64,000 bases of DNA from Pyruvatibacter sp. HU-CL02332 (GTDB lineage Bacteria; Pseudomonadota; Alphaproteobacteria; CGMCC-115125). Shown here in pieces: positions 1 to 64,000 of this stretch (position 1 is its first letter; the number at the start of each line of letters is the position of its first letter). The position numbers and the translations under genes were made by a program. The notes beneath the pieces are model-generated. The model ran no database searches. It was not told where the DNA came from and saw only the letters and a program-made list of their open reading frames with translations. The stretch covers positions 1 to 64,000 of the forward strand of contig NZ_BAABWK010000001.1 in NCBI RefSeq assembly GCF_040362765.1, written 5' to 3'.

Positions 1-125
1 TTTTCTCTCGGACCTCTTATTCGTCGATCAAATCTGCGACCTGTCACCTGGTTGGCCGGGTCGCTCTGCCAGTAGTGGTGCCGGCACTGGAAACAGCAGC
101 GGCGCGAAATCAGTCTCATCTCATT

Positions 126-168
126 GGGCTAGAAACAGCCCGGATAGGTCAGGGGCTGAAAATAGCCC
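126..168. repeat. Tandem pair of similar small hairpins downstream of tRNA-Gly
   Basis: Two 16-nt units, 126-141 and 153-168, each have a GGGCT/AGCCC stem of 5 bp around a 6-nt A-rich loop and are followed by GG. They lie within 70 nt of the 3' end of the leftward tRNA-Gly gene. They could be processing or termination structures for the tRNA transcript, or a remnant of a small dispersed repeat. The rest of bases 1-191 shows no convincing gene. Confidence 0.4.
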
Positions 169-191
169 GGGTTTGGTTGCCCAGCCCAAGC

Positions 192-265
192 TGGAGCGGG
201 TGAAGAGAATCGAACTCTCGTCGTCAGCTTGGAAGGCTGCTGCTCTACCATTGAGCTACACCCGC
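192..265 (-). tRNA. tRNA-Gly (anticodon TCC)
   Basis: Read on the minus strand, the cloverleaf has a 7-bp acceptor stem GCGGGTG/CACCCGC, a D-arm with GGTAGAGC, anticodon loop CTTCCAA with anticodon TCC, and a T-arm containing GTTCGATTC. The discriminator is T and CCA is encoded (192-194). It decodes GGA/GGG. It lies 74 nt downstream of tRNA-Tyr on the same strand, so the two are probably cotranscribed. In many proteobacteria this Tyr-Gly pair precedes tuf, which would be off the left edge here. Confidence 0.97.
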
Positions 266-339
266 CGGAACCAGCCTGTGTGTTGGGTCGCATAAGAGCA
301 TACCAACACCAAACAGTCGTCATGTCTTCTCGAAGGGGA

Positions 340-424
340 TGGTGGAGGGAGTTGGATTTGAACCAACGTAGGCATAGCCAACGGATTTACAGTCCGTCCC
401 CTTTAACCACTCGGGCATCCCTCC
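340..424 (-). tRNA. tRNA-Tyr (anticodon GTA)
   Basis: On the minus strand this is an 85-nt type II tRNA with acceptor stem GGAGGGA/TCCCTCC, anticodon GTA in the loop CTGTAAA, a long variable arm, T-loop GTTCAAATC, discriminator A and encoded CCA (340-342). The long variable arm plus GTA identify tyrosine tRNA. It is the upstream member of a Tyr-Gly tRNA pair. Confidence 0.97.
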
Positions 425-796
425 TTAAACCAACCACCCAGGAGCACCTCAAACACGAGGATTTCAAAGGTCCTTCAAGAAGTCCCGGCAACACATGATC
501 AGCTCAATGTTTCCCGGCAAAAACAGACAATCCATCTCGTTCGGCCTACCTGGAGGAGAAGCCGACATATTGAAGAGTGTCGCTTATATGGGAAACAACG
601 GTCCGAAGCGCCGCTGGTGGCGAGGAAATAGGCGTTTTTGCCCCCACCTGTCAATGCCGGTATGCAGGGCAAACTGCCTGAAATCGGCCCCGGCAGCCCC
701 CACCTGCGCACCCATCCAGCCACACACGCCAAAAATTGACCCGTCCGGCTGCTTGAACCGATTGCAGCGACGCATTTTAACCGGTAGAGCGCTCCT
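425..796. other. Intergenic region between tRNA-Tyr and rlmB
   Basis: 372 bases separate the leftward tRNA pair from the rightward rlmB gene, so promoters for both directions should lie here. Reading frames in it show no recognisable protein, and one that runs 4 bases into rlmB has composition unlike real genes of the window. I could not assign specific promoter boxes and no strong Shine-Dalgarno precedes rlmB. Confidence 0.6.
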
Positions 797-1777
797 ATGA
801 GTGATGACAGAAATTCAGGGCCAAAACGGCCCGCTTCAGGCAGATCGGGACGCGGCGGAAACGCCGGCGGTGACCGCAATCGTAGCAATCGGCGTGGATC
901 TGGCCCCCAGAAAGCGGGCCCGCAGCGATCAGGCGCAAAGCGCACCGGTGGCAAGGGCGGAGACAGCCGGGGCAACGCGGGAAACTCTGGCCGCCAACAC
1001 GCCGGACGCCCCCGTCAGGCCTCCCAGCAGATCGTGGACGGGCCGGACTGGCTCTACGGCGCCCATGCGGTGCGCGCAGCCCTGATGAACCCCAAACGCC
1101 GCCTGCTTCGCCTGATCGCCACTGAAAATGGCAGCGAAACCATTGCTGAACCCGCCCGCCAGCGTGGCCTGCAGATCGAAAAAGCCGACGGCAAGGACAT
1201 GGACCGCATGTTTGCGCCCGGGACGGTCCACCAAGGCATTGCCCTGCGCGTGGCCCCCCTGCCCGACCCGGTGCTGGCTGATATCCTCGGCGCCTCAAAT
1301 GCAGCCGACGAGAATGGCGAACCAACCAAGCCGCTGGTAATCTTGGATCAGGTCACCGATCCACAGAATGTCGGTGCCGTTTTGAGGTCGGCGGCCGTTT
1401 TTGGTGCGCGCGCGGTCATCGTCACCCGCCGCAACTCCCCGCCCATTACCGGAACGCTTGCCAAAGCCGCGTCCGGCGCTGTGGAGCAGATGCCTCTGGT
1501 TCAGGTGCCAAACGTGGCTCAGGCAATTGCCGTGCTTCAGTCGGAAGGCTGGTTCACCGTGGGCCTTGAAGGCACCGGCGACAAATCACTGGCCCAGATG
1601 GACCTGACCGGCAAGATTGCCATCGTGATGGGTGCTGAAGGCACGGGATTGCGCCGCCTTACCGCAGAGCGATGTGACCTGCTGGCAAAAATCCCGGGCG
1701 AACCCGGATTTGCGTCTTTGAACGTCTCAAATGCGACTGCGGTAGCTCTTTACGAGATCAGTCGTCAGCGCGGATAG
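797..1777 (+). CDS. rlmB: 23S rRNA (guanosine-2'-O-)-methyltransferase RlmB, SPOUT family
   Basis: 326 aa. Known family role: SAM-dependent 2'-O-methylation of G2251 in 23S rRNA. The first ~80 residues are a disordered Gly/Arg/Ser-rich basic extension. The SpoU substrate-binding domain starts near residue 86 (YGAHAVRAAL), and the SPOUT knot carries its three motifs: DQVTDPQNVGAVLRSA (184-199), IVMGAEGTGLRRL (276-288) and SLNVSNATAVALYE (307-320). The basic tail probably helps rRNA binding; similar extensions occur in alphaproteobacterial homologues. Neighbours are tRNA genes, a common arrangement. TrmH-type tRNA methylases are the main alternative, but the substrate-binding domain favours RlmB. 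Confidence 0.92.
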   Translation: MSDDRNSGPKRPASGRSGRGGNAGGDRNRSNRRGSGPQKAGPQRSGAKRTGGKGGDSRGNAGNSGRQHAGRPRQASQQIVDGPDWLYGAHAVRAALMNPKRRLLRLIATENGSETIAEPARQRGLQIEKADGKDMDRMFAPGTVHQGIALRVAPLPDPVLADILGASNAADENGEPTKPLVILDQVTDPQNVGAVLRSAAVFGARAVIVTRRNSPPITGTLAKAASGAVEQMPLVQVPNVAQAIAVLQSEGWFTVGLEGTGDKSLAQMDLTGKIAIVMGAEGTGLRRLTAERCDLLAKIPGEPGFASLNVSNATAVALYEISRQRG

Positions 1778-1884
1778 CGATCAAATACAGCCAAATTCAA
1801 AAAGTGTGGATTTCCGTCTCGCCAGAGGCCGATTTGCACGCTATACCGTCCGCGATTCAGGCGAACAGCCTTTGAGTCATGTGT

Positions 1885-1960
1885 GCCGGCTTAGCTCAGC
1901 TGGTAGAGCACCTGATTTGTAATCAGGGGGTCGGGAGTTCAAGTCTCTCAGCCGGCACCA
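1885..1960 (+). tRNA. tRNA-Thr (anticodon TGT)
   Basis: 76-nt cloverleaf with acceptor stem GCCGGCT/AGCCGGC, D-arm with GGTAGAGCA, anticodon loop ATTTGTAAT giving TGT, T-arm containing GTTCAAGTC, discriminator A and encoded CCA (1958-1960). It stands alone between rlmB and the sulfatase gene. Confidence 0.97.
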
Positions 1961-2140
1961 TTTTTCCCAGCAATACGGCTATCGACCCGCATGCCATAGA
2001 GCATGTACGAAGTCTGTTGAGGCCATAGCGCCCACCCGCTTGGTCGACATCTTCTGCCTCTTTCGTGATCTTCTCGTTTTCTAATGGCAGCATGTATTTT
2101 TATAGGGCTAGACCGGATGACATTTGCAGAGGATCTCAAA

Positions 2141-3850
2141 ATGACGCGCATGCAACAGATGGTCGTGTACGCACTCAGCCTCTCAGTCCTGATTTTGGCC
2201 GAGTCTACCGTCTCACTAGCATCTCAAGACGCATCTGCTCTCAATTCCCCGTCCAGCGTGAAACCGAACTTCCTGTTTGTTGTTTTCGAGGACATGGGGC
2301 CTCGCATTGGTGCCTTTGGAGACACCGTCGCAACAACGCCCGTGCTGGACGCCTTTGCAGCTCAATCCGCCCAATACGCAAACACCTTCACAACGGCAGG
2401 CGTGTGCGCGCCAAGCCGATCCTCACTCATTACTGGCGTACATCAACAAACGCTGGGCACCCAGCACATGCGGACACGCTCACCCTTGTCTCTCCTGTCA
2501 TCAGGCGGTCCGATCTCCTACGACGCTGTGCCACCAGCCGATGTAAAAGCCTTTCCCGAACTCCTGCGCAAAGCCGGCTACTACACATCCAACAACGGAA
2601 AGACCGACTATCAGTTCGGCGAGCCGTTTACGGTCTGGGACGACCAGGCAGCAGAACATCCCTGGCGCGGCCGCCCTGACAACAAGCCGTTCTTCGCCAT
2701 GGTCAATGTTCTGGAAACACATGAAAGCGTCATTTGGCCGACAGACGCGTTTTCGATGAGCCCATTGGTCAACATCGTCCGTTTACGGAATTTATGGACG
2801 CTCTCCAGCAAGGAAGAGGTGACCGATCCTAACAACGTGGATATCCCGCCTTACCTGCCCGACACGCCTGTCGTTCGGGCTGATATCGCACGCCACTATG
2901 ACAACATTGCCTTTGCGGAAAAACAGCTGGCGCAACTGCTGGATGATCTGGAAGCCGACGGGCTTGCCGACAACACCATTGTGATCGTCACAACCGATCA
3001 TGGCGACGGCTTTCCACGGATGAAACGAGCCATTTATGACAGCGGCATCAAGGTTCCGATGATGGTGCGGTTTCCCGATGGCAGGGATGCTGGGGTCAAA
3101 CATGACAGGCTGGTGAGCTTTGTGGATCTCGGCCCAACCTTCCTGAATCTCGCAGGCGTAGACGTGCCTGGCTACGTGCACGGACAGCCGTTGTTTTCCC
3201 AGACACCTGCAGCGCCTCGAGACTACATCGTTGCAGGCTCCGATCGTTTTGATGGCACGCCTGAATACCAACGCGCCATTCGCGATGAACGCTGGAAATA
3301 CATCCGCAACTACCGGCCCGACCTGCCATTCTTTCGGCATCTCAATTTCCGCGATCAACTGCCGACGATGAAAGAACTCTGGCGCCTGCATGAGGAAGGC
3401 AGCCTGACGCCAACACAGGCACAATACTTTGCGACCCCGCGCCCGGAAGAAGAACTGTACGACACCGCAACAGACCCTCACGAGATCCAGAACCTGGCGG
3501 CAGACCCGGCCCATGCGGACACACTGGCAAGACTGCGCGCCGCCTATGACGCCTTTGCGGCCAGCACTGCTGACCTCTCGAGCATCCCCGAGGCAGAAAT
3601 GATTGAGGCCATGTGGCCAAACATGCAGCAGCCCGAAACGGCTCCGGTTGTTTTCTCTTTGAACGGTGACAGTCTGAGCCTTACGTCAGCGACCGAAGGC
3701 GCATCCATTGGATATCAGCATGGCGAGAACCCGGTCTGGCATCTCTACACCGGTCCTTTCGAAATCGCGCCAGCCACAAGCGTCACGGCCAAAGCCATCC
3801 GCTATGGCTACGCCGAAAGCACACCAACGCACTTCACACAGTCGCAATAG
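2141..3850 (+). CDS. Exported type I sulfatase (arylsulfatase family)
   Basis: 569 aa from the ATG at 2141, chosen because AGAGG lies 7 nt upstream and it begins a signal peptide (hydrophobic core about residues 6-20). Metal-site FEDMG lies near residue 45. The formylglycine signature CAPSR has its Cys at residue 89, so the enzyme needs a formylglycine-generating enzyme, not present in this window. TTDHGDG near 284 supplies further metal ligands. The C-terminal ~60 residues look like a chitobiase/hexosaminidase C-terminal beta domain. The core resembles heparan N-sulfatase-type (SGSH-like) sulfatases, so a periplasmic role on sulfated glycans is likely. The exact substrate cannot be read from sequence. 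No polysaccharide lyase or TonB gene is adjacent. Confidence 0.85.
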   Translation: MTRMQQMVVYALSLSVLILAESTVSLASQDASALNSPSSVKPNFLFVVFEDMGPRIGAFGDTVATTPVLDAFAAQSAQYANTFTTAGVCAPSRSSLITGVHQQTLGTQHMRTRSPLSLLSSGGPISYDAVPPADVKAFPELLRKAGYYTSNNGKTDYQFGEPFTVWDDQAAEHPWRGRPDNKPFFAMVNVLETHESVIWPTDAFSMSPLVNIVRLRNLWTLSSKEEVTDPNNVDIPPYLPDTPVVRADIARHYDNIAFAEKQLAQLLDDLEADGLADNTIVIVTTDHGDGFPRMKRAIYDSGIKVPMMVRFPDGRDAGVKHDRLVSFVDLGPTFLNLAGVDVPGYVHGQPLFSQTPAAPRDYIVAGSDRFDGTPEYQRAIRDERWKYIRNYRPDLPFFRHLNFRDQLPTMKELWRLHEEGSLTPTQAQYFATPRPEEELYDTATDPHEIQNLAADPAHADTLARLRAAYDAFAASTADLSSIPEAEMIEAMWPNMQQPETAPVVFSLNGDSLSLTSATEGASIGYQHGENPVWHLYTGPFEIAPATSVTAKAIRYGYAESTPTHFTQSQ

Positions 3851-3869
3851 ATGAGACAAAGGCCGGTGG

Positions 3870-4508
3870 TCAGCGGCTTATCTCCGCCATCCGTGCATAG
3901 TCACCAAACATCGGCACCACCCGTGCCCGTTCATACGACCCAACAACAGCATTCAAACCTGACCGCGGCGTGACGTGGAACTGCTTGAGCCACCACGTCA
4001 AAAGGCGGCTGAACCAGCGGGGCAGTTCCTTTTGTTGGCCGAAATCAACTACCAGCAATCGGCCGTCGTCCGACGTGGCCGCGTATCCACACGCCAGAGC
4101 CTGCTCCCAGGCCGGGATCATTGAGATGCTGTAGGAAAAAAACACACGATCAAAAACCGGTCGGCCAAATAGGTGTTGCGGGTCGAAATCAGACCCGTCG
4201 GCCTGGGCAAGCGTGATGCGGCTCCCCAGCCCTGCCCGGTCAATTTCAGATTGCGCCTTCTCAAGCATGGCCTCCGAGATATCGAGACCGAAGAACTGTG
4301 CATGGGGATAGCGCCGCGCCGCCTTGATGAGGTTGCGTCCGGTACCGCAACCTACTTCCAGCACACTTCCGTCCTGAGGCGGCTCGAGTTCACGGATCAG
4401 ACGGTCTCGACCCAGCAGATAATATTTGCGGGTCAGGTCGTAAAAGTGGCGCTGATAGTGATAGATCGAATCCATCAGATCGCCGGTCGGAGCGCTCGCG
4501 TCACTCAT
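3870..4508 (-). CDS. btaB: Betaine-lipid N-methyltransferase BtaB
   Basis: 212 aa class I SAM methyltransferase. The N-terminal segment MDSIYHYQRHFYDLTRKYYLLGRDRL (about 12-37) is typical of BtaB, followed by motif I VLEVGCGTGRN (49-59) and an acidic motif II ending FFGLDIS. Known role: three N-methylations turning diacylglyceryl-homoserine into diacylglyceryl-N,N,N-trimethylhomoserine (DGTS). It begins 6 nt after the btaA stop codon, so the two are one operon. Assignment rests on the partner gene as well as on sequence. Confidence 0.9.
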   Translation of the reverse strand: MSDASAPTGDLMDSIYHYQRHFYDLTRKYYLLGRDRLIRELEPPQDGSVLEVGCGTGRNLIKAARRYPHAQFFGLDISEAMLEKAQSEIDRAGLGSRITLAQADGSDFDPQHLFGRPVFDRVFFSYSISMIPAWEQALACGYAATSDDGRLLVVDFGQQKELPRWFSRLLTWWLKQFHVTPRSGLNAVVGSYERARVVPMFGDYARMAEISR

Positions 4509-4514
4509 GCGTCG

Positions 4515-5774
4515 TCAGCCCTTGAAGACATACAGATGCATACCGCCATAGATCGCCGACCGGTCTCGCTTGGAATAGTCCAGGCTCTCCTCCGCGCGAT
4601 AGTCCCAGCGCTCCATGATGGCGTCACCAACGCGGCCCGGCAGGATAGTAGGAGCACCTGCTGTTCGGAAAACGACCCGCGCACCAGGCTGGGCCGTGCG
4701 GGTGATCTCAGCCCAGAGTTCATTGAGCTGGGCATCCGTCATCCAGTCCTGAGCATCAAGCAACACATAGGCATCAAGTGTTGCATCCTGCTCCCTGTTC
4801 AGCTGTTCAGTGAAGGAGCGATGGCAGACCTTCACCCGGCGGGCTCGGTCTCGCACATCAGTGTAGTGATCCGCCTGCAGATATGGGGGAAGTGGGCCAG
4901 ACGGGCCAGAAGCGTAGCCACGCCCAAACGCCTGCCAGGCAAAGTAGTTATCTTTCATCTCAAACCCGCAGGCGAGCTTCTCCAGACGCGCCTTGAGAAC
5001 AGCAGCCATGTCGCCATTACCATCTGCAGCAAGGGCTTCGTACTGGGCGGGAGGGATACCAAGACCATAAAGCGACATCTTTTTCGACGTCACCCAACGC
5101 ACCATGCGGCGGTCAAACAGGGGGGCAAGGGCCGTATCAAAAAACGTCCGCTGCTCGTCAATCGTCCGAGCCCAGACAATATGGCGGGGGTCCGTACCAT
5201 GCAGGCGTGCCATCCAGTGGGCCACGCCAATGAAGTACCCAAGCAAGCCGTGGTGATAAAGATCGCGAGAGAACAGCGAAATGCGCCGCTGCAGCATCCA
5301 ATCGCGGCCCTCCCAGTATTTGCGGCTCTCTTTGTCCAGACGCTCCTGTACGAAACGCATGTAAGCGTTGACGTTCGCCTTGGCGTCCGCCTCCCCAAAG
5401 AACCGATAAAACGCCTCATAGGTCGGCATGCCCTGCGCCGCAGCCAGCTTGAGCCGTGTGAGCGCCAGATGGGCGCGGTTAAGATCAACCGCGATGATTT
5501 CTTTCGGGTTCGCCGTCAGATAGGACAGCACATTGCACCCGCCAGATGCGATGGTCAGCATCCGAGAATCCGGCGTTAGGGCCAAGGCCTCAAGGTCAAC
5601 CTTGGGATCTTCCCAAATCTGCGGATAAACCAGCCCTTTGAATGCAAAGGTAAACAGCCGCTCCAGAAAACCAGCACGCGAAGCGGCCTCGTTTTGATGA
5701 ACTGCGGATTGAAGGTTCTTACGGGTCTGCTGAAGTGATGACGGCGGCAAGGGAAACTCCTTGCAGGCCGGCAT
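4515..5774 (-). CDS. btaA: S-adenosylmethionine:diacylglycerol 3-amino-3-carboxypropyltransferase BtaA
   Basis: 419 aa, DUF3419 family. Known role: transfers the 3-amino-3-carboxypropyl group of SAM to diacylglycerol, the first step of DGTS synthesis. Visible marks are FTFAFKGLVYPQIWEDP (42-57), the SAM-site segment LTIASGGCNVLSYL (73-86) and AVDLNRAHLAL (95-105). It is followed at 6 nt by btaB. In other Alphaproteobacteria the pair is induced by phosphate limitation so that DGTS replaces phospholipids; a Pho-box-like sequence lies about 87 nt upstream. The ATG at 5774 has only a weak GAGG close by, but no later Met would keep the conserved N-terminus. Confidence 0.93.
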   Translation of the reverse strand: MPACKEFPLPPSSLQQTRKNLQSAVHQNEAASRAGFLERLFTFAFKGLVYPQIWEDPKVDLEALALTPDSRMLTIASGGCNVLSYLTANPKEIIAVDLNRAHLALTRLKLAAAQGMPTYEAFYRFFGEADAKANVNAYMRFVQERLDKESRKYWEGRDWMLQRRISLFSRDLYHHGLLGYFIGVAHWMARLHGTDPRHIVWARTIDEQRTFFDTALAPLFDRRMVRWVTSKKMSLYGLGIPPAQYEALAADGNGDMAAVLKARLEKLACGFEMKDNYFAWQAFGRGYASGPSGPLPPYLQADHYTDVRDRARRVKVCHRSFTEQLNREQDATLDAYVLLDAQDWMTDAQLNELWAEITRTAQPGARVVFRTAGAPTILPGRVGDAIMERWDYRAEESLDYSKRDRSAIYGGMHLYVFKG

Positions 5775-5821
5775 CCACCTCGACGCACATCCGACAGGGC
5801 CTGCATGCCGCCGGGAAGACT

Positions 5822-5835
5822 CACGAAAATTCGTG
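5822..5835. promoter_or_regulatory. Inverted repeat upstream of btaA
   Basis: CACGAA-AA-TTCGTG, a perfect 6-bp-arm inverted repeat about 48 nt upstream of the btaA start. Its position fits an operator or a short leader hairpin. No known regulator can be assigned. Confidence 0.35.
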
Positions 5836-5860
5836 GGTTCCGGTCAGTAGCAGGCAGGCA

Positions 5861-5878
5861 ATGACGCTTTTGTCACAG
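5861..5878 (-). promoter_or_regulatory. Candidate PhoB box for btaAB
   Basis: On the btaA coding strand the sequence is CTGTGAC-AAAA-GCGTCAT. It matches the PhoB consensus CTGTCAT-N4-CTGTCAT at 5 of 7 positions in each half with the correct 11-bp repeat spacing and an A-rich spacer. It lies about 87 nt upstream of the btaA start. Phosphate control of btaA is known in relatives. The match is imperfect and could be chance. Confidence 0.4.
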
Positions 5879-5939
5879 CAAAACGTAGGCTGCGTGACGC
5901 GACAGCGACATTGTCATGACTGGACGTAAGAGCAGCGTA

Positions 5940-7835
5940 CTACTCGGCGCCAATACCCGCAGCAGCGACAGCACGGCTTTCGTCAATGCCAAGCGCATCC
6001 AACACCCGAACCACAATGCCAGCAGCATCAAGGCCTGCTGCCGTCACCTGCGCAGCAGGTTTGTCGTGGTCGATGTAGATGTCCGGCATGAAGATCGGAA
6101 CAAACCGGGCATTGCCCGTATCAAGTCCCTGACGGGCCAGGCTGTCATAGACCAGCGTTGAGAAGCCGCCGATTGATCCCTCTTCAACAGAGATCAGGAG
6201 CTCATGGTTCGTTGCCAGCTGCTTCACAAGGTCATCATCGATCGGCTTGGCAAACCGCGCATCGGCGACAGTTGCTGAAAGCCCCATGGCAGCAAGTTTG
6301 TCTGCTGCGGCCAGCGCATCCTGACGGCGTGCACCATAGCTGAGAATGGCAATCTTGCTGCCCTCGCGAAGAACCACGCCCTTGCCGATTTCGAGGATAC
6401 GACCCTGTTCGGGCATCTCGACGCCAGCGCCTTCGCCACGCGGATAGCGCAGAGCGATGGGGCCTTCGTCAAAGGCAGCCGAGGTAGCGACCATGTCTGT
6501 CAGCTCGGCTTCATTGCCTGCCGCCATAATGGTCATGCCCGGAACGCAGCCAAGAAACGCCACATCATAGGCGCCCTGATGGGTCACACCGTCCGCACCC
6601 ACCATACCGGCGCGGTCAATTGCAAAGCGGACCGGCAGCTTCTGGATCGCCACGTCATGAATGACCTGGTCATAGCCGCGCTGCAGGAAAGTTGAATAGA
6701 TCGCCGCGAACGGCCGCATGCCTTCCGCAGCCATACCGGCACAGAAGGTCACGCAATGCTGTTCGGCAATCGCCACATCAAAGTGGCGCTCCGGGAACAT
6801 TTCACCAAACTTGGTGAGGCCCGAGCCATCAGGCATGGCAGGCGACACGGCCACAATACGCTCATCCCGCTGCGCTTCAGAGATCAGCGCGTCGGCAAAA
6901 ACCTTTGCGTAGTTGGGCGCAACTGGCGCTGCCTTGTCCTGCTTACCATCGGAAATGTTGAACTTCGACACACCGTGATAGCAATCAGCAGATGCTTCGG
7001 CCGGTGCATAGCCCTTGCCCTTGCGCGTGATCACGTGCAGCAGGATCGGGCCATCGTGATCGCGTGCGGCCGTCAGCACACGAACCATCTCATCCACGTC
7101 ATGCCCATCAAACGGGCCCGCATAGGGCACGCCCAGATCATCAAACATGGTGGGTTGATCAACGAAGCTCGGCAAACCTTCCTCGGCAATGCCTTTGTCC
7201 CGCGTTGCTTCGTCAGGCATGAAGCCGCGCAGCTCCGTCAGATAGTCTGACAAGGCACCTGCAGGCGGTGCAATAGACATGTGATTATCGTTGAGGATGA
7301 TCACCATGCGGCGCTTTTCAGAGCCCACATTGTTAAGCCCCTCAAAAGCCATGCCCGCTGACATGGCCCCATCACCAACAATGGCAACGACCTGATTGTC
7401 ACGCTTCATGAAGTCACGCCCGGCGGCAAAGCCGAGTGCCGCGGAAATCGCAGTAGAAGAATGCGCCGCGCCGAACGGATCAAACTCGCTTTCAGCACGT
7501 GAGGTGAAGCCGGAAAGCCCCCCACCCGTGCGCAGCGTATTGAGACGCGACTTGCGCCCTGTAAGAGCCTTGTGCGGATAGCACTGGTGGCTCACATCCC
7601 AGATGAATTTGTCATCCGGTGTATTGAACACATAGTGGAGCGCCACCGTCAGCTCGACGACGCCAAGACCCGCACCCAGATGGCCACCGGTTTGCGAAAC
7701 AGCTTCAATCACTGCCTGCCGCACTTCGTCGGAGACATGCACAAGGTCTTCCTGCGCAACACGGCGCAGGTCGGCCGGCATATCAATGCGGCTCAAAAAA
7801 TCGGTCTGCTTCATCGGTGCGTGACCTTCGGCCAT
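5940..7835 (-). CDS. dxs: 1-deoxy-D-xylulose-5-phosphate synthase
   Basis: 631 aa from the ATG at 7835, chosen because GGAG lies 8 nt upstream; a TTG (7850) and an ATG (7841) are further in-frame possibilities. Known role: ThDP-dependent condensation of pyruvate and glyceraldehyde-3-phosphate, the entry step of the MEP isoprenoid pathway. Visible are the ThDP/Mg signature GDGAMSAG (154-161) with LNDNHMS (181-187), the transketolase pyrimidine-binding domain in the middle and a transketolase C-terminal domain. It is the last gene of ispG-ispA-dxs, with 35 nt separating it from ispA. It feeds the hopanoid genes to its right as well as ubiquinone and bactoprenol synthesis. Confidence 0.96.
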
Positions 7836-7870
7836 TCTCATATTCTCCAAAACAACACGGACCTGCCGGG

Positions 7871-8830
7871 CTACTGATTGCGATCCACAACAAAACGCGC
7901 CACGGCACGCAACGTGTCCGCACTGGCACCAAATGGCGCCAGATGCGCACAGGCACTTTCCACCAGGTCTTCGGCCTTCTTTCGCGCTCCCTCAAGGCCA
8001 AGGAGCGTTACAAAGGTGGTCAGCCCATCATCCTGGCCAACGGGCTTGCCCACCTGTTCTTCCGTACCGGTCACATCCAGCAGATCATCTGCGACCTGAA
8101 ATGCAAGTCCCAGATCTGCGGCATATCCGGCCAACGCCATCCGCTCACCTTCGCCGGTTCCAGCCAGAATAGCACCAGAAACGCAGGAAAAGCGGATCAA
8201 TTCTCCAGTTTTGAGCGCTTCGAGCTCAGCAATGGCATCATACTGCATCGTCTCTCGCGCTGGTGAGATGTCGATCATCTGACCACCCACCATACCAGCA
8301 GCACCCGCAGATTTGGCCAATTCAACCACCAGGGCTGCACGAACTGCAGCATCTCTGGACGTGGCAAACTCACCCAATACTTCAAATGCCTGGGTCAACA
8401 GAGCGTCGCCCGCAAGAATGGCAATTGCCTCATCAAAGGCTTTGTGGACAGCTGGACGTCCGCGACGGGTGTCGCTGTCATCCATAGCCGGAAGGTCATC
8501 GTGGATAAGCGAATAGCAGTGCACCATTTCAACGGCACACCCAACGCGCAACGACTGCGCAACCGGCACTCCAAAGAGACCGGCGCTTTCCATAACCAGG
8601 AAGGGTCGCAACCGCTTGCCGCCCGACAACGCTGAATACCGCATTGCTTCCACGACTGGTCCGCGAGGGCCAGCCACTTCTGGAATAAGCCGGTCAAGCT
8701 CATCAGACACGGACTTGGCCGCTGTGGTCATCAGGCCATCAAGATCTACCGGGGTACCTGATACCGGGGCAGACATGGCTGTTTGCGGCTCACCAGACGT
8801 TGCCGCCGGAGCCGCTGCTTCAATAGTCAA
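7871..8830 (-). CDS. ispA: Class II (2E,6E)-farnesyl diphosphate synthase
   Basis: 319 aa polyprenyl synthase. The first aspartate-rich motif DDLPAMD (111-117) has the DDx4D spacing of bacterial type II FPP synthases and the second is DDLLD (249-253). The Arg-rich GGKRLRPFL (70-78) binds IPP. The first ~30 residues are a low-complexity Ala/Thr/Ser extension. It makes FPP from IPP and DMAPP, the substrate of HpnC/HpnD. It lies 12 nt after ispG and just before dxs, so it is part of one operon. GGPP synthase is possible but FPP is favoured by context. Confidence 0.92.
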
Positions 8831-8842
8831 AATGCGTGCTCC

Positions 8843-10012
8843 CTACTCTGCCGCTGAAACGCGGTTCTCGGCAGCCTGATCTTCAAGAGCCGCTGCCTCT
8901 TTGGCGCGCTCCACTTCAATCTCAGCTGCCTTTTTTTCTACAAGCTCGACCAGATGATCGACCATGCCGTCATTGTCAATTTTGTGGTCCGCCAGACCAG
9001 ACACATAGACCATGCCGGTATTCTTGCCTGACCCGCCACCGGTAAAGCCAACATCAGTCATCATGGCCTCGCCAGGACCATTCACGACGCAACCAATCAC
9101 TGACAGTGTCATTGGTGTGGAGATGTGCTCCAGCCGCTTCTCCAGTGTTTCAACGGTCTTGATCACTTCAAACCCCTGCCGCGAACACGACGGGCAAGAA
9201 ATGATGTTCACACCGCGATGGCGAAGGTTGAGGGATTTGAGAATATCAAAGCCAACACCAATCTCTTTGACCGGATCAGCAGACAGAGAGACGCGAATGG
9301 TATCGCCAATGCCCGACCACAGCAGCATGCCCATGCCGATAGACGACTTGATGGTCCCGGACTGAAAGCCGCCCGCTTCCGTGATGCCAAGATGCAGCGG
9401 GTAGTCGCACGCTTCCGCAAGCCCTTGATACGCGGCAACTGCCAGGAACACATCCGAAGCCTTGACGGAAATCTTGAACTCGAAAAAGTCGTTGTCTTCA
9501 AGAATGCGCGCGTGATCGAGTGCGCTTTCCACCATCGCTTCCGGACAAGGCTCGCCATACTTCTCAAGAAGGTCTTTTTCCAGCGAGCCTGCATTCACAC
9601 CGATGCGCATCGCGCATCCATGGTCCTTGGCTGCCTGAACCACATCCTTCACACGCTGGGCATTGCCGATGTTGCCCGGATTGATGCGCAGGCACGCAGC
9701 CCCCGCTTCAGCCGCTTCGATCGCGCGTTTGTAGTGGAAGTGAATGTCCGCAACGATCGGCACGTTGGACTGCGCAACAATCTGCTTGAGGGCGGCAGTC
9801 GAATCTTCATCCGGACACGACACACGGACGATGTCCGCGCCAGCGTCTTCAAGACCACGGATCTGTTCCATGGTCGCCTCAACGTCCGGGGTAAGGGTGT
9901 TGGTCATGGATTGGACCGAGATCGGGGCGCCACCACCCACAGGGACATTGCCCACATGGATTTTGCGGCTCTCTCGCCGGTAGATGTCTCGGTAGGGTCG
10001 AACGCTGCTCAA
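8843..10012 (-). CDS. ispG: 4-hydroxy-3-methylbut-2-enyl-diphosphate synthase (IspG/GcpE)
   Basis: 389 aa. Known role: [4Fe-4S] enzyme reducing MEcPP to HMBPP in the MEP pathway. The N-terminal TIM barrel begins after SVQSMTNT (33-40). The C-terminal cluster domain has the iron ligands in CPSCSR and CVVNGPGE. The C-terminal ~30 residues are a charged Ala/Glu tail beyond the usual end. It is first in the ispG-ispA-dxs operon and diverges from ispH, the next enzyme in the pathway, across a 421-bp gap, so the last two MEP steps face each other. Confidence 0.96.
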
Positions 10013-10433
10013 GGCTGCCGCTCCAATTCAGATCCAAGTTCGGTATTCAGATTTTACGTAGCGTAACCAGCAACGGATCGAAACCCGCGAATGGCCGCAG
10101 CGCGAACCCATACTTACGTCATAAAATAATATGCTCTGTGCACAAGTGACAGGTCACAAATCAACTTTTCTTGGCAAAACTGTGATCTTTCTGGTCGTGG
10201 CAGAAGAGCAACGGTTTACGACGACCGATACTCAAGGCCCTATCAAAACTATGGTTAAGGCCCACAAAAGCTAAAGAAATTTGATTAGCCGTGACTTGCA
10301 CTGACCAAGGTCAGCCCCCACACTCTTCTCATATTCGGGGATTACATTCATTGTCTGGTTTGACGCGGAAACGCCACCCAAACCTGCGACCTTTTGACGG
10401 CCACGCCCCAATCTCGAAAGACTATTCAGAGAC
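10013..10433. promoter_or_regulatory. ispG-ispH divergent intergenic region
   Basis: 421 bases without a gene, with an AT-rich patch near 10122-10134. It must hold the promoters of the leftward ispG-ispA-dxs operon and of ispH. Two short inverted repeats containing GTCA/TGAC half-sites are present: GTGAC-AG-GTCAC at 10146-10157 and CTGACC-AA-GGTCAG at 10301-10314. No ORF, RNA gene or riboswitch fold that I can name is visible. Confidence 0.5.
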
Positions 10434-11444
10434 ATGGAACCGACAACAGATACTCAGCTCACTGAAGACACAAATACCGCGAAACCGCCAATGACGGTCG
10501 TGCTGGCCGAACCGCGTGGTTTTTGCGCCGGGGTGGAACGCGCCATTGATGTGGTGGAGCGCTCACTTGAACGCTTTGGCGCTCCCATCTATGTGCGCCA
10601 CGAGATTGTCCACAACAAGCATGTGGTCGATGATCTGCGGGCAAAAGGCGTCATCTTCGTCAAGGAAGTCGACGAGGTGCCCGTGGGTGCTGTTGCCATT
10701 TTCTCCGCACATGGTGTTGCGGAGCGCGTGGAAGAAGCCGCTGGCGAGCGAGGGTTGAAGGCAATCGATGCAACCTGCCCTCTCGTGACGAAAGTCCATC
10801 GTGAAGGCCGGCGTTACGCCGAAGAAGGGTATGACGTGGTCATGATCGGCCATCTTGGTCACCCAGAAGTCGAAGGCACGCTTGGGCGCATCCCCGGTCA
10901 GGTGCAGGTCATTTCTGAACCAGAAGATGTTGCCGGACTTAAAGTGAAAGATCCTGAAAGGGTCGCCTTCGTAACCCAGACGACTCTGTCGGTGAATGAC
11001 ACTCGCGACGTTATTGAGGCACTCAAAACGAAATTCCCCACCATCGTTGGTCCCGATGTACGCGACATCTGCTACGCGACGCAGAACCGGCAAACAGCCG
11101 TGGCCGAAATGGCGAAACACGTCGACATGATTCTTGTTGTTGGTGCCAAGAACAGCTCCAACTCGAATCGCTTGCGTGAACTTGGCGAAACAATCGGCAT
11201 CCCCAGCTATCTTATTGCCGACGCTGATGCCATGGAAAATGGCTGGATTGAAGGCAAAACGCGCATTGGACTGACCGCCGGTGCTTCCGCACCGGAGACC
11301 CTTGTCCAGGGCGTGATCGAGAGATTGCGGGCGACTTATGAGGTGGAAGTAAAATCCCTCAACGTGATCCGCGAAAATGTGACGTTCAAATTACCGCGTG
11401 AACTGCTAGATGATGCTGAACCGTCCCGCGCGGCAGGTGCCTGA
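10434..11444 (+). CDS. ispH: 4-hydroxy-3-methylbut-2-enyl diphosphate reductase (IspH/LytB)
   Basis: 336 aa. Known role: final MEP step, reducing HMBPP to IPP and DMAPP through a [4Fe-4S] cluster. The three cluster cysteines are visible in GFCAGV (C31), ATCPLV (C115) and [10 protein letters not shown] (C213), and the conserved HGV and HPEVEGT segments are intact. The N-terminal ~18 residues are a polar extension, so a start at the internal ATG (residue 20) is possible. It is followed after 67 nt by hpnH on the same strand, placing isoprenoid supply and hopanoid tailoring in one likely transcript. Confidence 0.96.
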
Positions 11445-11511
11445 CACCCTCCCCGTTACGCACCAAGACCCGCCGGACGATCAACGAGCTAAAACCAGGA
11501 GTGACTGACAA

Positions 11512-12690
11512 GTGGCCGTACCCGTAAGACAGATGGCAATGGTTGGCGCCTATGTGATGAAGCAGCGCCTCATGGGCCGCAAACGCTACCCGCTGGTGCT
11601 CATGCTTGAGCCACTCTTCCGCTGCAACCTCGCCTGCCCTGGTTGCGGTAAGATCGATTATCCAGATGCGATCCTCAACAAACGGCTGTCAGCGCAGGAA
11701 TGCTTTGATGCAGTCGATGAGTGCGGCGCACCCGTTGTGGCCATACCCGGCGGCGAGCCGCTGATCCACAAGGAAATCGGCGAGATCGTTGAAGGTCTGG
11801 TTGAACGCCGTAAATTCATTTCGCTGTGCACCAACGCGCTGCTCCTTGAAAAGAAGCTCCACCTCTTCAAGCCATCCCCCTACCTGTTCTTCTCTGTCCA
11901 TCTGGATGGTCTTGAGGAAGAGCACGATAAGGCTGTGGATCAGAAGGGTGTCTTCAAGAAAGCCATCTCTGCCATCAAGGCGGCGCAGGACGCAGGCTTC
12001 CAGGTCAACGTCAACGCCACGATCTTTGACAACATGACAGCCGATCAGGTCGCAGCCTATCTCGACTATTGCACCGACATCGGCGTCTCGATCACCATTT
12101 CACCGGGCTACGCCTATGAGCGTGCGCCGGACCAGGAACACTTCCTTGAACGCCGTCGCACCAAGGACCTGTTCCGTGATGTCTTCCGCAAGGGTGAAGA
12201 ACGCAAAAAGAGCGGCAAGAAGAAATGGGCCCTGAACCACTCATCGCTATATCTGGATTTCCTTGCCGGCAATCAGCAGTACATGTGCCAGCCCTGGGGC
12301 ATGCCCACGCGCAACATCTTTGGCTGGCAGCGCCCCTGCTACCTTCTGAATGAAGGCTACGCCTCCAGTTTCCAGGAACTGATGGACGAAACCGAGTGGG
12401 AGCAATACGGCACCGGCAACTACGAAAAATGCTCGGACTGCATGGCGCATTGTGGGTATGAACCAACTGCCGCTGCAGATGCCGCAGCCCACCCGCTCAA
12501 GACGCTTTGGGTATCCCTGCGAGGCCCCAAGACATCAGGCGATTTTGCGCCGGAGATCGACCTGAGCAATCAGCGTAAGGCAAAATATGTCTATGACGAG
12601 CTGATTGAGAAGAAGGCCGAAGAGCAAAAGCTCAAGGATCTACACGACCCCAAGAAGACTCGGGACAAGGTCTCGGGCACAGCGGCCTAG
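11512..12690 (+). CDS. hpnH: Hopanoid radical SAM protein HpnH (adenosylhopane synthase)
   Basis: 392 aa from a GTG at 11512 with CAGGAG about 10 nt upstream. Known role: radical SAM enzyme adding 5'-deoxyadenosyl to diploptene to give adenosylhopane, the first C35 step. The cluster motif CNLACPGC has C38, C42 and C45; the GGEP motif follows near residues 81-84; more cysteines lie in a C-terminal SPASM-like region (YEKCSDCMAHCGYEP). The C-terminal 51 bases overlap hpnG, which is read from the other strand. Confidence is high from length, motif and context. Confidence 0.95.
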   Translation: MAVPVRQMAMVGAYVMKQRLMGRKRYPLVLMLEPLFRCNLACPGCGKIDYPDAILNKRLSAQECFDAVDECGAPVVAIPGGEPLIHKEIGEIVEGLVERRKFISLCTNALLLEKKLHLFKPSPYLFFSVHLDGLEEEHDKAVDQKGVFKKAISAIKAAQDAGFQVNVNATIFDNMTADQVAAYLDYCTDIGVSITISPGYAYERAPDQEHFLERRRTKDLFRDVFRKGEERKKSGKKKWALNHSSLYLDFLAGNQQYMCQPWGMPTRNIFGWQRPCYLLNEGYASSFQELMDETEWEQYGTGNYEKCSDCMAHCGYEPTAAADAAAHPLKTLWVSLRGPKTSGDFAPEIDLSNQRKAKYVYDELIEKKAEEQKLKDLHDPKKTRDKVSGTAA

Positions 12691-13335
12691 GCTTTTAAAT
12701 CCACGCGAACTGCCGGCGGCGAGACGTATCATCGCCGGCAGATCCTGCGGCCGCAGCGAAAGCCTCAAAACAGTCGTCATAACCCGTATGTCGCCGCCCG
12801 GTCCGATGGCCCCAAGGGCGGCATGTGGCATGGAGTGTTCGACCCCATCGGAGATGGCGCGCAGCGCCGTGAAGGGAATACCCTTTTCTCGGGCCACAAA
12901 AGCCACCGCGCCGCTTTCCATATCAACCGCATGAGCACCTGTGCGGCGGCCAAGAGCCCGCTTGCCCCTTTCATCTGAAACAACATCGCTGGCATCAGCC
13001 ATATCCACATGTCTAAGAACCAGCCCCGCGTGTGCGGCCGCATCCAAAAGCAGTGGCATGAACACGCGCGATGTCTCGATCCGTGTGCCATCACCCATGA
13101 TGATGGCCCGAGCCAAAGCAATATCACCGGGACGCAAGGCATCGGTGATGGCGCCGGACACGCCGTAACTCAATAGCGACGTGCAGCCATGTTCCTCAAT
13201 CAATTCCCGAGCGATGTCTTCTGCTCTGGCAGATGACGCACCGGAGACACCAACTTTCAACCCCGCATCATCCAGCAGCACACCAAGCGATGCTTCTTCA
13301 GCCTTGACGCCGCAGACGATACCAAGCCGTTTCAT
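12640..13335 (-). CDS. hpnG: Hopanoid-associated nucleoside phosphorylase HpnG
   Basis: 231 aa of the PNP/MTA phosphorylase fold. Known role: removes adenine from adenosylhopane to give (phospho)ribosylhopane, the precursor of bacteriohopanetetrol. Family marks are the N-terminal GIVCGVKAEE, SYGVSGAI in the middle, and VDMESGAVAFVAREKGIPFTALRAISD in the active-site region (Asp-Met-Glu-Ser). It is the last gene of the hpnC-D-E-shc-hpnG run, 54 nt after shc, and its 3' end overlaps the 3' end of convergent hpnH by 51 bases. Confidence 0.92.
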   Translation of the reverse strand: MKRLGIVCGVKAEEASLGVLLDDAGLKVGVSGASSARAEDIARELIEEHGCTSLLSYGVSGAITDALRPGDIALARAIIMGDGTRIETSRVFMPLLLDAAAHAGLVLRHVDMADASDVVSDERGKRALGRRTGAHAVDMESGAVAFVAREKGIPFTALRAISDGVEHSMPHAALGAIGPGGDIRVMTTVLRLSLRPQDLPAMIRLAAGSSRGFKSLGRCARDLVPSLLGVV

Positions 13336-13389
13336 AGATTGTGTTCCTTGGAGGAAGAAGCTGTGTGGATGACAGGCGGCAGGCCGTCT

Positions 13390-15363
13390 CTACATGCCGT
13401 AAGCGACATGCCTGTCATTGCTCTTCATCAGGTTCTCATAGCGAGCAACGGCCCATAGCGGGAAATAAGCGGCATAGCCGTGATACTTGAGATAGAAGAC
13501 CTTGGGAAAGCCTGTACCCGTATAGAGTTTCTCGTCCCAGCGCGCGCCATCACGCTTGGCGGTTTCGAGATAGGCAATGCCCTTTCGGACTTCCTCACAC
13601 TCAACTTCGCCGGCAGCCATCAATCCCAGCACAGCCCAGGCAGTTTGCGACGCTGTCGATTCATGCACTTCGCTTTTGCGATGCTCATGATAGGTCGCAA
13701 GGTCTTCGCCCCAACCACCATCAGCACGCTGGCGTGCCTTGAGCCATGCAACCGACCTCTGCACATAAGGCGCTGACATGTCTTCGCCCACTGCATTGAG
13801 TGCGCAAAGAACGGACCACGTACCGTAGATGTAGTTGGCGCCCCACCTGCCCCACCAGGACCCGTCGTCCTGCTGATCTCGCTTGAGGTACTTCACGCCA
13901 AGAGCGATTTCCTTGGCAAACCGGTCCTTATCCAATTGCGCCAAGAATGACAGGCAACGCGCCGTCACATCTTCCGTGGGCGGATCAAGAAGGGCTCCAT
14001 GATCTGCAAAGGGAATGGAGTTCAGATAAAAATGTTCGTTCTCAGGCTCAAAGGCACCCCAGCCGCCTGATGAAGACTGCATGCCCACAACCCACTCAGC
14101 GGCCCGCTCAATGCTCTCATTGTATTCAGGCTTGCCCGTGCGGTGCATGGCCATGGCCACAACCGCTGTGTCATCCACGTCAGGGTAGTAGTCATTGTTG
14201 TATTGAAACGCCCAACCACCCGGACGAACATCAGGACGCCGCACGGCCCAATCGCCGACAACATCAAGAATCTGCTTGTCCTTGAGCCAGTCCAGCGCGC
14301 CATCAAGCTCCTTGTCGCCAGCTTCAAGGCCAGCTTCCATCAGCGCGTGAGAGGCCAGACAAGTATCCCAGACCGGAGAGACACAAGGCTGGCAGTAGAG
14401 CTCTTCGTCGGTCTCGACCAGCAACCGCTCAATGGACTCCTTGGCGATCATCAGATTTGGATCATCCTTGGGATACCCCAACAAGTCATAGGCCATGACT
14501 GAGTTGGCCATCGCCGGGTAAATCGCACCCAGACCATCCACGCCGTTGAGCCGCTCGGTGAAGAAGTCCACTGCCTTATCAACGGCCCTCTTACGCAGAC
14601 CCTTGGGAAAGGCCGGTTCGCAGAAGCGCAGAACCTTGTCGAGCACCAGGAAACAGTCACCAACAAAAGTCCCATTGGGATTGATGTTGTAGACCTTCTC
14701 TTCTTCGGGCGGTGTCACGAAGAGTTCGCGAATGTTGATCCCCGTGGGATTACGAGCTTCTGCCTTGAGCGAGCAGAGGATCAGCAGCGGTGCGATCACC
14801 GTGCGGGACCAATAGGCAATCTTCGACATGTGGAAGGGAAACCACTTTGGCAGCAGCATCACCTCAACTGGAATGACCGGCACGCCACGCCAGGGGATCT
14901 GCGCAAACAGTGCCAGCATGATGCGTGTAAAGACGTTGGCTTTGGATGCCCCGCCGCGCGACAGCACCCACTCACGCGCCTTTGCCATATGCGGCGCATC
15001 AATGTCCTCACCAGTAAGCTTTAATGCCCAATAGGACTTGATGGTCGCGGAAATGTCCCCGTCCCCATCCTGAAAGAGCGGCCAGCTGCCGTCTTCGTTC
15101 TGGATACGCTTGAGGTATTTGGCAATCTTCACTTCCTTGGCGGGATCAACCTCGTCAAGAAAATGCTGAAGCAGGACGTATTCGGACGGAATGGTTGAAT
15201 CAGCCTCAAGCTCGAAAACGATGTGGCCGTCATCCCGCTGCATTTCCAGCAACCGGTCAGCCTGCGTCTTAATGAGTTCCTCGCGGGCCAGTCGCTCCGC
15301 TGCGCCATCGGTGTCAGATGACGGACCAAATTCAACAACAGTCACTGCTGGTACCCAATCCAA
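13390..15363 (-). CDS. shc: Squalene-hopene cyclase
   Basis: 657 aa. Known role: cyclises squalene to hopene/hopanol at the membrane. The catalytic DXDD motif is DVDD at residues 395-398. QW repeats are visible at about 88-94 (QNEDGSW), 430-436, 498-504 and 546-552, as expected for the alpha/alpha barrels. The annotated start is a TTG without a clear Shine-Dalgarno; a GTG six codons later (15345) is an equally plausible start. It follows hpnE by 74 nt and precedes hpnG. Confidence 0.97.
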   Translation of the reverse strand: MDWVPAVTVVEFGPSSDTDGAAERLAREELIKTQADRLLEMQRDDGHIVFELEADSTIPSEYVLLQHFLDEVDPAKEVKIAKYLKRIQNEDGSWPLFQDGDGDISATIKSYWALKLTGEDIDAPHMAKAREWVLSRGGASKANVFTRIMLALFAQIPWRGVPVIPVEVMLLPKWFPFHMSKIAYWSRTVIAPLLILCSLKAEARNPTGINIRELFVTPPEEEKVYNINPNGTFVGDCFLVLDKVLRFCEPAFPKGLRKRAVDKAVDFFTERLNGVDGLGAIYPAMANSVMAYDLLGYPKDDPNLMIAKESIERLLVETDEELYCQPCVSPVWDTCLASHALMEAGLEAGDKELDGALDWLKDKQILDVVGDWAVRRPDVRPGGWAFQYNNDYYPDVDDTAVVAMAMHRTGKPEYNESIERAAEWVVGMQSSSGGWGAFEPENEHFYLNSIPFADHGALLDPPTEDVTARCLSFLAQLDKDRFAKEIALGVKYLKRDQQDDGSWWGRWGANYIYGTWSVLCALNAVGEDMSAPYVQRSVAWLKARQRADGGWGEDLATYHEHRKSEVHESTASQTAWAVLGLMAAGEVECEEVRKGIAYLETAKRDGARWDEKLYTGTGFPKVFYLKYHGYAAYFPLWAVARYENLMKSNDRHVAYGM

Positions 15364-15437
15364 GAATTAGTCTGAGAAAATTGTGCAGCGCGATAATAGA
15401 GCGCCAGCGCTTGCTGCGGCAAGCGCGGCATCACCGC

Positions 15438-16703
15438 TTAGTCAGCGTCGATGCGGGCAAGCGCTACATCCGCTGCCATTCCACCTGACCGGATTGCACC
15501 TTCAATGGTCGCCGGCAGCCCAGTATCGACCCAATCCCCTGCCAAAAGCAGGTTTTCAAACTCGGTCTTGGTACCCGGGCGGCGTGCAACACTTTCTGGT
15601 GATTGATCAAACGTCGCCCGCTTTTCCTTGATGATCTTGCCCGCAACATAGTCGCGGTCGATCAGACCAAGCGCAAAACGGGTTTCTTCCCAGAACAGCG
15701 GCAGGAGTTCCTCATTGGGCCGATCCACCAGATCACCGGCCGCCGAAACAGTCAGGCTGACGATATGCCCGCGAACAAAGGCCCAGTGGGCATGGGCATT
15801 GATCAAACCAATAACGCCGACACCATCAGGTCGTGGCGCAGGCCGCTTCAGCTTGAAATGCACATTGATGATTGTCTCGCCCTCGCCCGGCACCTCCATG
15901 TCAGGCAGCACGTCCTTTGCACGCTGCGGCGGCACAGCAAGAATGACTGCATCATGTGGATGCACCGTCACCGTCTTGTCACCAAAGGACAATGAGGTGA
16001 TCCGTCCATCTTCATGCTCAAAAGAGCGAAGCCGGGTGTTGAACTGAACCGGGCGATTGGTACGTCCAAGCATCCGTACCGCTGGATCAACAAACGCCGA
16101 ACCGAGGCCCTTCTTGGCTGTCAGCGGACGACAGGCCTGCTCGCCCTTCAAAAAGGTCTCCCGCATCACCGGCCAAAGGAGTTTTGCTGATCCTTTTTCC
16201 GGAAGTGTATTGAGAACAGCCACCACCATGGGTTCCCAGAAGCGCTGGAAGAGCGTGCCACGTGTCGGCAATACATCGGCAACTGTTTGATGTGGCTTCG
16301 CAAAAGGCAGCTTCAGCCCCGAAAAGTAATTGAACAGACGGGTGTCAGGCACGCGCCGGTCTGCAGAAGCAACCCACCAGGGAAATGGTCCCCAATTGGG
16401 TTTCAGCGTCCAACGCTCACGCGTCTTGGCGTCAATAAAGGGGAAAGCCGCTTTATCCGGACTGGACATGGCTTCACTGGAGCCGATGGCATCCAGATAT
16501 GCCAACGCAGACTTGTTGCCGCTCAGGACAAGGTGATTGCCGTTATCAATGACGTGATCGAGGGTCTTGTCATAGTAAGACCGGCACCGCCCACCTGCAT
16601 GGCCTGCGGATTCATAGACCTGCACGGGCACGCCTGCGCCTTCAAGCCGGACGGCCGCTGATAACCCGGCAAGTCCGGCACCAATGATGTGAACAGTGGG
16701 CAT
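15438..16703 (-). CDS. hpnE: Hydroxysqualene dehydroxylase HpnE (FAD-dependent)
   Basis: 421 aa amine-oxidase-type flavoprotein. The dinucleotide motif GAGLAGLSAAVRLEGAG lies at residues 8-24 and is followed by YESAGHAGGRC. Known role: with HpnC and HpnD it converts FPP to squalene; HpnE removes the hydroxyl from hydroxysqualene by reduction. A C-terminal FAD segment (LLAGDWVDTGLPATIEGAIRSG) is intact. It starts 4 nt after hpnD stops, so it is part of the hpnC-D-E block. Confidence 0.94.
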   Translation of the reverse strand: MPTVHIIGAGLAGLSAAVRLEGAGVPVQVYESAGHAGGRCRSYYDKTLDHVIDNGNHLVLSGNKSALAYLDAIGSSEAMSSPDKAAFPFIDAKTRERWTLKPNWGPFPWWVASADRRVPDTRLFNYFSGLKLPFAKPHQTVADVLPTRGTLFQRFWEPMVVAVLNTLPEKGSAKLLWPVMRETFLKGEQACRPLTAKKGLGSAFVDPAVRMLGRTNRPVQFNTRLRSFEHEDGRITSLSFGDKTVTVHPHDAVILAVPPQRAKDVLPDMEVPGEGETIINVHFKLKRPAPRPDGVGVIGLINAHAHWAFVRGHIVSLTVSAAGDLVDRPNEELLPLFWEETRFALGLIDRDYVAGKIIKEKRATFDQSPESVARRPGTKTEFENLLLAGDWVDTGLPATIEGAIRSGGMAADVALARIDAD

Positions 16704-16707
16704 TAAG

Positions 16708-17643
16708 TCAGCTCCCCTTCACGGCACCGCGACGCGGCGGCAGGAGGAGATACCGAAGGGCAATACCAAGCTTGGCTGCCTTACCCAGCTTGACGGGGTC
16801 ACCCATTGCGAAATCACGTTCTTCCATCACCCGCAAATAGCGCTCATAGACACCCATCATCAATAGCGCCGGGCGAACCTCTCGCCAATTGAGGTGCGTC
16901 AAAAGCGCCTGAGTTTCACCAAACCACCCCCTGGCCTCACGCCCAAGCCGTCGTGCGACGTCCTGAACAGCTTCATGACCGGCAATTTCATGGGGATCGC
17001 GGGTGGAAATGCCGCATTCGTCAAGAAGCTCTGACGGAAGGTAAACCCGACCCATTTCAGCGTCTTCCTCCACATCACGAAGGATATTGGTGAGCTGCAG
17101 CGCATTTGCGAGCGCAATGGCGAACCGGTCCTCGACGTCTCCCCTGCCTGCACCGAAAACAGGCATCGACAGCAAGCCGACCGCGCCAGCAACGCGCCGA
17201 CAATAGGCCATGAGGCGGTCGTGACTGGGGGCAACGAGCGGCCCCTCAACATCCATCACCATGCCCTCAATCAACATCTCAAACTCATGACGGTCGAGGT
17301 CAAAACGACGTATGGCGGGAACCAGAGCGACACCCACGGGTGTTTGCGGCGTCGATTCATAGCAGCGCGCGATCTCGTCGCGCCAGGCAGCAAGACCAAT
17401 CATCCGCTCGTCGTAGGTACCCCCCTCGTCCGCGACGTCATCCACTTCGCGGGCAAAGGCGTAGATGGCATACATCGCTTCACGTCGTTCACGCGACAGG
17501 ATGCGCATTCCCGCAGCAAAGGATGTGCCTGACCGTTTTACGATTTCCGCTGCGTGCTGGGCCGCATCCTCAACCGACATGCCGATGCCTGCAGTTCCAA
17601 GAACAGATGTCTCAGGCGCAATGTGGGCCACACTATCCGTCAT
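16708..17643 (-). CDS. hpnD: Presqualene diphosphate synthase HpnD
   Basis: 311 aa squalene/phytoene synthase family. Aspartate-rich motifs are DDVAD (68-72) and DVEED (190-194). Known role: head-to-head condensation of two FPP to presqualene diphosphate. Its ATG overlaps the hpnC stop codon as ATGA, indicating translational coupling. HpnC and HpnD are paralogues; this one keeps the canonical NILRDVEED and YLP segments of HpnD. Confidence 0.94.
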   Translation of the reverse strand: MTDSVAHIAPETSVLGTAGIGMSVEDAAQHAAEIVKRSGTSFAAGMRILSRERREAMYAIYAFAREVDDVADEGGTYDERMIGLAAWRDEIARCYESTPQTPVGVALVPAIRRFDLDRHEFEMLIEGMVMDVEGPLVAPSHDRLMAYCRRVAGAVGLLSMPVFGAGRGDVEDRFAIALANALQLTNILRDVEEDAEMGRVYLPSELLDECGISTRDPHEIAGHEAVQDVARRLGREARGWFGETQALLTHLNWREVRPALLMMGVYERYLRVMEERDFAMGDPVKLGKAAKLGIALRYLLLPPRRGAVKGS

Positions 17644-18563
17644 GTGAGTTCACCATCAGGCAGACGCCCCTTCCCGCCAAAGAAGAAACCGCTGACGGCG
17701 CCGGCAACACCTGCAATGAAGAAGTCGAGCTTGGTGAGTTTCACGCGCGTGGCCAGCGGGTCACCCGTGCGAAGACGCTGCGCCAGCCGACGGGCAAGTC
17801 GAACAATGATTTCCGACTCCATTGCCAACCTGCGCGAGGTCAAAGCTCGAGGAAGGTGTGCGGCCAGGGAAAGCTGCGCGTCCGTGTCATCAAGCACGCG
17901 ATCAATGACTTGGCGCAGCCCCGGGGTCAGCTCTTTGCCATAAAGATCTGCGTGCTTTGCACCAGCTTCCGCCAGCCAGGCATCCGGTAGATAGCACCGA
18001 TCCATCGTCATGAAGTCTTTGCCGCAATCCTGCAGATGGTTCACCAGCTGAAGTGCCGTGCACAACCCATCTGAATACGGATAGATTTTTGCACCGGCTT
18101 CAGGGCTTCCCTCATGTAGGTCCACAAGAAAGCGCCCCACCGGGTCCGCCGACATTCGACAATAGCCGTGCAGCTCCTCAAGCGAGGCATAACGACCTTT
18201 TTCAGCGTCCTGACGAAAAGCATTCAAGAGCGCGCGGGGGTGGCGCACGTCATGTCCCTGCTCGGCGAGCATGCGGGCCAATTCGCCCCCGCGTGTAGGG
18301 CTGTCAGGATGAAGCAGGCTTTGATCCATGACATCAAGACGCTCAATCTTTTCAGATGGCGAAAGGCTCGGATTGTCTGAAATGTCGTCCGCGGCTCGGG
18401 CAAACCCGTAAAAGCTGGCAATCACCGGCCTGAGATGCGCCGGAAGCAGGACCGATCCAACCGGAAAATTCTCATCCCCGGCCCCCTTCCCGGACGGGGT
18501 TTCAGCCCCTGACGCATGGAGGCTGCTGGCGGATTTAACCGCGCTGGCATCTTGGATGTCCAT
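17640..18563 (-). CDS. hpnC: Hydroxysqualene synthase HpnC
   Basis: 307 aa from the ATG at 18563; the open frame extends to 18707 but the extra residues are unconserved-looking and run into the divergent promoter region. No clear Shine-Dalgarno precedes 18563. Squalene/phytoene synthase family with FARAADDISD and LQDCGKDFMTMDRCYLP as the Asp-containing motifs. Known role: converts presqualene diphosphate to hydroxysqualene. A hydrophobic stretch near the C-terminus (FFIAGVAGAVSGFFFGG) suggests membrane association. First gene of the leftward hpnC-D-E-shc-hpnG set. Confidence 0.92.
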   Translation of the reverse strand: MDIQDASAVKSASSLHASGAETPSGKGAGDENFPVGSVLLPAHLRPVIASFYGFARAADDISDNPSLSPSEKIERLDVMDQSLLHPDSPTRGGELARMLAEQGHDVRHPRALLNAFRQDAEKGRYASLEELHGYCRMSADPVGRFLVDLHEGSPEAGAKIYPYSDGLCTALQLVNHLQDCGKDFMTMDRCYLPDAWLAEAGAKHADLYGKELTPGLRQVIDRVLDDTDAQLSLAAHLPRALTSRRLAMESEIIVRLARRLAQRLRTGDPLATRVKLTKLDFFIAGVAGAVSGFFFGGKGRLPDGELT

Positions 18564-18732
18564 GAGGTGGAAAAGTGCCTTTGTTCTGCCCGATCCGGGC
18601 GACTGGATTCGACTGTGGGCGCACGCTATCGCGTCCCACATTCGGCGGCAAGAAACGCAGGTGTGAACAGCCCAAAAGCCTGTGTTACCTGTATGTTTGT
18701 GTCCCACCAGTCAAATCCAAGACCCAGCCCCA
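18564..18732. promoter_or_regulatory. Divergent hpnC / hpnB promoter region
   Basis: 169 bases separate the divergently read hpnC and hpnB starts, so promoters for both directions should be here. One inverted repeat, TGTGGG/CCCACA at 18614-18640 with a 15-nt spacer, is a possible operator. The regulator is unknown. Confidence 0.45.
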
Positions 18733-19926
18733 ATGACCTTCCTGATCGACCTTGTCACCTTAGAACTCAGCGCGCTCACAGCACTGGCACTCCTCGCCTG
18801 GATTTACCTCACATGGATGAGGGCGGGATTCTGGAAGGCCGACATATGGTTAAAGCCCGAACCATCCTCCTTGGCCCCGGTAAAGTCGTCCGTTGCAGCG
18901 GTTATTCCCGCACGGGACGAAGCTGAAACAATTGCCACCACCCTCGCGTCGCTGACCGCACAATCCTTCTCGGGCACTCTTAAAATCTATGTTGTGGACG
19001 ATCAGAGTACCGATGGGACCGGTGACATTGCCCGTGCCGCATCCACGGAAAACATTGCCGTTGAAGTAATCAATGGCACTGATCTGCCTGAAGGCTGGAG
19101 CGGCAAGGTCTGGGCCATGTCCCAGGGAGTGGCATCAGCCTCTGCCGGGTCAGACATGCCCGACTACATCCTGCTGACAGATGCCGATATTGAATACGCG
19201 CCCCATGTGCTCGACAAGATGGTGCGCGCGGCCGACGCCCACTCATATACCTTCGTCTCCCTGATGGCCCGTCTTGATGCCCGTGGTCTTTGGGGGCAGT
19301 TGCTCGTTCCTGCCTTCATCTATTTCTTCCAGCTGATCTACCCCTTCGCCAAGGCCAATACCCGCTACGACAGTCTGGCAGCAGCAGCAGGTGGTTGCTT
19401 TCTTGTGCGCCGAGACGCGCTGGAGGCAGCTGGCGGATTGGCATCCATAAAAAGCGACATCATTGATGATTGTGCCCTTGCCGAAGCCCTGAAGCGGGCA
19501 CGACCTGCACAGGACACATTGACCGCCCTCACCCACGAGGTGCATTCACGCAGAGACAACCGCACCCTGGAAAGCATCTGGAACATGGTTGCCAGAACCG
19601 CTTTCACCCAATTGCGCTATAGCTGGCTAATGCTCGCAGGTGCCCTCATGGGCCTGGTCCTCACATTTCTGGTTCCGGTGTGGGGCCTGTTGTCTTGGGT
19701 ATTCGCTGATGCCGGATGGACTGTTGGCGCAATCTGCATTGCAACCCTTGCCCTCATGGCGCGCACCTACTGGCCGACAGTCCGCATGTACGGACTATCG
19801 CCCATGTGGGCCTTCTCCCTGCCCGCAGCCGCGGTCATCTATGCGGGGGCGACCGCAGCCTCTGCCCTGCGGCATGCACGCGGGTCCGGTGCTCGCTGGA
19901 AGGGCCGCAGTTACCCGGCCACCTAG
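18733..19926 (+). CDS. hpnB: Hopene-associated family 2 glycosyltransferase HpnB
   Basis: 397 aa from the ATG at 18733, chosen because it begins the first membrane segment (residues about 3-23). A GT-A domain follows with AAVIPARDEAETI, VVDDQSTDGT and the metal-binding LTDADI. Several C-terminal membrane helices follow (from about residue 300). HpnB is always found with hopanoid genes and is thought to add a sugar to the hopanoid polyol, though its exact product is not established. It is transcribed away from hpnC and converges on hpnA 13 nt later. Confidence 0.9.
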   Translation: MTFLIDLVTLELSALTALALLAWIYLTWMRAGFWKADIWLKPEPSSLAPVKSSVAAVIPARDEAETIATTLASLTAQSFSGTLKIYVVDDQSTDGTGDIARAASTENIAVEVINGTDLPEGWSGKVWAMSQGVASASAGSDMPDYILLTDADIEYAPHVLDKMVRAADAHSYTFVSLMARLDARGLWGQLLVPAFIYFFQLIYPFAKANTRYDSLAAAAGGCFLVRRDALEAAGGLASIKSDIIDDCALAEALKRARPAQDTLTALTHEVHSRRDNRTLESIWNMVARTAFTQLRYSWLMLAGALMGLVLTFLVPVWGLLSWVFADAGWTVGAICIATLALMARTYWPTVRMYGLSPMWAFSLPAAAVIYAGATAASALRHARGSGARWKGRSYPAT

Positions 19927-19939
19927 TGCCCCAAAGGCC

Positions 19940-20947
19940 TCAGCCCTTCCGCCCGCTCCACAGACCTTCAGCTTCAAACCAATTGAGCAGATCACTGAGC
20001 GTTTCATCGAGGCTATGACGTGGGGACGGAAGAAATTTCCGCGCGGCCTGCATATCAAACTGTATCGGGCGGCGGGCAAGCTTTACGCCGGTCAACGGTG
20101 CCTTGGGCGGCTTCCCGGTCAAACGGGTCGCCACGAACTCATCCGCATAGGCAAAGGCCTGCGCAACAAAGCCCGGAACTTTACTCCTGGGCATGGCAAC
20201 ACCACTTACAGCCTCAAGACGTTGCAGTAGATCTGATAGCTGCAGGTTCTCACCGCCTAGGAACAGTCCATGACGTGGTACGTCGATATCCAGCATCGCC
20301 ACGATGCTTGCCGCCATGTCCCGTGCATCCGCAATGTTCATCCAGGTTTCCAGATAGGCCGGCGTTCGCCCCGACACAAAGTCCAGGACCATCTGGCTCG
20401 GCGGCGTGAGACCAATGTCCCCGGGGCCAAGCGGCATTGTAGGAATGGCGATGCGCACAGGCAGACCATCATCATAGGCCTGCCGTGCCGCCGCCTCAGC
20501 CAACCACTTGGAGCGCGGATACGCACCCAGCATGTCCTCCACGTCGGGCAGGTCAGCTTCAGTTACTGTCCGCGGCACGCCCCCGCCTGCCCCGGCAATC
20601 CGCGTCGTGAGCGAAGACACATGGACGAACGCAGACACTTCTTGCGCCTTGGCTGCATCAAGCATCATCTGCGTGCCGGTATGATTGACCCGGGCGAAAT
20701 CCTGCATATCCGATGACCACAGATGCGGGATTGCCGCCAGATGGATGATCCGCGCGACACCGTTGCAGGCAGACGCTACGGTTTGCTCATCAGTGACTGA
20801 ACCCAGAACCCACTCGGCACCCGATTGCCTATCGTCTGGCTGCCTATCAAGCACGCGAACCGGACAGCCGCCTGCAAGTAGGCAATCAACCACATGGCGC
20901 CCAAGAAAACCGGCGCCGCCTGTAACCAGCGTAAGGTTGGCAGTCAT
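19940..20947 (-). CDS. hpnA: Hopanoid-associated sugar epimerase HpnA (extended SDR)
   Basis: 335 aa from the ATG at 20947, which overlaps the upstream gene's stop as ATGA. The Rossmann motif TGGAGFLGRHV lies at residues 8-18 and the active-site YPRSK (Tyr-x3-Lys) lies in the middle. HpnA is an NAD(P)-dependent sugar epimerase/dehydrogenase-like protein found in hpn loci; its substrate is not settled. It is the fourth gene of hpnM-sulfotransferase-propeller-hpnA. The frame is open another 20 codons upstream but that part lies inside the preceding gene. Confidence 0.9.
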   Translation of the reverse strand: MTANLTLVTGGAGFLGRHVVDCLLAGGCPVRVLDRQPDDRQSGAEWVLGSVTDEQTVASACNGVARIIHLAAIPHLWSSDMQDFARVNHTGTQMMLDAAKAQEVSAFVHVSSLTTRIAGAGGGVPRTVTEADLPDVEDMLGAYPRSKWLAEAAARQAYDDGLPVRIAIPTMPLGPGDIGLTPPSQMVLDFVSGRTPAYLETWMNIADARDMAASIVAMLDIDVPRHGLFLGGENLQLSDLLQRLEAVSGVAMPRSKVPGFVAQAFAYADEFVATRLTGKPPKAPLTGVKLARRPIQFDMQAARKFLPSPRHSLDETLSDLLNWFEAEGLWSGRKG

Positions 20948-22128
20948 TGCTGGGCCGCCGATTGTGGAGGTTGATGCGGGCTGCAAATGCCCAAACCGGC
21001 ATCCCATGCTGAAGACACAACAATCTGATCACCGAGCATCACAGCTGATGTCGCAGCACCCGGCATGGTTCCAGACGGACCTGCAATGGTCTGTTGTGAC
21101 CCACCATCGGCGGATGAAATGACAACGCTGCTTTCAGGCAGATTGCCCCACCCATTGATATGCAGGAACAACGCAAAAGGGTCAGGATGGACAGCTGTTA
21201 CGCTACTGCCATCAGGCGCAAGACTGACATTGTCTGGCCCACCCTCAAAAGATACGACCACATTCGGGTCGGTGTTTCCTTCAAGCAGCGCCTGTTTGTC
21301 GAAAACGCGAAGTACCTGGTCTCTCGAGGCAGTCATCAGCAGTGAGGCGCCATCTGGGGAAACCGCTACACCATTTGCAAACGCGACATCGTCAAGAACC
21401 GGCTGGGCATCCACCTGCCCGTCATCAAACCTAGATAACCGAAGGCCCGAACTGCGGGGTTGAAACACCCGCTCGGCCCAAACACCCCATGCACCACAAC
21501 GGCTTTGGTCATAGGTGAAGACGGCGGTTGACGCATCCAGCAACGCAACATCATTGGCTCTGCAATATGCCTCGCCACTGCCACGACCAATCAAGGCAAG
21601 TGATTGAGCATCAAGATCAAACAACAACAAGTCGGCGGCTGATGCATCGTGCATGTCTGTCAGGCGGTTGACCACAGCAAGCCGTGACGTCTCACCATCG
21701 TCAAACAACCCAATGCCATGCGGATGTAACAAGAGAGACTCCGGAACCCGCACATCGAGCGTCTTAACCGGCAGAGAGACATCTTCATCACGTATCGAGG
21801 TCAACCGATCAACGTACAGGGAGAAAAGGCCTCCACCAGGAGGCTCCGACCCATTCTCCATTGCACGCATTGCGGCAAACCGGTCATAGGCGCTGAGGAT
21901 AAGCCGACCATTGCGCACATCATACGCCATGTCCTCAATCCCAAAGATGGATTGACCCGCCTCATCAATGACTGACACAGGCCTGCACATATAGTCAGAA
22001 AACAGAACATCTTGAGATTTGGCAGGCACGGCTGTCAGCATGACCGCAAGGGTGCAAAGTGCAGCGCGATGCATGCGCTTTGAACGAAGCACCAGCCGGG
22101 TCAGAGGGTCATCAAGTTTGCGCAACAT
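20944..22128 (-). CDS. Exported paraoxonase/SMP-30-like beta-propeller protein
   Basis: 394 aa. A Lys/Arg-rich N-terminus and hydrophobic core (RAALCTLAVMLTAVPAKSQD, about 20-39) predict a signal peptide, so it should act in the periplasm. The remainder looks like a six-bladed propeller of the paraoxonase/gluconolactonase group: LHPHGIGLFDD, CRANDVALLDAS, FANGVAVSPDGASLL and GGPDNVSLAPDGS are spaced like the calcium-ligand Asn/Asp and His positions of paraoxonases. A lactonase or esterase role is plausible; the substrate is unknown. It lies 24 nt after the sulfotransferase and overlaps hpnA by 4 nt, so it is translationally tied to hopanoid genes. It is not one of the named hpn genes. A start at residue 19 (22074) is possible. 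Confidence 0.75.
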   Translation of the reverse strand: MLRKLDDPLTRLVLRSKRMHRAALCTLAVMLTAVPAKSQDVLFSDYMCRPVSVIDEAGQSIFGIEDMAYDVRNGRLILSAYDRFAAMRAMENGSEPPGGGLFSLYVDRLTSIRDEDVSLPVKTLDVRVPESLLLHPHGIGLFDDGETSRLAVVNRLTDMHDASAADLLLFDLDAQSLALIGRGSGEAYCRANDVALLDASTAVFTYDQSRCGAWGVWAERVFQPRSSGLRLSRFDDGQVDAQPVLDDVAFANGVAVSPDGASLLMTASRDQVLRVFDKQALLEGNTDPNVVVSFEGGPDNVSLAPDGSSVTAVHPDPFALFLHINGWGNLPESSVVISSADGGSQQTIAGPSGTMPGAATSAVMLGDQIVVSSAWDAGLGICSPHQPPQSAAQQ

Positions 22129-22152
22129 CAGCTACTGAAGATCTCGCAGTCT

Positions 22153-23238
22153 CTACCGCCCCGGGCGCTTATACCCGCCCTGCTCGACGAAAGCGCCGAG
22201 TCGGCCTTCGACCAGAGCAGCAGATTTGTCCGAGTAGTCAAACCGGTTCTTCTCGAACCCGGCAACCGATCGCAGATACGCTTCAAACCGAGGACGCACG
22301 GAATTGAACCCGGGAAGCCCAAGCTTTGTGTAGACGCGCTCAAGCTCTTCGATGGGGCTCTCGTCCAGGTTCTCATAGGCAATCTCTACTCGCTGCGCTT
22401 CCGGGATCGACGGCCACTGCGCCTCAATCAGCCCCATGATGCGTTCGTATACTGACAGAACAGCCTCATCAATATCCACGTGGTCATAAGGCTGCAGCGC
22501 CAGCTGCTTGAAGAGCTTGGCATAGAAGTTCCGCATGCTTTCAAACACTTCATACGGATTGCGCCGAATGTGGATAAACAGCGCATCCGGATAGAGCCTG
22601 TGCAGCATTTCAACCCGGCTCGTATAGACCGGGTTCTTGATCAAAAGTCGCTTGCGATCCTGTTGAAGCCAGAGCTTGCGCATGAAGTAGGTGAAAGTGT
22701 CCTGCCACTCCTCCACTTCGCTTTCAGTGCACCCGTCAAAAAACAGACCACGGGAGACATGATGGTCGAATGCCTTGGGGAAATAGATGCCGTGATAAAA
22801 TGAAAGCGGCGACATATTCGCCAATGCAATTTCATCTTCCTGCGGCGAGTCCGGCCGAACCGGAATGTTGTCGATGTACCGTGTTTCCGGAAGTGCCCTG
22901 TCAATGACAGGCTTCAGCAAACGGCCAAGCAACAACATGTCCCAGGGCAGGCCCGTAGCAACCGGCGGCACAAAGCCGAAATCATCCTGCACCATGAGAT
23001 TGTACAGATGTGTCGTGCCGCTACGCCAATGTCCGACAATGAAAACGGGGGGTGGCATGTCACCAGAAGACTTCAACTGCGCATTTGTATAAATCTTCTC
23101 GACAGCAGAAATCGGCGCACGGCCGATCACAGCACCCAACAATCCAACCACACTCGGCATGGATTTCAGAGGCACACCGCCACTGTTCGCGAGCACTGAC
23201 GCCAGTGTCCCGTAATTGCTACCATTGAGAGGGTGCAT
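22153..23238 (-). CDS. PAPS-dependent sulfotransferase in the hopanoid operon
   Basis: 361 aa. The 5'-phosphosulfate-binding loop is IVGHWRSGTTHLYNL (67-81) and the 3'-phosphate site is FIHIRRNPYEVFESM (221-235), the two defining motifs of PAPS sulfotransferases. The PQEDE segment (132-136) is typical of the Sulfotransfer_3 type. It starts 2 nt after the hpnM stop and is followed at 24 nt by the propeller gene, then hpnA, so it is inside a hopanoid transcript. No signal peptide, so it is cytosolic. Family knowledge gives sulfate transfer to a hydroxyl or amine; a hopanoid polyol as acceptor is my inference from position. Not one of the named hpn genes. Confidence 0.85.
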   Translation of the reverse strand: MHPLNGSNYGTLASVLANSGGVPLKSMPSVVGLLGAVIGRAPISAVEKIYTNAQLKSSGDMPPPVFIVGHWRSGTTHLYNLMVQDDFGFVPPVATGLPWDMLLLGRLLKPVIDRALPETRYIDNIPVRPDSPQEDEIALANMSPLSFYHGIYFPKAFDHHVSRGLFFDGCTESEVEEWQDTFTYFMRKLWLQQDRKRLLIKNPVYTSRVEMLHRLYPDALFIHIRRNPYEVFESMRNFYAKLFKQLALQPYDHVDIDEAVLSVYERIMGLIEAQWPSIPEAQRVEIAYENLDESPIEELERVYTKLGLPGFNSVRPRFEAYLRSVAGFEKNRFDYSDKSAALVEGRLGAFVEQGGYKRPGR

Positions 23239-23240
23239 TG

Positions 23241-23912
23241 CTATTCCGCATCAACCGCTATCTGTGCGGCCTTCTTGTTAAGGGCATCCGCCAATACATC
23301 GGCGCCCTGCCTGGCCAATGAGGACAATTCCGAGCGTCGCCGCGCCGCCTCGCTCACACCATTATACTGGACATCGGCAATTCCCGTTGTCCCGTCTTTG
23401 GTGGTTGCAACCACATAGACCAGTTGAACGGGCTCACCGGACTTGCGAACAAGCTGTGTTTCCACGACGACAGATCCGCGAGGGCCCGCAGAACTACCTA
23501 CAGTCTCGAAACTGATCGGGAGTGGCTTTCCAAATCGACTTAGATAATTCGAGACAACGAACGCACGATAGGCGGCTACAACGCTTGCCTTTTGTTCTGC
23601 CTCATATCCACGAAACGTCGAAGGACCTATGGACTGAGCAGTCAGGGCCGGCAGGTAATAGGTGTCATCCACGACACCGGCAATATAGTCGGATGCACCC
23701 TCAGCGCCCAACTCCTGAGCATTCTGCATGAGATGATTGAGCCCATCATGCAGCTTTTCAACCACCACCACTGCCGCGGCACCAGAGTTCACCATTTGGT
23801 CCTGGGCAACCGCCGCGCCGGACATCGTGCCAAAAGAAAGTAACGTCAAAGCGGCGAGGATTGACCCGAATTGGCGTCTCATCTGCTGCTGCATTGTCGC
23901 AAGGGCTGTCAT
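23241..23912 (-). CDS. hpnM: HpnM, MlaC/Ttg2D-family periplasmic phospholipid-binding protein
   Basis: 223 aa. The start at 23912 has AGGA 7-8 nt upstream. A signal peptide (hydrophobic core about 17-31, ending VAQD) precedes a toluene-tolerance/MlaC domain with the characteristic YYLPALTAQSIG and FVVSNYLSRFG segments. In the hopanoid context this is HpnM, thought to help lipid movement between membranes together with HpnN. It heads the leftward transcript hpnM-sulfotransferase-propeller-hpnA and is divergent from hpnN. Confidence 0.88.
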   Translation of the reverse strand: MTALATMQQQMRRQFGSILAALTLLSFGTMSGAAVAQDQMVNSGAAAVVVVEKLHDGLNHLMQNAQELGAEGASDYIAGVVDDTYYLPALTAQSIGPSTFRGYEAEQKASVVAAYRAFVVSNYLSRFGKPLPISFETVGSSAGPRGSVVVETQLVRKSGEPVQLVYVVATTKDGTTGIADVQYNGVSEAARRRSELSSLARQGADVLADALNKKAAQIAVDAE

Positions 23913-24023
23913 AGAATCGTCCTGTTTTATCGCATTGTGCTACCAGCACCTGACGGCTTGCCGAAGCCACACTGGTTTTGCACCCGCCATGTATGATCAC
24001 CATCAAAGATGCACCATAGCTGA
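23913..24023. promoter_or_regulatory. Divergent hpnM / hpnN promoter region
   Basis: 111 bases between the divergently read hpnM and hpnN starts. This must carry promoters for hpnN and for the hpnM-sulfotransferase-propeller-hpnA transcript. No repeat or known operator is evident. Confidence 0.45.
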
Positions 24024-26582
24024 ATGGCTCAAATTCTAGCGACTCTCGTCACCATCATAACCCGCTTCCCGGTTTTTACCCTTCTAGGGCTTATGCTTGG
24101 CACATTTGCGGCAGGATTCTACGCGACCACTCAATTTCGTGTGAATACCGACCAATCCTCGCTCATCGCCCCAAATTCAGAGTTTCAACAGCGGTTTGAT
24201 CGCTTTCGAGATGCCTTCCCGACTTACCGCCGCACAACACTGGTAGTGGTGGAATCAGCCTCACGCTCTGCAGCTGCCAACGGCGCAGCTGACCTGGCTG
24301 AGGCTTTGGAAGCGCGTGAGGACATCTTTCGATCGATATTCACAACGGCCGCCATGCCCTTCTTCCTGCAGAACGGGCTCCTGTACCTCGATACCGAAGA
24401 CGTCGCATCGCAGCTCGATGCCTTGGTACAGGCCCAACCCGGCATTGCCATTGTCGCAAATGAAAAAGGGTTGGCTGGCACCCTGAGCCTGCTGCGTCAG
24501 GGACTAACGCAGTTGGATGATACCGGTCAGCTGAATCCCTCCCTGATGGCCCTGGCCAACGACCTGACCCGCGCCGCAAGAACCATTGCTGACGATGCAG
24601 CACCACCTCTGAGATTCAATCTCGGGAGCCTTGGCAGCAACGACGCGCAAACCGCCATCGAACTGATTTCCATTCAGATCCGCGAGGACACTGGCGACTT
24701 CCTATCCCCGCGGGCCAAACTCGACGTGATCCGCGCAACTGCGGTTAACCTTGGCCTTACGCCTGAAAACGGCTTCACCGTCCGACTCACTGGCAACATC
24801 CCTCTGTCAGTCGATGAACTTTCGCAAGTCCGTGAGAGCCTTGGTCTCGCCGGTGCCCTGTCACTCGTGATGCTGGCAGTTGTTCTGGGTCTGGGTGTCC
24901 GGTCGGGTCGCATTGTCAGTGTGATGGTTATGACGCTGGCAGTCGGTGGTGTCTGGTCCATGGCCTGGGCCATGTTCAGTGTCGGCGAAGTCAACCTGCT
25001 GTCGGCCAGCTTTGCTGTCCTGTTTGTTGGACTGGGGATCGACTTCGCAATCCATTACGCCCTACGCGCACAGGAAGATGTGGAAAAAGGAATAGCTACC
25101 GGCCCGGCGCTCATCACATCCGCCCAAGATGTAGGGCCCGCCATCGCATTGGGAGCCGTTACGTCCGCTATCGGCTTCCTCTCATTTTTGCCAACCGACT
25201 ACAAAGGCTTTGCAGACCTCGGCGTCATTGCCGGCGGCGGCATGGCATTGGCATTCATCGCCGCACTCACAGTTATTCCTGCCAGCCTTGGCAAATTCGG
25301 CATTCCGGCCCACCGCAATGCAGGCGGGAGTTTTGCCGCCCTGACCAGTCGCGCTTTTGCGATCAGCCAGATCCACGCACGCGGCATTGCCATGGCGGCA
25401 GTTGTCTGCGGCATCGCTTCTGCTGCAATTGCCACCAATGCCCGCTTTGATTTTTCAACCCTAGCTCTCAAGAACAGTCAGTCGGAACCTATACTTGCTC
25501 TTGCTGATCTGCAGGAGCGCGGCATGGCCACCGACTACGCCGCCTATGTGATTGCGCCCTCTCTTGAAGCATCAAGCGATACCGTCACGGCGCTCAAGAC
25601 ACTCCCGACCATGGGGAGTGTACGAACCGCCAACAGCCTCATCCCGACAGACCAAGGTGAGAAGCTGGCTCTGATAGAAGACACAGCATTCCTGTTCTTC
25701 CCCCTCTTCAGCAAGATCAACGGACCAGCGGCTGCCGTGCCCGATAGCCTGTCGTTCCCGATGAATGATGACTCGCATCACGACACCCGAGCCACTCTGG
25801 ACGGCCTTACAACAGCGCTTTCAGCCCTGACACCGACCCAACTGGAAGGACTGAACACAGCTCTTGCAGATCAATTGACGCGAGACCTCAGCAGACTGAC
25901 CGACATCTTTGAAGCGGAACCTGTCACCTCGCTCGACCAAATTCCTGCCCCCGTGAAGGGACGATATCTTTCCGCAGACGGCCAGGCGCTGGTTATTGGC
26001 TTGCCAAAAGGTGACGTAACCCGGACAGAAGATCTGCGCGCCTTTGTTGCCGACGTAAAATCGCTGTTTCCCGACAGCACCGGCCGCGCTGTTGTCGAAG
26101 CGACCGTGGGAGACATCGTCGTCAACGCATTCGTGACGGCGCTGGTCATTGCTCTGTGTGCAGTGACCCTCATCGTTTTGATGGCCACTGGAAGCTTCAG
26201 GGATACAGCTCTTATCCTGATGCCACTCTTGCTTGCGGCAGTGGCAACTGCAGCAACAGGCGTCCTCATCGACATGCCGTTCAATCAGGCCAACATCATC
26301 GTCCTGCCCCTGATCATGGGGCTGGGCGTGGACAATGGCATCCACGTGTTGATGCGCTACCGCAAGGATAGCTCCCTGGAGAGCCTTCTGAAGTCGTCAA
26401 CGCCACGGGCGATTGTGCTCAGCACACTGACAACCATAGGTGCCTTCGGCGCCCTGAGCGTATCGGTACATGCCGGGACCGCCAGCATGGGCATATTGCT
26501 GACCATCGCCATGCTCTACCTCTTGATCGCAACGGTTTTTGTCTTGCCCGCCCTGCTCAGTCTGGCTGGCAAAAGACGTTAG
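24024..26582 (+). CDS. hpnN: HpnN, hopanoid RND/MMPL-family transporter
   Basis: 852 aa inner-membrane protein with the two-fold RND layout: a helix at 17-37, a large periplasmic loop, a helix bundle at about 265-460, a second loop and a second bundle at about 700-850. The helix-4 and helix-10 type motifs GLGIDFAIHY (near 333) and GLGVDNGIHVLMRY (near 765) carry the buried Asp of proton-coupled RND proteins. Known role in relatives: delivery of hopanoids to the outer membrane. Upstream Shine-Dalgarno is weak. Its last 4 bases overlap the convergent MFS gene. Confidence 0.93.
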   Translation: MAQILATLVTIITRFPVFTLLGLMLGTFAAGFYATTQFRVNTDQSSLIAPNSEFQQRFDRFRDAFPTYRRTTLVVVESASRSAAANGAADLAEALEAREDIFRSIFTTAAMPFFLQNGLLYLDTEDVASQLDALVQAQPGIAIVANEKGLAGTLSLLRQGLTQLDDTGQLNPSLMALANDLTRAARTIADDAAPPLRFNLGSLGSNDAQTAIELISIQIREDTGDFLSPRAKLDVIRATAVNLGLTPENGFTVRLTGNIPLSVDELSQVRESLGLAGALSLVMLAVVLGLGVRSGRIVSVMVMTLAVGGVWSMAWAMFSVGEVNLLSASFAVLFVGLGIDFAIHYALRAQEDVEKGIATGPALITSAQDVGPAIALGAVTSAIGFLSFLPTDYKGFADLGVIAGGGMALAFIAALTVIPASLGKFGIPAHRNAGGSFAALTSRAFAISQIHARGIAMAAVVCGIASAAIATNARFDFSTLALKNSQSEPILALADLQERGMATDYAAYVIAPSLEASSDTVTALKTLPTMGSVRTANSLIPTDQGEKLALIEDTAFLFFPLFSKINGPAAAVPDSLSFPMNDDSHHDTRATLDGLTTALSALTPTQLEGLNTALADQLTRDLSRLTDIFEAEPVTSLDQIPAPVKGRYLSADGQALVIGLPKGDVTRTEDLRAFVADVKSLFPDSTGRAVVEATVGDIVVNAFVTALVIALCAVTLIVLMATGSFRDTALILMPLLLAAVATAATGVLIDMPFNQANIIVLPLIMGLGVDNGIHVLMRYRKDSSLESLLKSSTPRAIVLSTLTTIGAFGALSVSVHAGTASMGILLTIAMLYLLIATVFVLPALLSLAGKRR

Positions 26583-27838
26583 ACAGCACTCGGCTTGTCA
26601 GCGGCTTCGTCCTCTTCCTCCCCGCGCGGATCCAGAACGGCAGCTTCAGGTGACGTCGGTCGTGCAAATCCAACGAAGTCGTCTTTTTCCTCATCGGGCA
26701 CCGCATCGCGCTGGCTCATTCTGTAGAAGGCAAACAGTGCAAGCGCGCCATGCATGGCGGCGGTGAAGGCAAACACGCCGGACGATGTCATCGCCATGGA
26801 CAGGGCTGCCGACACCAAAGGACCAACGGCTGATCCGATACCAAACAGGACCAGCAAGCCGCCGGACACCATGATAAAGTCAGATGACTCGGCATGGTCG
26901 TTCGCATGGGCCACCGAAAGGCCATAGAGCGAAAACGCAGCCACCCCAAAGAGCGACACAAGCCCCAGAGTTACGACGCCGGGTGCACCGAACAGAACAA
27001 TCGCCAAGCCGGCAACTGATCCCAGGGCACCAACACTGCCAATTACAATGCGGCGGTCAATCTGATCCGAGAGTTTGCCAAACGGCCACTGGGCCAAAGC
27101 CCCGGCAACAAGAGCAAGGCTCATGAACAGGGCAACTCCGGACGTATCAAACCCGGTTTCCTGCGCATAGACGGGCCCCAGTGTCCCAAAGCTGCCATTT
27201 GCCATGCCCACCATGAACGCGCCCGCTGCACCAACAGGAGACAGCTTGAAAAGGTGCTTCAGATTGAGCTCCACGCGCGCAGGCACCTCCGGCACGGGAA
27301 GCTTGGTAAGCGACGTTGGAATCAAGGCCAGCGTGAAGAGAATGGCGGACACCGCAAACAAGTCGAGCATCATTGGATCAAACGCCACCAATGACATCTG
27401 GCCGCTTGTCACCGCGAACAGATAAACGATCATGTAAACCGAAAACACACTGCCACGTGTCTCATTGCTGACGCGCGAGTTTAGCCAGCTTTCGATAATC
27501 ATGGCCGCGCCAGCAATCGAGAAGCCTGCTGCAAACCGCAGGACAAACCAGACCTCCGCATGGACCAGCAATCCGTGCAGTAGAATGCCCACAGCGGCGA
27601 TAGACGCGACCACGCCATAGGTCCTGATATGCCCCACCCGGCGCAGCGAAACCGGTATCAGATAACACCCGGCAATAAAGCCAAGGGCGTAGGCAGTCCC
27701 GAATAGGCCAATTGTCAGCGGCGAGAACCCCTCAAGGCCAGCTCTCACGGGCACAAGAATACCCTGTTGCCCGGCCCCCATATACATAAGCAGCGTGGTG
27801 AACAGCAGCACCGAGATAGGCAGAAACGTGTTTTTCAC
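26579..27838 (-). CDS. MFS transporter (YcaD-like)
   Basis: 419 aa from a GTG at 27838, chosen because AGGA lies about 10 nt upstream and the first membrane helix starts at once (NTFLPISVLLFTTLLMYMGAG). Twelve hydrophobic segments in two halves are separated by a loop with NLKHLFKLS; the second half contains the MFS loop motif GKLSDQIDRR. A charged C-terminal tail of about 50 residues ends in EEDEAADKPSAV. Substrate unknown. It converges with hpnN with a 4-base overlap and is divergent from lutA, so a link to lactate use is as likely as one to hopanoids. Confidence 0.8.
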   Translation of the reverse strand: MKNTFLPISVLLFTTLLMYMGAGQQGILVPVRAGLEGFSPLTIGLFGTAYALGFIAGCYLIPVSLRRVGHIRTYGVVASIAAVGILLHGLLVHAEVWFVLRFAAGFSIAGAAMIIESWLNSRVSNETRGSVFSVYMIVYLFAVTSGQMSLVAFDPMMLDLFAVSAILFTLALIPTSLTKLPVPEVPARVELNLKHLFKLSPVGAAGAFMVGMANGSFGTLGPVYAQETGFDTSGVALFMSLALVAGALAQWPFGKLSDQIDRRIVIGSVGALGSVAGLAIVLFGAPGVVTLGLVSLFGVAAFSLYGLSVAHANDHAESSDFIMVSGGLLVLFGIGSAVGPLVSAALSMAMTSSGVFAFTAAMHGALALFAFYRMSQRDAVPDEEKDDFVGFARPTSPEAAVLDPRGEEEDEAADKPSAV

Positions 27839-27857
27839 TGTGGGAATTCCTGAAACC

Positions 27858-27873
27858 CGGGATCCTGATCCCG
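27858..27873. promoter_or_regulatory. Inverted repeat in the MFS / lutA intergenic region
   Basis: CGGGAT-CCTG-ATCCCG, a perfect 6-bp-arm repeat in the 113-bp gap between the divergent MFS and lutA starts. Its position suits an operator controlling either gene. No GntR-type lut regulator is present in the window to match it with. Confidence 0.35.
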
Positions 27874-27951
27874 AATGGGCAGCGAATGGCAATTGCACTT
27901 TGGCGGCCAAGCGCGGTCTAATAGCAAAAATGCCTCATGGGAACATCCTGG

Positions 27952-28716
27952 ATGACCGAAAATTCGTCGACCAACGGAAAGAGGATTGGCCTCTTTGCAA
28001 CCTGCCTTGTCAATACCATGCGCCCGCGTGTGGGCTTTGCCTCGCTCAAGCTTCTTGAAGACGCCGGGTATGAAGTCAGTGTGCCCGGTGACCAGACCTG
28101 CTGCGGTCAACCCAACTACAATTCAGGCGATCGGGAAAGTGCCCGTGATTTTGCCAGAAGCTTCATCGACCAGTTCAAGGACTTTGACTACGTGGTCGTC
28201 CCATCGGGGTCCTGTGCTGCCATGGCAAAGGTCCACTACCCCCGGCTGTTTGATGATACCGACCCTGAGAAAGCAGACATTGACGCTATCGCTGCCAGGA
28301 CATTCGAGCTGGTCTCATTCCTGACCGACATGGCTGGCCTGACGTCCATTGAAGGCAAGAACACCACCACCGTTACATATCACGATGCCTGCTCAGGCTT
28401 GCGTGAACTCAAGATCAAGCAACAACCACGCACCTTGCTGTCAAGCATTGACGGCCTTGAAATCAAGGAGATGGAAGACGCAGAAGTCTGCTGCGGGTTC
28501 GGTGGCCTCTTTTGCGTCAAATACCCGGACGTATCCGGTGAGATGGTGCGCAAGAAATCTGATGAAATTCTCAAGACAGATGCCGACGCCATCGTGACCG
28601 GTGACGTGGGCTGCCTGCTGAACATGGAGGGCGCTCTCGCCCGGCGTGGCGAACGCACCCGTGCCTTCCACGTGGCAGAAGTGCTCGCTGGCCTGGACAA
28701 GGAGGATGCGTCCTGA
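27952..28716 (+). CDS. lutA: L-lactate utilization protein LutA (CCG-domain Fe-S oxidoreductase)
   Basis: 254 aa from the ATG at 27952 (GGGA about 9 nt upstream); an ATG five codons earlier (27937) is possible. Two CCG domains are visible: CCGQPNYNSG (50-59) and CCGFGGLFC (near 182-190), as in LutA/YkgE and heterodisulfide reductase HdrB-type proteins. Known role: with LutB and LutC it oxidises L-lactate to pyruvate. The stop codon overlaps the lutB ATG by one base (TGATG). Confidence 0.9.
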   Translation: MTENSSTNGKRIGLFATCLVNTMRPRVGFASLKLLEDAGYEVSVPGDQTCCGQPNYNSGDRESARDFARSFIDQFKDFDYVVVPSGSCAAMAKVHYPRLFDDTDPEKADIDAIAARTFELVSFLTDMAGLTSIEGKNTTTVTYHDACSGLRELKIKQQPRTLLSSIDGLEIKEMEDAEVCCGFGGLFCVKYPDVSGEMVRKKSDEILKTDADAIVTGDVGCLLNMEGALARRGERTRAFHVAEVLAGLDKEDAS

Positions 28717-30146
28717 TGCATGTCACCTCCAAAGATTTTGACGAAAAAGCCCGCGCCGCAATTGCTGATGATCAACTGCAGATGGGTCTGTTTGTCTTCG
28801 GCAAGATATTTCCGCTGATGCGAGATGCGAAGGCGGCGGAGCTTCCCGAGTTTGAAGGTCTTCGCGATTCAGCGCGGGACATCAAAACCAACGTGCTTGA
28901 GAATCTGGGCACCTATCTCGATGCCTTTGAGGCCCGGGCGGAAGAAGCCGGTGGCCGCATTCACTGGGCCCGCACCGCCGAAGAAGCCAACTCGATTGTT
29001 GAGCGGCTATGCGAGGAAGTCGGCGCCAAGGACATCATCAAGTCCAAATCCATGGTGACCGAAGAGCTCGAGCTCAATGACCACCTGATCGACAAGGGCT
29101 ACAGCGTCGTCGAAACGGATCTGGGTGAGTACATCATTCAGCTGCGCAACGAAAAACCGTTCCACATCGTGGGTCCGGCACTGCATCTCAACGCGGGCCA
29201 GGTGTCTGACACCTTCTACGAAGCCCACAAGAAGCACGGCCGCACCGAAAAGGTGGAAGACAAAGTCAAGCTGGTGGAAGAAGCCCGCATCGTTCTGCGC
29301 GAGCGGTTCAAGAATGCCGATGTGGGCATTACCGGGGCCAACTTCCTGGTCGCAGAAACCGGCCAGATCGTTCTTGTGACTAATGAAGGCAACGCGGACC
29401 TGACGGCGACCTTGCCGAAACGCCACATCGTTGTGACCGGCATTGAGAAGATCGTGCCGACCCTTGATGATCTGTCGGTGTTCCTGCGCATTCTCGCGCG
29501 CTCCGCCACGGGTCAGGACACGTCCAACTACGTGTCGCTCTATTCTGGTCCCCGTCGGGCCCGCGATGCTGACGGGCCGGAGCAATTCGACATCGTGCTG
29601 GTCGACAATGGCCGCACGGATATGCTCGGCACGCCGGTAGAGGAGATGCTTCGCTGTATCCGCTGCGGAGCCTGCCTCAATTCCTGCCCGGTCTTCTCAA
29701 CCGTTGGCGGGCAGACCTATGGCTCGGTTTATTCCGGCCCCATGGGTGCGGTATGGACGCCAGCACTGGCCAGCGTCTCCAGCGCCGCCAAGCTGCCCAA
29801 TGCCTCCAGCTTCTGCGGCAAATGCGAGGAAGTGTGCCCGGTACGCATTCCCCTTCCCTCCATGATGCGCCATTGGCGCGAAAAGGAGTTCGAGGCGCAC
29901 CTCACGCCGTCGGGCCAACGCTGGGGCCTTGGCATGTGGGCGTGGCTGGGCAAACACCCCTCGCTCTACCGTGCCGCCACCAATCTTGCAGGCATAGGAC
30001 TACGTCTGATCTCCAAAGGCCGAAGTGGCAAACGCCTTGCCACCTGGCTGCCGTTCATCGGACAGGGCTGGACTCAATCGCGTGACCTGGCCGTCCCCCA
30101 AGAACCCACATTCCTCAGTCAGTACAAGGAGGGCCGCCGCCGATGA
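28716..30146 (+). CDS. lutB: L-lactate utilization iron-sulfur protein LutB
   Basis: 476 aa. An N-terminal LUD (DUF162) domain includes IKSKSMVTEELELN and TGANFLVAETGQIVLVTNEGN; two [4Fe-4S] ferredoxin motifs lie near residues 313 (CIRCGACLNSCP) and 367 (CGKCEEVCP). A C-terminal LutB-specific region follows. Known role: electron-transferring subunit of the LutABC lactate oxidase. Overlaps lutA by 1 base and lutC by 4 bases (ATGA), so all three are translationally coupled. Confidence 0.93.
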   Translation: MHVTSKDFDEKARAAIADDQLQMGLFVFGKIFPLMRDAKAAELPEFEGLRDSARDIKTNVLENLGTYLDAFEARAEEAGGRIHWARTAEEANSIVERLCEEVGAKDIIKSKSMVTEELELNDHLIDKGYSVVETDLGEYIIQLRNEKPFHIVGPALHLNAGQVSDTFYEAHKKHGRTEKVEDKVKLVEEARIVLRERFKNADVGITGANFLVAETGQIVLVTNEGNADLTATLPKRHIVVTGIEKIVPTLDDLSVFLRILARSATGQDTSNYVSLYSGPRRARDADGPEQFDIVLVDNGRTDMLGTPVEEMLRCIRCGACLNSCPVFSTVGGQTYGSVYSGPMGAVWTPALASVSSAAKLPNASSFCGKCEEVCPVRIPLPSMMRHWREKEFEAHLTPSGQRWGLGMWAWLGKHPSLYRAATNLAGIGLRLISKGRSGKRLATWLPFIGQGWTQSRDLAVPQEPTFLSQYKEGRRR

Positions 30147-30823
30147 GTGACGCAAGAAACGCGATCTTCGCCAAGATCAAGGCAGCTGACGCAAAACGCG
30201 GCAATGCGTCTCCCGCGGCAGCAAAGGCACGGCTGGAAACGCCCCCGCCCCAACTGGTGCCTGCCATGGGCAAGCCCGCAGCAGCGGACGCCCTCGACCT
30301 CTTCATCGCCAAAGCAATCGAACTTGGCTGCACTGTTGCGGACTGCCCCTCATTTGACGACGTTCCTGCAAAAGTCACGGCCTACCTGAATGAGCAGGAC
30401 AGTCCGTTGCAGGTCATGCTGCCAATGGATGAAGATCTGTCGTCGCTCAACTGGCTGCAGGCTGGCCTCACCGTTTCTGCTGAGACCAGCAGACAAGCCC
30501 TTGACGGCAACACCTCCGTCACCCGTGCCATTGCAGGCGTGGCAGAGACAGGTGCCGTAGCTGTCACGTCGGGCGCCAAGTACCCGGTCAGTCTCGGTCT
30601 TCTCCCGGACCGCCACATATTTGTGCTCAAGGTGGATGAGATTACCGGCGGCTATGAGGATGTCTGGCGTCTGGCCAGAAATGCCAAAGACAATCAGGGA
30701 GTGGCGCGCGCTGTTAATCTCATCGGCGGGCCATCCCGCACAGGAGACATTGAGGCAACGCTCGTCATGGGTGCCCATGGCCCACGCACGGTGCATATCG
30801 TTCTGATCGGCCCGACCAGCTAG
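30143..30823 (+). CDS. lutC: Lactate utilization protein LutC (LUD domain)
   Basis: 226 aa LUD-domain protein. The conserved end segments AVAETGAVAVTSG-type loop and GGPSRTGDIEATLVMGAHGP are visible in the second half. The N-terminal ~50 residues are Ala-rich and basic. Third subunit of the L-lactate oxidation system; starts within the lutB stop codon (ATGA). Its 3' end overlaps the convergent methyltransferase gene by 4 bases. Confidence 0.9.
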   Translation: MSDARNAIFAKIKAADAKRGNASPAAAKARLETPPPQLVPAMGKPAAADALDLFIAKAIELGCTVADCPSFDDVPAKVTAYLNEQDSPLQVMLPMDEDLSSLNWLQAGLTVSAETSRQALDGNTSVTRAIAGVAETGAVAVTSGAKYPVSLGLLPDRHIFVLKVDEITGGYEDVWRLARNAKDNQGVARAVNLIGGPSRTGDIEATLVMGAHGPRTVHIVLIGPTS

Positions 30824-31479
30824 GCAGCGGCCTCGCCTGCCTCTCTCACCGTTCCAATCCGTTCTGTCACGGCCCAGACAATGTTTGGATCGCCAGTTTC
30901 TGCACGATGCACTCTGGTGACTTGCAGACCACAGCCGAGCAGCATTGCCAGCACCTCCTCAGAGTGCCTGAATGTGTAGACAGAGCCGGGAAAATTATCG
31001 CGAAACTCCGGGTCCTCACCTGCCCTGAAGCCAAGAATGAATGTGCCTCCGGGTCTCAGCACACGGGCGATCTCAGAAAAACAGGCCGCTGCATTCTCCC
31101 AAAAATAGATGGTATGGATGCTCAGCGCCTTGTCGAATGCCCCGTCGTCAAACGGAAGCATGTCCGCCGGTGCAAGTTCAAGCCGGACTTTGCCAGTGGC
31201 GATGGCCGGACCATTGAAGCCGCCTGCAACGCCAAGTCCCTCTGCGGAATGATCACAGCCGACCACAAGCCCTGCATCACTCTTCTCCACAATTGCGCTG
31301 AGATGTGCACCGTGCCCGCATCCGATATCAATGACGTGATCACCAGCATCAATCGTCAGTAGGCTTAGAGCCTCGACGTTCGCGTCTGCAGTCTCCCGCG
31401 CCATGATCCTGAAAATGAATCGCCCCAGCCAGCCTCGGGGGTTGCCCGCTTGCCGGGCAATGAACTTGGGACGCCGCAT
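30820..31479 (-). CDS. Class I SAM-dependent methyltransferase
   Basis: 219 aa with AGGAG about 10 nt upstream of the ATG. Motif I is VIDIGCGHGAHL (49-60), post-I VVGCDHSAEGL, motif II region DKALSIHTIYFW and LRPGGTFILGF. The layout matches small-molecule (UbiE/Methyltransf_11-type) methylases. The substrate cannot be read from sequence. It is monocistronic: a strong terminator separates it from the COQ4-like gene upstream, and it converges with lutC. Confidence 0.75.
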   Translation of the reverse strand: MRRPKFIARQAGNPRGWLGRFIFRIMARETADANVEALSLLTIDAGDHVIDIGCGHGAHLSAIVEKSDAGLVVGCDHSAEGLGVAGGFNGPAIATGKVRLELAPADMLPFDDGAFDKALSIHTIYFWENAAACFSEIARVLRPGGTFILGFRAGEDPEFRDNFPGSVYTFRHSEEVLAMLLGCGLQVTRVHRAETGDPNIVWAVTERIGTVREAGEAAA

Positions 31480-31541
31480 GGTTCGTTCTCCTGACAGGTT
31501 TCGATTGTCGGGAGATGGGAAATGTCAGGCGGTACAAAAGG

Positions 31542-31578
31542 AAAAGCCTGCCTGATTCAAAGGATCAGACAGGCTTTT
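31542..31578 (-). terminator. Rho-independent terminator of the COQ4-like gene
   Basis: Long hairpin: AAAAGCCTG then CTGAT pair with ATCAG then CAGGCTTTT, one C/A mismatch, 7-nt loop, and T-runs on both sides. It sits 25 nt after the minus-strand COQ4-like gene and 62 nt before the methyltransferase gene. Confidence 0.8.
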
Positions 31579-31602
31579 CAAATTTCGACGATATGTAAAT
31601 GC

Positions 31603-32367
31603 CTAGGCGGCGGCAGCCTCAGCCTGCTGTGCAGCGGCAAGATGATCCCGGAACACTTCGCGGTAGGTTTCTGGCTTGGCGACACCAAGCTGCTTGCGCA
31701 CATTGTCGAGCGGTGCCGACAACAGACCTTCCCAGTCTTCACCGGCCCACCATGTGGCGCGGCGACCGTGACGGTAGCCTTCCCAGATGGCTTTCCAGAT
31801 GCGCTTGTCACCGGATTCACGCACGCCACCGCGGGCACCGAAATAGATGATCATCGCGATGCCGATATTGCCAAGCTGCGCATAGGAGAATGCCAGCAGC
31901 GAAAGCTCACCAAGGCCGTCGCGGCCGTAACCGGTGGTGACATGCCAAAGGTCATGCATGTCGCGGGTCCGGTTGCTGTAGAGCTCCTGATCCGCTGTGT
32001 GGAAATAGCGACCACCCTCTTCGCTTGCGTCCGCCAGCCCATCAGCCGAAAGGTTCTCCCGTTCGACGAATGCAAGATACTCCCGACCAAGCGAACCCTC
32101 TGGCATCGCGCGCAGCGCATCGCGATCATTGAGTCGGTCAGCCAAGCTCTCACGGTTGGCAAGAACACGACGTCCAACGGATGTTTTACAGAAACGCTTG
32201 AACGTCTTTGCCCGTGACGGGCCACTCATGGCCTTGATGATCCGGAACACCTGCGCGGTGTCTTCCGGGTTCTGCATCAACTCACGAATGGCATGCATGG
32301 CAGCGCGCGGCTGATACCAGGCGCTATCTTTGATTTCTGGTGCTTCGCTCTTGGAAACGGTTTCCAT
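31603..32367 (-). CDS. COQ4-like ubiquinone biosynthesis protein
   Basis: 254 aa from the ATG at 32367, chosen because GGGAGGAG lies 8 nt upstream; an in-frame TTG further up is less likely. The COQ4 metal signature HDxxH-x11-E is exact: H138, D139, H142, E154. The following SLLAFSYAQLGN hydrophobic segment fits COQ4 lipid binding. In eukaryotes COQ4 organises the coenzyme Q complex, and recent work gives it C1-decarboxylation/hydroxylation activity. Bacterial homologues near lipid or fatty-acid genes are of less certain function. It lies 90 nt after an SDR gene with an inverted repeat between them. A C-terminal Ala-rich tail follows. Confidence 0.82.
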   Translation of the reverse strand: METVSKSEAPEIKDSAWYQPRAAMHAIRELMQNPEDTAQVFRIIKAMSGPSRAKTFKRFCKTSVGRRVLANRESLADRLNDRDALRAMPEGSLGREYLAFVERENLSADGLADASEEGGRYFHTADQELYSNRTRDMHDLWHVTTGYGRDGLGELSLLAFSYAQLGNIGIAMIIYFGARGGVRESGDKRIWKAIWEGYRHGRRATWWAGEDWEGLLSAPLDNVRKQLGVAKPETYREVFRDHLAAAQQAEAAAA

Positions 32368-32392
32368 GGCGGCTGCTCCTCCCGACAATTAT

Positions 32393-32415
32393 GTAAGTAA
32401 GGTGGTGCTACTTAC
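32393..32415. promoter_or_regulatory. Inverted repeat upstream of the COQ4-like gene
   Basis: GTAAGTA and TACTTAC arms (7 bp, perfect) around a 9-nt spacer, 26-48 nt upstream of the COQ4-like start. A related TTACTTAT sequence lies just upstream of the SDR gene (near 33364). Both could be bound by the TetR regulator two genes upstream. Confidence 0.45.
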
Positions 32416-32457
32416 GGACGTCTGCAAGACTTTTGTTCACCACGGCCCAAAACCGGC

Positions 32458-33363
32458 CTAATTCAGCGATTCCTGGATGGCTGCGGAGGCCGCCAATTGG
32501 CGCTCCTTGATCTCCGGATCGACATTCTTGATTGCTTCGCTGTTCGCAACGGAGTCGAAATCATCCGCCATCCGCTCAAACCGGGCGCCAGCACTTTCCT
32601 TGAACTCGGGGTGGGTGAAGGCATAGAGGCGGTTTTCGAGAATGCATTCCACAACCCGCTCACCTACGGCTTCAGCCGGGATGCCGGCCGCCACCGCGTC
32701 GCCAGCCTGCGCAATCGCATCCTGATCAGGCTCACCCTCTTCGCCATACTTCGCGGAGCGCGTCCGCCGTGAATTGCCGATCTGCGTCGCCACAAATCCT
32801 GGGCACAGAACCGACACGCCGATGCCGAAAGGCTCAAGCTCCATAGACAGGTCTTCGGACATGCCAACGACGGCATATTTGGTCGCGGTGTACGGACCAA
32901 ACCCCGGAATCGGAACAATGCCGGCCATGGAAGCCGTGTTCACCACATGACCGCCTTCGCCGTGTTCCTTGATCAACGGCACGAAGGCCTCGATGCCCCA
33001 GACAACACCCTTGAGATTCACATCGATCGACCATTCCCAGTCGGATGGTGTCACCTCTTCCATCGGACCACCGGCACCAATGCCCGCATTGTTGCAGACG
33101 ATATGCACCTTGCCGAAGCGCTCGACAGTCTTCTTGGCAGCATCCCGCATGGCATCGCGGTCGGACACGTCCAGCAAAACACCATCCACTTGCGTGTTGG
33201 TCTTGGACAGAAGTGCGATGGCTTCTCTCAGGGGGCCTTCTTCAATGTCTGCCAGCATGACGTTGGCGCCCCGCGCGCCAAAGCTCTTCGCCATGGCAAG
33301 GCCGATACCGCTCGCCCCGCCTGTGATGAATGCGGTTTTGCCAGCCAGATCATTGATAGGCAT
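32458..33363 (-). CDS. Short-chain dehydrogenase/reductase
   Basis: 301 aa classical SDR. The cofactor motif TGGASGIG lies at 14-21, NNAGIG in the middle, the catalytic Ser in TASMAG and YTATK as the Tyr-Lys pair; the C-terminus is about 50 residues longer than in minimal SDRs. ADIEE after beta-2 suggests NAD preference. It starts 3 nt after the TetR gene, so it is in an operon with that regulator and probably with the COQ4-like gene. The substrate is unknown. Confidence 0.85.
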   Translation of the reverse strand: MPINDLAGKTAFITGGASGIGLAMAKSFGARGANVMLADIEEGPLREAIALLSKTNTQVDGVLLDVSDRDAMRDAAKKTVERFGKVHIVCNNAGIGAGGPMEEVTPSDWEWSIDVNLKGVVWGIEAFVPLIKEHGEGGHVVNTASMAGIVPIPGFGPYTATKYAVVGMSEDLSMELEPFGIGVSVLCPGFVATQIGNSRRTRSAKYGEEGEPDQDAIAQAGDAVAAGIPAEAVGERVVECILENRLYAFTHPEFKESAGARFERMADDFDSVANSEAIKNVDPEIKERQLAASAAIQESLN

Positions 33364-33366
33364 TAC

Positions 33367-34017
33367 TTATGTTTCCTCGTTTTTTGTGAGCCCGAGACCC
33401 GCGGCAAGAAAAGCCATCAGTGCATCGAGCGGTTCTTGTTCTGTTGTTTCTTTGCCAGCGGCGTATTCGCCTGCCTGCCGAATGATCCCGGGTATCGCGT
33501 AGCCGATGAAACCGGCGTCCACATGCGGAGCCACTTTGCCCTCTGCCTGCCAGTCAGCCAGCATTTCGCCCCACATAATGCCCCAGCGGCCCATGAGTAT
33601 GGACCCACCCTCGCCGCCGTCGATAACGCTCATGTCGGTCAAGGCAGCCGCAAGAAGGCCGGGATGGGCTCTCGAAAAATCGTAAGTCAGCCGAATGGAT
33701 TCCCGGATCGCCTCATAGGGCGTCAGCTCTTCACCGGCATGGCTCTCCACATAGGCATCCAGCGCTTCCGCCGCTGCTTCGGCAAATGCCAGGAAGCAGG
33801 CCTGCTTGTCCTTGAAATGCAGATAGAACGTGCCGTGTCCAACACCGGCGGCCTTAGAAATGTCCTGCGGCCGCGTGGCGTGAAAGCCCTTGCTGACAAA
33901 CAGGTCCTGCGCTGCGGCAAGCAACCGGCCACGCGTATCACCGCGCTGCTGCGGCTTGCGTCCTGCGCCCTCGTCGGTCCCGATAGCGGGTTCAGCCACT
34001 GTTGTTGCATTGGTCAT
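33367..34017 (-). CDS. TetR-family transcriptional regulator
   Basis: 216 aa. After a ~27-residue polar leader, the HTH region TRGRLLAAAQDLFVSKGFHATRPQDISKAAGVGHGTFYLHFKDK is canonical; the C-terminal ligand domain has no recognisable signature. It heads the TetR-SDR-COQ4-like group, and a 13-bp palindrome sits 21 nt upstream of its start, consistent with autorepression. A terminator ends the gene upstream, so this is the start of a transcript. Confidence 0.88.
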   Translation of the reverse strand: MTNATTVAEPAIGTDEGAGRKPQQRGDTRGRLLAAAQDLFVSKGFHATRPQDISKAAGVGHGTFYLHFKDKQACFLAFAEAAAEALDAYVESHAGEELTPYEAIRESIRLTYDFSRAHPGLLAAALTDMSVIDGGEGGSILMGRWGIMWGEMLADWQAEGKVAPHVDAGFIGYAIPGIIRQAGEYAAGKETTEQEPLDALMAFLAAGLGLTKNEET

Positions 34018-34037
34018 TGTTGGAGTCTCACTGGTCC

Positions 34038-34050
34038 TGACAAATTGTCA
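34038..34050. promoter_or_regulatory. Palindromic operator upstream of the TetR gene
   Basis: TGACAA-A-TTGTCA, a perfect 13-bp palindrome with one central base, 21 nt upstream of the TetR start codon and next to the T-run of the preceding terminator. Position and symmetry fit a TetR autoregulatory site. Confidence 0.55.
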
Positions 34051-34054
34051 ATTC

Positions 34055-34093
34055 AAAAAGAAACCGGCCGCAACGAACAAACGTTGCAGCCGG
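34055..34093 (-). terminator. Rho-independent terminator after the class II aldolase-like gene
   Basis: A 12-bp stem with one mismatch (CCGGCCGCAACG against CGTTGCAGCCGG, positions 34064-34093) and a 6-nt loop is followed on the minus strand by TTTCTTTTT. It ends the aldolase-like transcript 28 nt after its stop codon. Confidence 0.8.
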
Positions 34094-34120
34094 CTTCAAA
34101 ATCATGTTTCCCGCTAAAGT

Positions 34121-34906
34121 CTAGGTGCGATAGCTGGGGTCCTGACGATCAAGCTTGCGCCGCATTGGCGGCCAGACCAGCGGGCTGGCGGAGCCGTCAA
34201 ACAGCACTTCACTTTGATGCGTTGCTTTTTCGTGGGTGCCCTGTGGCGGGTTGTTGACGTCCACACCACCGGCCAGCGCACGAATCTGCATGGTGCAGGC
34301 GCGCTCGAGGTAATACATGGCAAGGAAGGCCGCAGGAATGTCTGGGCCAACCGTCAAAGTGCCGTGATTGCGCAGCAGCATGAACTGCTTGTCGCCCAGA
34401 TCCTTGACGATGCGGTCGCGCTCTTCGTGATCCAGCGCCACGCCTTCATACTCATGATAGGCAATTTCGCCGCACTGCATGGCGTGCTGAGTGATCGGCA
34501 TCAGGCCAGCAGCCTGAGACGATACGGCAACACCATCATCCGTATGCAGATGCATCACGCATTTGGCGTCTTCGCGCGCCATGTGAACGGCTGAGTGAAT
34601 GGTGAAGCCAGCCGGGTTGATGTCATACGGGCTGTCCATCACCTTGTTGCCGTCCTTGTCGACCTTCACAAGCGATGATGCTGTCACTTCTTCAAACATC
34701 ATGCCGAAAGGGTTCAGCAGGAAGTGATGCTCCGGGCCGGGCACGCGGGCGGAAAGATGGGTGAACAGCAGATCATCCCAGCCATAGGAGGCCACGAGGC
34801 GGTAGAGCGCTGCGAGGTCGACGCGCGCCTGCCATTCCTCTGGTGAAACCTTGTCTTTGACGGATTCAATCTCGTCATACTTTGGCATTTCAAAAGCAAC
34901 GGACAT
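34121..34906 (-). CDS. Class II aldolase/adducin-family protein
   Basis: 261 aa from the ATG at 34906, with AAGGAAG about 6 nt upstream. The zinc site is visible as HLHTDDG (H-x-H) in the middle plus a later His in LLRNHGTLTVG; THLSARVPG is the conserved N-terminal loop. Members include fuculose-phosphate aldolase and ribulose-phosphate epimerase, but many bacterial relatives have no assigned substrate. It lies alone between the D-2-hydroxyacid dehydrogenase gene (202 nt upstream) and its own terminator. Confidence 0.8.
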   Translation of the reverse strand: MSVAFEMPKYDEIESVKDKVSPEEWQARVDLAALYRLVASYGWDDLLFTHLSARVPGPEHHFLLNPFGMMFEEVTASSLVKVDKDGNKVMDSPYDINPAGFTIHSAVHMAREDAKCVMHLHTDDGVAVSSQAAGLMPITQHAMQCGEIAYHEYEGVALDHEERDRIVKDLGDKQFMLLRNHGTLTVGPDIPAAFLAMYYLERACTMQIRALAGGVDVNNPPQGTHEKATHQSEVLFDGSASPLVWPPMRRKLDRQDPSYRT

Positions 34907-35107
34907 CAAGTCTTCCTTTCCCGGGCCGCTTGGCGCGGCTTGTTTACGAGCGGCATGGCACCCAAGCCCATCCCTGGAGCAGGCAGCAAATCATCTGCCA
35001 CCGATACTCAAACCGCCTAAATCCTCGACACCATAAGGTGTTAGCTCACGGTATAAGGCAAAATTGCCCCCATTTCGACCCCCACGCCCAACGCACGCAA
35101 AGCCAGG

Positions 35108-36511
35108 CTACTCGGCAGCACTTTTCAAAGGCTGTGCCTCAAAAATCTTGCCCGGATTGAGGATACCCTTGGGGTCCAGCGCCTGCTTGATCACCCGCAT
35201 GGTGGCAATTTCTTCCGGCGTGCGGGTCACAAGCAGATAGGGCAGCTTTTCAAGGCCGACACCGTGCTCAGCTGAAACAGATCCACCGCGAGATCGCAAC
35301 GGCTCATAGACGCAGGCTTCAACGCCCCGCCGCGCCTGCACGCTGTCATCCCCGACGCCGACGATGACATGGAGGTTTCCATCACCCAGATGGCCGAAGA
35401 TCATGGCCGTGTGATCCGGATAGGTCTTGGTTAGTCGCGCCTTTGTTTCACTGACATAGGCTTCCATGTCCTTGACCGGCAGGCTCACATCGAACGTGAA
35501 GATCGGCCAGTTCTGAGCCACCTGCCCCACGTCGTCACGGATCGCCCACATCTTGTCGCGCTCGCTCTGGTTCTTGGCGAGCACGGCATCAACGATCAGT
35601 TCTTTCTCAAAGGCTTCTTCGAGCGCGCTTTCAAACCGCTGTGTGTCCTGCTCCTGCTGCGCACCCATCGCTTCGACCAGCACGTAGTAAGGCTGATCCT
35701 GTGCAAGCGGCGGTATATGGCTTGCGGGTTCTGTCGTCAGCAACCGGTAGAAATCGTTCCACAGGCACTCGAATGCCGAGAGCGTGCCGGCAAGTTTGCG
35801 GTCCATGTGGTCCAGCAGTTTCGGCAACTTGCTGAACTCATCCACCGCGATAAAGGCTGTGTCCTGACTGTCCGGCTTACGGCGCAACCGAAGCACGGCT
35901 CGGGTGACGACACCAAGCGTGCCCTCAGAGCCAATGAACAGCTGTTTGAGATCATAACCGGCATTGTCCTTGATCATCTTGCCAAGGGACGACAAAACGG
36001 TGCCATCGGCCAGCACCACTTCCAGCCCCAGCACCATGTCGCGCATCATGCCGTAGCGAATGACGCGGTTGCCGCCCGCATTTGTCGCGATGTTGCCACC
36101 AATGGTGGCGGACCCCCGCGCACCCAGATCAAGTGGCAGGATCAAATGATGCTTTTCAATGTCTTCCTGAACTGTCTGAAGGACTGCCCCGGCCTGAACG
36201 GTTGCGGTACCCGCAATCTCATCCACTTCTTCAATCGCATGCATGCGTTCAAGGGAGAGGGCCAGTTCGCCGTGGCCCACATTGGCGCTTTCAACCAGCC
36301 CGGTCAGTCCACCCCACGCGACGATGGGTTGCCCGGCCTCATGGCAGAGCTTCAGAACCTTTGAGACTTCTTCCGTGGAGGCAGGCCTCAGGACAATTGG
36401 CGGGGTTCCCAAATGGCTCCAGCCCGACTGGGCCTTGGCTTCAGCATCAGCTCCTTCAAGGTAGCCGTGCGACCCAAGCAGGTCTTTGAGTTGGCTGATA
36501 AGTGCACTCAT
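35108..36511 (-). CDS. FAD-linked D-2-hydroxyacid dehydrogenase (GlcD/D-lactate dehydrogenase family)
   Basis: 467 aa with GGGAGGA upstream. The FAD-binding PCMH domain includes RPASTEEVSKVLKLC (42-56), VAWGGLTGLVE and GARGSATIGGNIATNAGGNRVIRYG. The C-terminal FAD-oxidase domain has FGHLGDGNLHV with metal-binding His and ends in SAEHGVG and DPKGILNPGKIF. Related enzymes oxidise D-lactate, D-2-hydroxyglutarate or glycolate. With lutABC 5 kb away, D-lactate is attractive but not proven. Confidence 0.85.
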   Translation of the reverse strand: MSALISQLKDLLGSHGYLEGADAEAKAQSGWSHLGTPPIVLRPASTEEVSKVLKLCHEAGQPIVAWGGLTGLVESANVGHGELALSLERMHAIEEVDEIAGTATVQAGAVLQTVQEDIEKHHLILPLDLGARGSATIGGNIATNAGGNRVIRYGMMRDMVLGLEVVLADGTVLSSLGKMIKDNAGYDLKQLFIGSEGTLGVVTRAVLRLRRKPDSQDTAFIAVDEFSKLPKLLDHMDRKLAGTLSAFECLWNDFYRLLTTEPASHIPPLAQDQPYYVLVEAMGAQQEQDTQRFESALEEAFEKELIVDAVLAKNQSERDKMWAIRDDVGQVAQNWPIFTFDVSLPVKDMEAYVSETKARLTKTYPDHTAMIFGHLGDGNLHVIVGVGDDSVQARRGVEACVYEPLRSRGGSVSAEHGVGLEKLPYLLVTRTPEEIATMRVIKQALDPKGILNPGKIFEAQPLKSAAE

Positions 36512-36632
36512 GACGAGTCCTCCCTATCCCTGGTCAGACCAGAGCATTGCGGCTGCTCGTTAGCCCACCGGCAACCGTGGGATGACTATAGCCGAATGCA
36601 GAGATGAACTCGACCCGGCCCGTTCACATGCC

Positions 36633-38126
36633 TCACTCTACGCGGGCACGCCGAACAGCGTCCTGCCAGCCAGCGTAGCGACCTTCTCGCCAGTCCTCAG
36701 GCTTTTGCGGATCAAAGGTTTTGTCCAACTGCCAGATAGCTTCGACATCATCCGTTGACTTGAACAGACCAACGGTGAGCCCCGCAGCAAAGGCGGCCCC
36801 CAGCGACGTTGTTTCCGTGACGGCGGGCCGCGCAATCGGACGACCCAGCGTGTCTGCGAGCACCTGACAGAACCAGTCATTTGCCACCATGCCGCCGTCC
36901 ACCCGAAGTTCGGTGGGAGCCGTAAGGCCCGCCCGGCTCATGTCATCGGCCATGGCATCCATCAGATCACGGGTCTGAAATGCCACGGCTTCAAGAGCTG
37001 CACAAACAATTTCGGCCCGCCCTGTATCACGCGTCATGCCCACAATCGTGCCCCGCGCATGCGGGTCCCAATAGGGCGCTCCAAGACCGGTAAAGGCCGG
37101 CACCAGATACACGTTGGACGCGGGGTCAGCTTCCTTGGCGAGAGCCTCACTCTCCTGAGCCGATGCAATCAGACCCATCTTGTCGCGCAGCCACTGAACC
37201 GTGGCACCCGCCATGAAGATTGATCCCTCCAGCGCATAGGTCGGCTTACCGCCAAACCGATAGGCGACTGTGCCGAGCAGCCGGTTGGCGCTGTCCACTT
37301 TCGTTTCGCCCGTATTCACCAGCGCAAAGCAGCCCGTGCCGTAGGTGGATTTCATCAAGCCCGGCGCAAAACATGCCTGCCCGACTGTTGCAGCCTGTTG
37401 ATCCCCAAGAATGCCCGCAACCGGAACCGGTGCTCCAAAGTGCTGTTCGACCGCAGTGCCAAAAACCGCGGCAGGGTCCAGAACACGCGGCAGCATGTCT
37501 CGCGGTACACGAAGGATGTTCAGCAGTTCATCGTCCCAGTCCTGAGTCTCGATGTTGAAAAGCAGGGTGCGCGAGGCATTGGTGACATCCGTAGCGTGCA
37601 CCTCCTTGCCGGTCAGGTTGAACACCAGCCAGCTATCGATGGTGCCAAAGCATAACTCACCCTTCTCAGCACGGGCACGCGCGCCTTCCACATTGTCCAG
37701 TATCCAGGCGACTTTGGTTCCCGAAAAATACGGGTCCAGCAACAGGCCGGTCCGCTGCTTGAACAACGCCTCGTGACCATCCGCCTTCAGGGCCGCACAC
37801 GCATCCGCCGTCCGCCGGTCCTGCCAGACGATGGCGCGATACACAGGCTCACCGGTCGCCCGGTCCCACACCACTGTTGTTTCGCGCTGGTTGGTAATGC
37901 CGATGCCGGCGATCTCAGACACACCAATGTCGGCGATTGCTTCGCGGCACACTGCGAGAGTGTCATTCCAGATTTCGACAGGGTCATGCTCGACCCACCC
38001 ATCGTTGGGAAAATGCTGGGTCAGTTCCTTCTGGGCCGAGGCCACAGGCGATCCGGCACCATCAAATACGATTGCGCGGGAGGACGTGGTCCCCTGGTCA
38101 ATGGAAAGAATATGTGTGGCAGCCAT
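36633..38126 (-). CDS. glpK: Glycerol kinase
   Basis: 497 aa from the ATG at 38126, with GGGAGA 8 nt upstream. FGGY-family carbohydrate kinase: N-terminal [16 protein letters not shown] phosphate loop, [12 protein letters not shown] in the glycerol site, and the family signature [19 protein letters not shown]-type segment in the second half. Known role: ATP-dependent phosphorylation of glycerol to sn-glycerol-3-phosphate. No glpD or glpF is adjacent, so it is probably expressed alone. Confidence 0.95.
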
Positions 38127-38203
38127 CGTGACATCTCCCTGCATGCGCCCGCTCTATTGCCTCAGCAATACACCGGATGGCGCGCGCACGAAATGCATGG
38201 ACG

Positions 38204-38551
38204 CTAATTCTTGTCCCGAGTTTCAGCCCCGGTTTCAGTCCTGACCCATTCAGCAAATAGCGGGTCGACATCGCACGCGGCAAAAGCAGTGACTGCGGGC
38301 GTGTCATAAGGATGCATCCGGATAATTGTATCCATGGCCGCCCGGCAGCTCTGCTGGGTCGTTTTGAAAAGCAACGCGACTTCAGATTCGGACTGCAACT
38401 CACCCTGCCACATATAGATAGAGTTCATCCCCGGCAGCATGTTCACGCAGGCGGCTTGACCGGCTTCGATAACTGCCCCTGCCAACCGCTCCGCCTCGGC
38501 CTGAGAGGGAGCTGTTGAATAGATGAATACAATCGCATCGGGGTCTGACAT
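38204..38551 (-). CDS. cutA: Divalent-cation tolerance protein CutA
   Basis: 115 aa from the ATG at 38551 with AAGG about 6 nt upstream; an in-frame TTG gives 10 more residues of unlikely composition. CutA1 marks are IYSTAPSQAEAERLAGAVIEAGQAACVNMLPG and SIYMWQGELQSESEVALLFKT. The family forms stable trimers and is linked to copper or divalent-metal tolerance, though the mechanism is unclear. It diverges from nadK. Confidence 0.92.
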   Translation of the reverse strand: MSDPDAIVFIYSTAPSQAEAERLAGAVIEAGQAACVNMLPGMNSIYMWQGELQSESEVALLFKTTQQSCRAAMDTIIRMHPYDTPAVTAFAACDVDPLFAEWVRTETGAETRDKN

Positions 38552-38634
38552 CACGCGCCTTTTACGTTCTTCTTCTGGCAAGCCTTCTGGGCTAAGGTCA
38601 CTACCCTACCCCATTGCCCCCAGTGCCAAAAAAC

Positions 38635-39402
38635 ATGCCCCCTGAAAAACTATCATTTGTCGCCAGTCCCCATGACGAGGCGCAGGACGCGTTCAAAACG
38701 CTGACTGCACGCTATGGCAATGCGGACCCAAAGACGGCAGACGCCATTGTGGCGCTTGGGGGCGACGGCCTCATGCTGCAGACGCTGCACGCGCAACTGG
38801 GCAATGGCCACCCGATCTACGGCATGAACCGCGGCTCTGTCGGCTTCCTCATGAATGACTACTCCGAGGACGATCTTCCAGCGCGCATCGAGGCAGCGGA
38901 ACACACGACCATCCACCCCCTGCGGGTCAGGACGGAAGACGTCAATGGCGAGCACGCGGAAGCTTTGGCCATCAATGAAGTCTCCATGCTGCGCGAGACC
39001 TATCAAGCAGCCAAACTGCGCATCGTGATTGATGGCAAGACGCGCATGGAAGAACTCGTCTGCGATGGTTTGCTGGTCGCGACACCTGCGGGCTCCACGG
39101 CGTACAACCTCTCCGCTCACGGACCGATCCTGCCGCTGGGGGCACAGCTTCTGGCCCTGACACCCATCAGTGCGTTCAGGCCGCGCCGCTGGCGTGGCGC
39201 ATTGCTGCGCCACAATGCCTGTGTTCAGATTGAAGTTCTCGAGGCCGCCAAGCGGCCGGTAAGTGCTGTCGCCGACCATCAGGAATTCCGCTCGGTCCGC
39301 AAGGCGAGTATCGAAGAAGCATCAGACATCGGCCTGCACATGCTGTTTGACCGCGACCGCAATCTTGATGAGCGGATTATCGCGGAGCAGTTCCTGCCGT
39401 GA
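38635..39402 (+). CDS. nadK: NAD kinase
   Basis: 255 aa from the ATG at 38635; TTG (38614) and GTG (38623) starts are possible and none has a clear Shine-Dalgarno. The diagnostic GGDG motif lies at 42-45, with NE in AINEVSMLR and the substrate motif [16 protein letters not shown]. Known role: ATP-dependent phosphorylation of NAD to NADP. Its stop overlaps the GTG of the AbrB-family gene by 4 bases. Confidence 0.93.
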
Positions 39403-40541
39403 CCTCTGCGCCCCAACCTCCCAAGGACAGCCTCTCGGCTGTTGCCGCCGGAGGTTTGGCTTTGCCCGGCTCCACACCTCCGGACTTTCGAACTGTCGCA
39501 ACAACACTGCTGATCGCCAGCGTGGGCGGTGGCCTCTTCGCTATTGCTGGCGCGCCCCTGGCCTGGATGCTGGGCGCCATGTTCATCACCACTGGTGTGG
39601 CAATGGCCGGGCTAACCAAGCTGGGTATCTATGCATGGTTGCGCACCACCATGATCGCCGTTCTCGGCGTCATGCTGGGCAGCGCCTTTACGCCTGAATT
39701 GCTGTCTCAGATGTTGGGATGGTGGCCCGACATTCTGGTGCTTGCGGTCTTCATCGCCTTTGTGACCGCCACAGGCTTTATCGTCTTTCGCTTTGGCGCA
39801 GGCTACGACACCACCACGGCGTATTTTTCCGCAACCCCCGGTGGCCTGTCTGAAATGGCGATCATGGGCCATGAGCTGGGGGCGGACATCAGGACAATTT
39901 CCCTCATCCACGCAACGCGCATTCTTGTGGTGGTGGCCACGATCCCCGTCTATTTCCGGGTTGTGGAGGGGTTGGAGATACCAGCCTTGCCGCGAGATGT
40001 CGGCTCCCTGATAGATCTTGCTCTCTATGAGGCCGTCATGCTGAGCGGCTGTGCCGTGCTTGGAGTTCCCTTGGGCCGCTTAAGCCGTGTGCCCGCCGGC
40101 TCTTTGATCGGGCCAATGGTGCTGAGTGCGGCTGTTCACCTGGCCGGTCTTTCAAGTGGCAAGCCACCCGTCGAAATCGTAGCCGCAGCACAAGTGGTGG
40201 TCGGCGCTTCCATAGGGTGCCGGTTTGCTGGTCTCACACTAGCCGATGCCCGGAAAATCATCTCGGCAGGGATGATATCCGGCATCCTTATGGTCATCGC
40301 CGCAGCCCTTGCAGCCTATTCTCTGTCGGGCTTTCTGGATCGGCCAGTGGAAGTGCTGGTCTTGTCCTTTGCCCCCGGTGGGCTGGCCGAAATGGCCCTG
40401 ATTGCCCTGATCCTTGGCATCGACACAGCCTTTGTGTCCGCGATGCATGTGCTGCGCATCGCCATGGTGGTCATTGGCGCACCAGTGGTTTTCAAACTGA
40501 TGGGCACAAAATCCACCAAATCCGAGACAATTGAGGATTAG
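39399..40541 (+). CDS. AbrB-family membrane protein (PF05145 type)
   Basis: 380 aa from a GTG that overlaps the nadK stop. About ten hydrophobic segments form two homologous halves; the repeat is seen as [12 protein letters not shown] (near 145) and [12 protein letters not shown] (near 325), each followed by a segment ending ATRI/VLRI. Such proteins were labelled putative ammonia monooxygenase, but there is no catalytic evidence and a transport role is more likely. Coupling to nadK is probably positional. Confidence 0.8.
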
Positions 40542-40626
40542 ACTTTAACCGTCGTTAACCGGTAGGTGCGAAACTCCACACGTATTACGCGCAAACACGC
40601 TGGAAATCTGCCGGGATCGCCCAAGA

Positions 40627-41169
40627 ATGGACGCCTACGACTTTTCCCGACTTACCGTGCTGGTGGTTGATGACAACTGCCATATGCGCCAGCTCGTCCG
40701 CAATATTCTTTACGCATTCGGCTGTCAGACCATCCATGACGCTGCAGACGGCACTCAGGCCATCAGCATGCTTCAGTCGCACCAGATTGATATCCTGATT
40801 GCCGACTGGATGATGAAGCCAATGGACGGGATCGAGCTCACCAAGATCATCCGCAAGGGCGATGTGGTACCCAACCCGTACGTACCGGTGATCATGCTCA
40901 CCGCCCACACAACGATGCAGAATATCCTGGTCGCCCGCGAAGCAGGTGTGACCGAGTATCTGGCAAAACCACTAACGCCGCGCAGTCTGCTGACACGCCT
41001 TCAGATGGTGATTGGGAATCCTCGTCCCTTCGTCCGTACAGCGCAGTTCTTTGGCCCCGACCGCCGCCGCAAGGACAGCTCGTTCTATACGGGCCCGGAG
41101 CGGCGCGAAGATGCTGACAGCACCAAGGACACTTTCGAGCTCGATGATATGGAGGAAGACGCCGCCTAG
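40627..41169 (+). CDS. Single-domain response regulator (CheY-like) with charged tail
   Basis: 180 aa. A receiver domain covers residues 8-125: acidic pair D15-D16, phosphorylation site D60 in LIADWMM, Thr of MLTAHT and Lys of LAKPL are all present, so it should be phosphorylatable. The last ~50 residues are Arg-rich then acidic (RRRKDSSFYTGPERRED), with no output domain. The partner kinase is not in the window. It is followed after 20 nt by the Hpt-like gene, suggesting a shared phosphorelay-type function. Confidence 0.88.
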   Translation: MDAYDFSRLTVLVVDDNCHMRQLVRNILYAFGCQTIHDAADGTQAISMLQSHQIDILIADWMMKPMDGIELTKIIRKGDVVPNPYVPVIMLTAHTTMQNILVAREAGVTEYLAKPLTPRSLLTRLQMVIGNPRPFVRTAQFFGPDRRRKDSSFYTGPERREDADSTKDTFELDDMEEDAA

Positions 41170-41189
41170 CAGCTGCGCCTCGCATTCCC

Positions 41190-41675
41190 ATGGCCAAACA
41201 GGTTCAAAAACCAATCGAGTTCATTACGCCGCCAAACGTGCTGCGTGCCAAACTCGCCACCAAAACAGCTCCCGTCAAAAACCCTCTCGCGGCTGCCAAT
41301 CGGGCCCTCGCGGACATGAGCACCGAGTGCACCAAATGGGTCGATGAAGAAATCGACCGGTTGCATGAGCGGCGCCTGGCCTTTGTGGCAAAGCCGAAAG
41401 ATACAAACGCGCTGGACGACCTGACCCATACGGCTATGGACGTTAAAGGTCTTGCAGGGCCAGGCGGCTATCCCGATGCAGACGCGTTTGCCGTCAGCTT
41501 GATCGCCCTTCTCACCTCCGCTGACAATCTGGCAGCCAAGAATGTGGGACTCGTAGAAGCGCATGTAGACGCCATTCGCGCGACCCGCGAAAAGGCCTAC
41601 TCAGCAAAAGTCGCCGGCGCACTGGCCGCCGAACTCGCCGCGCGTACGGCGGAACTGGTGAGCGAAACCGCCTGA
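41190..41675 (+). CDS. Hpt-like protein lacking the phospho-acceptor histidine
   Basis: 161 aa, mostly predicted helical. The segment TAMDVKGLAGPGGYP (81-95) strongly recalls the alphaproteobacterial Hpt core HDxKGxGxxxGYP, but Met83 replaces the expected His. A Hpt-like four-helix bundle is therefore likely, without phosphotransfer unless another His (H80) serves. It lies 20 nt downstream of the receiver gene. The domain call is from pattern reading only. Confidence 0.55.
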   Translation: MAKQVQKPIEFITPPNVLRAKLATKTAPVKNPLAAANRALADMSTECTKWVDEEIDRLHERRLAFVAKPKDTNALDDLTHTAMDVKGLAGPGGYPDADAFAVSLIALLTSADNLAAKNVGLVEAHVDAIRATREKAYSAKVAGALAAELAARTAELVSETA

Positions 41676-41682
41676 TCTTCCT

Positions 41683-42471
41683 CTAGATGCTGTCCATGGT
41701 GATTTCAGTGACGCTGTATCCGGCTGCCGCGGGGATGGTCAGCATCATGGTGCCATCACGATCTTCAACCTGCGGCTCAACCGTTACGATGGTGCGCGCC
41801 TGCGCAGCTTCAAAAGCCTCTGCAACGGTTTTGCTTTCCGCCAGCTGCTCAAGATTCATCCGTGTTGGGAAGATGACTGTCCGCTTGCCGGCCTTGGCTT
41901 CCTCAAGTGCCTGCGCAGGGTTGATCCAGACTGAATCAACACCCTCTGAGCCATCATGCATTGCCACATGGTCTGATGGCGCAATGGCAAGATAGAAATG
42001 TGTATCAAACCGCTTGGGCATCATCTTCGGCGTGACCCAGTGCGCATAAGGCTCCAGAAGATCGCACGCGAGCCGGAGCTTTTCCCGAGACAGAAACTCA
42101 GCAATTGGAAGCTCACCCTTGTCGAGCCGGGGTCTGTCTGCCTCCAGTGAGGAAAGACGCTTGCCGTCAATCAATGCCCCGCTCTCGTCGCGTGCCAGAA
42201 GCACGCCGGATTCCTCAAATGCCTCCCGAATGGCAGCAACGCGCAATGCCAGCAGCGAGTCGTCAAGGTCGTCAGCGCCGTCACACAGCGGACGAACCTC
42301 CGGCAGGACGTCGCCTGGCGCCAGCTTGCCGCCCGGGAACACCAGTGCCCCTGATGCAAAATCAATCTGGTGGTGACGCACCACCATGAAGACCTCAAGG
42401 CCCTCCGCCCCGTCGCGCAGCATAAGGATGGTTGCCGCAGGAATGAGCGGTTTTTGAACTTTGTCAGACAC
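41683..42471 (-). CDS. Nudix hydrolase (NUDT19/RP2-like)
   Basis: 262 aa from a GTG with GGGGGAG upstream. The Nudix box is split: GALVFPGGKLAPGD (41-54) and then REAFEESGVLLA after an insertion of about 25 residues, as in the NUDT19-type subgroup. FDTHFYLAIAP and EGVDSVWINPAQAL follow. NUDT19 relatives act on CoA or CoA esters, which would fit the acyl-CoA genes downstream, but the substrate here is unproven. Convergent with the Hpt-like gene (7-nt gap). Confidence 0.82.
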   Translation of the reverse strand: MSDKVQKPLIPAATILMLRDGAEGLEVFMVVRHHQIDFASGALVFPGGKLAPGDVLPEVRPLCDGADDLDDSLLALRVAAIREAFEESGVLLARDESGALIDGKRLSSLEADRPRLDKGELPIAEFLSREKLRLACDLLEPYAHWVTPKMMPKRFDTHFYLAIAPSDHVAMHDGSEGVDSVWINPAQALEEAKAGKRTVIFPTRMNLEQLAESKTVAEAFEAAQARTIVTVEPQVEDRDGTMMLTIPAAAGYSVTEITMDSI

Positions 42472-42633
42472 TGAAATCTTCTCCCCCGAGCCCGCTCAAT
42501 CAAGCTTAAAACTGCCAAGAGATTGCAGCTTTAGATTATGAGCGCCCGTTAACTTTTGTTTTGTATCCTTCGACCGATCAACGCTAGGCAGCCCGAAAAA
42601 CGGGCCCTCGGTGCAAAAGGGCTTCGAGCAATC

Positions 42634-43728
42634 ATGTATCGCAATTCCTTCCGCCTCACCAATAGAGAGATTGACGAGGCCTTTGCCACACGTCAGTTCC
42701 GCCTTGTTTTTCAGCCAAAAATCGACCTTGCGCGACGCACATTGGCCGGTGTCGAAAGCTTTGCACGCTGGCAACACCCACAATTCGGTGTGATCCCGCC
42801 TGCCCTGTTCCTGCCCGTACTGGCACGCCAGGGCCGTAACCAGGAGCTCACTCGCTTTGTGCTCAGCGAGGCCGTTGCGCAATTGGTGAGATGGCGCGCA
42901 TCTGGTGAAACAGCAACTGTATCAATCAACGTGGCACCGGAAGAACTGGCAGACGGTTCCTTGCCGGTCTCAATCCGGCTTGCACTGAACGCAGCAGATC
43001 TTGATCCATCGAGGCTTATCGTTGACCTGCCGGAGAGCGGCCTCGCCGCTGAACCTGATCGTGCCCGCGACACCATTCATGCCCTGTCTGAAATCGGCAT
43101 TGGACTGGCGCTGGAATGCGCGCAGGAGCCGCTGATTGATTTCACGAATACGGATACAGCAACGCTGGATCCCACAGCCTTTCAGGAGTTCAAGATTGGC
43201 GGCCGCGCGATCATTCAATTCGCCAGCCGAATTGAGGGCACAGGTCTGGGTCTTATGCGCAGCCGTCTGGAATACGCGACATCAAACCAGATGAAGACGA
43301 CGGCCGTAGGCGCTGAAACCGCCGACACGGTGTCGCTCCTTCCGTCATTGGGATTCGAGCAGGCACAGGGAAATGCAATTTCATCGCCGCTGACGCCTCA
43401 AGCACTGCTCGACTTCGACGCATCCACTGCAATGGAAAGCCTCTTGGGACACGCAGCCCAGGATGCGTCACAGAAGGTCCAACTTGAAGAATTTGCGCCA
43501 CCTAAGGCGGATGTCTCAGACAAGAAATCTCGCATCCAGGTTGTGCGTGGCAATGCGAAAGTCGAACTGATGACGCAGGGGAAAACTGGCGGGCAAACCC
43601 ATGTCATCAAACTGCCTGATCCAGCATCAGTCACTGCCGGCAAGCAGCGCGACGAGCAGACCGGCGTGCCGAAGCTCAGCTTCTTCACACGACTGCAAAC
43701 GCGATTTTCACGAACGTTCCAGGCCTGA
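42634..43728 (+). CDS. Degenerate EAL-domain protein
   Basis: 364 aa from the ATG at 42634; the frame is open further upstream to a TTG. The N-terminal ~230 residues are EAL-like (VFQPKIDLARRTLAGVESFARWQHP), but the signature is ESF instead of EAL, and LALECAQ replaces the catalytic DD-containing loop. c-di-GMP hydrolysis is unlikely; binding or a scaffold role is possible. The last ~130 residues are unlike known domains and rich in Gln/Lys/Ala. It lies near a receiver and a Hpt-like gene. Confidence 0.75.
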   Translation: MYRNSFRLTNREIDEAFATRQFRLVFQPKIDLARRTLAGVESFARWQHPQFGVIPPALFLPVLARQGRNQELTRFVLSEAVAQLVRWRASGETATVSINVAPEELADGSLPVSIRLALNAADLDPSRLIVDLPESGLAAEPDRARDTIHALSEIGIGLALECAQEPLIDFTNTDTATLDPTAFQEFKIGGRAIIQFASRIEGTGLGLMRSRLEYATSNQMKTTAVGAETADTVSLLPSLGFEQAQGNAISSPLTPQALLDFDASTAMESLLGHAAQDASQKVQLEEFAPPKADVSDKKSRIQVVRGNAKVELMTQGKTGGQTHVIKLPDPASVTAGKQRDEQTGVPKLSFFTRLQTRFSRTFQA

Positions 43729-43815
43729 CACTCACGATCTTCGACAAGGGTGTTGCTGCATCACTCATGCGGCCTCATGATCGAGCGCAACAAAACCCTG
43801 CCTGCGAGGAACGTC

Positions 43816-45009
43816 ATGGATTTGCCAGCAACTCAGTACACACCTGTTTCATTCACACCTGAGCAGGTCGGGCTGCGTGACCATTTCCGCAAATACATGA
43901 TGGCCGAGCTTGATCCGCGTACGACGGATTTTGAAAACGGCGAGAGCCCCTACCCGTTCATGAAGCAGATGGTGGCGGATCTCGGACTGGCCACAGAGGC
44001 CGATCGGCTGGAGAAAACCGGCGGTGCCAAAAACCCGGATGAGAATAGCGATCGCAAGAACGACCCGGACAATGATGCGCTCATGCGCTTCATCCGCACG
44101 CAGATCCAGATTGAAGTCGCGCGGGTGAACCCCGGCTTTGCATTGAGCTGGGGTGCCAGCATCGGCCTGTTCGGGTCCAATGTGCGCAGCAAGGGCACTG
44201 TTGAACAGGTGAAGAAATACGTACCTGATGTTCAGCGCTGCGAAAAGATCGGGTCCTGGTGTCTGACAGAACCCGGTGCTGGATCAGACGCGTTTGGTTC
44301 CATGAAGACGACGGCCCGCCCGGATGGGGACGATTTCATTCTGAACGGCAGCAAGACCTTCATCACCAACGCGCCCTATGCAGACTATTTCCTGGTCTAC
44401 GCACGCAACACAGACGATGGGTCCATTCAAGCTTTCATTGTCGAGCGCGATTACAAGGGTGTGGATACCTCAAAGCCGTTTGACAAGATGGGCATGAAGT
44501 CTTCTCCCACCGGACAGGTGTTCCTGGACGATGTACGCGTGCCGGGTGAAAACCTGCTTGGCGGCGGTCAAAAGGACCGCGACCACGTCCGCAAGTCCTT
44601 GGCATCAGAGCGGATTGGTATTGCAGTCCAGTCCTATGCCATCGCCGAACGCTGCTACGACATTGCCGTTGACTACGCCAAGACCCGCGAACAGGGCGGG
44701 CAAGCCATTGGCAACTACCAGCTGGTCCAAAACCGGCTGGCGCGTATGTATGTGGACCTCTCCAACTCACGCCGCATCGTCTATTCGAATGAGCAGATGG
44801 ACTTGCTGGACGCTTGCGCCGGCAAACTTTTTGTGGCGGAAGCCGGCACGCGTGTGGCCACGGAGGCAATCCACATCCTCGCCGGCAATGGCTACATGGC
44901 GGAATATGTGGTGGAGCGCATGGCGCGCGACGCAAAACTGCTGGAACTCGGCGGCGGGACCACAGAGATTCAGATCCTCACCATCGGCAAGGCGATCATG
45001 GAAGGGTGA
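43816..45009 (+). CDS. Acyl-CoA dehydrogenase
   Basis: 397 aa from the ATG at 43816 with GAGGA 6-7 nt upstream. FAD-binding segments WCLTEPGAGSDAFG and FITNAPYADYFLVYAR and the C-terminal ILAGNGYMAEYVVERMARDAKLLELGGGTTEIQ are canonical. An insertion rich in Asp/Asn (about residues 70-90, KNPDENSDRKNDPDND) is unusual. Substrate chain length cannot be read. Ends 6 nt before the convergent DUF2336 gene. Confidence 0.9.
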   Translation: MDLPATQYTPVSFTPEQVGLRDHFRKYMMAELDPRTTDFENGESPYPFMKQMVADLGLATEADRLEKTGGAKNPDENSDRKNDPDNDALMRFIRTQIQIEVARVNPGFALSWGASIGLFGSNVRSKGTVEQVKKYVPDVQRCEKIGSWCLTEPGAGSDAFGSMKTTARPDGDDFILNGSKTFITNAPYADYFLVYARNTDDGSIQAFIVERDYKGVDTSKPFDKMGMKSSPTGQVFLDDVRVPGENLLGGGQKDRDHVRKSLASERIGIAVQSYAIAERCYDIAVDYAKTREQGGQAIGNYQLVQNRLARMYVDLSNSRRIVYSNEQMDLLDACAGKLFVAEAGTRVATEAIHILAGNGYMAEYVVERMARDAKLLELGGGTTEIQILTIGKAIMEG

Positions 45010-45015
45010 AGGCGG

Positions 45016-46149
45016 TCAGGCTGAAAGCGCCTGTTCCGCTGTTTCGATCTCGTGCTTGCGAGACATCTGATACAGCAGGAAATCAAGATCATCATTTTTG
45101 AGCCCGTCAGGCTGCGTCAGAATACGCTCGATGATTGACCGGCGGAAGTTCTCCCGGTCATGCACTTCGCCATTGAGCGAAATGTCGTGGAAGACATCCA
45201 CGGCCGTGCGCAAAGGCAGATAGAGGTTCTGTGACAAACGGGCCTGCTGAAACAAGGCGCGCAATCCCAGACGACCGGCATCATGCACCAGTGTCCATGC
45301 ACGCTCCGGTGCAACACGGGCCATTTGCGCCAGCGCATGTTCAACAAAGCGCATTTCGCCCATGCATGCAGCACGCACAATAAGAGAGCCGGACAGGCGT
45401 CCTGATGCCTGCAGGTGCTCCATCAATGCAACGTAGTCATCAATCGTGGGCAGCCCATCCAGCAGAGCGATGGTCGCTGCTTCACGTGCTTCCAGCGCCA
45501 TCCGGTCCGCAAGATCAGAGCCAATGCCGTGGCGAGATACCAGACGCTCTTTCACTTCATCCGATACCAGTGTGACAAGTCGCTCAGATACATTGAGCGG
45601 AAGCGCCTCGCGCTCTGCCATCAGGCCAGTGACGTCATCGTCATCGTGCCAACGATCAATCACACGATTGTAGGAAGAAGGTGCAATGTCAGCGCCCTGG
45701 TTTTCTAGCATCCGGCTGATGGCTTCCTTGCCACCGTCTTCTGCAATTGCTTCGGTTACAGCGCTTGAGACAACAGTACGGCCTGCAATGGCGGCTGCCT
45801 TGGACCCGCCACTACTGCGCACTATTGCAATGAGGTCCTCATCGCTAATGGCTGGCGACACCTCAAGAAAAGGCACCGCAATTTCATCAATGTCGTTGGC
45901 CAGTGCAGCAGCGACATCAGCTGGGATGTCAGCGGTATTGGCAATGGACTCCGCAACAGCAATGCGAACAAGGCTGGCAGCGTCCTGCACCATGAGACGC
46001 AGAATGTCGTTTGCGAGAAGGCGTTCCTGACCAGTCAGACCACCAGCGTCGACCTGGGTGCCGACTTTGACGGCAACCTGCGCACGCGCATCCTCAGATG
46101 GCGAACCTAGAAGTCCAGAAATATCAGCTTGCGTGAGTGGCGGTACCAT
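45016..46149 (-). CDS. DUF2336 domain protein
   Basis: 377 aa with GGAGGA upstream. A soluble, mostly helical protein with HEAT-like repeating helices (ALVRIAVAESIANTADIP). DUF2336 proteins are confined mainly to Alphaproteobacteria; some have been linked to cell-cycle or motility control, but the function is not established. No membrane segment or signal peptide. Convergent with the acyl-CoA dehydrogenase gene. Confidence 0.75.
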   Translation of the reverse strand: MVPPLTQADISGLLGSPSEDARAQVAVKVGTQVDAGGLTGQERLLANDILRLMVQDAASLVRIAVAESIANTADIPADVAAALANDIDEIAVPFLEVSPAISDEDLIAIVRSSGGSKAAAIAGRTVVSSAVTEAIAEDGGKEAISRMLENQGADIAPSSYNRVIDRWHDDDDVTGLMAEREALPLNVSERLVTLVSDEVKERLVSRHGIGSDLADRMALEAREAATIALLDGLPTIDDYVALMEHLQASGRLSGSLIVRAACMGEMRFVEHALAQMARVAPERAWTLVHDAGRLGLRALFQQARLSQNLYLPLRTAVDVFHDISLNGEVHDRENFRRSIIERILTQPDGLKNDDLDFLLYQMSRKHEIETAEQALSA

Positions 46150-46327
46150 CGCGCTGTCCTCCTGTCAGGGCCGCGATAGACACACCACGCCCTATTTAGA
46201 GTGCAGCGTGCGCCCTCAGGGTTAAGGTTTCGTTTAGCAAAAGATCAAATTCCAGCAGCGCTATAAAGCAAGCCCCCATACTTCTGCACCTTTGCCTTAA
46301 CTCCGGCGCATTCCGTCGGCAAAAGAA

Positions 46328-46341
46328 CCCCTTCGAAGGGG
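46328..46341. promoter_or_regulatory. 14-bp perfect palindrome upstream of the small membrane protein gene
   Basis: CCCCTTCGAAGGGG lies 42 nt upstream of the small membrane protein start in a 234-bp gap. It could be an operator or a short hairpin in the leader. No regulator is assigned. Confidence 0.4.
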
Positions 46342-46383
46342 ATCGTCTCTAGTGCCCGTGTATGTGTGGGGAGGCGACAATTT

Positions 46384-46563
46384 ATGGATATCACCTGGAT
46401 CATCGGCGGCGGAGCTGCGCTCGCCGTCCTGTTTGTTCTCATCTTGATGGGGACCAGTCGAAGACGCGCAACCAAGTCAGACCGCCTTGACCATGCCTTT
46501 GAGCGTGCCCGCTACGCTCGACGCACCGGCACTATGGGCTCTGATCGCGGCTACATCCGCTGA
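46384..46563 (+). CDS. Small single-pass membrane protein
   Basis: 59 aa from the ATG at 46384, with GGGGAGG about 9 nt upstream. Residues about 3-24 form one hydrophobic helix (WIIGGGAALAVLFVLILMG); the remaining 35 residues are Arg-rich (RRRATKSDRLDHAFERARYARR) and should be cytoplasmic. No family recognised. The ribosome binding site and clean helix make it likely to be real. Confidence 0.6.
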   Translation: MDITWIIGGGAALAVLFVLILMGTSRRRATKSDRLDHAFERARYARRTGTMGSDRGYIR

Positions 46564-46575
46564 CTACAAGAGCTA

Positions 46576-46603
46576 GGTAACTTGTCATATTTGACAAGTT
46601 ACC
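46576..46603. promoter_or_regulatory. TetR operator 1 (distal palindrome)
   Basis: Perfect inverted repeat with 12-bp arms GGTAACTTGTCA / TGACAAGTTACC around TATT. It lies 46 nt upstream of the TetR start and shares the CTTGTCA-N4-TGACAAG core with operator 2, whose centre is 38 bp further on. Confidence 0.85.
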
Positions 46604-46615
46604 CTGATGCAGCTA

Positions 46616-46639
46616 AATCTTGTCACAATTGACAAGATT
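46616..46639. promoter_or_regulatory. TetR operator 2 (proximal palindrome)
   Basis: Perfect inverted repeat with 10-bp arms AATCTTGTCA / TGACAAGATT around CAAT, ending 10 nt before the TetR start codon at 46650. Same core as operator 1. Two copies in tandem strongly suggest autoregulation, with binding of the proximal site blocking the ribosome-binding region or promoter. Confidence 0.85.
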
Positions 46640-46649
46640 GGAGATGGTC

Positions 46650-47264
46650 ATGGCTCGCCCACAGATGGGAGACGAACGCAGGGAACAGATTCTCGAAGCG
46701 TTTGAAAAATGCGTCATCCGCAAGGGCGTCGCCAAAACCACCTTGAGCGACGTTGCCGAGGAGAGCGACCTGCCCCGCTCGCTGGTGCGATACTTTGTCG
46801 GCAACCGGGCTGACATGGTTGACCTCCTGATCGACAGGATGATTGAACGCGCCGAGGACGGTCTTGCGCAATTGCGCCCCAAGTCCCGTCCCCAGACCAC
46901 TCACGACTTCGTGGACTTTCTGTTCGAGAACACCTTTGCAAATGACGTGTCCAACAATGTGGTCGGCGAGCTTTGGTACATGGCCGAGCGCGACGAGAGC
47001 ATACGGAAGCGCCTGGCGGCGATGTATGGACGCGTCATCCACCTGATGGTGGCGCAGATGGAAACGGACGGCATCGGCAGCTCAGCCCGCGAGCGCCGGG
47101 ACGCTGCCAACATCATTCTGTCCCTCGTCTACGGACAAGCATCTTTTCGAGAACTGGGAATGCCTGGCATGGCCAACAATGCGGCCCATGCCCACGCCCG
47201 GACAATCATCGATTCGCTTGCCTCACAACCCAAGAAGAAGACATCCAACAAGGAGACTGTGTGA
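46650..47264 (+). CDS. TetR-family regulator of the downstream serine hydrolase
   Basis: 204 aa from the ATG at 46650, chosen because GGAG lies about 6 nt upstream and the frame begins inside the proximal operator otherwise. HTH region RREQILEAFEKCVIRKGVAKTTLSDVAEESDLPRSLVRYFVGNR; the C-terminal domain is 140 residues without a known signature. It is followed by the serine hydrolase gene with a one-base TGATG overlap, so regulator and hydrolase are coexpressed. Ligand unknown. Confidence 0.88.
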   Translation: MARPQMGDERREQILEAFEKCVIRKGVAKTTLSDVAEESDLPRSLVRYFVGNRADMVDLLIDRMIERAEDGLAQLRPKSRPQTTHDFVDFLFENTFANDVSNNVVGELWYMAERDESIRKRLAAMYGRVIHLMVAQMETDGIGSSARERRDAANIILSLVYGQASFRELGMPGMANNAAHAHARTIIDSLASQPKKKTSNKETV

Positions 47265-48475
47265 TGAAGAAATATCTGATTGGCGGTGCAGCTGCCATCA
47301 TCGTTATCGGTGCTGTGGCCTATGCATTCCTGGCCGATAACATCGACCGCGCATCTACGATTGCCACGCTGTTCAGTGGTGCTGAGCAGTATGAGAATTT
47401 CAATCGCATGGATGAGATGTTCCCGGTCAATGCGGTCGCGGCATCCACCGCGCCCTATGACTTCCCGGATGGCGATCCGATCACGCTGCCTGAAACCTTC
47501 ACCTACAAGGGTGAACAGGTGAACACGGAAGCGTTGCTCTCTGAGACGGACACAAGCGCACTATTGGTGTTGAAAGACGGCAAGGTCGTTTTTGAACGCT
47601 ACATGCTGACCGGCGGGCGTGACGAACAATGGCTGTCCATGTCCGTTGCCAAGAGCTTCATCTCTGCACTTGTTGGCATTGCTGTTGAAGAAGGCTTCAT
47701 CAAGAACATTGAAGCTCCGATTTCTGACACACTGCCTGAGCTGGCCGGGTCAGCCTATGACGGTGTGCGCATCAAGGATGTGCTGCAAATGTCATCAGGT
47801 GCCGCCTGGAACGAGGATTACTCTGATCCCGAGTCAGACATCAATCGCTTCGGCCGCATCTTTGCGCTTGGTGGATCCCTGAACGAATTCATGACGACCC
47901 TTGAACGCAAGAATGAGCCGGGCACGGTCAACCACTACAACTCTACAGACACGCAGGTTCTAGGAGCTCTGCTCGTCAAGACCACCGGGCGCACCGTGGC
48001 GGACTACATGACAGAGAAACTCTGGCAGCCGCTTGGCGCTGAGAGTGATGCCTTCTGGCTGACCGATAGCGAAGGCATGGAAATGGCCTTTGGCGGGTTC
48101 AACGCGACGGCGCGCGACTATGCCAAGCTGGGCGAGCTCTTCCGCAATGGTGGCAACTGGAACGGCAAACAGATTGTTCCCGCTGACTGGGCCAAGGCAT
48201 CCATCACGCCGGATGCCCCCCACCTGCTACCCGGCGCCAATGACGAAGCGTTCCTGCCAGTCGGCTACGGCTACCAGTGGTGGATCCTTGACGGCGATGA
48301 AGGTGAGTATTCCGGCATCGGCGTCTACAACCAGTTCGTCTATGTGAACCCCACCGACAATGTCGTGATCGTCAAACTGTCCGCCAACAGCAACTATGCC
48401 GTTGATCTGGAGGAAAGCTCCTATCGCGAATATGAGACGTTCCACCTGTTCCGCGAAATCGCAGACCGGACATAA
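47264..48475 (+). CDS. Membrane-anchored beta-lactamase-fold serine hydrolase
   Basis: 403 aa with AAGGAG 9 nt upstream. Residues 4-24 form a signal anchor, leaving the enzyme in the periplasm. The nucleophile motif SVAK is at S127-K130 (LSMSVAKSF), HYNSTD fits the YxN-type second motif, and GYGYQWW lies near the third. Class C beta-lactamase/esterase-type family (PF00144). Such proteins are esterases, peptidases or transesterases as often as beta-lactamases. Coupled to a TetR regulator, so inducible expression is expected. Confidence 0.85.
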   Translation: MKKYLIGGAAAIIVIGAVAYAFLADNIDRASTIATLFSGAEQYENFNRMDEMFPVNAVAASTAPYDFPDGDPITLPETFTYKGEQVNTEALLSETDTSALLVLKDGKVVFERYMLTGGRDEQWLSMSVAKSFISALVGIAVEEGFIKNIEAPISDTLPELAGSAYDGVRIKDVLQMSSGAAWNEDYSDPESDINRFGRIFALGGSLNEFMTTLERKNEPGTVNHYNSTDTQVLGALLVKTTGRTVADYMTEKLWQPLGAESDAFWLTDSEGMEMAFGGFNATARDYAKLGELFRNGGNWNGKQIVPADWAKASITPDAPHLLPGANDEAFLPVGYGYQWWILDGDEGEYSGIGVYNQFVYVNPTDNVVIVKLSANSNYAVDLEESSYREYETFHLFREIADRT

Positions 48476-48584
48476 TCGCCAAAAAGAGCGGCGGCAGTTG
48501 ATGCGTGAGGACATGCATTGACGCCGCCGCTTGCTTATGGATGATCGCCCCCAAACAAACACACGCGTTTTCGGGGAGAATTCC

Positions 48585-49793
48585 ATGCTTGAGGGCATCC
48601 GCGTCGTCGAACTGGCCACCTACATTGCAGCACCGGCCGCTGCGGGCATCATGGCTGACTGGGGTGCTGAGGTCATCAAGGTCGAGCCGCTTCAGGGCGA
48701 CGCCATTCGCGGCATGCTCAAGAACGTCTCCGCCTCCAATGTTGAAGGCAACCCGATCTTCGACATGGACAACCGCGGCAAGCGCGGCCTTGCGATTGAT
48801 CTGCGCAACGAAAAAGGCGCCGCTGCTCTCAAGAAGCTGGTGATGTCGGCTGACGTGTTCATCACCAATGTGCGCCCCGGCGGCCTCGCCCGTGCCGGTC
48901 TGGACTGGGCAACCCTTCACGCAGAAAAGCCCGAGCTGATTTATGCCAGCGTCACAGGCTACGGCCTGCAGGGCGAAGACCAGGATCGCCCTGGCTTTGA
49001 CATGGCAGCCTTCTGGGCCCGCGCCGGCGTTGCCAACCTGACGGCGCCCAAAGGCACGGACCCCTTCCCGCTTCGCGTCGGCCAGGGTGACCACACAACT
49101 GGCCTTGCAACCCTCAACGGCATTCTCGGTGCCCTGTTTGAACGCACCAAGACCGGCAAGGGCCGCCTCATCGAAGCATCACTGCTGCGGACAGGCATCT
49201 ACTCAATCGCCTCAGACATGGCGATCCAGCTGCGCTATGGCCGCGTTGCCTCTACCAAGTCCCGTGACCAGGCAGTCAACGCCCTCAACAATTTCTTCCA
49301 ATGTGCGTGCGGCACATGGCTGTGTCTCCTCACCCGTCACTCCGGCGATATCTTTGGCCCCATCGCCAAAGCCATTGGCCGCCCGGAACTGGCAACAGAC
49401 GAGCGGTATCTCACCGCAAAGTCACGCCGCGCCAATGCGATCGAACTGGTCGAAACGCTGGACGCTGAATTTGCAAAACATGACATTGAGGAATGGGGCC
49501 GTCGCCTTGATGCCGAAGATGTTGTGTGGGCACCGGTCCAGACCATGGCGCAGGTCGCCGACGACAAGCAGGCCGAAGCGGCAGGCGTATTTGTCGACAT
49601 CCCCGATGGTGCCGGTGGCACAGGCCGCTCGGTTGCCAGCCCGGTTCGGCTGCCCAACGACGACGGCACCACAGCGGATCGCGTACGCGGCCCGGCACCG
49701 GGCATTGGCGAACATACCGCTGATATTCTGAAAGAGCTTGGTTATGACAATGCGGCTCTTGAGGACCTCAAGGCAGCAGGCGCGATCAACTAG
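48585..49793 (+). CDS. Family III CoA-transferase (CaiB/BaiF type)
   Basis: 402 aa from the ATG at 48585 with GGGGAGA about 6 nt upstream. N-terminal LEGIRVVELATYIAAPAAAGIMADWGAEVIKVEPLQGD and DMDNRGKRGLAIDLRN are characteristic; the catalytic Asp lies in the central RPGFDMAAFWARAG region. Transfers CoA between carboxylates. Together with the acyl-CoA dehydrogenase, MaoC and CitE-like genes 6-8 kb away it resembles the itaconate-type C5-dicarboxylate gene set, but they are not contiguous. Confidence 0.88.
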   Translation: MLEGIRVVELATYIAAPAAAGIMADWGAEVIKVEPLQGDAIRGMLKNVSASNVEGNPIFDMDNRGKRGLAIDLRNEKGAAALKKLVMSADVFITNVRPGGLARAGLDWATLHAEKPELIYASVTGYGLQGEDQDRPGFDMAAFWARAGVANLTAPKGTDPFPLRVGQGDHTTGLATLNGILGALFERTKTGKGRLIEASLLRTGIYSIASDMAIQLRYGRVASTKSRDQAVNALNNFFQCACGTWLCLLTRHSGDIFGPIAKAIGRPELATDERYLTAKSRRANAIELVETLDAEFAKHDIEEWGRRLDAEDVVWAPVQTMAQVADDKQAEAAGVFVDIPDGAGGTGRSVASPVRLPNDDGTTADRVRGPAPGIGEHTADILKELGYDNAALEDLKAAGAIN

Positions 49794-49796
49794 CGA

Positions 49797-50801
49797 CTAG
49801 GCAAGCGTCCCGCGCAGCACGTCGGCATATGACGTGCCAAAGGCGCGTGCAGGGATTTTGTAATCGTCATTGTCTGCGTTGCGGCGGTCATCGGCGGAGT
49901 TATCCCCGTTGAGCGACGGCAGTGGATCAAGTGATGCCAGCACATCCATGACGGCCGGTGTCAGAACCAGCGCCGGGCGCGACGTGGGCACGGGTGACGA
50001 CCCGGGAAGCGGGCTTCCAGACAACTGCATGGTCAAGGGGCTTGGGCCACTGTGCCGGGCGCTCTGGGTACGCACCACAAGCGGTATGGCCTGATGGGCG
50101 CCGGCAGTATTGGGTGCAACGGAAGCAACCTGCTGCGGGGCGTCCTTGAGGGCTGCAATGGCGGCCTTGGCTTTGCCGCCGATATCTGTCTCGCGTGTCA
50201 GCCGGTCATAGACCTGAGATACCGTCTTGGCGCTGCCGTCCTTGTTGTAGAAAATCGACTTGTTGGCTTTCGCGGCACCCGGAAAGAGTGCTGACGCATT
50301 GGCGCGCGGATCACTCTCGGCTGCATTGATGAGTTTGATGGCCCCACCCGCCCCAAGGAAGTGTGCTGTGTAGAGTTCGCCGGACGTTGCTTCGCGGCCA
50401 ATGCCGTTTTCGAGCGCCTGTTGGCTTTCCTTTGTGAGAGCACCGGCCATGAGCGCGGACACTTCAGGGTCATGCCGCAGGGCAAGAATTGCCTCCCTGG
50501 CGTCACTATCAGTCACTTTGTGCCGACCACGCGAGGTGGTGTCGATGGCAGCGGCATGGTCCTCAAGGCCAAATTCTGCGCCATGCCGTTTGACCACGCC
50601 CAGCCATGTCTGCTCGATAAACTGGAAAAGGCCTGATGCGCTGGATGTCTTGGCTTTAGCCGCAGGATTCAGCGAGCTTTCGCGCACTGCGGTCTGCAGC
50701 AGATAGTCAAAATCCGCCCCCGTAGAGGCTGCAGCGGTCTTGACCGCGGCAACCACATTCGTGGTCGATCCGGACGCTTGGATATTGGCAACGGCAGTCA
50801 T
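49797..50801 (-). CDS. Lytic-transglycosylase-like protein
   Basis: 334 aa from the second of two adjacent ATGs (50801; AAAGGAG upstream), with 50804 as an alternative. The lysozyme-like domain has LLQTAVRESSLNPAAKAKTSSASGLFQFIEQTWL, with catalytic Glu41 and the GLFQF segment. The rest is low-complexity and Ala/Pro/Ser-rich. No clear signal peptide, so it may be exported by another route (for example flagellar) or be cytoplasmic until lysis. Ends 3 nt after the CoA-transferase gene. Confidence 0.8.
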   Translation of the reverse strand: MTAVANIQASGSTTNVVAAVKTAAASTGADFDYLLQTAVRESSLNPAAKAKTSSASGLFQFIEQTWLGVVKRHGAEFGLEDHAAAIDTTSRGRHKVTDSDAREAILALRHDPEVSALMAGALTKESQQALENGIGREATSGELYTAHFLGAGGAIKLINAAESDPRANASALFPGAAKANKSIFYNKDGSAKTVSQVYDRLTRETDIGGKAKAAIAALKDAPQQVASVAPNTAGAHQAIPLVVRTQSARHSGPSPLTMQLSGSPLPGSSPVPTSRPALVLTPAVMDVLASLDPLPSLNGDNSADDRRNADNDDYKIPARAFGTSYADVLRGTLA

Positions 50802-50952
50802 CATCAGGCTCCTTTGTGCCCCTACCGTTTCAAACCCCATGCCAACTAAAAAAGCGAGGTTTTCTGTTGGTTTCCCAGGCTTCCTCGTTAGGATGTTGTT
50901 AACGAGGCCATAGAGCCCGACACCAAGACACTATGCTGGGGAGGCATGCCGC

Positions 50953-52419
50953 ATGACCGGAAACGGCCGCGACGACGAAATTCAACACATTGCAGATGAC
51001 ATGGTGGAAGCCGGGACACAGACCCCCGCCATCCATGACGACGCGGCGCCGTCAGCAGACGAGCCGCCCTACCCCAGCCGGATGTATGCCTGGTACGTGG
51101 TGGGCGTGCTGGTACTGGCCTACACATTCTCATTCATCGACCGACAGATACTCAGCCTGCTGGTCGTTCCCATCCGCCGTGATCTTGAAATCTCCGACAC
51201 GGAGATGAGCCTGCTCATCGGGTTTGCGTTTGCGCTGTTCTACACAATCTGCGGCCTGCCCATCGGTCGCGCCGTTGACGTTCAACACCGTGTTCGGATC
51301 ATTGCCATAGGTATTGCCTTCTGGAGCGTCATGACCGCCCTGTGCGGCGTCGCCAAAACCTACTGGCAATTGTTCCTGTTCCGCATGGGTGTTGGCGTCG
51401 GTGAAGCAGCCCTGTCGCCCGCCGCCTACTCGATCCTTGCCGACTACTTCCCGCCGGACAAACGCGGCGCCGCGCTTGGTGTGTACGGCATGGGCGTTTA
51501 CATCGGCGCAGGTCTTGCGCTGGTCATTGGCGGCATCGTTGTGTCAGCCGTATCAGGCGTCGAGCACACCATTCTGCCCATCGTCGGCGAAGTCTATGCG
51601 TGGCAGGTTGTGTTCTTCGTGGTTGGCTTGCCCGGGCTGATTGTTGCCCTGTGGGCCCTCACATTGAAGGAGCCCATCCGACGCGGCCATGTGCGTAAGA
51701 GCGTCGACGCAGATGGCAACGAAAAAGTTGAATCCGTTCCGGTGAAAGACGTTGTCGCCTACATGAGCGACAACGCCCGCACCCTCTTTTCGCACCATGT
51801 GGGATACGCCCTGTGCGCCATGATGGCCTATGGCGTCTCCGCCTGGATCCCGACCTTCTTCATCCGCACCCATGGATGGACCGCAGGCGAAGCCGGCATC
51901 TATTACGGCCTTGTGGTGGTCATCTTCGGAACCGCGGGTGTGGTGACCGGTGGCTGGATGGCAGACAAGCTCACATCCATTGGTTACAAGGACGGCAAGC
52001 TGCGGGTGCTCTTGTATGGCGCTGCTGCCGCCATCCCCTTCACCGTGCTGTATCCATTTGTGGAAAGCGCAACGCTGGCAATGGTGCTGATTGCACCCTC
52101 TACTTTCTTTGCCACCTTCTGCACCGGTGCTGGTCCATCCGGTGTGCAGGAAATCATGCCGAACCAGATGCGCGGTCAGGCATCCGCCTTCATGATCTTT
52201 GTCGTGACCATCATCGGCCTTGGCCTTGGACCAACCGCAATTGCACTGGTCACAGACTTCTGGTTTGCGGATGACACGATGCTGAACGTGTCGCTGGCCA
52301 TCGTTGCCACAACAATCCTCGTGATTGCTGTTGCGGTGATCTGGTGGGGCCTCGACTCCTACAAGGCCAGCCGTGACTACCTGGAAGACTGGCAGCGCCA
52401 GCACGAAGGCGCCGCCTAG
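50953..52419 (+). CDS. MFS transporter (Spinster-like)
   Basis: 488 aa with GGGAGG upstream. A 40-residue acidic N-terminus precedes twelve hydrophobic segments. FIDRQILSLLVVPIRRDLEISDTEM is the Spinster-type first loop, GVGVGEAALSPAAYSILADYFPP follows, and a second-half TM region begins near 275. These carriers export or import organic anions or lipids; substrate unknown. Convergent with the AraC-type gene (6 nt). Confidence 0.85.
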   Translation: MTGNGRDDEIQHIADDMVEAGTQTPAIHDDAAPSADEPPYPSRMYAWYVVGVLVLAYTFSFIDRQILSLLVVPIRRDLEISDTEMSLLIGFAFALFYTICGLPIGRAVDVQHRVRIIAIGIAFWSVMTALCGVAKTYWQLFLFRMGVGVGEAALSPAAYSILADYFPPDKRGAALGVYGMGVYIGAGLALVIGGIVVSAVSGVEHTILPIVGEVYAWQVVFFVVGLPGLIVALWALTLKEPIRRGHVRKSVDADGNEKVESVPVKDVVAYMSDNARTLFSHHVGYALCAMMAYGVSAWIPTFFIRTHGWTAGEAGIYYGLVVVIFGTAGVVTGGWMADKLTSIGYKDGKLRVLLYGAAAAIPFTVLYPFVESATLAMVLIAPSTFFATFCTGAGPSGVQEIMPNQMRGQASAFMIFVVTIIGLGLGPTAIALVTDFWFADDTMLNVSLAIVATTILVIAVAVIWWGLDSYKASRDYLEDWQRQHEGAA

Positions 52420-52425
52420 TCCGAC

Positions 52426-53472
52426 CTATGCTGAGAAGGCCTGACGTCGATATTCACTCGGCGTCAGGCCCAGCCGGGCCTTGAACGCCCGGTTAAATGG
52501 ACCAATGGATCCAAAGCCCACATCAAGCGCGATGGTCAGAATGGGCAGTCGACGCATCTCGGTGTTCCTCAAGCGCTCCGCAGCATCTTCAATGCGATAG
52601 CCATTGAGAAAATCCGAAAAATTGCGGTAGCCAAGCGTGCGGTTGATGATGTCCCGCGTGCGGTATTCAGGCAGCCCTGCCCGCTCAGCCAGTCCGCCAA
52701 CCGTCAAACCTTCCTGCAAATAGAGCTTGTCAGTCTGAAGCAACGAGACAATACGTTGGGCATCAGGGTCCGTATCAGCGGCGGTATCTGCAGCCTTCTT
52801 GTCAGCAGCAACAGGTCCAAACAGATTGCCCAGCTGAAACACCGTGACGCACAGCCACAGGGCCAGCGCCCACACCGCCGCAGCCTGAAGCAGCAGGAGC
52901 CATGCAACATCATCAGGCTCCACCACCACGATCTCGACGACCGCGATGATCAACAGCAGCCCGCCACCAAGGGTGACGAATTTCTGTCGGAACTGACGCC
53001 GTGCTTCCACAAGGTCATTCTGTCGATCTCGCCAAACCCGCCACAAAAGATGCAGCGCCAGTGACAGCTGGATCACGCCATGGATCGCCTGAAAGACGGT
53101 AGCGACTTCGCCATCGCCAACACCGGCCACCAGAAGCCGCAGCACGTACAGTCCAAACAAAACCGCAGGCATCGACCACTCAAACAACCCCGGTGAGAAA
53201 TCATCCTCAAACAGGGACCGCCCCAGCAACCAGAGCAGCGCCGGATTGATGACACAGAAAATGGTGACGGGAACGGTGTACCAGACCAGCCCATCAATGA
53301 ACGGACAGATGAGATAAGCCGCTCCGCCCAACCCCGTCAGGGCGCCAAAGCGCCCGACCCATGTGGCGCTCATCCGCACACCCAGCAACAAGGCGATAAG
53401 CAACAGCATCGTCATCCCGCTGAAGCGAAGTCCGGTGTCTGCGATGATGAGAAGGGATTGATCTAAAATCAT
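52426..53472 (-). CDS. Membrane-anchored AraC-family regulator
   Basis: 348 aa. The first ~220 residues contain about seven hydrophobic helices (for example MTMLLLIALLLGVRM, PAVLFGLYVLRLLVAGV); the C-terminal ~90 residues are an AraC HTH pair (LTVGGLAERAGLPEYRTRDIINRTLGYRNFSDFLNGYRIEDA and ILTIALDVGFGSIGPFNRAFKARLGLTPSEYR). Such membrane AraC proteins are thought to sense membrane or external signals. It is divergent from the second MFS gene and convergent with the first. No Shine-Dalgarno is obvious. Confidence 0.85.
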   Translation of the reverse strand: MILDQSLLIIADTGLRFSGMTMLLLIALLLGVRMSATWVGRFGALTGLGGAAYLICPFIDGLVWYTVPVTIFCVINPALLWLLGRSLFEDDFSPGLFEWSMPAVLFGLYVLRLLVAGVGDGEVATVFQAIHGVIQLSLALHLLWRVWRDRQNDLVEARRQFRQKFVTLGGGLLLIIAVVEIVVVEPDDVAWLLLLQAAAVWALALWLCVTVFQLGNLFGPVAADKKAADTAADTDPDAQRIVSLLQTDKLYLQEGLTVGGLAERAGLPEYRTRDIINRTLGYRNFSDFLNGYRIEDAAERLRNTEMRRLPILTIALDVGFGSIGPFNRAFKARLGLTPSEYRRQAFSA

Positions 53473-53650
53473 GTCACTGGGCCAGCATTTGAGTGTGGCT
53501 CACCGTGCCACACCAGACCTGAAAGTTTCGTGCCCGCAGCATAGCCGATACTCAAAAAGCCTTGCTGATTTTGAAAACGCCCAGCATTTCGGGGACTTCG
53601 GCGCGAATAGCGGCCCCTATTTTCCTATCTCGGCGTCCTGAGACACCACC

Positions 53651-53676
53651 CGACCGCCACACATAAGGATCGGTCG
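53651..53676. promoter_or_regulatory. Inverted repeat upstream of the UMF1-type MFS gene
   Basis: CGACCG and CGGTCG arms (6 bp) with a 14-nt spacer, ending 21 nt before the MFS start, in the 225-bp gap between the divergent AraC-type and MFS genes. Possible AraC half-sites or a leader hairpin. Confidence 0.3.
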
Positions 53677-53697
53677 ATTGTCATTGGGAGACCGAGC

Positions 53698-55056
53698 ATG
53701 ACGACACAGACACTTGATCACAGCGGCCTTGGCGAAGGGCTGTCGAGCAGCCGCAAGGCACGACTAGGATGGATCCTCTACGCGCCGGGCAATGAAACCA
53801 TAAATGTCCTGCTGCTCTACTTCATCATGGCCCCTTACCTCACCAATGTTGTGGTGGGAGACGGGGTGGCCGGCCAAACCCTGTGGGGATGGATATCCGC
53901 CTTCGGTGCCATCATCGTTGCCATCGGTGGACAGATACTCGGCTCCGCAACGGATGTGATCGGCGGTCAGAAGCGGTTTATCTCGGGCTTCGTGCTGATG
54001 GCATCAGCAGGCGCTGCCGCCCTTTGGTTTGCAACGCCCAACGCGGGTACGGGCCTCGTGATCCTGATGTCTGTGGCGACGCTTGCCATCATGGTCGGGG
54101 CGGAACTTACCAGCGTATTGCACAACGCGATGCTGCCCCGTCTCGCACCAAGGCATCTTGTGGGCCGCCTGAGCGGAACGTCCATTGCGACCGGCATCGC
54201 CTGGGGACTGACGGTCCTTGGCGCCTATATCGTGCTGTTCATGATCCCCGAAGTGCCGTTTCTTGGCCTCGACAAGGCATCTCACGAGCATGACCGGATT
54301 TCCGGTCCGATAGCAGGCGTCGCTCTTCTGCTTTTCACCGTTCCACTCCTTCTGCTGACACCTCCAACCCCTATCAATCGGGTGTGTCTGCCGATCAAGC
54401 GGCTGACATTTGGTGTGCTTGGCGAAACCTACAGAAGCCTGCGCAGCCACCCGCGCATCGCCGGCTTTATCATTGCCCGGATGATTTATCAGGACGGCAT
54501 TGCCGTCGCCCTGGCGTTTGGCTCCATCTACGCCGCAGGTCATTTCGGCTGGGACGGTCTGGAGCTTGGGATATTCGGCATGGTGGTGCTTGGCTCTTCA
54601 GCCATTGGCGCGTTCATTGGCGGCAAAGTGGATGATCACATTGGCGCCAAACGCACAATCCTGATCTCCCTGCTCATCCTTCTGACCGGCATCATCGGGC
54701 TGGTCAGCATTCCGGCACCTGCGGAGGCCATCAGCGGATTTCTGGCGACGCCGCAGGAACAACTGTTCATCGGACTTGCCTGCGTTCTGGGTGTCTCCAT
54801 AGGCCCGGCCCAAGGCTCCGGGCGATCCTTGATGGCGAGACTGGCGCCTGCAGGCGAAAGCGGCCGCTGGTACGGAATCATGGCGCTGACCGGAAATGCT
54901 GTTGCCTTCACCGGACCTCTGATGGTCGCCATCGTGACCGATGCCACGGACAGTCAACGCGTGGGCCTGATGGTTTCACCGGTTCTGATCTTCATCGGCC
55001 TGCTGGTGCTGCTCAAGGTTGAGAACGACAATCCGAAAGGTCCGCAGCCTCAATAG
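53698..55056 (+). CDS. MFS transporter (UMF1/Atg22-like)
   Basis: 452 aa with GGGAG upstream. ILYAPGNETINVLLLYFIMAPYL begins the first helix, and the overall two-bundle pattern with a central ISGPIAGVALLLFTVPLLLLTPP segment fits the UMF1 (Atg22-like) subgroup. Substrate unknown, and amino-acid or peptide efflux is typical of the family. Divergent from the AraC-type regulator, so probably controlled by it, and overlaps the convergent acyl-CoA dehydrogenase gene by 7 bases. Confidence 0.78.
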   Translation: MTTQTLDHSGLGEGLSSSRKARLGWILYAPGNETINVLLLYFIMAPYLTNVVVGDGVAGQTLWGWISAFGAIIVAIGGQILGSATDVIGGQKRFISGFVLMASAGAAALWFATPNAGTGLVILMSVATLAIMVGAELTSVLHNAMLPRLAPRHLVGRLSGTSIATGIAWGLTVLGAYIVLFMIPEVPFLGLDKASHEHDRISGPIAGVALLLFTVPLLLLTPPTPINRVCLPIKRLTFGVLGETYRSLRSHPRIAGFIIARMIYQDGIAVALAFGSIYAAGHFGWDGLELGIFGMVVLGSSAIGAFIGGKVDDHIGAKRTILISLLILLTGIIGLVSIPAPAEAISGFLATPQEQLFIGLACVLGVSIGPAQGSGRSLMARLAPAGESGRWYGIMALTGNAVAFTGPLMVAIVTDATDSQRVGLMVSPVLIFIGLLVLLKVENDNPKGPQPQ

Positions 55057-56213
55057 CTCTTGGGCAACCCAAGCACCCGTTCGGCCAGGAATGACAGAAT
55101 GAGTTCCCGGCTGACGGGTGCGATGCGGGCAATCATGACTTCGCGCAGGTAGCGCTCCACATGAAACTCCTTGGCATAGCCCATGCCCCCATGGGTCATG
55201 ACGGAGCGCTCGCACGCGGTGAAGCCAGCCTCTGCCGATAGATACTTTGCTGCGTTGGCCTCGGCCCCGCAGGGCTTGTCCGCGTCATACAGATGCGCCG
55301 CCTTCATGCACATGAGCCAGGCTGCTTCCAGTTCTGCCCAGCTTGCAGCCAGCGGATGCTGAATGGCCTGGTTCTGACCAATCGGCCGCCCAAACACCTC
55401 ACGCTCCCGCGCATAGGTCGTTGCGTGTTCAAGTGCCAACTGGCCAAGCCCCACAGCTTCCGCACCAATCAGAATGCGCTCCGGGTTAAGGCCATGCAGC
55501 AGATACTGAAAGCCCTTGCCTTCTTCACCGATCAGATCGGCGGCAGGCACCTTGAGACCGTCAATAAACAGTGCATTGGAGTCGACGGCCTTGCGGCCCA
55601 TCTTGTCGATGACATGCACGTCCACCGCGGAACGATCCATGTCCGTATAAAAAAGGCTGATGCCATCCGTAGGCTTGCGCACATCTGCCAGTGGTGTGGT
55701 CCGTGCCAGCAGCAATATCTTGCTCGCGCTCTGAGCCGTGGACGTCCACATCTTGCGGCCATTGATGACGTAATGATCGCCCACCCGCTCCGCCCGGGTT
55801 TCAATGGCTGTGGTATTGAGGCCCGCATTGGGCTCGGTCACACCGAAGCAGCACCGCTCCTTGCCGGCAATCAATGGCGGCAGGTGTCGTTCCTTTTGCT
55901 CGTCCGTGCCAAACACAACCAGAGGCATCGGCCCAAACATATTTATGTGGATGGCGCTGGCCCCTGAGAAGCCTGCGCCGGACCGCGCAACCGTGTGCAT
56001 CACCAGCGCAGCCTCCGTCACCCCAAGCCCCGCGCCGCCATAGGCCTCCGGCATCGCAGTGCCCAACCAGCCGCCGGATGCCATGTCCGCAACAAACCCA
56101 TCCGGAAAAACGCCATCCGTATCGCGCGCCAGCCAATAGTCGTCCCCATAGGCGGCACACACCTTGTTGACGGCATCCACAATGGCCTGCTGATCGTCGT
56201 TTAGCTCAAACAT
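55050..56213 (-). CDS. Acyl-CoA dehydrogenase
   Basis: 387 aa. ACAD fold with CCFGVTEPNAGLNTTAIETRAERVGDHYVINGRKMWTS in the middle domain and VMTHGGMGYAKEFHVERYLRE at the C-terminal helical domain. Substrate not readable. It is divergent from the MaoC/CitE-like pair across 70 nt and belongs with them functionally by position. Overlaps the MFS gene by 7 bases. Confidence 0.88.
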   Translation of the reverse strand: MFELNDDQQAIVDAVNKVCAAYGDDYWLARDTDGVFPDGFVADMASGGWLGTAMPEAYGGAGLGVTEAALVMHTVARSGAGFSGASAIHINMFGPMPLVVFGTDEQKERHLPPLIAGKERCCFGVTEPNAGLNTTAIETRAERVGDHYVINGRKMWTSTAQSASKILLLARTTPLADVRKPTDGISLFYTDMDRSAVDVHVIDKMGRKAVDSNALFIDGLKVPAADLIGEEGKGFQYLLHGLNPERILIGAEAVGLGQLALEHATTYAREREVFGRPIGQNQAIQHPLAASWAELEAAWLMCMKAAHLYDADKPCGAEANAAKYLSAEAGFTACERSVMTHGGMGYAKEFHVERYLREVMIARIAPVSRELILSFLAERVLGLPKSY

Positions 56214-56283
56214 GGATCTTCCCGGTTGACGTTGTTGGCAGTCACGTATTTACAGTCATGCCCCAAAGAGCACGAGGGTGGAA

Positions 56284-56748
56284 ATGGCTGGATTGTATTT
56301 TGAAGAGTTTGAGGACGGGCTGGTTATTGACCATCCGATCCGGCGCACCATTACCGAAAGCGACAATACGCTGTTTTCGGCGATGACCATGAATCCGGCA
56401 GCCCTCCACCTTGATCATCACTACGCGGAAACCCAGACCGAGTTCGGCAAGCCGCTGGTGAACTCGCTCTTCACCCTTGGACTGATGATCGGCCTGTCGG
56501 TCCATGACACCACCATGGGCACAACCATCGCCAATCTCGGCATGACTGATGTCGTGTTTCCAAAACCGCTGTTTCACGGCGACACGATCCGGGTGGAAAC
56601 GACTGTCATCTCCAAACGTGAGTCAAAGTCGCGGCCGACCCAGGGCATCGTGACCATGGACCACGTCGCCTTCAATCAGCACGGCGATGAAGTGGCGCGG
56701 TGTCGCCGTCAGGCTTTGATGCTCAAGAAACCGGAAGACAAATCCTGA
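56284..56748 (+). CDS. MaoC-family (R)-specific enoyl-CoA hydratase
   Basis: 154 aa from the ATG at 56284 with GAGGG close upstream; a GTG at 56278 is possible. Hot-dog hydratase with the active-site segment [27 protein letters not shown] (Asp/His pair). Its stop codon overlaps the next gene's ATG (TGATG). Homologues hydrate mesaconyl-CoA, itaconyl-CoA or enoyl-CoA; the CitE-type partner favours a C4/C5-dicarboxylyl-CoA substrate. Confidence 0.82.
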
Positions 56749-57611
56749 TGCGATCTCTCCTCTTTGTACCTGCCGACAGTGAGAAGAAACGCACCAAGGC
56801 GCTGGATACACAGGCCGACGGCATCATCCTTGATCTTGAGGACTCAGTAGCTGAAAGCGCTAAGGCAGATGCGCGCGCGGACACAGCCGCATTTCTGTCG
56901 ACCGGCGACCGAAACGGCAAAGCCATCGTCGTGCGGGTGAACCCGATGGATGGCGACTTCTGCGAAGCTGACGTGGCGACCATTGTCCCTGCCCGCCCCG
57001 ATTACCTGATGCTGCCCAAGGCAACGCCTGAAGGTGTTCAGGACCTCTCCGACATGATGACCGCCCATGAAACAAAGGCCGGCATGGATGTAGGCACCAT
57101 CGGCGTCCTCACAGTCTCCACCGAAACACCCGCGGCGCTCTTCGCCATGGATGGATATGTCCACGCACCAGACCGGCTGGCGGGTCTGTCATGGGGCGCG
57201 GAAGACCTGGCTGCCGAATTGGGGGCAACGTCCAACCGGCGCGCCGACGGCACCTACACGGACATTTTCCGTCTGGCCCGTTCTCTCACTCTCGCAGCAG
57301 CCAGAGCTGCAGGCGTTCTGGCCATCGACGGGGTCTATACGGACTTCAGGAATGAAGACGGCTTGCGTGCTGAACTGGCTGACGCAGTGCGTGACGGGTT
57401 TGATGCCAAGCTCGCGATCCATCCTGCCCAGGTGCCCGTCATCAACGAAGCGCTGACGCCGTCACCTGACGAAATTGCCCACGCCAAAGCCATCGTGGAC
57501 GCGTTCGATGCAGCACCTGATGCAGGTGTCCTGTCCCTCGACGGCAAGATGCTGGATCGTCCGCACCTGCTGCAGGCCAGACGCGTACTCATGCGCGTGT
57601 CGCAACCCTGA
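56748..57611 (+). CDS. CitE/HpcH-type CoA-ester lyase
   Basis: 287 aa from the ATG at 56748, which overlaps the MaoC stop. TIM-barrel lyase of the HpcH/HpaI family: RSLLFVPADSEKK, ILDLEDSVAE (28-37) and the acidic LSWGAEDLAAELG carry the Mg-binding Glu/Asp. KLAIHPAQVP near the end is typical of citramalyl-, malyl- or citryl-CoA lyase. With MaoC and acyl-CoA dehydrogenase it suggests cleavage of a hydroxy-dicarboxylyl-CoA. Exact substrate unknown. Confidence 0.85.
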   Translation: MRSLLFVPADSEKKRTKALDTQADGIILDLEDSVAESAKADARADTAAFLSTGDRNGKAIVVRVNPMDGDFCEADVATIVPARPDYLMLPKATPEGVQDLSDMMTAHETKAGMDVGTIGVLTVSTETPAALFAMDGYVHAPDRLAGLSWGAEDLAAELGATSNRRADGTYTDIFRLARSLTLAAARAAGVLAIDGVYTDFRNEDGLRAELADAVRDGFDAKLAIHPAQVPVINEALTPSPDEIAHAKAIVDAFDAAPDAGVLSLDGKMLDRPHLLQARRVLMRVSQP

Positions 57612-57621
57612 TCTTCGGTGC

Positions 57622-57662
57622 TGCAGTGCAAAATTCACCATGCACGCATTGTGTGCGGTGCA
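57622..57662. promoter_or_regulatory. TGC/GCA-rich upstream region of the WS/DGAT gene
   Basis: TGCAGTGCA at 57622-57630 and an inverted repeat TGCAC/GTGCA at 57641-57662 lie about 95-130 nt upstream of the WS/DGAT start. The first resembles the CTGC-N3-GCAG box of the polyhydroxyalkanoate regulator PhaR, with one mismatch. Tentative only. Confidence 0.25.
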
Positions 57663-57755
57663 GCAATTGTGTAAACACTTGGAAACAAAGGCTTTCCGGC
57701 GTTATGGTATTCGAAAAGCCAAGGAAAACAGCGCTTTTCATCAGGGAATGCCATT

Positions 57756-59486
57756 ATGCGTCGCTTGAACATTCAGGATTCCGCCTTTCTCACCGTCGAA
57801 ACTGACGAGAGCCCGACCCACGTTGCCGGACTGCAGATCCTCGAACTGCCGCCACGCTACAAAGGCAATTTCTTTCAGGACATGTTCGATCGCTTCGACC
57901 TGTCCGCCCCTCCCCAGCCTCCCTTCAATCTGAAGCTCGGCGGCGACCTGTCGCGCCTGGAGCTGACACCGCGCTGGGTTGAGGATCAGGATTTCGACCT
58001 CGATTACCACATTCGTTTCGTCCGCCTGCCGGAGCCCGGCACGATGGAACAGCTAACGACATTCGTCTCACGCCTGCACGGCCAGCGCCTCGACCGCAAC
58101 CACCCTTTGTGGGAGTGCTATTGCATCGAAGGCATCGAGGGCAATCGCGTGGCCATGTACATCAAGGTGCACCACGCCCTTGTTGATGGCGTTGCCGCAA
58201 CAGCGATCATGTCTTCCACATTGTCACGGTCTTCCCGGAACAAGATGGAACAGGGTTTCTGGCAGATGACGCCCAAACGGGCAAAAGTCCCTGCCAAGCA
58301 GCCAGTCAAGCAGGACATGCTCTCGCTCGCGACAGAGTCACTTGGTCAGGTTGTTGAAGGCGTTGGAACGACAACGCGCACATTGGGTGAACTCGGCGGC
58401 CGGATGCTGCGTGGCGGGTTCCACATGCTGTCCGGTGACAGTCGCGAAGCACCGCTCCCCTTCCAGTCTCCCAACACGGTGTTCAACACAACCATCACGC
58501 GGCATCGCCGCTTTGGGGTTGCAACCCTGCCGCTGAGCCGGGTCAAGGATGCCGGCAAGAACCTTGATGCCACCATCAATGATGTGGTGCTGGCCATTTG
58601 CTCCGGCGCCTTGCGCAAATATCTCAAGCTGCACAATTCCCTGCCGACCAAGCCACTGACGACCATGTGCCCGGTATCCGTTCGGCCCAAGGACGCTGTG
58701 CAGGAAGGCAACTCGATCTCCATGATCATCACCACACTGGCAACAGATGTGGAAGATCCGCTGGAACGTCTTGAAGTCATCAAGCGGTCATCACGGGCAG
58801 CAAAGGACAAGGTGAACCACCTGTCCCGCGAAGCCGCCACAAACTACTCGCTGCTTCTCAATGCAGCCGTGCTCGCAACCAACGCCGTTGGCCTTGGCGG
58901 TACGGTTCCACCACCAGCCAATCTTGTCATTTCCAATGTGCCGGGTCCGCGCGAACAGCTGTTCATCAATGGTGCAAAGCTGGTGGCCAACTATCCGATG
59001 TCCGTACTGGTTCATAGCCAGGCCCTGAACATCACCGTCACAAGCTACATGGACTCCATCGACTTCGGCCTGATGGCTGACCGCGAGACCATTCCCGACG
59101 TGGATGTCATGGCGGAAATGATCACCGAGGCGGCGCTCGATCTGGAAGAAGCGTTTGAGCGCAAAATGGAATTGCAGGCCTTCCAGGCATCTGAAGCCCT
59201 GGCAGGTCACAAGCGCCTGAAAGAAGCCCAGGCTGAAGCACAGGCCAAGGCGGATGCAAAGCGCAAGCGCAAGGCCAAGTCAGCGGCCAAGAAGACCGCC
59301 GCCAAGAAGAAGGCCGCGCCAAAGACAAAGGTGAAGGCAAAAGCCAAGCGGACTTCCAAGCCAAAGGCAAAGGCTTCGCCACAGGCGGACAACACCAACA
59401 AGGCTGAAACAGTCGCCGTGACGGCAACAGTGGACACCCCTGTGCCCACGCCTCCCGGTGAGAACTTCTCATCAGCTGCTGAGTAA
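57756..59486 (+). CDS. Wax ester synthase / diacylglycerol acyltransferase with H1-like C-terminal tail
   Basis: 576 aa with AGGGA about 9 nt upstream. The active-site motif HHALVDG is at 139-145 (HHxxxDG), and the second domain has the NDVVLAICSGALRKYL and NLVISNVPGPREQLFINGAK motifs of WS/DGAT. Known role: acyl-CoA-dependent synthesis of wax esters or triacylglycerol at the membrane/lipid-body surface. Residues 497-543 form an extremely basic Lys/Ala-rich segment (18 Lys and 3 Arg in 47), followed by a Thr/Pro-rich 33-residue end. This tail resembles histone H1 and is not part of the canonical enzyme. Confidence 0.9.
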   Translation: MRRLNIQDSAFLTVETDESPTHVAGLQILELPPRYKGNFFQDMFDRFDLSAPPQPPFNLKLGGDLSRLELTPRWVEDQDFDLDYHIRFVRLPEPGTMEQLTTFVSRLHGQRLDRNHPLWECYCIEGIEGNRVAMYIKVHHALVDGVAATAIMSSTLSRSSRNKMEQGFWQMTPKRAKVPAKQPVKQDMLSLATESLGQVVEGVGTTTRTLGELGGRMLRGGFHMLSGDSREAPLPFQSPNTVFNTTITRHRRFGVATLPLSRVKDAGKNLDATINDVVLAICSGALRKYLKLHNSLPTKPLTTMCPVSVRPKDAVQEGNSISMIITTLATDVEDPLERLEVIKRSSRAAKDKVNHLSREAATNYSLLLNAAVLATNAVGLGGTVPPPANLVISNVPGPREQLFINGAKLVANYPMSVLVHSQALNITVTSYMDSIDFGLMADRETIPDVDVMAEMITEAALDLEEAFERKMELQAFQASEALAGHKRLKEAQAEAQAKADAKRKRKAKSAAKKTAAKKKAAPKTKVKAKAKRTSKPKAKASPQADNTNKAETVAVTATVDTPVPTPPGENFSSAAE

Positions 59487-59507
59487 CCGACGCCTAACGT
59501 GATTGCC

Positions 59508-59536
59508 GGAGGGTTGGCCTAGTTGGCCAGCCCTCC
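59508..59536. terminator. Strong hairpin between the WS/DGAT and MATE genes
   Basis: A 12-bp stem (GGAGGGTTGGCC with GGCCAGCCCTCC, one G-U) and a 5-nt loop overlap the MATE stop codon and lie 22 nt after the WS/DGAT stop. No clear T-run follows on either strand, so it is terminator-like rather than a classic intrinsic terminator. Confidence 0.5.
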
Positions 59537-60907
59537 TGCACCCCCCCGCCCCGCAAGGGAGCGAAACCGCAGACTGATGACAAATGCGGAAAAGACGCTG
59601 GCAACCAGGAACGCTTCGAGCAGTCCGATGGGCCCACGTTCGAGATACAGCCCCAGATACCAGGCCAGAGGCACCATGATCCCAAAGTAGGAGATCAGGT
59701 GAAAACCTGTTGGCACCCAGGTTTCCCCCATGCCGCGCAAGGCACTGGCCATAACCGTCTGTACGGTGTCTAGCGGAAGTATGATCGCGATGAAGGCAAT
59801 CATGCCTGCCGCAAGCATGATGAGGTCCATGTCGTCGCCATAAGCACCTGCAATCGGTTCGGCAAACACGATCAGGACAGCACCCAGCACGGTCATCACC
59901 ATCAGGTTGAAAACCAGCCCGGTCCACCCGGCAACGGCCATCTGATCTTTGTCGCGCTGGCCATAGTAAAAACCGACACGCACAGCTGTAGCCGTGCCAA
60001 TACCGATAGACACCATGAACGCCACCGCAAAAGCATTGAACGTCACGGCATAGCCCGCAAGCGCAATGGGCCCCATCAGCCCGGCCATCAACTGCATGAT
60101 GGAAAAGGCCGCGTTCTCCGTGCCCAGGCTGGCACCTGCCGCATAGCCCAACTCACGCTGACGCTTGCCGCCGTTCCAGAACGTGCGCCATTTGTCCGCG
60201 ACACGGCGGCGAATGCCAAACTCTTCTCCGTCACGCAGATGCCAGATGTACAAATTGACCACCAGTGCCTGGAACGTCCACACGGTTGCCGTGGCAATAG
60301 CCGAACCGACAGCCCCCATGGCAGGGAACGGACCGACGCCAAACACCAACACCCAGTTCGCCAGAATGTTCAGCAGGTTTGCTGCGATCATGATGATCAT
60401 GCCAGGCAATGGCCGCTTGATGCCTTCAAGGAAGTAACCGCCGGCAACCGTCATCAGGAGGAACGGCAGCGCGATGCCGAGTACAATGCTGACCTTGCCG
60501 CCTTCAAGCGCCAACTCATCCGACTGCCCCGTCAAAGACAGGATGGGTCCCCCAAAGACGCAGAAGATGAGACCAAGGCAACCAAGCCCAAAGGCATAGG
60601 GCACGCCCCGTCGCCAGGCCGCGCCACAGGCATGGTGCTCACCGGCCCCATAGGCGTTGGACGTCACAACGAGCTGCCCCATGATGCCACCGAGCAAAAA
60701 CAGCATCACGAAGGCATAGGGCACATGACCAATCGCCTGAAAGGCGAGCTGCTCCGAGGAGAAATTGCCGACCATAACCGTGTCCACCACCGACATGGTC
60801 AGCACACCACCGCGCTGCACCATCGTGGGCGCGGCAAGACGCATAAGCTCCAAAAGGTGCGCACGGTAGAGCGCCAGACGCTCGGCAGAAAATGAAACCA
60901 GGCTCAT
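59519..60907 (-). CDS. MATE-family efflux protein
   Basis: 462 aa from the ATG at 60907, chosen because it gives the usual length and the conserved LRLAAPTMVQRGGVLTMSVVDTVMVGNFSSEQLAFQAIG segment near the N-terminus; the frame is open for 63 more codons with no support, and no Shine-Dalgarno is seen. Twelve hydrophobic segments in two halves. Exports cationic compounds by Na+ or H+ antiport in relatives; substrate unknown. A C7 run lies near its 3' end (59541-59547). Confidence 0.88.
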   Translation of the reverse strand: MSLVSFSAERLALYRAHLLELMRLAAPTMVQRGGVLTMSVVDTVMVGNFSSEQLAFQAIGHVPYAFVMLFLLGGIMGQLVVTSNAYGAGEHHACGAAWRRGVPYAFGLGCLGLIFCVFGGPILSLTGQSDELALEGGKVSIVLGIALPFLLMTVAGGYFLEGIKRPLPGMIIMIAANLLNILANWVLVFGVGPFPAMGAVGSAIATATVWTFQALVVNLYIWHLRDGEEFGIRRRVADKWRTFWNGGKRQRELGYAAGASLGTENAAFSIMQLMAGLMGPIALAGYAVTFNAFAVAFMVSIGIGTATAVRVGFYYGQRDKDQMAVAGWTGLVFNLMVMTVLGAVLIVFAEPIAGAYGDDMDLIMLAAGMIAFIAIILPLDTVQTVMASALRGMGETWVPTGFHLISYFGIMVPLAWYLGLYLERGPIGLLEAFLVASVFSAFVISLRFRSLAGRGGAGGLAN

Positions 60908-61139
60908 GGAGAAGACCAATATGAGGCAGTGCGGGCGGGTGCCCGGCATGGCAGGGCTGCGCACGCTATCATGCCAAATGCGGCAGGGAAGCCCGTTCAT
61001 GTCACACCCGCCATGCGTCACGCATGTTGGCAGGCCGCACCGCACATTAGGCAAATCTGTCGTGTAAACTTGTCTGGTATCAACACAAGTGCTCACCTAT
61101 CTCCAGAAGGGTCTCTAAATCGACCGCAGGGAGGACATT

Positions 61140-61412
61140 ATGCGTACCAAGCTGATCACTTTTCTTATCATCGCAGTTCTAGGCGCTGCAGGTGTCTGGC
61201 AGATACTTCAAACAAGCCAGCCCGGCGCGATCGTGTTCGGAGCATCCATGTTGCTGGTCGGCATCGCAGTTCTGTTTGCCCGCACCTCAAAATCGTCAGG
61301 GAAGAAGCCATCCGACAAAATGCCACCACATGCGGTGGCATTTCGGCAAAGCCGCGCCATGGTGCGGGGTCAGGATGGCGAGATCCAAGGACTTCCCGGC
61401 GGGCCAGCCTAG
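61140..61412 (+). CDS. Small membrane protein (two predicted helices)
   Basis: 90 aa with GGGAGGA 4-5 nt upstream of the ATG. Hydrophobic stretches at about 5-20 and 30-47 are followed by a basic, polar C-terminal region. No family recognised. It is transcribed divergently from MATE and is followed by the alpha/beta hydrolase after 51 nt. Confidence 0.6.
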   Translation: MRTKLITFLIIAVLGAAGVWQILQTSQPGAIVFGASMLLVGIAVLFARTSKSSGKKPSDKMPPHAVAFRQSRAMVRGQDGEIQGLPGGPA

Positions 61413-61463
61413 CGTTGATCCAGACCAAACTGCGTCTTTCAATTGCCTGAGGTAACTTCCTGA

Positions 61464-62375
61464 ATGACGTCCCCTGTTTCCACGCGTGTGGTCAAATCGG
61501 CGCGTCCCTCTTCTGCAGATGATCGCAAGCGCAAATCGCGCTCCGTGCACACACTCAGCCTCATCGCTGCCAGTCTGACAGGCGCAACACAATTTGCCGG
61601 CGCACAGACAGCTGAGACAACTGACCTCATTCACTATGAGTGGAATGACACGCGCATGGTTGCGCAACGCGCCGGTGATCCCGACGGCACCCGGGTCATC
61701 TTCATTCATGGCACGCCTGGCTCAGCCGGAGCGTGGGAGGACTATCTGTCCGACGTGCCGGACGGCTTTGAATACGTTGCCGTAGACCGCGCGGGATTTG
61801 GCGAAAGCGGGCCGGACGACGCCGTGACGTCCCTTGCAGACCAGGCGGAAGCCCTTGCCCCCCTGGTTGACGGCGCAAATCGCGCGGGCGTTGTTGTCGT
61901 GGGACACTCTTTAGGCGGGCCGGTGGCCACCATGCTGGGCGTGTTGCGCCCACACAGCATCAAAGCACTTGTGATTGTGGCAGGCTCTTTGGACCCCACA
62001 TTGGAAGAAATCCATTTCATGCAGCCAATTGGCGAATGGTGGGGCGTGCGCCACATGCTGCCGCGTATGATCCGCAACGCAAATCGTGAATTGATGGTGC
62101 TGGAGGCCGAACTTGAAGCCCTTGCGCCCTTGTTGGTGAACCTCAAAATGCCAATTCAGGTGGTGCACGGTACGCAGGATAATCTGACGCCATTCCAGAA
62201 TGTGTCGTACATGGAGGCGCATTTCACCTCTGCCCCCCTGACCGTGACCGTTCTTGAGGGCCAGAACCACTTTTTGCCCTGGAATTCCAAGGCAGAAATT
62301 GATGCAGCCATTGACCGGGCCGCCAATTCCAGCCAATCAACACCCTCTGAAAGTGAGCTTTCAGAAACACCGTAA
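61464..62375 (+). CDS. Alpha/beta hydrolase, probably exported
   Basis: 303 aa with GAGG upstream. A basic N-terminus and hydrophobic stretch (LSLIAASLTGATQFAGAQ, about 31-48) look like a signal peptide with a long n-region. VIFIHGTPGSAGAWEDYL carries the oxyanion-hole segment, VVGHSLGGPVATM has the nucleophile Ser, VVHGTQDNLTP has the acid Asp and GQNHFLPW the catalytic His, so the triad is complete. Substrate unknown; lipid or ester hydrolysis is plausible given neighbours. Confidence 0.85.
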   Translation: MTSPVSTRVVKSARPSSADDRKRKSRSVHTLSLIAASLTGATQFAGAQTAETTDLIHYEWNDTRMVAQRAGDPDGTRVIFIHGTPGSAGAWEDYLSDVPDGFEYVAVDRAGFGESGPDDAVTSLADQAEALAPLVDGANRAGVVVVGHSLGGPVATMLGVLRPHSIKALVIVAGSLDPTLEEIHFMQPIGEWWGVRHMLPRMIRNANRELMVLEAELEALAPLLVNLKMPIQVVHGTQDNLTPFQNVSYMEAHFTSAPLTVTVLEGQNHFLPWNSKAEIDAAIDRAANSSQSTPSESELSETP

Positions 62376-62457
62376 CCTACCTGAAACGCGATTTGGGCGA
62401 TCCTGCCAAGACGGGTAGATTGCCCGCGACCTGATTCACTCCTGCGCCGGACACCAT

Positions 62458-63072
62458 ATGGACCTGTCCTACGAAGGGCTCCTGGCCCTCATCGAGTCGT
62501 TTTCCGACAACCAACTGCTGGTGATGTTGGCAATTACGATCGGCACCCTCATTCTTGAGGATGCGGCAACGGTGACGGCTGCCCTGTTGGCGTCAGAAGA
62601 CGTGCTGCCTCATAGCGCAGCGCTGCTGTCGCTCTATGTCGGCATACTTTTCGGTGACCTTGGTCTCTATGGTCTGGGGGCCGCCGCGGCCCGTTGGCCG
62701 CGGGCGCGACGTTGGGTGTCAGAACACAGAATAATGCGGGGCCGGGAGTTTCTAGAAGGCTCCCTCTTCGTCACGTTATTTGGTGCACGATGTATCCCCG
62801 GCATGCGTCTTCCGACCTATACGGCAGCAGGATTTGTCGGCATTCCCTTCCCTCGTTTTGCCCTCTATGCAGGCGCATTGGCTGCTGGCTGGTCCACGGG
62901 GCTCTACACCATTATCGCCATTCTGGGCGAAACAGTGCTCAATGAACTGGGGCCTTGGCGCTGGGGCGTTGCCGCACTTGTGATTGCCCTGGCCATTGTG
63001 TTGCCACGCGTTACAGAGAAAATCATCAAGAGCCGCAGTCAGAAAAAGGCTGCGCCGACTGATACGCCCTAA
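62458..63072 (+). CDS. DedA-family (VTT domain) inner-membrane protein
   Basis: 204 aa. Hydrophobic helices with the DedA-type GDLGLYGLGAAAARWPRARRWVS and FLEGSLFVTLFGARCIPGMRLPTYTAAGFVGIPF segments (reentrant loop and Arg-Gly/Pro signature). DedA proteins scramble or flip lipids such as undecaprenyl phosphate or phosphatidylethanolamine. Starts 83 nt after the hydrolase; a polar basic C-terminus follows the last helix. Confidence 0.85.
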   Translation: MDLSYEGLLALIESFSDNQLLVMLAITIGTLILEDAATVTAALLASEDVLPHSAALLSLYVGILFGDLGLYGLGAAAARWPRARRWVSEHRIMRGREFLEGSLFVTLFGARCIPGMRLPTYTAAGFVGIPFPRFALYAGALAAGWSTGLYTIIAILGETVLNELGPWRWGVAALVIALAIVLPRVTEKIIKSRSQKKAAPTDTP

Positions 63073-63104
63073 GGGCACCTTTTCTTTTGCACGACACGAA
63101 ACCA

Positions 63105-64000
63105 ATGACCGGCACTGCAATTCCACCCAACCGCCCCATTCATGTCGGCATGCCGCCTCTCGATATGTCAGGCCCACCGGTTTCATTTTTTGAGTTCTGG
63201 CCGTCCTGGCTGTTTTACGCCCCCATCGCCCTTCAGTGGTGCTGGCTGGCCCTGCGCTATCGCGGACCGGGGCTGGCGCTCCTCGCCAATCCGTCGTTCC
63301 CCGACGGCGGCATGGCTGGCGAAAGCAAACTTGAAATCTTTGATATTCTTGAAGGCAAGGCCAAGGAAGCTACCGCCCGCTGGGTGCCTCTCACGCGCAC
63401 GACTGCCGATGATGCAGATGGTGCCGTTGATCTGGAAACTGCCTTAAGCGCCCTGCGGGACAAACATATTGAGCTGCCCATTGTTGCCAAGCCGGACATC
63501 GGCTGCCGCGGTGTTGGTGTGCAGCCAATCAGGTCGGTCGAAGATCTGAGGGCCTATCTGATCGGCTTTCCCGCTAGCGCCAGCATGGTTCTACAGGAAA
63601 TGATTGAGCACGAAGCAGAAGCCGGCGTGTTCTACATTCGCCTGCCGGGCGAAACCAAAGGTTCCATCTTCTCATTGACGTTGAAATACTTCCCCCACGT
63701 CATCGGTGATGGCGTTTCAACCCTCAAGGAGCTCATCTCTGCTGATGGTCGTGCTGGGGTACTGCAACACATCTACCTGCCCCGTCACTCGCACCAGCTC
63801 GACAAGGTATTGCCAAAGGGTGAGCCCTTCCGCCTTGCCTTTGCGGGCAGCCATTCCCGCGGCACGATCTTCAGGGATGGCGCGGCTTTCATAACCCCGC
63901 AGATGGAAGATGCCTTTGACGACGTCGCAAAGAGCATTCCCGAATTCTATATCGGGCGATTTGATGTGCGCTTTGAGAGCATGGAAAAGCTGCAGCGAGG
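63105..64000 (+). CDS. ATP-grasp ligase-like protein (3' end outside window)
   Basis: Open frame of at least 298 codons from the ATG at 63105 to the right edge, with no stop inside the window. A Trp-rich possible membrane segment (FFEFWPSWLFYAPIALQWCW, about 28-47) precedes an ATP-grasp core: VAKPDIGCRGVGV is the nucleotide loop, SMVLQEMIEHEAEAGVFYIRLP the following strand, and YIGRFDVRFESM fits the ATP-grasp acidic metal site. The product likely forms amide or ester bonds with a carboxylate; the substrate is unknown. The start is uncertain because there is no clear Shine-Dalgarno. It follows DedA by 32 nt. Confidence 0.75.
   Translation, partial: MTGTAIPPNRPIHVGMPPLDMSGPPVSFFEFWPSWLFYAPIALQWCWLALRYRGPGLALLANPSFPDGGMAGESKLEIFDILEGKAKEATARWVPLTRTTADDADGAVDLETALSALRDKHIELPIVAKPDIGCRGVGVQPIRSVEDLRAYLIGFPASASMVLQEMIEHEAEAGVFYIRLPGETKGSIFSLTLKYFPHVIGDGVSTLKELISADGRAGVLQHIYLPRHSHQLDKVLPKGEPFRLAFAGSHSRGTIFRDGAAFITPQMEDAFDDVAKSIPEFYIGRFDVRFESMEKLQR

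Follow-up and report, generated by a model that had tools for sequence, protein, structure and literature searches.

The window, a 64,000-nucleotide stretch of the Pyruvatibacter sp. HU-CL02332 genome, holds a hopanoid cluster at 11.5–26.6 kb, in the order hpnH(+), hpnG, shc, hpnE, hpnD, hpnC, hpnB(+), hpnA-like, paraoxonase-like (PON-like), sulfotransferase (ST), hpnM-like and hpnN(+). Its features are as follows.

11512–12690, plus strand: hpnH, adenosylhopene transferase (TIGR03470, 534 bits, above cut-off)
12640–13335, minus strand: hpnG, hopanoid-associated phosphorylase (TIGR03468, 150 bits, below the cut-off of 187)
13390–15363, minus strand: shc/hpnF, squalene-hopene cyclase (SHC) with a DVDDTA motif (TIGR01507, 821 bits, above cut-off)
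15438–16703, minus strand: hpnE, hydroxysqualene dehydroxylase (TIGR03467, 387 bits, above cut-off)
16708–17643, minus strand: hpnD, presqualene diphosphate synthase (TIGR03465, 282.7 bits, above cut-off)
17640–18707, minus strand: hpnC, squalene synthase (TIGR03464, 245 bits, just below the cut-off of 250; the start codon likely lies further inside)
18682–19926, plus strand: hpnB, hopene-associated GT2 glycosyltransferase (TIGR03469, 430.6 bits, above cut-off)
19940–20947, minus strand: hpnA-like SDR of the HpnA2 subfamily, third gene of the proposed module (TIGR03466, 252.6 bits, below the cut-off of 367.65)
20944–22128, minus strand: PON-like, predicted exported six-bladed beta-propeller of 394 aa, second gene of the proposed module (PON1 profile match, AlphaFold2 and Foldseek)
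22153–23238, minus strand: ST, predicted PAPS sulfotransferase of 361 aa with an ATG start (PF13469, AlphaFold2 model, orthologues in hpn clusters)
22537–22578, minus strand: 3'-phosphate-binding motif of ST, FIHIRRNPYEVFES, aa 221–234 of the translation
23005–23043, minus strand: 5'-phosphosulfate-binding motif of ST, FIVGHWRSGTTHL, aa 66–78 of the translation
23241–23912, minus strand: hpnM-like gene of the MlaC family, first gene of the transcript (PF05494; TIGR03481, 113.7 bits, below the cut-off of 160.1)
24024–26582, plus strand: hpnN-like MMPL/RND hopanoid transporter, divergent from hpnM (TIGR03480, 690 bits, below the cut-off of 751.85)

The hpnA, hpnG, hpnM and hpnN of the window score under their NCBIfam cut-offs and were named by homology and position. 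An earlier note on this DNA had called the neighbors of ST hpnA and hpnM; both are homologous to those genes, but they are divergent and fall short of the TIGR03466 and TIGR03481 equivalog cut-offs, the MlaC-family hpnM-like gene adjoining hpnN. The same note placed ST 2 nt after hpnM, as the coordinates confirm (hpnM stop at 23241, ST start at 23238), and before hpnA. ST does lie upstream of hpnA in the same cluster, but the two are not adjacent, the PON-like gene between them having been overlooked. The PON-like frame follows ST after a gap of 24 nt, and its TGA stop overlaps the hpnA ATG start as ATGA. A promoter and terminator scan gave signal near chance. Like the hpn clusters described for hpnA–hpnR (PMC12583986), that of the window has hpnBCDE, shc, hpnG, hpnH and hpnM/N in or beside it; it differs from them in the extra ST and PON-like genes and in an HpnA from a different subfamily.

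By profile, motifs and fold, ST is a PAPS sulfotransferase of the Sulfotransfer_3 family, for which sulfuryl transfer is predicted. PF13469 matches it at 4.2e-31 (109.3 bits, cut-off 27), and both PAPS sites that had been read as intact from the letters are present. The 5'-phosphosulfate motif FIVGHWRSGTTHL, with its G..RSGTT loop, is invariant or nearly so among 21 orthologues, and R226 and S234 of FIHIRRNPYEVFES do not vary in the same alignment, lying 8 residues apart, the Arg–Ser spacing of SULT enzymes. An AlphaFold2 model built from 21 input sequences (pLDDT 74.8, pTM 0.80) was compared with the PDB by Foldseek, and the top matches are all sulfotransferases (best 6e-8), Mycobacterium STF9 and STF1 coming first, followed by olefin-synthase, CurM and tyrosylprotein sulfotransferases. 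STF1 (2zq5) and STF9 (2z6v), the best matches by Foldseek and by profile, share the fold and both PAPS motifs with ST, yet are only 18–19% identical to it; to our knowledge they do not act on hopanoids, and they are encoded without linkage to hopanoid genes. PF13469 enzymes act on very diverse acceptors and a fold match names none of them. Our search by sequence, profile and fold for a relative that would name the acceptor gave no match better than 19% identity. ST is the single Sulfotransfer_3 protein of the window's genome, which also encodes an APS kinase that scores 227 bits and lies in a frame of 645 aa, so that a PAPS supply is present. APS kinase was likewise found in 19 of 20 ST genomes, the exception being a MAG that is 77% complete.

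The middle gene is best described as PON-like. Pfam returns weak SMP-30/strictosidine synthase matches and nothing else, and a gluconolactonase/SMP-30 annotation was considered on that basis. It was dropped in favor of PON, which is ahead by about ten orders of magnitude in Foldseek: with the AlphaFold2 model (pLDDT 85) as query, the ten best PDB matches are PON1, from 4e-22, and the next family, strictosidine synthase, follows at 7e-12. A profile of 20 PON-like proteins also finds serum paraoxonase PON1 first, at 6e-4. In the orthologue alignment E65, D66, N192, D193, N252, D299, N300, C48 and C382 are invariant or nearly so. The PON1 calcium ligands are E53, D54, N168, D169, N224, D269 and N270. 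PON1 (1v04, 6h0a) and the PON-like protein have in common six blades, aligned calcium-ligand positions, H115 and the C42–C353 disulfide, whereas identity is about 20% and the PON-like protein is bacterial, predicted to be exported and often lipobox-bearing. The H115–H134 dyad of PON1 is not conserved, H115 corresponding to H137 and H134 to an invariant Arg155; we therefore name the protein PON-like and do not file it as a PON lactonase. Its N-terminus resembles a signal peptide and a lipobox is frequent among its relatives, from which it should be periplasmic or membrane-anchored. Two more tandem PON-like genes occur in the window's own genome (L102, 9035–11142; contig C1, about 674–676 kb). 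We found nothing usable in the literature on bacterial PON (Oceanicaulis) or on Marinicaulis lipids.

The third gene is an unusual HpnA. Canonical HpnA (TIGR03466) and the form found here, HpnA2, are both extended SDR proteins tied to hpn genes. By profile score and tree placement, the HpnA linked to ST is a distinct subfamily and never canonical HpnA. All ST-linked HpnA proteins score 248–349 bits, below the TIGR03466 cut-off, and every one falls in a single separate group (split 100/99), some members of which occur without ST; those linked to PON form a subclade of it (support 97/95). Canonical HpnA is present in 0 of 10 ST genomes versus 56 of 70 others (p 1e-6, relatedness ignored).

Orthologues of ST, at 49–61% identity outside the genus, form a clade of 35 rows with support of 100/97 and occur in Parvularculaceae, in at least six more alphaproteobacterial families and in one genome of another class (G739). 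In the congener G003 (Ec32), ST is 98% identical to that of the window. This conservation in other genomes rules out a chance open reading frame. Our scan of named genomes yielded 23 Parvularculaceae/Marinicaulis ST loci, and in each of the 22 where the contig extends beyond ST, PON and hpnA lie immediately downstream, the two overlapping by mostly 4 nt; hpnC/D are also within the locus in 17. The usual order beside hpnA is ST-PON-hpnA, set within hpnBCDEGH. Other families have ST-PON-hpnA or ST-hpnA in hpn clusters, rearranged ones included, and the linkage to hpnA survives rearrangement, the genes being head to tail, convergent or divergent, across at least eight families and two classes. 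In G739, ST is divergent from hpnA, and hpnG, hpnH, an hpnL-like gene, hpnM, hpnN and shc are on the same contig. An hpn enzyme should hold its place in hpn clusters across lineages, and ST does so.

Some neighbors recur within one lineage. TamA/TamB are the divergent upstream neighbors of ST in 17–18 Parvularculaceae loci (L032–L054), and in many loci of that family genes for PhyH and 2OG-Fe(II) oxygenases, which may be hopanoid hydroxylases, are located between hpnA and hpnG. We considered TamA/TamB, PhyH, the 2OG oxygenase and Usp genes near the Parvularculaceae ST as module parts and left them out, as they are lineage-specific and outside the shared unit. The G739 hopanoid locus has a fused HMG-CoA reductase/GHMP kinase gene of the mevalonate pathway adjoining hpnH (L125, 16481–18730).

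An hpn enzyme should also be present only where SHC is encoded. The earlier note had held that homologues found mainly outside shc-carrying genomes would speak against a hopanoid link; SHC was found in 20/20 ST-clade genomes and in 3/3 further ones, hence in all 23 tested, against a background of 107 of 385 sampled Alphaproteobacteria. In that sample of 385, strong ST matches occur in 10 genomes from only five families, and all 10 encode SHC (Fisher 2e-6, relatedness ignored). The boundary of the clade is also that of the association: ST cousins at 28–35% identity fall outside the 35 rows and are not in hpn clusters, and SHC is missing from 4 of 5 genomes that carry them. A paralogue in G348, 42% identical to ST, lies outside any hpn cluster (L062, 9248–10411), and that genome also has a cluster copy. 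The PON profile follows ST, with a strong match in 9/10 ST genomes versus 1/70 other SHC genomes; the single such genome, G327, has a PON-hpnA2 pair that lies away from the hpn cluster and lacks ST (L095, 8459–10539).

Parvularculaceae clusters lack shc, which we considered as a refutation and rejected: shc is elsewhere in those genomes, with a DxDDTA motif and a score above the hopene-cyclase cut-off. In this family, Marinicaulis flavus included, the cyclase is a second type of SHC, about 37% identical to the shc product of the window and encoded away from the hpn cluster (L167, 8403–10448; L071–L084); the M. flavus enzyme scores 704 bits against the 431-bit cut-off. A 2025 survey of Alphaproteobacteria places Marinicaulis among the genera without shc (PMC12583986). 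A SulP-family anion permease is encoded about 1.4 kb upstream of the M. flavus shc (L167, 5258–7018, minus strand).

Constraint on ST matches that on core hopanoid enzymes. Between the window and Ec32, dN/dS of ST is 0.025, between shc at 0.017 and hpnE at 0.034, while hpnA, hpnM and PON are above it at 0.11–0.16. The earlier note had rested the hopanoid link on gene order only; that no longer describes the case, which now also includes co-occurrence, the clade boundary, HpnA2, PON, selection and synteny across families. We consider it very likely that ST has a role in the hopanoid pathway.

What that role might be is a more delicate question. On balance we favor the view that ST, PON and HpnA2 form a dedicated hopanoid-tailoring module in which ST adds an O-linked sulfate to a bacteriohopanepolyol or to the sugar that it bears. 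We propose a model where HpnH and HpnG would furnish hopene with its C35 ribosyl/polyol side chain, CysNC would supply PAPS, and ST would move SO3 from PAPS, in the cytosol, to a bacteriohopanepolyol hydroxyl or to a sugar added by HpnB and the HpnA2 SDR. HpnN and HpnM could then carry the anionic product outward, and the exported PON-like calcium beta-propeller may act on it, or on its ester or lactone, in the periplasm or at the outer membrane. Here we infer the hopanoid acceptor, the hydroxyl used, the retention of the sulfate, the order of the steps and the PON reaction. The chances that a stable sulfated hopanoid is the product seem to us even.

HpnJ, the cyclitol-ether enzyme, bears on where such a decoration would fit. 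Its absence from the window, as noted earlier, extends to the whole genome, and no HpnJ above cut-off was found in any of 20 ST genomes, compared with 21 of 70 SHC genomes that lack ST (Fisher p 0.04, relatedness ignored). This fits, weakly, the earlier suggestion that ST supplies an alternative head-group decoration. The HpnI/HpnK/HpnJ cyclitol-ether route resembles the proposed module in that both would decorate the head group of bacteriohopanetetrol and are encoded with hpn genes; it differs in adding a sugar-derived cyclitol where ST would give an anionic sulfate.

The main alternative, which we regard as unlikely, is that ST sulfates a hopanoid hydroxyl from which the sulfate then leaves, by elimination, cyclisation or displacement, to give an unsaturated, anhydro or cyclic sulfate-free hopanoid, with HpnA2 and the PON-like protein acting before or after. 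All of the evidence for a hopanoid link fits this equally. The second-best solved relatives of ST are the olefin-synthase and CurM sulfotransferases, in which sulfation primes a hydroxyl for decarboxylative elimination, and LGS1, described as carrying out sulfation-assisted ring formation, is among the fold matches. The genes for unsaturated hopanoids are, in addition, unknown (PMC12583986). However, no lyase or decarboxylase partner is kept beside ST, and ST resembles CurM/Ols weakly, with profile values of 7e-9 and 2e-4 and an identity of about 16%, the mycobacterial STF1/STF9 being the best matches.

That ST instead sulfates an exopolysaccharide or LPS sugar, and owes its place among the hpn genes to something else, is improbable in our estimation, although it has a precedent. 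The 2014 genome paper on Ca. Phaeomarinobacter ectocarpi Ec32 described Phect108 and Phect853 as sulfotransferases whose clusters also contain GT2/GT4 and epimerase genes, and assigned both to exopolysaccharide (PMC4110880). HpnA is indeed epimerase-like, HpnB is a GT2, and the only NCBIfam match of ST is the nodulation sulfotransferase NoeE (NF052394), at 29.3 bits against a cut-off of 500. The congener G003 (Ec32) carries two Sulfotransfer_3 genes and no more, separated by 777 kb, where the Phect108 and Phect853 tags would predict 772 kb (745 genes of 1036 bp). One belongs to a genuine GT4 polysaccharide cluster with an epimerase; the other is the ST orthologue, whose "GT2 and epimerase" neighbors are hpnB and hpnA. 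Judging by this match of spacing between tags and genes, the ST orthologue of Ec32 was probably seen in 2014 and filed under exopolysaccharide, and it is through the second cluster of G003 that we disfavor this assignment for ST. The orthologues are, moreover, restricted to SHC genomes and hpn clusters, and polysaccharide export and polymerisation genes are absent among the conserved neighbors of ST.

We give similarly little credence to an acceptor that is some other isoprenoid or lipid, such as a hydroxylated carotenoid, a quinone or a glycolipid, the cluster then being a general membrane-lipid island. In the window btaAB, dxs, ispG, ispH and a polyprenyl synthase gene do adjoin the hpn genes, and PF13469 includes Stf3, the mycobacterial menaquinone sulfotransferase. 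But in other families the DNA read around ST contains neither btaAB nor dxs, while PON, HpnA2 and hpnBCDEGH stay, and among the sampled Alphaproteobacteria there is no strong ST match without SHC. Finally, a chance hitch-hiker, fixed in the operon by accident with no role in lipids, would be compatible with the gene order of one genome but is scarcely credible given a dN/dS of 0.025 and a linkage kept through rearranged clusters over that whole range of families and classes, at least eight and two in number.

If the tailoring module does work as we favor, the implications reach beyond this organism. Hopanoids, the bacterial equivalent of cholesterol, give order to the membranes of bacteria, and among bacterial molecular fossils they are the most used. 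Sulfated hopanoids would add a class of anionic triterpenoids to the known membrane lipids, a proposition that we think could fall either way, with ST/PON/HpnA2 found in Parvularculaceae, Phaeomarinobacter, several more alphaproteobacterial families and, outside that class, at least one genome. The openly searchable literature, outside which most subscription journals lie, gave no report of a sulfated hopanoid; perhaps nobody has searched for such chemistry, or perhaps there is none. The 2025 survey, whose cultures came from three other orders, found no candidate tailoring genes near hpn beyond hpnA/B/L/M; it states the functions of HpnA, HpnB, HpnL and HpnM as unknown (PMC12583986). The ST module with HpnA2 offers concrete, testable chemistry in the form of an anionic hopanoid, a lipid that hopanoid methods based on positive ions or acetylation could miss. 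HpnA, long without a function, would gain a context, and there would be a new biomarker whose gene is known.

It is also tempting to consider that a sulfated hopanoid would provide phosphorus-free negative charge in an organism that encodes the betaine-lipid genes btaAB, whose place beside the cluster, pointed out earlier, has Pfam support (DUF3419 and methyltransferase). A predicted exported sulfatase of the formylglycine type, with an intact CAPSR motif (PF00884; window 2084–3850, plus strand), adjoins btaB 8 kb from hpnH. We considered it as a partner of ST; it occupies the same place in Ec32, but it is not there in G001, and we did not retain it. The isoprenoid and membrane-lipid island at 3870–12690 of the window, where btaB, btaA, dxs, the polyprenyl synthase gene, ispG and ispH run up to hpnH, is common to G003 and G001.
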